Shown piece after piece: positions 1 through 34,612 of a stretch of 34,612 nucleotides of DNA (positions are counted from its first letter, which is position 1; every line of letters begins with the position of its first letter). The stretch is from contig JAFVSN010000001.1 in the NCBI GenBank assembly GCA_017503735.1, positions 1-34,612 of the forward strand, in the 5' to 3' direction. The notes below the pieces were generated by a model. It was given only the letters and a program-made list of their open reading frames with translations, made no database searches and was not told the DNA's origin. The stretch is from Lachnospiraceae bacterium. Its GTDB lineage: Bacteria > Bacillota > Clostridia > Lachnospirales > Lachnospiraceae. Position numbers and translations under genes: made by a program.

Positions 1-141
1 GATCCGATTCGTTATCTGCGTGAGCGGGAAATCGTGCATTTCCAGCGGTTTGGTGAAAGCCTGCGGATTGTACAGGATAATCTGGATTCCAAGAATTTTT
101 ATGCAATCAATCCGGCTTTTTTGGCGGATAAGGCAAGATAA
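1..141 (+). CDS. cotJC: CotJC-like spore coat protein / Mn-catalase family, C-terminal fragment
   Basis: This is the last 46 codons of a gene that begins before the window; frame 1 stays open from base 1 to the TAA at 139-141. The residues include LREREIVHFQRFGE followed by a DSKNFYAINPAF tail. This resembles the C-terminal end of CotJC-type manganese catalase family proteins found in spore coats of Clostridia and Bacilli, where the REVVHFQRFGEAL-like helix is typical. The metal ligands and the rest of the fold lie outside the window, so catalytic competence cannot be judged. The gene converges on the lysA operon, and a shared terminator hairpin follows the stop. The assignment rests on motif recall, not on an alignment. 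Confidence 0.65.
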   Translation, partial: DPIRYLREREIVHFQRFGESLRIVQDNLDSKNFYAINPAFLADKAR

Positions 142-154
142 GATCTCAGTAAAG

Positions 155-186
155 AAAGAAGGGGCACCGGATGGAGCCTCTTCTTT
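155..186. terminator. Bidirectional intrinsic terminator between cotJC-like gene and lysA
   Basis: An 11-bp stem pairs AAAGAAGGGGC (155-165) with GCCTCTTCTTT (176-186), with one G-U pair and a 10-base loop. The purine-rich left arm becomes a U-rich tail when read on the minus strand (CTTCTTTCTTT). The right arm ends in TCTTTT on the plus strand. It lies between two convergent genes, 14 bases after the cotJC-like stop and 20 bases after the lysA stop on the opposite strand. It probably ends both transcripts. The U tract is better for the minus-strand operon. Confidence 0.7.
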
Positions 187-205
187 TGGTAAATGGGAAA
201 ACATA

Positions 206-1507
206 TTATAAGATATCATTCTTAATCAAATCATCATAAGTCTCTCTCTTGACGATAAGTTTTTTTTCACTCCCTCTGACTGCGACAATAGGTGGGCGAG
301 GAATGCGGTTATAGTTGCTTGCCATGGAGTAATTATATGCTCCGGTGGAAAGTACGGCGAGTGTATCGCCGACCTGAATCTCGGGCATCATAATGCTTTC
401 CTGTATCAGGTCTCCCGATTCACAGCATTTGCCTGCGATAGTAATGGGAGCAACCAATTCTGCGGAGGCATTGTTAGCGACCACGGCGGAGTACTTGGAA
501 CCGTATAGGATATATCTCGGATTGTCACTCATACCGCCGTCAACGGATACATAGGTTCTGATATTTTCAATCTTCTTGATACAACCGACAGTATAAAGGG
601 TAATGCCGGCAGTAGCAACGATAGAACGCCCGGGTTCAAAGACCAAAAACGGGAGATCTATGTTTCTTTGCTTTGCAATGTCTTTTACTGTTTCAGCGAC
701 TTTCTTAATATATTCAGTCGGTGGTAATGGATCGTCCTCAGCTACGTATTTAATACCGAAACCGCCCCCAAGATTCAATATTTTAATTTTTAGGGAAAGG
801 CTTTCATACAAATCGGAGATAAAATTAATCATGACTTTTGCCGCTTCGCAGAAGGGATCGACATCAAAAATCTGTGAACCGATGTGACAATGAACACCGT
901 CAATTCTGATATTGGTAAGTGTGGAAGCGTAGCGGTGAATTTGTGTAGCTTCACCGTTTTCTAAAGCGAAACCGAACTTAGAGTCAATTTGGCCGGTTTT
1001 AACGAAATCATGGGTGTGCGCATCAATGCCTGGCTTGATTCGAAACAGTACATTTTGAACAATGCCTTTTGCTCCGGCAATTTCGTTAATCAAATCCAAT
1101 TCAAACCGATTATCAACCACCATGTGTCCTACACCATAGGTGATGGCAAGTTCGATTTCGTCAGGGGTCTTATTATTGCCGTGGAAGAATACTTTTTCCA
1201 TCGGAAAGCCTGCTTTATATAGGGTATAAAGCTCACCACCGGAAACCACATCGGCACCGAGCCCTTCTTCTGCGGTAATGCGCGCAGTGTGCATTGTACA
1301 CAAAGCCTTGCTTGCAAAGAGCACAAGTCCGTTGCCATCAAAGTATGTTTCGATGGCTTCCTTATATTCACGACAATGTTTGCGTATTAAGTCTTCATCG
1401 AGAACATAAAGCGGAGTACCGTATTCACGTGCCAGGTCTACCGTATCGTGGGAGCCGATCATTAAATGATTTTTTGTATTTACTGATAAATTATCCGAAT
1501 GAAACAT
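206..1507 (-). CDS. lysA: Diaminopimelate decarboxylase
   Basis: LysA is a PLP enzyme that decarboxylates meso-diaminopimelate to L-lysine, the last step of lysine synthesis, in the cytoplasm. The 433-aa protein has the alanine racemase-like barrel with the PLP lysine in FASKALCT (Lys67) and the phosphate-binding GGGFGIKY. It also has EPGRSIVATAG and the CCESGDLI motif that supplies the catalytic cysteine from the partner subunit. Length matches the family. An upstream in-frame ATG at 1576 would add 23 residues. I chose 1507 because AAGGA sits 9 bases before it and the upstream residues are unlike LysA and overlap the ANTAR gene. It is the last gene of the leftward operon, 17 bases after the ANTAR stop, so it probably shares the operon's attenuator. 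dapF and dapL of the same pathway lie at the far end of the window. Confidence 0.95.
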   Translation of the reverse strand: MFHSDNLSVNTKNHLMIGSHDTVDLAREYGTPLYVLDEDLIRKHCREYKEAIETYFDGNGLVLFASKALCTMHTARITAEEGLGADVVSGGELYTLYKAGFPMEKVFFHGNNKTPDEIELAITYGVGHMVVDNRFELDLINEIAGAKGIVQNVLFRIKPGIDAHTHDFVKTGQIDSKFGFALENGEATQIHRYASTLTNIRIDGVHCHIGSQIFDVDPFCEAAKVMINFISDLYESLSLKIKILNLGGGFGIKYVAEDDPLPPTEYIKKVAETVKDIAKQRNIDLPFLVFEPGRSIVATAGITLYTVGCIKKIENIRTYVSVDGGMSDNPRYILYGSKYSAVVANNASAELVAPITIAGKCCESGDLIQESIMMPEIQVGDTLAVLSTGAYNYSMASNYNRIPRPPIVAVRGSEKKLIVKRETYDDLIKNDIL

Positions 1508-1524
1508 GTTGGTGTCCTTCTTTG

Positions 1525-2109
1525 CTATGAATATTTTTTTATGAGCTCTTCTGCGACTGCTTTTCTGGTGACGCATTGATCCATTGCCTGTTTTTCTATA
1601 TAACGGTGAGCTTCCGGCTCTTCCAGTTTCAATTCACGGATGAGAAGCCATTTTGCCCGGTTGACAATACGGATTTCTTCCATTTTTTCTTCAATGGAAA
1701 GAGTTTTCTTTTCTGTCTTTCGAAGTCTTTCTCGGGCACTGGCCATCCAACCGAGTGCAGTGGTCAAGATAGGTTTTGCGGTTGGTTTGGAAAGTGTAAA
1801 TACACCATGTTCCGCAACTTTATCATGAATGTCGGCATGGAGTTCCGTACGTACCAGAAGTAGAACAACCGTATCTCCGGAGCAACACGTGTCAATAGCA
1901 AATCGTGTACCGACACCGTCGGGAAGCGGTGAGTTGATGATGACATAATCAAAATCACGTTCGGTCAATGCTCGCTTCGCTGCACTGATATTAGATACAA
2001 ATTGCGTGGGTGAGTAGTTGGATGCAGGGAGCAGAGTTGATAAGACGCTATTAAAATTGTCCGATGCCGAAATAATCAGAACGCTGTAGATTCTTTCTTT
2101 CAGACTCAT
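1525..2109 (-). CDS. ANTAR-domain RNA-binding antiterminator with degenerate receiver domain
   Basis: This 194-aa protein has an N-terminal receiver-like domain (about residues 7-120), a short coiled linker (125-145) and a C-terminal ANTAR domain (about 138-194) with the helix RIVNRAKWLLIRELKL. ANTAR proteins bind RNA hairpins with hexanucleotide loops and prevent intrinsic termination. The receiver is degenerate: the acidic pair after strand 1 is missing (VLIISASDN) and the phospho-acceptor Asp is Asn59 (VIINSPLPDG), although the conserved Lys108-Pro is kept. Phosphorylation by a histidine kinase is therefore unlikely, and no kinase gene is nearby. The start at 2109 has AAGGAGG 8 bases upstream; the ATG at 2139 lacks this. 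It lies between the GS-like gene and lysA. The four leaders with A1/G4 hexaloops in this window are its likely targets, including the leader of its own operon (inference). Confidence 0.92.
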   Translation of the reverse strand: MSLKERIYSVLIISASDNFNSVLSTLLPASNYSPTQFVSNISAAKRALTERDFDYVIINSPLPDGVGTRFAIDTCCSGDTVVLLLVRTELHADIHDKVAEHGVFTLSKPTAKPILTTALGWMASARERLRKTEKKTLSIEEKMEEIRIVNRAKWLLIRELKLEEPEAHRYIEKQAMDQCVTRKAVAEELIKKYS

Positions 2110-2144
2110 GTTTGCTCCCTCCTTTTCGGGTGGTTTCATTTACA

Positions 2145-3356
2145 TTATTTACTGCAATAAATATCTAAAATTGAAGTCGGTATGTGGGAACGGATAAAAT
2201 CGCTGGCAGATGCAATCGCACAGGCAGAGCTCAAATTATTCGGCAATGTTTTATAATTTGCCAATGTTTTAGAATCTGCCTTGTATAGGTTAATGTCTGC
2301 CGCCTCCGGCATTGTCAGTTTATTTTCGATACCATAGAGACCCGCATAAATCATCAGTGCAAATGCAAGATACGGATTGGCTGTCGGGTCAGGAGAGCGG
2401 AGCTCTGCTCGGCGGTATTCACCAACTGCCGCGGGGATTCTTATGAGCTGCGAACGGTTTTCACTTGACCAAGAGATATATTTCGGAGCTTTATCTACGC
2501 CAAATCGTTTATAGGATTCTTCGGTAGGATTAAAAAACGCAGTCATTTCCTTCACCTTATTAAGAATACCTGCGATCATGTGATAAAGCTGGTCGGAACC
2601 ATCGTCTGCTTTTACAGATATATTGATATGAAAACCGTTTCCAGGTTTTCCGTCAAGAGGCTTCGGACTGAAATCCACATAAATACCGTTACGGCGGCAG
2701 ACGGTTTTAACAACTGTTTGAAACGTCAGAGTATTGTCTGCGGCCGAAAGGGGGTCGGAATAACGGAAGTCGATTTCATTCTGGCCGGGACCTTCCTCGT
2801 GATGAGAACTCTCAGGACGGATTCCCATCTGTTCCAGAGTCAGGCATATTTCACGGCGGATGTTTTCACCTCTGTCTTCCGGAGCAATATCCATATAACC
2901 GGCTTCGTCATAAGGTTTTTTTGTCGGATTGCTCTTTTCATCAAGCTCAAACAGATAAAATTCCTGCTCGGCACCGAATGCAAAAGTGTATCCTGCTTGC
3001 TTGGCATCTTTGACAGCTTGTCTTAGTAGATTGCGTGTATCACATTCAAACGGTGTTCCGTCGGGATAGGAAATACTGGAGAACATGCGGACAACTTTAC
3101 CGTGTTCGGGTCTCCATGGAAGTAATGTCAATGTTTCAGGATCCGGATGGAGCAGAAGGTCGGAATGAGTTTCGTCACCAAAGCCAGCGATTGCGGAAGC
3201 ATCAAAAGCAATTCCGTATTCAAAGGCACGAGGCAATTCATCCGGCATAATGGATATATTCTTCTGTTTGCCAAACACATCACAAAAAGCAAGACGAATA
3301 AATTTTACATCGTCTTCTTGGACATACTGCATTACTTCTTCCTTTGAATACTTCAT
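2145..3356 (-). CDS. Glutamine synthetase family protein, short type I-like
   Basis: This 403-aa protein has the GSI fold signature: an N-terminal beta-grasp with FDASAIAGF (Asp52), then metal-binding glutamates in GAEQEFYLF (130 and 132), HHEEGPGQNEID (187 and 194) and the His in NGFHINIS (His243). ENRSQLIRIPA and YRRAELRSPDPTANPY follow. It is shorter than typical GSI (about 440-470 aa) and has no C-terminal adenylylation loop. Two departures stand out. The Glu of the usual Y-E-A-P ammonium-site loop (Glu327 in enteric GlnA) aligns with Lys289 in VDKAPKY. The second His of the GMHxHxS motif is Asn245. It may therefore be a divergent glutamine synthetase or another gamma-glutamyl ligase. It follows the GXGXG gene by 20 bases, with a weak ribosome site (GTAGGT). 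Its place in the glutamate synthase operon supports a role in glutamine or glutamate metabolism. Confidence 0.88.
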   Translation of the reverse strand: MKYSKEEVMQYVQEDDVKFIRLAFCDVFGKQKNISIMPDELPRAFEYGIAFDASAIAGFGDETHSDLLLHPDPETLTLLPWRPEHGKVVRMFSSISYPDGTPFECDTRNLLRQAVKDAKQAGYTFAFGAEQEFYLFELDEKSNPTKKPYDEAGYMDIAPEDRGENIRREICLTLEQMGIRPESSHHEEGPGQNEIDFRYSDPLSAADNTLTFQTVVKTVCRRNGIYVDFSPKPLDGKPGNGFHINISVKADDGSDQLYHMIAGILNKVKEMTAFFNPTEESYKRFGVDKAPKYISWSSENRSQLIRIPAAVGEYRRAELRSPDPTANPYLAFALMIYAGLYGIENKLTMPEAADINLYKADSKTLANYKTLPNNLSSACAIASASDFIRSHIPTSILDIYCSK

Positions 3357-3376
3357 AATGTTCTACCTACTTTCTT

Positions 3377-4096
3377 TTAATTTGCTACATACATTTGTTT
3401 GTATGGGTTTTGACTGTTGGGTGTAACAACAGTGAAAGGTGAGTTTAGTATCTCACTTTTCTCATAACCGAATAACTTGCAATATTCGGCAACATATGGC
3501 TCTAATTCCTCAAAATCCGCATCGGTAGCTTCTCTTGCGGTAACCTGGCCGGGAAAGGAGATGTCTTTGCAGTTTCCGCGTAAGAACATCTTACCGCCAT
3601 GCATTCCGGTACAAGGGAAATTGCCTACGATACGTTTTCCGTTGGCTCCAAGACCGAGAACAACGATTACACCGCCCGCCTGATATTCACCGAGAAAGCT
3701 ACCGGCAATACCCCCAATCACCATAACCGGGATTTTATCCTTGTATGCTTTCATGTGAATACCGGCCCGATAGCCTGCATTGTGTTTGATGAGTATTTTA
3801 CCGCCGCGCATTGCATAGCCGGCCGCATCACCGATATTGCCATGAATGATAATCTCACCTTCATTCATGGTGTCACCGACAGCATCCTGTGCGTTTGCGT
3901 TTACCGTGATAGTAGCTCCGTTCAAATAGGCACCGAGGGCGTTCCCGGGGATGCCTTCAATTGTGATGTTCTTATTTGACATACCTGCGGCTATGAAACG
4001 TTGCCCGCAAGATTCTGTGAGCGTGCAATCGCCCTCTGCATTGCGGAGAGTGTCATTCAGTGTCTTGTAATCAAGCTCTTTTGCGTTAATATTCAT
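3377..4096 (-). CDS. GXGXG (GltB C-terminal domain-like) glutamate synthase subunit
   Basis: The 239-aa protein is built from repeated G-x-x-x-G turns (for example IPGNALGAYLNG, GNIGDAAGYAMRGG, GGIAGSFLGEYQAGG), the right-handed beta-helix that forms the C-terminal domain of large glutamate synthase subunits. In GltB this domain is structural and lies between the amidotransferase and FMN domains. Here it is a separate gene, so with the glutaminase gene (7278-8375) and the FMN gene (5776-7281) it rebuilds a GltB from three polypeptides. It starts 5 bases after the oxidoreductase stop. GGAGG is about 15 bases upstream of the ATG, a rather long spacing, so translational coupling is likely. Similar stand-alone domains exist in archaeal-type split glutamate synthases and in formylmethanofuran dehydrogenase subunit C. 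The context here favours glutamate synthase. Confidence 0.87.
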   Translation of the reverse strand: MNINAKELDYKTLNDTLRNAEGDCTLTESCGQRFIAAGMSNKNITIEGIPGNALGAYLNGATITVNANAQDAVGDTMNEGEIIIHGNIGDAAGYAMRGGKILIKHNAGYRAGIHMKAYKDKIPVMVIGGIAGSFLGEYQAGGVIVVLGLGANGKRIVGNFPCTGMHGGKMFLRGNCKDISFPGQVTAREATDADFEELEPYVAEYCKLFGYEKSEILNSPFTVVTPNSQNPYKQMYVAN

Positions 4097-4101
4097 AATA
4101 G

Positions 4102-5334
4102 TTATACCACACCTCCAAATTTTTTTCTACGGGTTTCTGGAGAAAAGGCAGCTGAAGTTGCAACTTTTTTCAGTAGTTCAAAGTTTATCGTGTCAAGAGG
4201 AATTTTTTCCCGGATTAATGAGGTGTAAATACCGGCACGTTCTGTGTCTCCAATCAGTATGAAACCGACAAGGTAACCGTCGCGGATAAAGAAGCGTTTT
4301 AATCTGTTTTCCTCCTTTTCTTCGAAAACCTCTCCGTTATAACTGCCGGCAGTCATAGCGTGCAGACCGAAGAAGCCGATGGAGTTCATGGGAATTGCGT
4401 TATCAAAGACTTCGTTACCGCCTGCCATATTTACACCGGCGGCGTGCCCCTGCATATAGGCATTCGGAAGGAGGGCAAGAACACGTTTGGTACCGATAGA
4501 TATATCGTTGCCTTCCGTACAATCTCCGGCTGCGTAGATATCGGATAAGCTTGTTTCCATACGGTCGTTTATAAGGATTCCGCGATTTACCTCACCGTTC
4601 TGTTCCTTTACAAGCTCCGTATTGGCACGGACACCGACAGCAAGCACAAGAACGTCAAAGTCCACAGAACTGCCGCTTTTCATTATGGCGACGTTGTTTT
4701 CAAACCGGGTGACCGTATCACCAAGCATAAATCGAATTCCGTTGCTTTCAAGGCGTTCTTGTATGATAGCGGCACAATCGGTCTCAAGAATACTGGATAG
4801 TATGTGGTCGGAAAGATCACATACAGTAATACTTGCTACGCGGTCGCGTAGTCCCTCGGCACATTTGAGCCCGATAAGACCTGCACCGACAATCAGTACC
4901 CGGGATTCTTTTGTAACAGCTGCTTCCAGCGCTAATGAATCATCAAGTGTTAGGAAGGAAAACTTGTTTTTCACTGTCTCAAGTCCCTCAAAAGGAGGAA
5001 CAAAAGGGGAGGAACCGGTAGCAATGCATACGGAATCGTATGGGATTTCGGTTCTGTCATCAAGGATAACCTTTTGAGAAGAAGAATCAATGTGTTTTGC
5101 TTTTCTTCCATAGATTACTTCGCAGTTCATTTTATCGTAGAAATCTTCACTGCGATAATTCATGCGGTTAAGCTCCGTTTTCTTTTCAAGGTAATAGGAA
5201 ATAAGAGGACGACAATAAACAGGGTATTTCTCTTCGGATATGACGATAATCGTACTGCTTTTATCCACATTGCGAATGCCTTCAATACAACCGGCAGCGG
5301 CTACGCCGTTCCCGATAATGACATATTGTTTCAT
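4102..5334 (-). CDS. NAD(P)/FAD-dependent oxidoreductase of the split glutamate synthase
   Basis: The 410-aa flavoprotein is of the pyridine nucleotide-disulfide oxidoreductase class I type. It has an N-terminal FAD Rossmann motif VIIGNGVAAAG (5-15), a second NAD(P)-binding motif VLIVGAGLIGLK (146-157) and the late FAD motif DIYAAGDC near residue 270. No redox-active CxxC pair is seen in the FAD domain, so it is more like rubredoxin/nitrite reductase-type reductases than a disulfide reductase. It starts within the stop of the ferredoxin gene (TAATG, one base shared), which implies coupled translation. Together with the ferredoxin it probably replaces GltD and carries electrons between NAD(P)H, or ferredoxin, and the FMN core. 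The direction of electron flow and the cofactor preference cannot be read from sequence. Confidence 0.85.
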   Translation of the reverse strand: MKQYVIIGNGVAAAGCIEGIRNVDKSSTIIVISEEKYPVYCRPLISYYLEKKTELNRMNYRSEDFYDKMNCEVIYGRKAKHIDSSSQKVILDDRTEIPYDSVCIATGSSPFVPPFEGLETVKNKFSFLTLDDSLALEAAVTKESRVLIVGAGLIGLKCAEGLRDRVASITVCDLSDHILSSILETDCAAIIQERLESNGIRFMLGDTVTRFENNVAIMKSGSSVDFDVLVLAVGVRANTELVKEQNGEVNRGILINDRMETSLSDIYAAGDCTEGNDISIGTKRVLALLPNAYMQGHAAGVNMAGGNEVFDNAIPMNSIGFFGLHAMTAGSYNGEVFEEKEENRLKRFFIRDGYLVGFILIGDTERAGIYTSLIREKIPLDTINFELLKKVATSAAFSPETRRKKFGGVV

Positions 5335-5771
5335 TAAACCTCACCTCTTTCCTCATAAACGATTGCTCTGTTAGGGCATCCCTTCACACAGGCAGGCTCT
5401 CCGCAAGAATTTTGCAGACAAAGCTCGCATTTTTGCATGATACCGCTTTTGCTTGGAGTAAGCGCACCGTAAGGACATACCAACACACAAGTCAGGCAAC
5501 CGACACATTTTTCGTTGTTTATCCTAACAACGCCGTCTGCTTTGGAGATTGCACCGGCAATACAGCTTTTTATGCAGATAGGGTCAGCGCAATGACGGCA
5601 GGAAACCGCATAAGAAATTCTCTCATTTCCCTCAATGTGGATTCTGGGATAGATAGGTTTATCTTTTAACGCTGTCGCCATATCTGCCATACCCGAGTTG
5701 GCAAAAGCACAGTTATATTCACACAAGTGACAGCCGAGACACCAGTCTTCATTTACATAGATTCGTTTCAT
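5334..5771 (-). CDS. Four-cluster 4Fe-4S ferredoxin subunit
   Basis: The 145-aa protein has four cysteine clusters: CLGCHLCEYNC (11-21), CRHCADPICIKSC (58-70), CVGCLTCVLVCP (89-100) and CELCLQNSCGEPACVKGCP (115-133). This is the HycB/DmsB-like electron-transfer pattern for up to four [4Fe-4S] clusters. The first cluster is followed by FAN in place of the usual proline. I placed the start at the ATG at 5771, just 4 bases after the FMN-subunit stop with GGGAG upstream; an upstream ATG at 5810 would overlap that gene by 35 bases with no better ribosome site. It sits between the FMN core and the FAD oxidoreductase and probably wires them together, acting as the Fe-S part of GltD. Confidence 0.88.
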   Translation of the reverse strand: MKRIYVNEDWCLGCHLCEYNCAFANSGMADMATALKDKPIYPRIHIEGNERISYAVSCRHCADPICIKSCIAGAISKADGVVRINNEKCVGCLTCVLVCPYGALTPSKSGIMQKCELCLQNSCGEPACVKGCPNRAIVYEERGEV

Positions 5772-5775
5772 ATTA

Positions 5776-7281
5776 TCACTCTCCCGCATGAGAGATACCA
5801 AGGATCTCAAGTTCTTTATTTGTCATGCCGATACCGCGAAGCATCAGGCGGTTTCCGCGAAGGGCTTCTATGGAGTTGATACCCATACCGCCCATCAGTT
5901 CTTTAATCTCATGTCGCCAAGCGTTCATCAGATTGACAAGACGCTCACTGCCTATATCCGGATTCAAACGTTTTACCAACTCCGGACGCTGTGTAGCAAT
6001 CCCCCAGTTACATTTACCGCTCTGACAGGTTCGGCAAAGATGACAACCGAGAGCCAGCAAGGCTGCGGTTGCAATATAGCAGGCATCGGCACCGAGGGCA
6101 ATTGCTTTAACGACATCTGCCGCACTGCGGATACTGCCGCCTACAACGAGAGAGACATTATTTCGGATTCCCTCATCACGGAGCCGTTGATCTACGGCAG
6201 CCAACGCGAGTTCAATCGGAATGCCGACATTATCCCGGATTCTGGTAGGGGCGGCACCGGTGCCACCACGGAAACCGTCGATTGCAATAATATCAGCACC
6301 GCTTCTGGCAATACCGCTGGCAATGGCAGCAATGTTATGAACGGCGGCAACCTTTACAATGACCGGCTTTTTATATTCGGTAGCTTCTTTCAGAGAGAAA
6401 ACAAGCTGACGAAGATCTTCAATAGAGTAAATATCGTGATGAGGTGCAGGCGAGATCGCATCCGAGCCTTCCGGAATCATTCGGGTACGGGAAACATCCC
6501 CGACAATCTTAGCACCCGGCAGATGACCGCCGATACCCGGTTTTGCACCTTGTCCCATCTTGATTTCAATCGCTGCGCCGGCTTTAAGATAGTCTTCGTG
6601 GACTCCGAAACGACCGCTTGCCACTTGGACAACGGTGTTTTCGCCGTAACAGTAGAAGTCTTCGTGCAGACCGCCTTCACCGGTGTTGTAAAGAATTCCG
6701 AGTTCGGTAGCGGCACGGGCAAGAGATGCATGTGCGTTATAACTGATGGAACCGTAGCTCATTGCCGAGAACATGACGGGCATGGAAAGTTCAATTTGCG
6801 GGGGCAGTTCACATGTTAATTTACCGTGCCCATCCCGTTGTATTTTTTCGGGTTTTTTGCCGAGGAACACACGAGTTTCCATCGGCTCACGGAGCGGGTC
6901 GATGGGTGGATTTGTTACCTGCGAGGCGTTAATCAGAGTCTTGTCCCAGTATACCGGCAGAGGATTGGGGTTACCCATAGAGGATAGAAGAACACCGCCA
7001 CTGTTTGCTTGTTTATAAATTTCCTTAATCGTGTTATTTGACCAGTTTGCATTCTCGCGGAGAGTGCAGTCGCTTTTTACGATTTTGAGTGCTCTGGTCG
7101 GACAGAGAGAGACGCAACGCTGGCAGTTGACACATTTGGTCTCGTCACTCATCATAATGCCCTTTTCGGTATGAAAGGTATGCACATCGTTTGCGCATTG
7201 TCGCTCACATACGCGGCAAGTGATACAGCGACTTTCATTACGGACCACTTCAAATTCGGGATATATAAATTCTACGCTCAT
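5776..7281 (-). CDS. FMN-binding glutamate synthase core subunit with N-terminal ferredoxin domain
   Basis: The 501-aa protein begins with two [4Fe-4S] motifs, Cys19/22/25/29 and Cys50/53/56/60. It continues with the FMN barrel of glutamate synthase (GHLPGAKIVGDVSRTR, then GSDAISPAPHHDIYS, then DGFRGGTGAAPTRI). A C-terminal cysteine group, CHLCRTCQSGKC (413-424), sits where GltB carries its Fe-S cluster. It converts 2-oxoglutarate plus amide-derived ammonia to glutamate. This is the archaeal-type layout in which the central GltB domain is a separate gene fused to a ferredoxin domain. Its ATG overlaps the stop of the glutaminase gene (ATGA), so the two are translationally coupled. Length matches the roughly 500-aa stand-alone family. 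Confidence 0.93.
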   Translation of the reverse strand: MSVEFIYPEFEVVRNESRCITCRVCERQCANDVHTFHTEKGIMMSDETKCVNCQRCVSLCPTRALKIVKSDCTLRENANWSNNTIKEIYKQANSGGVLLSSMGNPNPLPVYWDKTLINASQVTNPPIDPLREPMETRVFLGKKPEKIQRDGHGKLTCELPPQIELSMPVMFSAMSYGSISYNAHASLARAATELGILYNTGEGGLHEDFYCYGENTVVQVASGRFGVHEDYLKAGAAIEIKMGQGAKPGIGGHLPGAKIVGDVSRTRMIPEGSDAISPAPHHDIYSIEDLRQLVFSLKEATEYKKPVIVKVAAVHNIAAIASGIARSGADIIAIDGFRGGTGAAPTRIRDNVGIPIELALAAVDQRLRDEGIRNNVSLVVGGSIRSAADVVKAIALGADACYIATAALLALGCHLCRTCQSGKCNWGIATQRPELVKRLNPDIGSERLVNLMNAWRHEIKELMGGMGINSIEALRGNRLMLRGIGMTNKELEILGISHAGE

Positions 7282-8375
7282 TCGTATGCACCATCCTTTA
7301 CTTTTACAATTACCGGTTCTCCGCCTGCAGGAGCCCAGATGTTTTCAGCATTCGGTTCCATCGTGCGAATTGCCGCTTCTTCACTGGCGATAAACACCTT
7401 ATCGTCCTTCTCACCGACTACCATAGAACGAAGTTTCAGTCGATCGTTCAGCGCCATGAGACCACCGTTAAAGCCAAGTACAATGGAAAAAGGACCGGTG
7501 ATAAGTAAACTTGGGAAAAGGGTACGCAAATAGATATGTTTGTTTTTATCTTCCAAATCGGTTTTTCCTTCGATAGTACTCCAGAACGGGGCTGCGATGA
7601 CGCTGGCTGCTTCACTGAGACTCAGTCCCTGTACGCGGATTAAATAGTCCATAATATAAGTGATAACCTCAGTATCAGTCTGTAGCGTACATTTGTAACC
7701 AAACATTTCTATAAAACGGCGGTTTGCATCATAAGAGGAGATTTCTCCATTATGTACGATAGACCAATCCAGCAAAGTGAAGGGATGTGCTCCTCCCCAC
7801 CAACCGGGAGTGTTGGTAGGATAACGCCCGTGTGCTGTCCAGGAATAGCCCTCATATTCTTCTAATTTATAAAAAACACCGACATCTTCAGGAAATCCGA
7901 CAGCCTTGAATGTTCCCATGTTTTTACCGCTGGAAAAGACATATGCGCCTTTCATCTCAATGTTGATTTTCATTACGGTACGGGCAACAAATTCTTTTTC
8001 GTCCAACTGCATGGAAGCTAACATAGATTTTAAAGGAGCTACGAAATATCTCCAGATAATGGGTTCATCGGTGATTGTCGGAATCTTGCGGGTCGGAATA
8101 ATTTCCGATTTTACAATTTCAAAGCGTTCCTTTAAGAATACTTCACATTCTTTTCGGGTGGAACGGGTATCAAAGAACATATGTAATGCATAAAGTTCTT
8201 TGTATTCCGGATAAATGCCATAACCGGCAAATCCGCCGCCAAGTCCGTTGGAACGGTCATGCATCGGCTTCATGGCATTGGTGATCATCTCTCCGGACAT
8301 TCGGGTCCCTTCTTTAGAGATAACAGCAGCGATTGCACATCCGGAGGGGATACGCACTTGTCCTTCTACTTTCAT
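7278..8375 (-). CDS. Class II glutamine amidotransferase domain protein (GltB N-terminal-like)
   Basis: The 365-aa protein resembles the glutaminase domain of glutamate synthase. A probable nucleophile is Cys13 in RIPSGCAIAAVIS. It would become N-terminal only if a 12-residue leader were removed, as with GltB propeptides (inference). Other motifs are AHGRYPTNTPGWWGG, WSIVHNGEISS and LQTDTEVITY, which bind glutamine in class II amidotransferases. It releases ammonia from glutamine for the FMN subunit encoded next (ATGA overlap). AAAGGA lies about 11 bases before the ATG. It is the first gene of the leftward eight-gene operon, downstream of a sigma-A-type promoter and an ANTAR-type attenuator. 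Confidence 0.9.
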   Translation of the reverse strand: MKVEGQVRIPSGCAIAAVISKEGTRMSGEMITNAMKPMHDRSNGLGGGFAGYGIYPEYKELYALHMFFDTRSTRKECEVFLKERFEIVKSEIIPTRKIPTITDEPIIWRYFVAPLKSMLASMQLDEKEFVARTVMKINIEMKGAYVFSSGKNMGTFKAVGFPEDVGVFYKLEEYEGYSWTAHGRYPTNTPGWWGGAHPFTLLDWSIVHNGEISSYDANRRFIEMFGYKCTLQTDTEVITYIMDYLIRVQGLSLSEAASVIAAPFWSTIEGKTDLEDKNKHIYLRTLFPSLLITGPFSIVLGFNGGLMALNDRLKLRSMVVGEKDDKVFIASEEAAIRTMEPNAENIWAPAGGEPVIVKVKDGAYE

Positions 8376-8404
8376 GTGAGTTCATTCCTTTCGGGGTGAA
8401 ATAA

Positions 8405-8461
8405 TAAAAAAGGACGTTCATCTCAATGTAGAAGCATTTCTACACTGGAATGAACGCCCTT
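8405..8461 (-). terminator. Leader intrinsic terminator of the glutamate synthase operon (attenuator)
   Basis: Read on the minus strand, AGGGCGTTCAT (plus 8460-8450) pairs with ATGAACGTCCT (plus 8421-8411), enclosing a second 8-bp stem GTGTAGAA/TTCTACAT with an ATGC loop. Six U residues follow (plus 8410-8405). It lies between the promoter and the first gene, so it would stop transcription before the operon unless prevented. Its 5' arm is shared with the antiterminator hairpin. Confidence 0.85.
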
Positions 8462-8468
8462 GCTCATT
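8449..8468 (-). promoter_or_regulatory. ANTAR-type A1/G4 hexaloop antiterminator hairpin, glutamate synthase operon leader
   Basis: On the minus strand a 7-bp stem AATGAGC/GTTCATT closes the six-base loop AAGGGC, which has A at position 1 and G at position 4, the signature read by ANTAR domains. The loop and 3' arm form the 5' arm of the following terminator, so the two structures exclude each other. The hairpin begins within a few bases of the predicted transcription start. Only one hexaloop hairpin is visible; the published motif has two in tandem. Confidence 0.78.
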
Positions 8469-8475
8469 TGCCAGC

Positions 8476-8504
8476 ATTGTACTCTTTTTCTTGTGGATTG
8501 TCAA
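8476..8504 (-). promoter_or_regulatory. Sigma-A-type promoter of the glutamate synthase operon
   Basis: On the minus strand a perfect -35 TTGACA (plus 8504-8499) is followed by a 17-base spacer and the -10 TACAAT (plus 8481-8476). The expected start is about 7 bases further, near plus 8469, directly before the antiterminator hairpin. AT-rich sequence upstream may act as an UP element. Confidence 0.88.
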
Positions 8505-8507
8505 GGG

Positions 8508-8523
8508 GAATTTTTAAAAATTC
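8508..8523. repeat. 16-bp perfect palindrome between divergent promoters
   Basis: GAATTTTTAAAAATTC is a perfect inverted repeat placed 3 bases upstream of the minus-strand -35 box. It may be a regulator site or simply an AT-rich UP element whose symmetry is fortuitous. No known operator consensus is matched with confidence. Confidence 0.45.
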
Positions 8524-8593
8524 TGAAAGCTTTTGGAAAATGCAAAGTTCTGAGCGTTTTTGCCGGAAAATCAAAAAAAATTGAAAAAAGGGG

Positions 8594-8622
8594 TTGACAA
8601 TTCATTTTTGTGGGTGTACAAT
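8594..8622 (+). promoter_or_regulatory. Sigma-A-type promoter of gdhA
   Basis: Perfect -35 TTGACA (8594-8599), 17-base spacer, -10 TACAAT (8617-8622). The boxes and spacer length are identical to those of the divergent promoter. Transcription should start near 8629, a few bases before the hexaloop hairpin. Confidence 0.9.
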
Positions 8623-8631
8623 GCGGGACAG

Positions 8632-8649
8632 AAAGGCAAAGGCGTCTTT
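8632..8649 (+). promoter_or_regulatory. ANTAR-type A1/G4 hexaloop antiterminator hairpin, gdhA leader
   Basis: A 6-bp stem AAAGGC/GTCTTT (one G-U pair) closes the six-base loop AAAGGC with A at position 1 and G at position 4. The loop plus the 3' arm (8638-8649) is also the start of the terminator stem, so the two folds are exclusive. The same 18 bases occur in the glnN leader. ANTAR recognition is inferred from the loop signature. Confidence 0.8.
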
Positions 8650-8692
8650 AGTGGTTTTCGTATCCCAACCACTAGAGATGCCTTTGTTTTTT
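8637..8692 (+). terminator. Leader intrinsic terminator of gdhA (attenuator)
   Basis: A 20-bp stem pairs 8637-8656 with 8667-8686, with only two G-U wobbles and a 10-base loop, and is followed by six T residues (8687-8692). It lies after the promoter and about 35 bases before the gdhA start codon, so it acts on gdhA itself rather than ending an upstream gene. Confidence 0.92.
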
Positions 8693-8721
8693 CTATTTCA
8701 GATAAAATAAAAGGAGGATGA

Positions 8722-10062
<1,341 letters not shown>

Positions 10063-10089
10063 GTGCAGATGAAAATAAGTGGATAGTGC

Positions 10090-10107
10090 AAAGGCAAAGG
10101 CGTCTTT
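10090..10107 (+). promoter_or_regulatory. ANTAR-type A1/G4 hexaloop antiterminator hairpin, glnN leader
   Basis: The 18 bases are identical to the gdhA element: stem AAAGGC/GTCTTT, loop AAAGGC with A1 and G4. The loop and 3' arm overlap the terminator that follows. I see no convincing promoter in the 27 bases between the gdhA stop and this hairpin, so glnN may be reached only by read-through from gdhA, making this an internal attenuator. Confidence 0.77.
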
Positions 10108-10136
10108 AATGTTTCTCTCATTAAAGATGCCTTTTT
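10096..10136 (+). terminator. Intercistronic terminator/attenuator between gdhA and glnN
   Basis: A 16-bp stem pairs 10096-10111 with 10119-10134 (one G-U pair) around a 7-base loop, ending in a run of five T residues (10132-10136) that overlaps the stem base. Its 5' arm is shared with the hexaloop hairpin. It can end the gdhA transcript or, when blocked, let transcription continue into glnN, amt and asnB. Confidence 0.87.
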
Positions 10137-10172
10137 CTAATAAAAACGGGCGCAAGAAAAGGAGGATATTAT

Positions 10173-12269
10173 ATGGAAACTGTAACGAATTATTTTGGAA
10201 ACCTGGTCTTCGATGACAGAGTAATGAAAGCTACACTGTCTGCAAAGGTGTACGCCTCGCTTAAGAAGACGATTGATGAAGGAACGGAGTTGGACATCAG
10301 TGTGGCCAATGCCGTAGCAAACGCAATGAAGGATTGGGCAATTTCCAAGGGAGCTACTCATTATACGCATTGGTTCCAACCGCTTACCGGTATTACCGCA
10401 GAAAAGCATGACAGCTTTATTACTCCGTCTCCGGATGGCGGTGTGATTATGGAGTTTTCAGGAAAGGAATTGATTAAGGGTGAGCCGGATGCGTCTTCTT
10501 TCCCGTCTGGTGGATTGAGGGCGACGTTTGAGGCAAGAGGCTATACTGCGTGGGACCCGACCTCGTACGCATTTATTAAGGGAAACACCCTTTGTATTCC
10601 GACGGCGTTCTGTTCTTACGGCGGAGAAGCATTAGATAAGAAGACACCACTTCTTCGTTCTATGGAAGCACTGAACAAGCAAGCGCTTCGTATCTTGCGA
10701 TTGTTCGGAAACGATACGGTAAAGTGTGTTCGTACATCCGTTGGACCGGAGCAGGAATATTTCCTTGTAGATGCGGAGATGTATGAGAAGCGTCGTGACC
10801 TGCGCTTTACCGGTCGTACCTTATTTGGCGCAAGACCTCCGAAGGGTCAGGAAATGGATGATCATTACTTTGGTGTGATTAAGCCTAGGGTTCAGGCATA
10901 CATGAAGGAACTTAACGACGAACTGTGGAAGCTTGGTATTTTGGCCAAGACCGAACATAATGAAGTAGCCCCGGCGCAGCATGAGCTGGCACCTATCTAT
11001 ACTACGACAAACATTGCAACAGACCATAACCAGCTGACAATGGAGATTATGCAAAAGGTTGCTGCAAAGCATGGCCTGGTTTGTTTACTCCATGAAAAGC
11101 CTTTCGACGGGGTGAATGGTAGTGGTAAGCACAATAACTGGTCCATGGCAACAGATGCAGGGGTAAACCTTCTTTCTCCGGGAGAAACCCCGTACGAGAA
11201 TGCGCAATTCCTTTTGTTCCTTTGCGCTGTGATTAAGGCAGTGGATGATTATCAGGATTTGCTTCGTATTTCGGTTGCCACTGCCGGAAACGATCATCGT
11301 CTTGGAGCAAATGAAGCACCGCCTGCGGTTGTTTCCATTTTCCTTGGTGATGAATTAAATGCAGTGTTGGAAGCAATTGAAACAGGAACCCCGTACAGTG
11401 GTACCGAAAAGAAACAGATGAAGCTGGGGGTTGACGTGCTTCCGAAGTTTAACCGCGATACCACGGATCGTAACCGTACTTCACCGTTTGCGTTTACCGG
11501 TAACAAGTTCGAGTTCCGTATGCTTGGTTCCTCCAACAGTATTGCTTGTGCGAACATCATGTTAAACAGTGCGGTGGCAGAGAGCTTAAAGATCTATGCT
11601 GACCGGTTGGAACAGGCAGAGGACTTTGAGACGGCGCTCCATCAGATGATTCGAAAGACTATCAAGGATCACAAAAACATTATCTTTAACGGCAATGGGT
11701 ATGATGATTCATGGATTCGGGAGGCAACAGAAAAGAGAGGCTTACTTAACTATCGTACGACTGCAGACTGTGTACCGCACCTTCTGGATAAGAAGAATGT
11801 AGATATGTTAACCGCCCACGGTGTATTTTCGGAAGCAGAGCTTAAGTCGCGTTATGAAATCACGTTGGAGAACTACTGTAAGACCGTTGTAATTGAAGCG
11901 AACACCATGGTGGATATGGCGAAGACCGAGATTGCACCGGCAGTAGAGGCTTACGTGGCAGACGTGGCAAAAGCTGTGGCTGCAAAGAAGGCAGTGGATG
12001 CAACACTTCCGTGTACTTACGAGATGGGTCTTGTGAAGAAGCTTTCAATGTTGTGCGACCGGATTGCGATAAAAATAGAGGAACTGGAGACAATATTAAA
12101 AGAAATTCAGGAAACGGAGAATATCGGTACGGAAGCAAATGCAATTCGCGATATACTTCTTGGTAAGATGTATGAGTTACGCCTTGCGTGTGATGAGGCA
12201 GAAACCGTTACGGCAAAGAGCTATTGGCCGTTCCCTACCTATGGTGACCTGCTTTTCGGCGTAAGATAA
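10173..12269 (+). CDS. glnN: Glutamine synthetase type III
   Basis: The 698-aa protein is of the GSIII class, which is much longer than GSI and common in Bacteroidetes, cyanobacteria and Clostridia. It makes glutamine from glutamate, ammonium and ATP. Recognisable blocks are [76 protein letters not shown] and [14 protein letters not shown], which hold the metal- and substrate-binding residues. A long helical C-terminal region follows, as usual for GSIII. AAAAGGAGG sits 7 bases before the ATG. The gene lies behind an ANTAR-type attenuator and is followed after 31 bases by the ammonium transporter. This is probably the main glutamine synthetase, since the second GS-like gene at 2145-3356 has unusual active-site residues. 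Confidence 0.95.
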
Positions 12270-12300
12270 GGATAAAATGAACAGGAAAGGATGATGTGTT

Positions 12301-14016
12301 ATGACGTACAGCGCAGTTAATACAATTTGGGTACTGATCGGTGCCGCACTTGTATTCTTTATGCAGGCCGGGTTTTCCATGTGTGAAGCCGGATTTACCA
12401 GAGCAAAGAATACCGGTAATATTTTGATGAAAAACCTGATGGACTTTTGTATCGGAACACCGGCTTTCTGGTTGGTCGGTTTCGGGCTCATGTTTGGCTC
12501 CAGAACGGGGCTGTTTGGAAAATTCGACCCTTTCATTCGGGGAGATTACAGCCATATTTTACCGGCCGGGGTGCCGCTTTGGGCCTTTGCAATATTTCAG
12601 ACTGTATTTTGTGCCACCGCAGCGACCATCGTTTCCGGTGCCATGGCGGAACGAACGAAGTTCAGTGCATATTGTATTTACTCCGCAGCAATCTCCCTTA
12701 TTATCTATCCGATTTCCGGACATTGGATTTGGGGCGGTGGCTGGTTAGCGGAACTCGGTTTTCATGATTTTGCAGGTTCTACGGCTGTTCATATGGTTGG
12801 TGGTGTCTGCGCTTTAATCGGTGCAAAGATTTTAGGTCCGCGTATCGGTAAGTACGACAAGAACAGAAAGCCACGGGCAATCCTCGGTCACAACCTGACC
12901 TTTGCGGCACTCGGGGTATTCATTCTTTGGTTCTGTTGGTTCGGTTTTAACGGTGCTTCTACCGTTGGTATGGATAGCGATGTACTGGTGGAACGTGCAG
13001 GCATGGTCTTTTTTAACACAAACCTTGCGGCTGCTGTTGCCTGTTGTACAACTCTAATTGTGACCTGGATTCGTTATAAGAAGCCGGATGTTTCCATGAC
13101 ATACAATGCGGCACTTGCCGGTCTGGTAGGTATTACTGCAGGCTGTGATGCGGTTAGTCCGTTAGGTGCAGCGATTATGGGCTTGATATTCGGTGTTGTA
13201 ATTGTATTTGCTGTTGAATTTTTCGATAAGGTCGCAAAGATCGATGACCCTGTCGGTGCGATTTCCGTACATTGTGTCTGCGGTGCACTCGGTACAATTT
13301 TGACCGGATTGTTTGCAACCGGTAGTTCTACCGAAAAGGGCTTATTCTACGGTGGTGGCTTCCACTTATTTGGCATTCAGTTGTTAGGTGTTGTTACGGT
13401 AGCAGTGTATGTTGCTGTATTAATTACCATTGTGTTTTTAGTGATTAAGCATACGATCGGACTTCGTGCTGATGCGGAGGATGAGATTGCCGGACTGGAT
13501 GTTTCCGAGCATGGTTTACTCACGGCATATGCGGGATTTGCAATGCTTCCGGATACAACGACGTTAGAAGATGGAACAAATCCGATTGTGGTAACCGGTG
13601 AGGTTCCGGTGGCGGAAGCGGTTCCGGTAAAGAAAATGCCGTCCTTCGAAGAGGGTACGCCTAAGTTTACGAAGGTTGAGATTATTTGCAAGGAATCCCG
13701 ACTGGAAACATTAAAGTCGGCGATGATGAGCATTGGCATTACCAGCATGACAGTATCCCATGTACTCGGTTGCGGTGTGCAGAAGGGTAAGCCGGAATAC
13801 TATCGTGGTGTTCCGGTGGAAGCAACTCTTTTACCGAAGGTTCAAGTGGATATTGTAGTCAGCAAGGTTCCGGTTCGCAGTGTTATTGAAGCGGCGAAGA
13901 AAGTGCTTTACACCGGACATATCGGTGATGGTAAAATTTTTGTTTATGATGTGGAAAATGTTGTAAAGGTTCGTACCGGTGAAGAAGGTTACGATGCCCT
14001 ACAGGATGTTGAATAA
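12301..14016 (+). CDS. amt: Ammonium transporter (Amt) fused to a C-terminal P-II (GlnK-like) domain
   Basis: This 571-aa membrane protein starts with about 11 transmembrane segments (residues 5-390) and the pore twin histidines His164 (STAVHMVGG) and His324 (AISVHCVCG), plus HWIWGGGWL. After a linker of about 60 residues, residues 455-571 form a complete P-II domain with the T-loop GVQKGKPEYYRGVPVE and YTGHIGDGKIFVYD, which binds nucleotide. Arg502 matches the GlnK arginine that plugs AmtB. The position of the uridylylated Tyr51 of enteric GlnK is Val506, so uridylylation at that site is impossible; Tyr501 corresponds to the conserved Tyr46. The fusion places sensor and channel in one chain and stoichiometry. 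It lies 31 bases after glnN, with AAAGGATG near the start. Confidence 0.95.
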   Translation: MTYSAVNTIWVLIGAALVFFMQAGFSMCEAGFTRAKNTGNILMKNLMDFCIGTPAFWLVGFGLMFGSRTGLFGKFDPFIRGDYSHILPAGVPLWAFAIFQTVFCATAATIVSGAMAERTKFSAYCIYSAAISLIIYPISGHWIWGGGWLAELGFHDFAGSTAVHMVGGVCALIGAKILGPRIGKYDKNRKPRAILGHNLTFAALGVFILWFCWFGFNGASTVGMDSDVLVERAGMVFFNTNLAAAVACCTTLIVTWIRYKKPDVSMTYNAALAGLVGITAGCDAVSPLGAAIMGLIFGVVIVFAVEFFDKVAKIDDPVGAISVHCVCGALGTILTGLFATGSSTEKGLFYGGGFHLFGIQLLGVVTVAVYVAVLITIVFLVIKHTIGLRADAEDEIAGLDVSEHGLLTAYAGFAMLPDTTTLEDGTNPIVVTGEVPVAEAVPVKKMPSFEEGTPKFTKVEIICKESRLETLKSAMMSIGITSMTVSHVLGCGVQKGKPEYYRGVPVEATLLPKVQVDIVVSKVPVRSVIEAAKKVLYTGHIGDGKIFVYDVENVVKVRTGEEGYDALQDVE

Positions 14017-14040
14017 TCAATTCCGGAAAGGAGCGTATCT

Positions 14041-14208
14041 ATGCAAATGAAAGAAAATTGGTTCATGACTCAAGCCGACTTTAAAGATGTAACGCCCGAG
14101 ATGCTTCTCGGTATAGAGAAGCCGGATCCACTCTATGAGAAAGCTTTTCTTTCGAGGGAAGATAAAAGTACAACGGAATTTGCTCAAAATACGACAACCT
14201 GGGACTGA
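14041..14208 (+). CDS. Unrecognised 55-aa protein between amt and asnB
   Basis: The open frame runs from an ATG with a good ribosome site (AAAGGAG about 7 bases upstream) to TGA. The product is acidic and hydrophilic, with the stretch NWFMTQADFKDVTPEMLLGI and a Ser/Thr-rich tail ending TTTWD. No membrane segment, signal peptide, cysteine or known motif is seen. It begins 24 bases after the amt stop and ends 35 bases before asnB, so it should be cotranscribed with both. A role linked to asparagine synthetase or to the Amt/P-II protein is possible from position only. I do not recognise the family. Confidence 0.7.
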   Translation: MQMKENWFMTQADFKDVTPEMLLGIEKPDPLYEKAFLSREDKSTTEFAQNTTTWD

Positions 14209-14243
14209 TAAATTATTGATTTGATTAACGGAGGTAGATTTCC

Positions 14244-15827
14244 ATGTGTGCTATTATGGGTTATTGTGGCAACGGTGCCACTTTGGATGTATTTGAAAAG
14301 GGCTTTCGGGAGACTGTCTCCCGAGGCCCGGATGACAGCCGAATTATGGATACCGGGAATGGATTGCTTGGTTTTCATCGGCTTTCTATCATGGGACTGA
14401 CTCCTTCCGGAATGCAACCCTTTGAGTTGGACGGTAGTTATGTGGTATGTAATGGAGAACTCTACGGGTTTGAAAAACAAAAGGAGAGCCTGAAGCAAAA
14501 AGGGTATACATTTAAAAGCGATAGCGACTGCGAAATCTTACTCCCTCTGTATCGCGAATACGGTACTGATATGTTTGCAATGCTGGACGCTGAGTTTGCA
14601 TGCATTATCTATGACGGCGAAACGGGTGAGTTCATTGCGGCAAGAGACCCGATCGGGATCAGACCGTTGTATTACGGCTATGATAAAGCAGGCGTAATCC
14701 TGTTTGCAAGTGAAGCAAAAAACCTTGTGGGTCTTGCTGACAAGATTATGCCGTTCCCGCCGGGGCATTATTACAAGGGCGGAGAATTTGTCTGTTATTC
14801 GGATATTACACACGCAGATACCGTGTGTATGGATGATTTGGAAACGGTTTGCCACAACATTCATGATAAGCTGGTGGCAGGCGTGGAAAAGCGTTTGGTG
14901 GCGGATGCAAAGGTGGGTTTTCTGCTTTCGGGCGGTCTGGATTCCTCTCTGGTTTGTGCCATAGCAGCAAAAAAGAGCAGTGTTCCCATTAAGACCTTTG
15001 CCATCGGAATGAGTGAGGATGCAATCGACTTAAAGTATGCGAAGCAGGTGGCAAACTATATCGGCAGTGACCACAAGGAAGTTATCATTACGAAGAAGGA
15101 TGTATTAGCTTCATTAAAAACCGTCATTGCATTACTCGGAACCTTTGATATTACTACCATTCGGGCAAGCATGGGAATGTATTTGGTTTGTAAGGCAATT
15201 CATGAGCAGACCGATATCCGAGTGCTACTGACAGGTGAGATTTCGGATGAATTGTTCGGATATAAGTATACCGATTTCGCGCCGGATGCGGCGGCATTTC
15301 AGGCAGAAGCGGAGAAGAGAATCTCCGAGCTACATATGTATGATGTGCTTCGTGCGGACCGGTGTATTTCAGTAAACTCGCTGGAGGCAAGAGTGCCGTT
15401 CGGTGACCTTGACTTTGTGAAATATGTGATGTCGGTGGACCCGGAATTAAAGTTAAACAAGTATGGAAAGGGGAAATACCTGCTCCGTCATGCGTTTGAA
15501 GAGGGCGACTATTTGCCGGATGAAATATTATGGCGGGAGAAAGCTGCTTTCTCCGATGCGGTAGGACATTCCATGGTGGACTATTTGAAGGAGTATGCGG
15601 AGAACTTTTACAGTGATGAAGAGTTTGAGCATGAGCGTAAGAAATATACCCATGCGAGACCGTTCACAAAGGAGTCCTTGCTTTACCGGGAGATTTTTGA
15701 AAGCTATTATCCGGGACAAGGAGAAATGATTGCAGATTTTTGGATGCCGAACAAAGACTGGGAAGGCTGCAATGTGAGCGACCCTTCTGCGAGAGTTCTT
15801 TCAAATTACGGGGATAGCGGAAAATAA
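14244..15827 (+). CDS. asnB: Asparagine synthetase B, glutamine-hydrolysing
   Basis: AsnB converts aspartate, glutamine and ATP to asparagine and glutamate. The 527-aa protein has the N-terminal nucleophile Cys2 (MCAIMGY), RGPDD, the glutamine-site CNGELYG near 69-75 and RDPIGIRPLYYG. The synthetase domain has the pyrophosphate loop SGGLDSS at 229-235 and GEISDELFGYKY. The family is usually 500-630 aa, so it is complete. CGGAGG lies before the ATG. It is the last gene of the glnN-amt group. No clear terminator follows within the 153 bases before purC, where the next promoter begins 26 bases downstream, so some read-through into purC is possible. Confidence 0.95.
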   Translation: MCAIMGYCGNGATLDVFEKGFRETVSRGPDDSRIMDTGNGLLGFHRLSIMGLTPSGMQPFELDGSYVVCNGELYGFEKQKESLKQKGYTFKSDSDCEILLPLYREYGTDMFAMLDAEFACIIYDGETGEFIAARDPIGIRPLYYGYDKAGVILFASEAKNLVGLADKIMPFPPGHYYKGGEFVCYSDITHADTVCMDDLETVCHNIHDKLVAGVEKRLVADAKVGFLLSGGLDSSLVCAIAAKKSSVPIKTFAIGMSEDAIDLKYAKQVANYIGSDHKEVIITKKDVLASLKTVIALLGTFDITTIRASMGMYLVCKAIHEQTDIRVLLTGEISDELFGYKYTDFAPDAAAFQAEAEKRISELHMYDVLRADRCISVNSLEARVPFGDLDFVKYVMSVDPELKLNKYGKGKYLLRHAFEEGDYLPDEILWREKAAFSDAVGHSMVDYLKEYAENFYSDEEFEHERKKYTHARPFTKESLLYREIFESYYPGQGEMIADFWMPNKDWEGCNVSDPSARVLSNYGDSGK

Positions 15828-15853
15828 GAGAAAACAAAAAATTCATAGAGTAG

Positions 15854-15882
15854 TTGACAAATTGCCGAAAAAAGAGTAGAAT
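15854..15882 (+). promoter_or_regulatory. Sigma-A-type promoter of the purC operon
   Basis: Perfect -35 TTGACA (15854-15859), 17-base spacer and -10 TAGAAT (15877-15882). The predicted start is near 15889, only a few bases before the hexaloop hairpin, the same geometry as at gdhA and the glutamate synthase operon. Confidence 0.88.
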
Positions 15883-15893
15883 CTTTTCATGAA

Positions 15894-15911
15894 AAAGGCA
15901 AAGACGTCTTT
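15894..15911 (+). promoter_or_regulatory. ANTAR-type A1/G4 hexaloop antiterminator hairpin, purC operon leader
   Basis: Stem AAAGGC/GTCTTT closes the loop AAAGAC with A at position 1 and G at position 4. The stem is identical to those in the gdhA and glnN leaders and the loop differs at one base (position 5). The loop and 3' arm overlap the terminator arm. This suggests that a purine/pyrimidine/glutamine-consuming operon is under the same antiterminator as nitrogen assimilation. Confidence 0.78.
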
Positions 15912-15944
15912 GAGTTTATACTCGAAGTGTCTTTGTCTTTTTTT
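15899..15944 (+). terminator. Leader intrinsic terminator of the purC operon (attenuator)
   Basis: Outer stem CAAAGAC/GTCTTTG (15899-15905 with 15929-15935), a small GT/T internal loop, and inner stem CTTTGAGT/ACTCGAAG (15908-15915 with 15920-15927) around the loop TTAT. The stem is followed by TC and seven T residues (15938-15944). It lies between the promoter and purC, so it controls entry into the operon. Confidence 0.88.
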
Positions 15945-15980
15945 GTTTAAAAGCGTTATTACAATCGGAGGTATGAAGAG

Positions 15981-16694
15981 ATGACCAAGAGAGAACAGCT
16001 TTACGAAGGAAAAGCAAAAAAGGTGTATAAGACGGATGACCCGGAACTTCTTATCGTTTCCTATAAGGATGATGCGACGGCGTTTAACGGTCTCAAGAAA
16101 GGAACCATAGTCGGTAAGGGTGTTATCAACAACCGGATGAGTAATTTGCTTATGCAGCGAATCCAAAAGGCCGGTATTCCTACTCATTTTGTGCAGGAGT
16201 TGAGTGAGCGTGATACGTTGGTTAAAAAAGTCTCTATCGTGCCTCTAGAAGTAATTATCAGAAATATTGCTGCCGGCTCCTTCTCAAAACGGTACGGTGT
16301 CGAGGAGGGCTTTGTTTTTGAATTGCCTACCATTGAATTCTCTTATAAAAACGACGAGCTGGGTGATCCGCTTATGGATGAATATCATGCTATTGCTATG
16401 AAGTTGGCAACCAAAGAAGAGATTGAAACGATTAAAAAGTATGCATTTGGTGTCAATGAGCAGCTAAAGGCATTTTGGAAGGAATGCGGTGTCACTTTGG
16501 TGGATTTTAAGCTGGAATTCGGTAAACTTTCGGACGGCACGATTGTACTTGCCGATGAAATCAGTCCCGACACCTGCCGCCTTTGGGACAGTACGACCGG
16601 CGAGAAACTTGACAAGGACAGATTTCGCCGTGATCTTGGCGGTGTAGAAGAGGCTTATGCGGAAGTGATGAAGCGTCTCATGCAACATATATAA
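15981..16694 (+). CDS. purC: Phosphoribosylaminoimidazole-succinocarboxamide synthase (SAICAR synthase)
   Basis: PurC joins aspartate to CAIR using ATP, step 8 of IMP synthesis in the usual numbering. The 237-aa protein is the normal length for bacterial PurC. Recognisable features are YEGKAKKVYKTDD at the N-terminus (ATP-binding loop), VPLEVIIRNIAAGS near residue 90, LVDFKLEFG and the DEISPDTCRLWD block near 190. CGGAGG is upstream of the ATG. It is the first gene after the attenuator and is followed by purA after 14 bases. Confidence 0.97.
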   Translation: MTKREQLYEGKAKKVYKTDDPELLIVSYKDDATAFNGLKKGTIVGKGVINNRMSNLLMQRIQKAGIPTHFVQELSERDTLVKKVSIVPLEVIIRNIAAGSFSKRYGVEEGFVFELPTIEFSYKNDELGDPLMDEYHAIAMKLATKEEIETIKKYAFGVNEQLKAFWKECGVTLVDFKLEFGKLSDGTIVLADEISPDTCRLWDSTTGEKLDKDRFRRDLGGVEEAYAEVMKRLMQHI

Positions 16695-16708
16695 CGGAGG
16701 AAAAGAGA

Positions 16709-17983
16709 ATGGCGAATAGTGCAATTGTAGGTATCAACTGGGGTGACGAAGGAAAAGGCAGAATGGTAGATTTGCTGACCGAAGACTATGATGTGGTGGT
16801 TCGTTTTCAGGGCGGGGGAAATGCCGGACACACCGTAATTAACGAGCTTGGAAAATTTGCACTTCATTTGTTGCCTTCCGGTATTTTCAGACAGGGTGTC
16901 GTCAATATTCTCGGTAACGGTGTGGCGGTTGACCCCGAAAACCTTTGGACGGAGATGGAGGATGTAATGGCAAAAGGTGTAGAACTTACACCGGAGAATC
17001 TTAAAATCAGCGACCGCGCTTCTTTGCTGCTTCCTTGGCATCGGGATATGGATGAGCTGGAGGAACTGCGGCTTGCCGATAAAAAATACGGTTCTACGAA
17101 ACAGGGAATTGCGCCGTTTTATTCGGATAAATACGGGAAAAAGACGATTCTTGCCGGAGAGTTATTCTATCCGGAAGAACTGAAAGAGCACCTTACCGAT
17201 TTGATGGAATGGAAAAATCTTATGCTTACAAAGGTATACGGAGCACCGGGTTATACAATGGATATGTTGGAAAAATGGATTAACGGTGTTTGTGAAAAAA
17301 TCAAGCCGTATATCACCGATACCGGTGCTTTTTTGAAGGAAGCACAAGCGAGCGGTAAGAACATCCTTTTTGAAGCACAGCTTGGCTCACTCAGAGATTT
17401 GGATTATGGGATCTATCCGTATACAACATCCTCGAATACTATGGCGGCATATGCTCCGATTGGTTCGGGATTGCCGAGTGCAAAGGTAAATGATGTGATT
17501 GGTGTTGTAAAAGCCTATTCCACCTGTGTCGGGGAAGGACCGTTTGTATGCGAAATGCTCGGTGAAGAAGCAGAAAAATTGCGTGAAAGCGGCTTTGAAT
17601 ATGGAGCAAAAACGGGTAGACCACGCCGGGTAGGTCCGATTGATATTGTTGCAACGCGGTATGGTGTTGAAGTACAGGCGGCAACCGCAATTGCGCTTAC
17701 AAAACTCGATGTACTCAGTTATATGGATAGAATACCGGTATGTACCAGGTATCTGTTAAACGGGGAACAAATTGATCGATTCCCGTTTCCGACAGCATTG
17801 AAAAATGCAAAGCCGGTCATTACGTATTTTGACGGATGGAAGTGCGATATCTCAGGTGTCCGCACATGGGAGGAGCTTCCGAAAGCGGCACAGGAGTATG
17901 TGGCTTTTATAGAAGGACAAATCGGTTGTCCCATTAAGTATGTTTCCGTGGGACCTGAGCGCGACAGCATCATAATAAGATAA
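16709..17983 (+). CDS. purA: Adenylosuccinate synthase
   Basis: PurA condenses IMP with aspartate using GTP, the first committed step to AMP. The 424-aa protein has the phosphate-binding loop NWGDEGKGRMVDLL (GDEGKG at 12-17), GGGNAGHTV and the C-terminal GTP site, in a length typical of the family. The strand before the loop reads IVGINWGDEG where most PurA proteins have VVGxQWGDEG, a small variation. CGGAGG is upstream. It is followed 24 bases later by the nfnA-like gene. Confidence 0.96.
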   Translation: MANSAIVGINWGDEGKGRMVDLLTEDYDVVVRFQGGGNAGHTVINELGKFALHLLPSGIFRQGVVNILGNGVAVDPENLWTEMEDVMAKGVELTPENLKISDRASLLLPWHRDMDELEELRLADKKYGSTKQGIAPFYSDKYGKKTILAGELFYPEELKEHLTDLMEWKNLMLTKVYGAPGYTMDMLEKWINGVCEKIKPYITDTGAFLKEAQASGKNILFEAQLGSLRDLDYGIYPYTTSSNTMAAYAPIGSGLPSAKVNDVIGVVKAYSTCVGEGPFVCEMLGEEAEKLRESGFEYGAKTGRPRRVGPIDIVATRYGVEVQAATAIALTKLDVLSYMDRIPVCTRYLLNGEQIDRFPFPTALKNAKPVITYFDGWKCDISGVRTWEELPKAAQEYVAFIEGQIGCPIKYVSVGPERDSIIIR

Positions 17984-18007
17984 ATGACGGGAAGGAGTAA
18001 CAATGCA

Positions 18008-18859
18008 ATGGCATATAAGATACTAAAAAAAGCAGATTTAACTCCGCAAATCTTTTTGTTGGAGATAGAAGCTCCACTAATAGCTCGTAAAGCAGAGCCC
18101 GGACAGTTTATTGTTCTAAGAATCGATGAGTACGGAGAACGGGTTCCTTTTACCATTGCCGATTTTGACCGGGAGAAGGGTACAGTCACCGTCATTGTTC
18201 AGGTAGTAGGAAAAACTACGAAGGACTTGTCTTTGCTTTCTGCAGGAGATATGGTTTTAGATTTTGCGGGACCGCTCGGAATGCCGACGCCTCTACAGGG
18301 ATTGAAAAAGGTTGCTGTCATTGGCGGTGGTCTTGGGACGGCGATTGCTTATCCACAAGCGAAGAAACTGAAGGCACTCGGTGCTGAGGTTACGGTGATA
18401 ACCGGTTTTAGAAACAGGGACTGTATTATTCTTGAAAAAGAGATGCAGAAGGTATCGGATAAGCTCATTATTACTACAGACGACGGTTCGAACGGTGTGC
18501 AGGGCTTTGTTACAGACCGCCTACGCGAAGAACTGGAAGCAGGAGAAAGATTCGATGAGGTGATTGCCATCGGACCTTTGGTAATGATGGGAGCTGTATG
18601 TAAGCTTACGAAAGAGTATGATATTCCGGCGATAGTTTCAATGAATCCGGTTATGATTGACGGAACCGGAATGTGTGGCGGTTGCAGAGTCGTTGTCGGT
18701 GGAGAGACAAAATTTGCTTGTGTGGACGGTCCGGATTTCGACGGACATCAAATTGATTGGGATGCTGCGTTGAAACGTCAGCAGATGTTTAAAGAACATG
18801 AAAGACGTGCTTGTGAGGAAGGAACCTGCAGAATCGGAAGGAGTAATAACCATGGCTAA
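18008..18859 (+). CDS. nfnA: NfnA-like / sulfide-dihydroorotate dehydrogenase-like FAD/NAD-binding subunit
   Basis: The 283-aa protein belongs to the ferredoxin reductase-like family that includes PyrK and NfnA. It has an FAD site (RVPFTIADF), an NAD site (AVIGGGLGTAIAYP, 103-116) and a C-terminal [2Fe-2S] motif with Cys223, Cys226 and Cys238 preceded by Asp218. In NfnA the cluster is known to use three Cys and one Asp. I chose the ATG at 18008, which has GAAGGAG 10 bases upstream; an in-frame ATG at 17984 lies before that ribosome site. The following gene overlaps it by 8 bases. The pair matches NfnAB, the electron-bifurcating NADH-dependent ferredoxin:NADP+ oxidoreductase, but the second protein is also the GltD-like subunit, so a glutamate synthase role cannot be excluded. 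Confidence 0.83.
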   Translation: MAYKILKKADLTPQIFLLEIEAPLIARKAEPGQFIVLRIDEYGERVPFTIADFDREKGTVTVIVQVVGKTTKDLSLLSAGDMVLDFAGPLGMPTPLQGLKKVAVIGGGLGTAIAYPQAKKLKALGAEVTVITGFRNRDCIILEKEMQKVSDKLIITTDDGSNGVQGFVTDRLREELEAGERFDEVIAIGPLVMMGAVCKLTKEYDIPAIVSMNPVMIDGTGMCGGCRVVVGGETKFACVDGPDFDGHQIDWDAALKRQQMFKEHERRACEEGTCRIGRSNNHG

Positions 18860-20261
18860 TATGAGAGATACCAAAATTCCAATGCCGGAACAGGCTCCGT
18901 GTGTACGAAATAAAAACTTCTTAGAGGTTACCACCGGGTATACACCGGAGATGGCAATAGAGGAAGCAAAACGTTGTCTGAACTGTAAACATAAACCTTG
19001 TATGCAAGGATGCCCTGTTTCCGTTAAAATTCCTGAATTTATTGCTTTGGTGGCGGAAGGAAATTTTGAAGCGGCTTATAGCAAAATTACCGAAACCAAT
19101 GCGTTACCTGCCATATGCGGCAGAGTTTGCCCACAGGAAAGACAATGTGAATCGAAATGTGTAAGAGGAATCAAAGGAGAGGCGGTCGCAATAGGAAGAT
19201 TGGAGCGATTTGTTGCAGATTATCATTTGGCTGGCGGTACAGATGATATTTCTATACCGCAAAAGAACGGAAAAAAAGTTGCTGTTGTGGGTTCGGGACC
19301 ATCCGGACTTACCGTTGCGGGGGACCTTGCAAAACTCGGCTATGAAGTTACCGTTTATGAAGCCTTTCATACCGCAGGGGGAGTATTAATGTACGGAATT
19401 CCTGAGTTCAGACTTCCGAAGCATATTGTGCAAAAGGAGATTGAAAAGCTGAAGTTATATGGGGTTAAAATCGAAACCAATATTATCATCGGGAAGACTT
19501 TGCTTGTGGATGAACTGCTTACCGATATGGGGTATGATGCAGTGTATATCGGTTCGGGTGCAGGTCTTCCGTCATTTCTGGGAATCGATGGTGAAAGCTT
19601 AAATGGTGTATATTCTGCCAACGAATTTTTAACAAGAATTAATTTAATGAAGGGGTATCGATTCCCGGAGTACGACACGCCTGTTTATTGTGGGAAGAAT
19701 GTTGCGGTATTCGGTGGCGGTAATGTTGCTATGGATGCTGCACGCAGTGCTAAACGTATGGGCGCTGAAAATGTATATATCATTTATAGACGAAGCAAAG
19801 AAGAATTGCCGGCCCGGGCGGAGGAGGTTGCCCATGCGGAAGAGGAAGGTATAAAATTCCTGCTGTTGCAGAGTCCTACTAATTTTATCGGAGATGATAA
19901 CGGTTGGCTACAGGAGGTCGAGGTTGTTGATATGCAACTGGGCGAGACGGATCAAAGCGGTAGAAGGCATCCGATAGCAGTGGAAGGTTCCGAACATCGT
20001 ATTTCGATTGATACTGCGGTTATCGCTATCGGCCAAACACCGAATCCTCTGATTAGGAAGACAACGAGCGGTCTGGATACCGATAAACGTGGTTGTATTA
20101 TTACCGATGAACAGGGTGCTACATCAAAGCCGTTTGTTTATGCGGGCGGAGATGTTGTTACGGGAGCGGCAACTGTTATTCTTGCCATGGGTGCCGGGAA
20201 AAAGGCAGCTGCGGCAATTCACAAAGAATTACAAAGCAAGGAGAAAGAATATGACGAATAG
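18852..20261 (+). CDS. nfnB: NfnB-like / NADPH-dependent glutamate synthase small-subunit-type flavoprotein
   Basis: The 469-aa protein has two N-terminal [4Fe-4S] cysteine groups (Cys42/45/50/54 and Cys89/93/99/103), an FAD motif VAVVGSGPSGLTVAG (143-157), an NADPH motif VAVFGGGNVAMDAAR and a late FAD motif FVYAGGDVVTGAA. This is the GltD/NfnB family, usual length about 460 aa. The ATG at 18852 has GGAAGGAG upstream; an earlier in-frame ATG at 18798 lies inside the nfnA-like gene. It overlaps that gene by 8 bases and purB by 11 bases. Next to an NfnA homologue the NfnAB transhydrogenase is the best reading; it would supply NADPH to GDH or glutamate synthase. The alternative is a GltD for the split glutamate synthase. 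Confidence 0.85.
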   Translation: MANMRDTKIPMPEQAPCVRNKNFLEVTTGYTPEMAIEEAKRCLNCKHKPCMQGCPVSVKIPEFIALVAEGNFEAAYSKITETNALPAICGRVCPQERQCESKCVRGIKGEAVAIGRLERFVADYHLAGGTDDISIPQKNGKKVAVVGSGPSGLTVAGDLAKLGYEVTVYEAFHTAGGVLMYGIPEFRLPKHIVQKEIEKLKLYGVKIETNIIIGKTLLVDELLTDMGYDAVYIGSGAGLPSFLGIDGESLNGVYSANEFLTRINLMKGYRFPEYDTPVYCGKNVAVFGGGNVAMDAARSAKRMGAENVYIIYRRSKEELPARAEEVAHAEEEGIKFLLLQSPTNFIGDDNGWLQEVEVVDMQLGETDQSGRRHPIAVEGSEHRISIDTAVIAIGQTPNPLIRKTTSGLDTDKRGCIITDEQGATSKPFVYAGGDVVTGAATVILAMGAGKKAAAAIHKELQSKEKEYDE

Positions 20262-21666
20262 ATATGAATCCCCATTATCCTCAAGATATGCTTCGGAGTA
20301 TATGTTGGAGTTGTTCTCTTCAGATACCCGTTATCAAACCTGGCGTAAGCTTTGGGTGGCTCTTGCAAAGGCGGAAATGAATCTTGGACTTCCGATTACA
20401 GAATCCCAAGTGGCAGAACTTAGAGAGCATATCACAGATATTGATTATACGTGTGTAAGCCGGAGGGAAAAGGAAGTGCGACATGATGTAATGGCTCATG
20501 TGTATGCCTACGGACAGGTTGCGCCTTCGGCAGCGGGGATCATTCATTTAGGCGCTACAAGTTGCTATGTAACCGACAATGCAGATTTGATTATCTATAG
20601 AGATGCTCTGCGCTATTTGCGTACAGAGCTTTTGGTCGTTTTAGCAAATCTATCGGAGTTTGCCGAAAAATACAAGGACTTACCGACACTCGGATACACA
20701 CATTATCAACCGGCACAGCTTGTAACAGTAGGAAAACGTGCAACTCTCTGGATGCAGGATTTTCTTTCCGATCTGAAGGAGATTGACTTTGCAATTGAAA
20801 ATATTAGGTTTTTGGGCTGTCGCGGAACGACCGGCACCGAAGCAAGTTTTGTAGAGCTTTTTGAGGGCGACAATTCTAAAATCGATGAGATGAATCGCAT
20901 GATTGCTTCCGACTTCGAATTTGAGGAAACCTTTGATGTATGCGGTCAGACCTATCCGCGTAAGGTGGACAGTCGGATTTTGAATGCGCTTTCCTCTGTG
21001 GCTCAAAGTTGCTACCGTATGGCAAACGATATTCGTCTGTTGCAGCACGACCGTCAGGTAGAGGAACCTTTTGAGAAAAATCAAATCGGATCTTCTGCTA
21101 TGGCATATAAGCGCAATCCGATGCGTAGTGAGCGTATTTGCTCTTTGGCCCGTTATCTCATGGCAGATGCGATGAATGCTCCGATGACTGCTGCTACCCA
21201 GTGGTTAGAGAGAACACTTGACGATTCGGCGAACCGTCGCATTTCTTTGCCGGAGGGATTTTTGTGTGCCGATGCGATTTTGCGACTGGCGCAAAATGTA
21301 ACAGACGGACTTCACGTGAATGAGAAGATTGTGGAAAAGACAGTGAAGGAATATCTACCGTTTATCGCAACCGAAAATCTGATGATGGAAGCGGTAAAAC
21401 GTGGCGGTGATCGTCAACAGCTTCATGAAATCATTCGTAAATGCTCCATGGAGGCTACCGCAAAAATGAAGAACGGCGAAGAATGCGATCTGCTTTCACG
21501 CTTGGCAGCAGAAGAAAAATTCGGATTGACCGAAGCGGAGATGAAGGTACTGCTGACACCGTCTCTTTATGTCGGCAGATGTCCGGAGCAGGTGACGGCT
21601 TATGTAGATAAAATCAGACCGCTGCTTGCTGGGGTCACAAGTGAATCGGCGGAAATTAATCTATAA
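20251..21666 (+). CDS. purB: Adenylosuccinate lyase
   Basis: PurB removes fumarate from SAICAR and from adenylosuccinate, serving both IMP and AMP synthesis. The 471-aa protein shows the superfamily signature [15 protein letters not shown] (catalytic Ser loop), [15 protein letters not shown] and the [11 protein letters not shown] helix. The family is usually 430-480 aa. The start at 20251 has AAGGAG 8 bases upstream and begins [13 protein letters not shown], as in other PurB proteins. A longer frame upstream lies inside nfnB and is not translated as PurB. It sits after its partner enzymes PurC and PurA and overlaps the nfnB stop. Confidence 0.96.
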
Positions 21667-21683
21667 GAGAAGAGGTGAATGCG

Positions 21684-23216
21684 GTGGATAAAATTCTTGT
21701 TTTGGATTTTGGAGGACAGTACAATCAACTGATTGCACGAAGAGTTCGTTCGGAACAGGTGTATGCGGAAATTAAGCCTTATAACGGAATTTCAGTTGAA
21801 GAAATAAAGAAAAACGGTTACAAAGGAGTGATTTTTACAGGAGGACCAAATAGCGTTTATGAGGAGGCTTCGCCGCATTATGATGCTACAATCTTGGATT
21901 TGGGAATTCCGATTCTCGGCATCTGCTACGGAGATCAGTTGATGGCATACATGGCCGGTGGTGAAATAGCCTCTGCAGAGAATGGCAGCGAATACGGAAA
22001 AACCACTGTGTTTACCACAGATGATATTCTGTTCGAAGGGATTCCACAGGAAAGTATTTGTTGGATGAGTCATACCGACTATGTAAAAACTCTGCCTGAA
22101 GGTTTTACAACGATTGCGCGCACAGAAAAATGTCCTTGCGCTGCAATGTGCGATAGAAGTCGAAATCTCTATGGTGTTCAATTTCATCCCGAAGTTACCC
22201 ATACCGTTTACGGCAAGCAGATGCTTCATAACTTTATCTTTTGCGTTTGCCGGTGCCGGGCAGATTGGAAAATGGATAATTTCATAGAAACTTCGGTTGA
22301 AAGATATAAAAAAGAGCTGGAAGGTAAGAAGGTTTTACTTGCCCTTTCCGGCGGTGTGGATTCGTCGGTTGCGGCTGTTCTTCTTCACAAAGCAATCGGC
22401 AAGAATCTGACTTGTGTATTTGTGGATCACGGGCTCCTCAGAAAAAACGAGGGTGATTTTGTGGAAAAAACATTCGGCAAGCAGTTTGGTATGAATTTGA
22501 TTCGAGTGAATGCAGAAGACAGATTTCTCTCAAAACTGGAAGGCGTCACCGAGCCGGAGAAAAAGCGGAAAATCATAGGGGAAGAATTTATTCGGGTATT
22601 TGAGGATGAAGCAAAAAAGCTTGGAAAGATTCATGTACTCGTGCAGGGTACAATTTACCCTGATGTGATTGAAAGCGGAAAGGGCGATTCGGCGGTGATC
22701 AAAAGTCACCATAATGTAGGAGGTCTTCCGGATGTTATTTCCTTTGAGCAGATTGTGGAGCCGTTACGTGACCTGTTTAAAGATGAAGTAAGAGAAACCG
22801 GAACGAAACTCGGCATTCCGCAAGAGCTTGTTTGGCGGCAACCGTTTCCGGGGCCCGGACTTGCCGTTCGTGTAATTGGCGAAATAACAAAGGAAAAACT
22901 GGAACTTTTACGTGAAGCGGATGCTATTTTCCGTGAGGAAATTGCAAACGCAGGACTTGAGAACAGTACTAATCAGTATTTTGCCGTGCTGACTGATCTT
23001 CGCAGTGTGGGGGTCATGGGGGATGCCAGAACCTATGGTTATACGGTGGCTCTCCGTGCGGTTACGACCGATGATTTCATGACTGCCGAGTGGACCAGAC
23101 TTCCGTATGAAGTGTTGGAAAAGGCAAGCAGCAGGATAACGAACGAAATTAAAGGAATTACCAGAGTGGTATATGATATAACGTCCAAGCCTCCGGCAAC
23201 GGTGGAGTGGGAATAA
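21684..23216 (+). CDS. guaA: GMP synthase, glutamine-hydrolysing
   Basis: GuaA aminates XMP to GMP with glutamine and ATP. The 510-aa protein has a class I amidotransferase domain with Cys81 ([12 protein letters not shown]), His168 and Glu170 (QFHPEV), then the ATP-pyrophosphatase loop LSGGVDSS (221-228) and the C-terminal dimerisation domain ending KPPATVEWE. The residue after CYG is Asp instead of the more common His. The start is a GTG at 21684 placed 6 bases after AGAGGTG; a GTG at 21675 would overlap that ribosome site. It follows purB by 17 bases. Confidence 0.95.
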
Positions 23217-23241
23217 AATAATTGAAACGGAGATTCGATTT

Positions 23242-25068
23242 ATGTGTGGAATTGTTGGATATACAGGCGCTCAGGATGCAGCCCCGATATTGCTGGAAGG
23301 GTTGAAAAAACTGGAATATCGAGGGTATGATTCTGCAGGGATTGCAGTTCTTAACGGTAATTCGATTACTGTCAGCAAGGTAACCGGAAGAATTGCTAAT
23401 TTATGCGAAAAGACAGCGGACGGAAAGAATTGCCCAGGCACGGTCGGTATCGGTCATACCCGTTGGGCGACCCACGGTGCACCTACCGATACAAATGCAC
23501 ATCCGCACCTGAGTAATGACGGAAAATTTGCGGTTGTTCACAACGGCATTGTAGAAAATTATATGAGTCTGCGTGAAGAATTGATAGAGAAAGGATATCG
23601 TTTTGAAAGTCAAACGGATACAGAAGTGATTGTGCACTTGATTGAGATGTATTATGTCGGTGATTTGAAAAAGGCTGTTATTAAAACATCGGCAAGATTA
23701 CAAGGATCCTATGCACTGGGGGTTGTTTGTACCGAGGAACCTCAGAATGTATATGTGGTACGCGAATCCAGTCCCCTGATTCTTGGTGTAGGAGTAGGAG
23801 AAAACTATTTTGCATCCGATGTTACGGCATTGGTCTCCTATACAAGAAATGCGATTTATCTGGAGGATGGTGAGTTTGCGGAGATAACTCCCGATTCTAT
23901 AACGGTGTTCGATCCTGCCGGACAGCCGATTCAGAAAAAAATCAGTCGTATCACATGGGATATTCAGTCAGCGGAAAAAGGCGGGTATGAGCACTTTATG
24001 TTAAAGGAAATTGTGGAACAGCCGCGAGCAATAAAAGCAACTATAGCACCGAGAATAAAGGATAGTGAGATTGTTCTCGACGAAACGGAATTAACCGCTG
24101 ATTATCTGAAAAGGATCCATAAAATTGTGATTACGGCCTGCGGTTCTGCATACTATGCCGGATGTGCCGGAAAATATGCGATTGAACATCTGTGCCGTAT
24201 TCCTGTACAGGTCGAATTAGCGAGCGAGCTTCGCTACAGCAATCCTCTCATTGATGAGCACACGTTGTTGATTGTTTTATCACAATCCGGTGAGACCGCA
24301 GATACGATAGCCGCAATGAAGGAGTGCAAAAAGCGCGGGGCAAAAACGCTTGCGATTGTTAATGTAGTCGGGAGTACGATTGCAAAAACGGCAGATGAAA
24401 CGCTTTATACCTGGGCAGGTCCGGAAATCGCCGTTGCAACAACGAAAGGGTACACCACACAGTTGGCCGTGCTATATTTGTTCGCATTGTATGCGGCGAA
24501 AAAGATGAACCGACTGGATGATGAGACTTATGGAAATCTTTTGGAAACCTTAATAACGCTGCCGAAGCGAATTCAGGAAGCACTTGATATGAATTCTGCA
24601 ATTCCGAATTTAGCGAAGAAGTATCACACAACCGGTTCTATGTTCTTCATCGGCCGAAATACGGATTATGCGATAGCTTTGGAAGGTTCCTTGAAAATGA
24701 AGGAGATATCTTATATCCATGCGGAATCCTATGCGGCAGGGGAATTAAAGCACGGAACAATTGCCTTAATCGATGAACATCAACCGGTGATTGCATTGTG
24801 TTGTAACGATTCTGTTATGGAAAAGACAATGAGTAATATCGTTGAGGTGAAAGCGCGAGGTGCCGAAGTGCTTGCCGTAACATTTAAGGAGAACCAGAAA
24901 ATAGTATCTTTGGCGGATGATGTGATTTTTATTCCAAAGATAGAGACCATCTTCTCGGCGGCGGTAGAGATTATTCCGCTACAGTTGCTTGCATATTATG
25001 TTGCAAAAGAAAATGGTTGTGATATTGACAAACCGAAAAATCTGGCGAAATCGGTTACGGTTGAGTAA
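23242..25068 (+). CDS. glmS: Glutamine-fructose-6-phosphate aminotransferase (isomerising)
   Basis: GlmS makes glucosamine-6-phosphate from fructose-6-phosphate and glutamine, the entry to peptidoglycan amino sugars. The 608-aa protein has the N-terminal nucleophile Cys2 in CGIVGYTG, LEYRGYDSAG, GHTRWATHG, the glutamine-site VVHNGIVENY, two SIS sugar-isomerase domains with ITACGSAYYAG and LSQSGETADT, and the conserved C-terminal AKSVTVE. Length is exactly family-typical. The ribosome site (ACGGAG) is 25 bases or less from the guaA stop, so there is no space for a glmS ribozyme. Regulation must come from the operon or elsewhere. Confidence 0.97.
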   Translation: MCGIVGYTGAQDAAPILLEGLKKLEYRGYDSAGIAVLNGNSITVSKVTGRIANLCEKTADGKNCPGTVGIGHTRWATHGAPTDTNAHPHLSNDGKFAVVHNGIVENYMSLREELIEKGYRFESQTDTEVIVHLIEMYYVGDLKKAVIKTSARLQGSYALGVVCTEEPQNVYVVRESSPLILGVGVGENYFASDVTALVSYTRNAIYLEDGEFAEITPDSITVFDPAGQPIQKKISRITWDIQSAEKGGYEHFMLKEIVEQPRAIKATIAPRIKDSEIVLDETELTADYLKRIHKIVITACGSAYYAGCAGKYAIEHLCRIPVQVELASELRYSNPLIDEHTLLIVLSQSGETADTIAAMKECKKRGAKTLAIVNVVGSTIAKTADETLYTWAGPEIAVATTKGYTTQLAVLYLFALYAAKKMNRLDDETYGNLLETLITLPKRIQEALDMNSAIPNLAKKYHTTGSMFFIGRNTDYAIALEGSLKMKEISYIHAESYAAGELKHGTIALIDEHQPVIALCCNDSVMEKTMSNIVEVKARGAEVLAVTFKENQKIVSLADDVIFIPKIETIFSAAVEIIPLQLLAYYVAKENGCDIDKPKNLAKSVTVE

Positions 25069-28115
<3,047 letters not shown>

Positions 28116-28124
28116 GGTGCCGAA

Positions 28125-29237
28125 ATGATAATGGAGTACAACAGAAAGATAATTTTAGAGGATGGGCAGGAGTATTACGGATACGCTTTCGGTGATACCG
28201 GCGACAAGGTGTGTGAAATCGTTTTTAATACTTCAATGGTTGGGTACCAGGAGATTGTATCGGATCCGTCTTACACCTATCAGGCGGTAGTGATGACCTA
28301 TCCGTTAATCGGAAACTATGGAATGGCTGATGATGATTATGAGACGATAACGCCAACAATCGGTGCGCTTATTGTCCGGGAATATAATGATGAACCTTCC
28401 AATTTCAGAAGTACAGCCACACTTTCAGAAATTATGAAGAAATATAAAATTCCGGGAGTGTACGGTGTTGATACGCGTAAGCTGACGCGTTCGGTTCGAA
28501 ATTACGGAAGTAGGAAGGTTTTGATAACAAATGCCTCTACTTCGCTTGAAGAGGGTCTGGAACTACTGAAAACATATGAAATTTCTAAGGATGCAGTATC
28601 ACGTGTGAGCTGTAAAGAAGGAATGGAATTTTTGGCGGAAACGCAAAAGTATCATGTGGTTGCGATTGACTGTGGTATGAAAAGGAACATTGTGCGTTCC
28701 TTGGTGAAACGAGGTTGCAAGGTGACTGTGGTGCCGTGGAATACTTCAGCAGATGCAATCGAAGAAATGAAACCGGACGGGATATTTATTTCCAATGGCC
28801 CCGGAGATCCTACCGATGTACCGGAAACTGTTTCGACAATAAAATCCCTAGTCGGCAAATATCCTATCTTTGGGATTTGTCTCGGACATCAGATTATTTC
28901 ATTGGCATACGGAGCCGAAACATATAAGTTGAAGTTTGGACATCGTGGCGGAAATCATCCGGTAAGAAATTTGGAAACAAATAAAATAGAAATTACTTCG
29001 CAGAATCACTCCTATGCGGTAGATGCCGGCAGTTTGGCAGATACAGAATTGACGATTACTCATATCAATCTGTTGGATCAGACGATTGAGGGTGTGAAGT
29101 GTGATAGAGATAAAGTATTCAGTGTACAGTATCATCCGGAAAGTGCACCGGGACCGCAGGATAGTGCATATCTGTTTAATCGCTTTATAAAATTGATGGA
29201 GGAGGAAAAGAGCAATGCCCAAGAGAACGGATATTAA
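28125..29237 (+). CDS. carA: Carbamoyl-phosphate synthase small (glutaminase) subunit
   Basis: CarA hydrolyses glutamine and channels ammonia to CarB. The 370-aa protein has an N-terminal small-subunit domain ([17 protein letters not shown]) and a class I amidotransferase domain with Cys252 (FGICLGHQ), [10 protein letters not shown] and [16 protein letters not shown] lies 5 bases before the ATG at 28125; the next ATG, at 28131, is also possible and would remove two residues. The end overlaps carB by 23 bases. One CarAB normally serves both arginine and pyrimidine pathways; no arg or other pyr genes besides pyrG are seen here. Confidence 0.96.
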
Positions 29238-32200
29238 AAAAGTGCTTGTCATTGGTTCCGGCCCTATCGTCATCGGTCAGGCAGCGGAATTTGACTATGC
29301 CGGAACACAGGCTTGTCTTGCGTTAAAAGAGGAAGGATATGAGGTTATTCTTTGCAATTCCAATCCGGCGACAATTATGACCGACACCTCAATTGCAGAT
29401 AAAGTGTATATGGAGCCATTGACACTGGAATACGTTGCAAAGATTATTCGTTACGAGCGCCCGGATGCAATCTTGCCGGGCATCGGTGGTCAGACCGGTC
29501 TTAATCTTGCTATGCAGCTGGAAAAGAAAGGGATACTTTCTGAGTGCCGTGTAGAACTCCTTGGTACAAAAAGCAGCTCAATTGAGCGTGCCGAGGATCG
29601 GGAATTATTTAAGGAACTCTGTGAAGAACTGGGTGAACCGGTGTTGCCGTCCGATATTGCATGTTCCGTAGAGGAAGGTTTGGAGGTTGTAAAGAAAATA
29701 GGGTATCCGGTTGTGCTTCGCCCTGCATTTACACTTGGCGGGACAGGAGGAGGGTTTGCTGATAACGAGACAGAATTTTTAACGCTTATGAAAAATGCCT
29801 TGTCCCTTTCTCCGGTCCGTCAGGTATTAATTGAAAAGAGCATCAAGGGGTTCAAAGAGATTGAGTACGAAGTGATGCGTGACAGTAATGATACAGCGAT
29901 TACAATTTGTAATATGGAAAACCTTGATCCTGTCGGTATCCATACCGGCGACTCTATTGTGGTCTGCCCTTCGCAAACACTTACGAATAAGGAATACCAT
30001 ATGCTTCGTGATAGTGCACTGAGAATCATTCGTGCACTGCAAATCGAAGGCGGTTGCAATGTGCAGTTTGCTCTGGATCCGAACTCTTTTCGATATTATC
30101 TTATTGAAGTGAATCCGAGAGTGTCCCGTTCTTCTGCACTGGCATCCAAAGCAAGCGGGTATCCGATTGCACGTGTATCGGCAAAAATCGGTGTGGGAAT
30201 GACGTTGGATGAAATTCAAATTGCGAATACACCTGCTTCCTTTGAGCCCACCTTGGACTATGTGGTAACTAAAATGCCGCGTTTTCCGTTTGATAAGTTT
30301 GCGGATGCCAATAATTCCCTTTCTACGCAGATGAAAGCGACTGGTGAGGTGATGAGTATCGGGAGAACGGTAGAAGAAAGTCTTTTAAAAGCCGTTCGTT
30401 CCTTGGGAATCGGACTTATTCATTTATATCATCCAAAGTTTGATGGGATGTCGGAAGCAGACCTGTTAGCTTACATTAAAATCGGTACCGATGACCGTAT
30501 TTATGCGATGGCACAGCTGTTACGACTTGGCTGCAGTATTGGTAAAATTGCTGATGCGACCGCGATTGACAATTTTTTTATCCGTAAATTACGTAATATT
30601 GTTGAGGAAGAAAAGGAGATTATAGATAATCCGGGCAATGTGAAGGTTTTGCGGGAGGCAAAGAAAATGGGCTTTGGCGATAAGGAAATCGGTATGCTCT
30701 GGAAGCTGCCGGAGACGCAAATCTTCGATCTGCGTAGGGCAAACGGCATCGTACCTGTCTACAAGATGATTGATACCTGTGCTTCTGAATTCGACAGTTA
30801 TATTCCGTACTTCTATTCCACCTATGAAGAGGAAAACGAGTCGGTTATTTCAGCCAAAAAGAAGGTGATTGTGCTTGGTTCCGGACCGATTCGTATCGGT
30901 CAGGGTGTGGAGTTCGATTATTCTACGGTTCATGCCGTACAGACAATCAAGGCGGCGGGATATGAAGCAATTATCATAAACAACAATCCCGAGACGGTTT
31001 CTACCGATTATACCTGCTCCGACAAACTTTATTTTGAACCACTTTGCGTGGAAGATGTCATGAATGTGATTGAGTTGGAAAAGCCGGAGGGTGTTATCGC
31101 AACACTTGGCGGTCAGACGGCAATCAATCTGGCAGAACCGTTACATGCCCGAGGAGTTAAGATTATCGGTACCGACTGTGATGCAATCGAACGTGCCGAA
31201 AACCGTGATGCGTTTGAAAAACTTCTCAGTTCTCTGTGCATTCCGCAACCGAAGGGAAAGGCGGTAACCAGCATAAAGGAGGGGATCAAGGCCGCAGAAG
31301 AAATCGGTTATCCTGTGCTTGTGCGGCCAAGCTTTGTACTCGGTGGCAGAGCGATGCAGATTGTTTCCAAAGAAGAAGATCTTCGCAACTATCTTAAGAC
31401 CGCTGTGGAGATTGATGAGGATAAGCCGGTTTTGGTGGATAAGTATATCCGGGGAAAAGAAGTTGAAATAGATGCTATTTGTGACGGGAAGCATGTGTTT
31501 GTGCCGGGAATTATGGAACTTGTGGAGAGAACCGGCGTGCATTCCGGCGATTCCATCAGCGTTTACCCTTCTTACAGCATTTCGGAGAAGGTGAAAAAGA
31601 CGATTTTGGATTATACCGAAAAACTCGGGCTCGGCATCGGAATTATCGGGTTGTTTAATATTCAGTTCATTGTGGACGAGCATGAAGATGTTTATATTAT
31701 TGAGGTGAATCCTCGTTCCTCGAGAACGGTACCGTTTCTTTCCAAGGCAACAGGCTATAGGCTTGCTGATATTGCTACCTTAGTCAGCCTTGGAGTATCT
31801 TTGGAAGAACAAGGTATCGCGGAAATTTACCCGAAAGAAAAAGAACGTTTTTATGTAAAAGCTCCGGCGTTTTCATTTTCAAAACTTCGTGGGATGGATG
31901 CCTATTTGTCACCTGAAATGAAGTCAACCGGGGAGGCAATCGGATATGATAAAAAACTTCATCGTGCAGCATACAAAGCAATGGTTGCATCCGGATTGAC
32001 GCTGCGCAACTACGGAACGGTTGTAGTCAGTGTTGCTGATGAAGACAAGGAAGAAATGTTGCCGCTTGTGCGCCGATTTTATAATATGGGCTTTAATATA
32101 GAAGCGACTACTGTTACGGGCGAATTTTTAAAGGCAAACGGAATACGTACAAGGATTCGCCGTAAGCCGAGCGAAGGCAGTGAGGAAGTGTTGGATTCTA

Positions 32201-32397
32201 TACGTGCCGGATATGTTAGTTATGTAATAAATACCCGTGCGATATTATCGGGAAAGCACTATGGTGACGGAGTTGCCATTCGGTGCTGTGCGGCACAGAA
32301 TAATATTACAATGCTGACCTCTCTTGATACAGTGAGAATGCTTCTGGATGTACTGGAGGAGGTTACATTAGGAATCTCAACAATAGATGCGAAATGA
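29215..32397 (+). CDS. carB: Carbamoyl-phosphate synthase large subunit
   Basis: The 1060-aa protein shows the internal duplication of Car[22 protein letters not shown] near the start and [20 protein letters not shown] near residue 550, each heading an ATP-grasp half. A C-terminal allosteric domain follows (about 930-1060). It makes carbamoyl phosphate from bicarbonate, ammonia and two ATP. GGAGGAGG is about 8 bases before the ATG. The 23-base overlap with carA suggests coupled synthesis of the two subunits. Length is complete. Confidence 0.97.
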
Positions 32398-32409
32398 GAG
32401 GTGAATGAT

Positions 32410-33201
32410 ATGAAATTTACAAAGATGCATGGTTTGGGAAATGACTATTTGTATGTTTATGGAGAAGTTCCGTCGGACATTGCAGAACTTTCGACAAGAT
32501 TATCCGAGCGTCATTTCGGTGCCGGTTCGGATGGAATGATTTATATTTCTCCGTCTGATGTTGCGGATTTCAAAATGCGCATCTTTAATGCTGACGGAAG
32601 TGAAGCAATGATGTGCGGTAACGGGATTCGTTGTGTCGGGAAATATGTGTATGATAAAGGATATACCGATAAGACCAACCTAAAAATAGAAACCCTGTCC
32701 GGAATTAAATATCTTGATTTGCACCTGAGTGGGGGTGTGGTGAAAACGGTAACTGTCAATATGGGAATCGCAGTGCCAGAGAAAGAGAATATTTTGTATG
32801 TGGATAATACAGAGATTCATTATATTCCGGTTTCGGTCGGCAATCCGCATGCTGTCATTTTCGTGGATGATATTGAAAAAGCTCCGCTTACCACACTGGG
32901 ACCAAAGATTGAGCATCATTCTGCGTTTCCGGGAGGTGTCAATGTAGAATTTGTACAAGTTCTCTCTGATAAGGAACTGCGGATGCGAGTATGGGAAAGA
33001 GGAAGTGGAGTAACAATGGCGTGCGGAACGGGAGCTTGTGCCAGTACCATGGCAGCTATAGAAAAAAAGTTCTGTGATTATGATACGCCTATCTCTGTTC
33101 ATTTAGATGGAGGAACGCTGAAGATTCAGATCGCATCGGACCATACAGTGATCATGACCGGTCCGGCAGACATTATATACGAAGGAGAGACAACGATATG
33201 A
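32410..33201 (+). CDS. dapF: Diaminopimelate epimerase
   Basis: DapF interconverts LL- and meso-diaminopimelate without cofactor, using two cysteines. Here they are Cys69 (AMMCGNGIRC) and Cys205 (TMACGTGACAS). The 263-aa product from the ATG at 32410 starts MKFTKMHGLGNDY, as is typical. A GTG at 32401 would overlap the ribosome site GAGAGGTG, so it is not preferred. It follows carB by 12 bases and overlaps dapL by 4 bases (ATGA). Confidence 0.96.
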   Translation: MKFTKMHGLGNDYLYVYGEVPSDIAELSTRLSERHFGAGSDGMIYISPSDVADFKMRIFNADGSEAMMCGNGIRCVGKYVYDKGYTDKTNLKIETLSGIKYLDLHLSGGVVKTVTVNMGIAVPEKENILYVDNTEIHYIPVSVGNPHAVIFVDDIEKAPLTTLGPKIEHHSAFPGGVNVEFVQVLSDKELRMRVWERGSGVTMACGTGACASTMAAIEKKFCDYDTPISVHLDGGTLKIQIASDHTVIMTGPADIIYEGETTI

Positions 33202-34388
33202 TTACACCTAATATGCATTACGCAGACTTAAAAGATTCCTATCTCTTCTTTCATATTGCTCAGAAGACGAAGGCATATCTTGAAGCAAATCCGGAGAAGC
33301 GCCTTTACCGCATGGGCATCGGAGATGTATCGCTTCCGCTTCCGGATGCTGTAATTCAGGCTTTACATGAAGCGGTGAATGATCAGGCAATAAAGGAGAG
33401 TTTTCATGGTTATATGCCGGAATGTGGCGCACCTTTTTTGCGAAAAACCATTGCAAATTATTATGCCCTAAGAGGCGTGGAGATTTCGGCTGATGAAGTG
33501 TTTGTGTCCAGCGGTGCCAGTGATGAACTTGGAGATATCCTCGATTTATTTGACCGCGGAAGTTCAGCTCTTGTGATAGAGCCCGCATATCCTGCATATG
33601 TAGATGCCAATGTCATGGCAGGAAGAACAATAGTGCATCTTGCATCGGGTAAGGAAAACGGATTTTTGCCGGAACCGAGTGAAGAGGTGAAAGCAGATAT
33701 TCTCTACATCTGTTCGCCGAATAATCCGACCGGTGCGGTATTTAATCGTAAGCAGCTTCAGGCTTGGGTGGATTTTGCAAACGAGAATGGTTCCGTTATT
33801 CTTTTTGACGCAGCATATGAAGCCTTTATTGAGGATGAGACGTTGCCACACAGCATCTTTGAATTGGAGGGGGCCAAGACTTGTGCGATTGAGATTTGTT
33901 CACTTTCCAAGACGGCTGGGTTTACAGGCACGCGTCTTGGGTATACTGTAATTCCGCAACAGCTTGTACGAAATGGTATGAATCTCAATGCGATGTGGGT
34001 ACGTAACCGTACTACGAAGACTAACGGTGTATCTTATATTATCCAAAAGGGCGGGGCGGCTGTCTTTACTCCGGAAGGACAGAGACAAATTCGTGAGAAC
34101 ATAGGAATTTATAAAAGCAATGCCAAGGTTTTGATGGAAGCATTGGATAAGCTTGGAATTTGGTATTGCGGTGGAAAAAATGCGCCGTATATCTGGATGA
34201 AGTGTCCTGATGGTATGGGCAGTTGGGATTTTTTTGATTATTTGCTGAAAGAAATCCAGGTGGTCGGTACTCCGGGCGAAGGATTTGGTGCTTGTGGGGA
34301 AGGCTATTTCCGCTTTTCTACCTTCGGCAGTCCGGAGGATACAAAGGAAGCGGCTCGCCGATTGGTTGAGTTGCTCGGAAAGAAGTGA
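33198..34388 (+). CDS. dapL: LL-diaminopimelate aminotransferase
   Basis: DapL converts tetrahydrodipicolinate directly to LL-diaminopimelate with glutamate as amino donor, bypassing the acylated route. The 396-aa PLP fold-type I protein has YLFFHIAQ near the N-terminus, SSGASDELGDI, YICSPNNPTGAVF and the PLP lysine Lys238 in SLSKTAGFTGTRLG. Length is near the usual 390-410 aa. With DapF next to it and LysA at the other end of the window, the late DAP/lysine pathway is split between the two nitrogen-controlled operons. Confidence 0.93.
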   Translation: MITPNMHYADLKDSYLFFHIAQKTKAYLEANPEKRLYRMGIGDVSLPLPDAVIQALHEAVNDQAIKESFHGYMPECGAPFLRKTIANYYALRGVEISADEVFVSSGASDELGDILDLFDRGSSALVIEPAYPAYVDANVMAGRTIVHLASGKENGFLPEPSEEVKADILYICSPNNPTGAVFNRKQLQAWVDFANENGSVILFDAAYEAFIEDETLPHSIFELEGAKTCAIEICSLSKTAGFTGTRLGYTVIPQQLVRNGMNLNAMWVRNRTTKTNGVSYIIQKGGAAVFTPEGQRQIRENIGIYKSNAKVLMEALDKLGIWYCGGKNAPYIWMKCPDGMGSWDFFDYLLKEIQVVGTPGEGFGACGEGYFRFSTFGSPEDTKEAARRLVELLGKK

Positions 34389-34393
34389 TTGAT

Positions 34394-34612
34394 ATGCGTG
34401 ATTATAAGGTTAAATTTGGGAACAGAGTTGCGAGATTCTCAATGGAAATGCGCAATACCGATGCACCTGTGGGCACCGAGGAGCTGGCCCATATGGAGAT
34501 TGTTTCCGCAATTATCCATCAACTTACCAAGGATTTGACACCGGAGGAGATTGCGGCTTCCGGATTTGATAAATATTATGTGGATCATACGTTGGGACTT
34601 TGGCCGCAGGCA
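34394..34612 (+). CDS. Unrecognised protein, N-terminal 73 codons (runs off window)
   Basis: An open frame starts at an ATG 5 bases after the dapL stop and stays open to the window end. The start is MRDYKVKFGNRVARFSMEM and later residues include LTKDLTPEEIAASGFDKYY. It is hydrophilic, without a signal peptide or membrane helix in the visible part. The ribosome site is weak (GAAAGAAG), so translation may be coupled to dapL. I do not recognise the family from this part. The close spacing suggests that the operon continues beyond the window. Confidence 0.6.
   Translation, partial: MRDYKVKFGNRVARFSMEMRNTDAPVGTEELAHMEIVSAIIHQLTKDLTPEEIAASGFDKYYVDHTLGLWPQA

Follow-up and report, generated by a model that had tools for sequence, protein, structure and literature searches.

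Can a single RNA hairpin per leader place nitrogen-metabolism operons under an ANTAR antiterminator? This question is raised by a stretch of 34,612 nt from a Lachnospiraceae bacterium (assembly GCA_017503735.1, contig JAFVSN010000001.1, positions 1 to 34,612, forward strand), hereafter called the window, in which four leaders each carry a six-base-loop hairpin that overlaps a predicted terminator and in which an ANTAR gene lies inside one of the operons concerned.

Organization of the locus

The genes and operons on which the argument turns are as follows.

206..8375, minus strand: operon gltB(GATase)-gltB(FMN)-4Fe4S-FAD oxidoreductase-GXGXG-glnA-ANTAR-lysA, behind the minus-strand element
1525..2139, minus strand: ANTAR gene, encoding 204 aa with a receiver-like fold (Asn69 occupying the phospho-acceptor position), a coiled coil and an ANTAR domain
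2145..3356, minus strand: glnA, encoding a 403-aa type I glutamine synthetase and separated by 5 bp from the ANTAR gene downstream
8728..10062, plus strand: gdhA, NADP-specific glutamate dehydrogenase
10173..15827, plus strand: glnN (type III glutamine synthetase), amt-PII fusion, 55-aa ORF and asnB, behind the glnN element
15981..34388, plus strand: purC-purA-FAD/NAD-binding oxidoreductase-gltA-purB-guaA-glmS-pyrG-purF-carA-carB-dapF-dapL, behind the purC element

The genes from purC to dapL overlap or are separated by gaps of at most 25 bp, and no histidine kinase is found among the annotated window genes. An earlier note on this DNA had placed the ANTAR gene at 1525-2109; the gene is present, but its open reading frame runs from 1525 to 2139 on the minus strand. 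The same note proposed that nearly all 26 genes would be under one RNA-binding protein, an extent that the gene spacing predicts. The possibility that the GlnA encoded beside the ANTAR protein is a dead sensor was considered and dropped, as alignment to solved synthetases showed a protein that is shorter and retains the main motifs.

Four leader hairpins that refold into terminators

The leader elements comprise the following features, with bit scores from our covariance model, R1.

8476..8504, minus strand: promoter TTGACA-17-TACAAT of the gltB-glnA-ANTAR-lysA operon; hairpin from about +1
8449..8468, minus strand: gltB hexaloop hairpin AATGAGC-AAGGGC-GTTCATT, putative antiterminator; 39.3 bits
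8410..8461, minus strand: gltB terminator sharing the loop and 3′ arm with the hairpin; −34.8 kcal/mol
8594..8622, plus strand: gdhA promoter TTGACA-17-TACAAT; hairpin from about +3
8632..8649, plus strand: gdhA hexaloop hairpin AAAGGC-AAAGGC-GTCTTT; 47.4 bits
8633..8690, plus strand: gdhA terminator taking in the hairpin loop and 3′ arm; −33.9 kcal/mol
10090..10107, plus strand: glnN hexaloop hairpin AAAGGC-AAAGGC-GTCTTT; 45.7 bits
10092..10138, plus strand: glnN terminator taking in the hairpin loop and 3′ arm; −22.9 kcal/mol
15854..15882, plus strand: purC operon promoter TTGACA-17-TAGAAT; hairpin from about +5
15894..15911, plus strand: purC hexaloop hairpin AAAGGC-AAAGAC-GTCTTT; 42.2 bits
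15891..15943, plus strand: purC terminator taking in the loop and most of the hairpin 3′ arm; −29.4 kcal/mol

Folded alone, the four hairpins reach −4.3 to −5.9 kcal/mol. Once the sequence downstream is added, each gives way to a terminator, with energies of −22.9 to −34.8 kcal/mol and z scores from −6.0 to −9.6 relative to dinucleotide shuffles. All four hairpins, with A at loop position 1 and G at position 4 (A1/G4), lie where the earlier note had put them and have the loops it had read; its description of the loop and 3′ arm being reused as the terminator 5′ arm also fits every leader, except for a single base in the 3′ arm of the purC hairpin. No promoter match adjoins the glnN element, which lies 27 nt past the gdhA stop and would therefore seem to be an attenuator within a gdhA-glnN transcript. 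A scan of the window against Rfam gave 0 matches over the gathering score, and at E ≤ 1 the region 8300-10200 returned just microRNA-type matches and one sRNA, none of them reaching its gathering score; a riboswitch or T-box was rejected, having no Rfam support.

Across the 3.08-Mb assembly, the R1 matches of at least 39 bits are exactly these four elements, and they are also the only matches at E ≤ 0.01. Relaxing the threshold to E ≤ 5 brings in six more, which are either antisense to two of the elements (22.7 and 17.5 bits) or score at most 17.4 bits, the best value for any match not antisense to one of the four. The assembly has a single ANTAR match, located in the window; with the four strong R1 matches and the sole ANTAR together here, the proposed regulon is indeed local.

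Conservation of the loop and covariation of the stem

When leaders were picked by gene with the loop left unconstrained, A1/G4 was present in 227 of the 259 hexaloop/terminator sites, and in 147/171 when counting only loci picked by ANTAR homology; for elements outside the window, the terminator was itself a selection criterion. By gene, the count was 55 of the 61 locus leaders with a site for gltB and 88/99 for glnN, the latter with 16 different stems; a site was mostly absent from the leaders of asnB (5/26 loci), glnA (30/116, any loop) and amt (8/27). Among the 227 folded gene-anchored elements, loop position 2 is always A, even though in 53 of them the terminator fold leaves it unpaired, and position 3 varies; the loop is therefore held constant beyond the needs of the terminator.

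The stems behave differently from the loop. The covariation score of 44 strong hairpins (alignment A2, 41 distinct; three A1/G4 sites, L054 + 2829, L054 − 2153 and L072 − 13045, were excluded as spurious) was 0.648, compared with 0.298 for shuffled hairpins (0/500), and slid versions reached at most 0.236. A further set (A5) used 27 of 30 relative loci, with L030, L047 and L048 excluded for stops or truncation. In 302 sites chosen by the loop AANG[GA][CG] and a terminator alone, which makes the test of the arms non-circular, the upstream arm paired over at least 5 bp with the downstream arm in 33, while shuffled arms gave a mean of 3.3 and a maximum of 10 in 1,000 trials. Stems of unrelated sequence (ATGAGC/GTTCAT, GAAC/GTTC, ACAAC/GTTGT) carry the same loop. 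The initial argument that a stem differing in sequence with the fold kept reflects selection on structure thus extends across relatives, where stems change with pairing retained and the loop constant, and the check for covariation in orthologous leaders that had been suggested with it found such covariation to be present.

Association with ANTAR proteins and nitrogen genes

Across the class (292 genomes), the element occurs in 110 of the 152 genomes with an ANTAR protein and in 6/140 without (Fisher p = 7e-37); leaving out the window's own family, the figures are 102/140 and 6/140. The association persists within the 16 families of mixed ANTAR status (97 genomes), at 39/57 with and 5/40 without ANTAR (stratified p = 1.6e-7). 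In the window's own family, R1 matches were obtained in 123/174 ANTAR genomes versus 2/26 genomes lacking ANTAR (20 listed and 6 obtained by subtraction). The reverse cases are ANTAR genomes with no R1 match at E ≤ 0.01 (51/174 in the family, 42/152 in the class) and eight genomes with an R1 match and no ANTAR match (two in the family, six in the class), some of which are incomplete or contaminated assemblies (for example G119, 86% complete and 6% contaminated; G236, 6% contaminated). Cultured relatives with the element include Agathobaculum desmolans ATCC 43058 and Neglectibacter timonensis.

The two are also linked physically. At least 26 of the 150 listed R1 matches lie no more than 9 kb upstream of an ANTAR gene in the same orientation, 16 of them at 1.65-1.95 kb, this count being a lower bound from part of the listed ANTAR places. 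The next gene is glnA in all nine ANTAR-linked elements where it was identified, and 55 of the 69 elements examined in the family, where the R1-picked loci were the 60 best new places rather than a random draw, stand ahead of genes for the synthesis, transport or use of ammonium or glutamine. The idea that the ANTAR is carried on plasmids was dropped, only two distant matches having come up. Co-occurrence, same-strand linkage, the downstream gene set and covarying stems with a fixed loop all support the ANTAR regulon that had been proposed, with an ANTAR protein as the probable partner of the element and with binding and antitermination as its predicted mode of action.

A single hairpin at the predicted transcription start

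A promoter match (at least 9/12) adjoins 115 of the 164 elements, the end of the −10 and the stem being 3-14 nt apart. In 101 of these 115 that distance is 7-12 nt, which puts the first base of the hairpin at about +1 to +6. Such matches were seen in 47/69 and 36/43 elements, compared with 4.1/69 and 1.9/43 for shuffled upstream sequences (one promoter-position batch used 52 of 53 matches); the other 49/164 elements have no adjoining promoter match. In 115/164 elements the promoter therefore leaves no room for P1, the second hexaloop sought 5-12 nt upstream, and this was not found as a feature of the elements. Upstream hexaloop hairpins with any loop are not enriched (27/115 versus 27.5 in shuffles where a promoter adjoins, 14/49 versus 12.0 where none does), nor is a second A1/G4 hexaloop 2-20 nt downstream (3/228 versus 5.2). 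The eutP loci tried as a control for the P1 search proved to be mostly EutP-like GTPases outside eut operons. An eut-like P2 was seen only in one locus (L257), where the strict search gave no A1/G4 P1 and an upstream hairpin with a non-A1 loop is visible by eye; the single P1 that the search did report in these loci (L269) looks like chance. The absence of P1 rests on promoter position, the strict search being of unvalidated sensitivity.

The earlier note had equated the A1/G4 hexaloop with the published ANTAR signature. The loop does match, but the signature as published is a pair of hexaloop hairpins (PMC3369931, PMC8164766, PMC7496416), and here there is one in each leader, a difference that the note missed. 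In those accounts of EutV and NasR, both hairpins are required for full binding or antitermination (PMC8934654, PMC7496416), and single-hexaloop sites are expected where the transcribing polymerase sets no time limit (PMC8934654, PMC7496416). NasR is described as having an about 12-fold weaker affinity for one hairpin than for two (PMC7496416), and removal of P1 is described as lowering eutP induction in E. faecalis; one hexaloop might therefore be insufficient for ANTAR action.

The ANTAR protein

The window protein matches the Pfam ANTAR domain (PF03861) at 54.9 bits (cut-off, 27.3) and Response_reg at 18.7 bits, under the cut-off of 30.2. Its structural model (pLDDT 88.1) has a receiver-like domain, a coiled coil and the three-helix ANTAR end, and the top full-length structure matches are Rv1626, EutV-RNA and AmiR (1s8n, 6ww6, 1qo0). 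For the residue comparison, 46 of 80 named loci were taken and three were dropped for a stop before the start codon. The phospho-acceptor Asp is replaced by Asn69 in the window protein and by Asn in 42/44 relatives, and other acidic-pocket positions are not acidic; phosphorylation is therefore probably not the input. As a guess, the input could come from a ligand or from a protein partner, glutamine synthetase or PII. Taking the RNA contacts of EutV as given in PMC8934654, K143, K147, K149, Y164 and M172 correspond to R157, R161, K163, H178 and M186, of which R157, K163, H178 and M186 are invariant in 44/44 proteins and R161 is Lys in 5/44. As EutV R168 is Glu in 44/44 and N173 is Asp in 43/44, the RNA contacts would differ in part from those of EutV.

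Alternative explanations

Three other accounts deserve consideration. The elements could be plain strong terminators near promoters, with the small hairpin a by-product of the AAAGGC repeat in the terminator arm. An AAAGGC-type 5′ arm does copy the loop, the GTCTTT pairing derives partly from the terminator's inner symmetry, and the same palindrome is sometimes matched on both strands. This account is very improbable in our view, given the arms that pair far above shuffled expectation in loop-plus-terminator sites (33/302 versus 3.3), the unrelated stems that retain one loop, the A2 conserved where the terminator leaves it unpaired, and the position of the elements upstream of start codons, tracking ANTAR. 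A genuine antiterminator read by a small molecule or a different RNA-binding protein, with ANTAR merely travelling along, would suit the eight genomes without an ANTAR match and the RNA contacts that differ from EutV. We consider it quite improbable: the association persists within families, the controlled operons contain ANTAR genes, the SELEX consensus of NasR shows this loop and closing pair, Rfam gives no known riboswitch, and some ANTAR-less matches come from incomplete or contaminated assemblies.

It is also conceivable, though unlikely, that the targets are canonical dual-hexaloop RNAs whose P1 was missed, either through a true start further upstream or through degeneracy of P1. Described ANTAR targets are dual in the published accounts we drew on, 49/164 elements lack an adjoining promoter, and the non-A1 upstream hairpin of the eut-like locus illustrates how a strict search could overlook a degenerate P1. 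Against this stand the promoter matches 3-14 nt before the stem in 115/164 elements, far above shuffles, and second hexaloops that stay at or near shuffled levels both upstream and downstream.

Proposed mechanism

We favor, at a probability of roughly 0.8, the reading that the four leaders act as transcription attenuators responsive to ANTAR and serve a glutamine/nitrogen regulon. They would be acted on by a NitR-like ANTAR protein and belong to a start-site type with a single hexaloop; binding is inferred. The analysis itself establishes the two exclusive folds, the covariation, the fixed loop, the promoter position, the unenriched second hairpin, the gene set, and the co-occurrence and linkage with ANTAR. 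By default, polymerase would initiate at the near-consensus promoter and the first nucleotides of the transcript would fold into a weak 6-7 bp hairpin, its AANGGC loop closed by C-G, which would refold into the far more stable terminator and end transcription after roughly 50-75 nt. In the active state, presumably on nitrogen limitation, the ANTAR protein (a candidate NitR orthologue whose gene lies inside a controlled operon) would bind the hexaloop as it emerges from polymerase, hold the loop and 3′ arm and block the terminator, allowing read-through into gltB-glnA-ANTAR, gdhA, glnN-amt-asnB and the purC-to-dapL operon; the signal, like the binding, is a predicted step. With transcription starting at the hairpin itself, one hexaloop would act with no recruitment hairpin.

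Whether this extends to a class-wide attenuator of Clostridia, in which ANTAR catches the nascent 5′ end at a single start-site hexaloop and a pseudo-receiver reports glutamine via protein contact, possibly with the adjacent glutamine synthetase, is in our estimation an even bet. Single hexaloops do overlap terminators at transcript starts in many clostridial genomes, and they appear to steer much of the glutamine metabolism of gut bacteria. The two-hairpin requirement becomes directly testable with them, they offer a circuit for nitrogen control built from a few short parts, and the conserved loss of the phospho-Asp raises the question of how this ANTAR group senses nitrogen.

Comparison with known systems

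Dual-hexaloop ANTAR target RNAs have been described for eut, nasF and amiE, with about 400 in Firmicutes and Proteobacteria. The elements here resemble them in the C-G-closed A1/G4 hexaloop, the overlap with a terminator, the nitrogen-metabolism genes and the presence in ANTAR genomes, and differ from them in having one hairpin that begins at about the transcription start, a loop narrowed to AANGGC, and no P1 or linker. A1, G4 and a terminal C:G pair, the features that SELEX with NasR selected (PMC7496416), all recur in our elements. The protein shares with EutV, AmiR and Rv1626 its fold, a Pfam ANTAR score over the cut-off and several RNA-contact positions, but departs from them in the Asn at the phospho-acceptor position (42/44) and in the lack of a histidine kinase among the annotated window genes. 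A further parallel is with NitR of C. saccharobutylicum, an ANTAR protein to which antitermination of GS/GOGAT genes is ascribed (PMC6316151), and Clo1313_2030 of C. thermocellum: there too the gene for an ANTAR protein and proposed GS/GOGAT antiterminator lies with glnA and the genes of glutamate synthase (PMC6316151, PMC4676874), and the Clo1313_2030-2036 cluster, judged by the genes named there, resembles the minus-strand operon of the window. Beyond the NitR system as so described, the window would add gdhA, glnN, asnB and the purC-to-dapL operon to the regulon of a candidate NitR orthologue.

Putative attenuators and genes in the window

The genes and hairpins concerned are listed below, with operon extents deduced from gene spacing alone.

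minus strand: operon of glutamate synthase parts, glnA, the ANTAR gene and lysA
1525-2139, minus: ANTAR gene, 204 aa
2145-3356, minus: glnA, 403 aa, 5 bp ahead of the ANTAR gene
8449-8468, minus: hairpin ahead of gltB
plus strand: gdhA, glnN, amt-PII fusion, 55-aa ORF, asnB, then thirteen genes in a row, purC to dapL, with guaA, glmS, pyrG, purF and carAB among them
8632-8649, plus: hairpin ahead of gdhA
10090-10107, plus: hairpin ahead of glnN
12301-14016, plus: single ORF encoding an ammonium transporter-PII fusion
14041-14208, plus: 55-aa ORF, read by eye, lying between amt-PII and asnB and co-directional with them
15894-15911, plus: hairpin ahead of purC

GlnA scores 352.6 bits against TIGR00653, below the cut-off of 429.15, and the alignment covers the main synthetase motifs.

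The four hairpins lie where the earlier note had put them, and its claim that each competes with an intrinsic terminator was borne out, all four yielding to the terminator once downstream sequence was included in the fold. In these leaders, the isolated hairpins fold at -4.3 to -5.9 kcal/mol and the terminators at -22.9 to -34.8 kcal/mol. The terminator should be favoured in the absence of help, and the hairpin therefore needs a binder to matter.

Between 7000 and 21000, the top three promoter-like sites (11/12) are those adjoining the gltB, gdhA and purC hairpins; as the total is near expectation (27 found vs 23.9), it is the score and place of these three that count. With start sites predicted from the promoter matches, taking the -10 hexamer as -12 to -7, the hairpins would begin at +1 (gltB), +3 (gdhA) and +5 (purC). 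The glnN hairpin lies 27 nt past the gdhA stop, where no adjoining promoter of that kind was found; a genus mate (locus L087) has the same order, with the glnN element after gdhA, and carries two tandem elements ahead of gdhA (2136-2277). The window's gltB and gdhA elements form a divergent pair with promoters back to back (8404-8691), and such a pair (gltB with gdhA or glnN) is kept in relatives, at loci L051, L052, L147, L148 and L151.

Conservation of loop and stem

The window was scanned together with 38 loci that surround ANTAR homologues, and A1/G4 was the most frequent loop class among the 500 hexaloop/terminator overlaps (82, with 46 for the runner-up). The 44 strong elements share a closing C-G pair and a loop that is mostly AANGGC. 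The earlier note had counted a lack of covariation in orthologous leaders as refuting its reading; covarying stems were found: the 44 elements score 0.648, against 0.298 for shuffles and at most 0.236 for slid pairs. As these elements had been picked for pairing, two further tests used sites not so picked. Among 302 sites picked by loop and terminator only, 33 had arm pairing of at least 5 bp, vs 3.3 shuffled. In leaders picked by gene, with any loop admitted, A1/G4 occurred in 227 of 259 sites, a count that required 5 bp pairing and included some loci originally fetched because of the element; restriction to loci fetched by ANTAR homology alone gave 147/171. The glnN leaders of the gene-picked set have 16 different stems. 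Loop position 2 is A in 227/227 folded elements, including 53 where it is unpaired in the terminator fold, and position 3 varies in the same elements, which argues that the hexaloop is conserved for more than termination.

Both strands of the respective palindrome match the covariance model of the element, R1, at L197 119-172, L231 3983-4032 and G095:C1:1162543-1162593, as if these terminators were bidirectional.

Distribution and association with ANTAR proteins

R1, which scored the hairpin as structure and the terminator tail as sequence, matched in 125 of 200 Lachnospiraceae genomes (174 with ANTAR) and in 116 of 292 Clostridia genomes (152 with ANTAR). The element occurred in 123/174 Lachnospiraceae genomes with ANTAR vs 2/26 without (p 6.8e-10), in 110/152 vs 6/140 across Clostridia (p 7e-37), and in 39/57 vs 5/40 within the 16 families holding both states (p 1.6e-7), p-values that serve as a guide only because genomes are related. 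Eight genomes have the element without an ANTAR match, and some ANTAR genomes lack the element. Among the 150 Lachnospiraceae matches listed, at least 26, from 23 of 90 genomes, lie in line with an ANTAR domain and no more than 9 kb upstream of it; for 16 of these the distance is 1.65-1.95 kb, and among the 16 the next gene was glnA in 9/9 identified cases. This spacing is the layout of a putative self-regulated operon, like that in the window. In the window's own assembly (GCA_017503735.1, 94.6% complete), the four elements score 39.3-47.4 bits, and apart from two antisense echoes R1 found no further match above 17.4 bits.

The 204-aa ANTAR protein models as a receiver fold, a coiled coil and an ANTAR end (pLDDT 88.1), with full-length structural matches to Rv1626, EutV with RNA, and AmiR. 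Position 69, the expected phospho-Asp site, is Asn in 42/44 relatives, and the usual acidic pair, which we take to lie at the end of strand 1, is replaced by S-A in the window protein; therefore, the receiver domain of this group is probably not phosphorylated at the acceptor site, and phosphotransfer is probably not the input. Among the RNA contacts of EutV, K143, K147, K149, Y164 and M172 correspond to R157, R161, K163, H178 and M186 here, all of which except R161 are the same in every one of the 44 relatives; EutV R168 is replaced by Glu in 44/44 and N173 by Asp in 43/44. Judged by these residues, the RNA-contact end looks functional yet not identical to that of EutV.

Genes downstream of the elements

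The next gene was examined for 69 matches in 60 Lachnospiraceae loci chosen by model score; in 54 cases it could be named from its resemblance to a window protein or from a GltB motif.

Next genes of the 54 assigned matches
glnN: 19
amt-PII: 8
GltB large subunit: 5
purF: 4
pyrG: 4
gdhA: 3
gltB-like amidotransferase: 3 (two uncertain, 23-28% identity)
asnB: 3
glnA: 2
carA: 2
dapL: 1

For two more matches, where a short ORF was first picked, the actual next genes are glnN and glnA. Thus 55/69 elements stand ahead of genes for the synthesis, transport or use of ammonium or glutamine. Three matches have no ORF in the stretch; the other next genes include two ABC-transporter ATPases, a permease, a solute-binding protein, a lyase and one short ORF. 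In L113, L146, L118, L142, L138, L145, L137 and L140 the gene behind the element is less expected: it encodes part of an ABC transporter, a circularly permuted ATP-grasp protein, a lyase of fumarase/aspartase type, an RraA-like protein or a PPDK_N protein. These elements may be further targets or weaker matches.

Comparison with known ANTAR systems

Described ANTAR RNA is a pair of hexaloop hairpins, P1 and a terminator-overlapping P2 (PMC3369931, PMC8164766, PMC7496416). P1 removal is reported to reduce induction in E. faecalis (PMC3369931), and NasR to bind at ~12 uM to P2 alone vs 1 uM to both hairpins (PMC7496416). The paper on the EutV structure describes one hexaloop as the binding unit and expects single sites where the transcribing polymerase imposes no time limit (PMC8934654).

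Three sets were pooled into 164 distinct elements, 115 of which have a promoter match with the -10 ending 3-14 nt ahead of the stem, at 7-12 nt (equivalent to +1 to +6) in 101; promoter matches numbered 47/69 and 36/43, vs 4.1 and 1.9 with shuffled upstreams. Upstream hexaloop hairpins with any loop were not enriched, whether a promoter match was present (27/115 vs 27.5 shuffled) or absent (14/49 vs 12.0), nor were upstream A1/G4 hexaloops (3/69 vs 4.8, 3/43 vs 2.7) or a second hexaloop downstream (3/228 vs 5.2). It is the promoter position that carries the argument: in these 115 elements the predicted start would leave no room for a P1. Tandem copies at most 130 nt apart make up 26 of the 105 matches tabulated, each with its own terminator where looked at. 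Two or three elements stand in line in L147, L155, L156, L162 and L164 (also L087), and where looked at usually the first copy alone has a promoter.

Nitrogen regulons under ANTAR control have precedents: earlier papers describe NitR as an ANTAR protein that acts as antiterminator of GS/GOGAT genes in clostridia (review PMC6316151), discuss a similar cluster in C. thermocellum (PMC4676874) and predict ANTAR elements ahead of genes for glutamate synthase, for ammonium transporters and for PII (PMC3369931). By analogy with NitR, from which the direction is taken over, the regulon would be activated on nitrogen limitation. Searches of the open literature showed no description of an ANTAR attenuator with a single hexaloop that begins at +1. 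The window-type elements would work as ANTAR target RNAs do, yet they have one hexaloop where the published definition has two hairpins, and a single-hexaloop attenuator at the predicted transcription start appears to be the new feature of an otherwise familiar nitrogen regulon.
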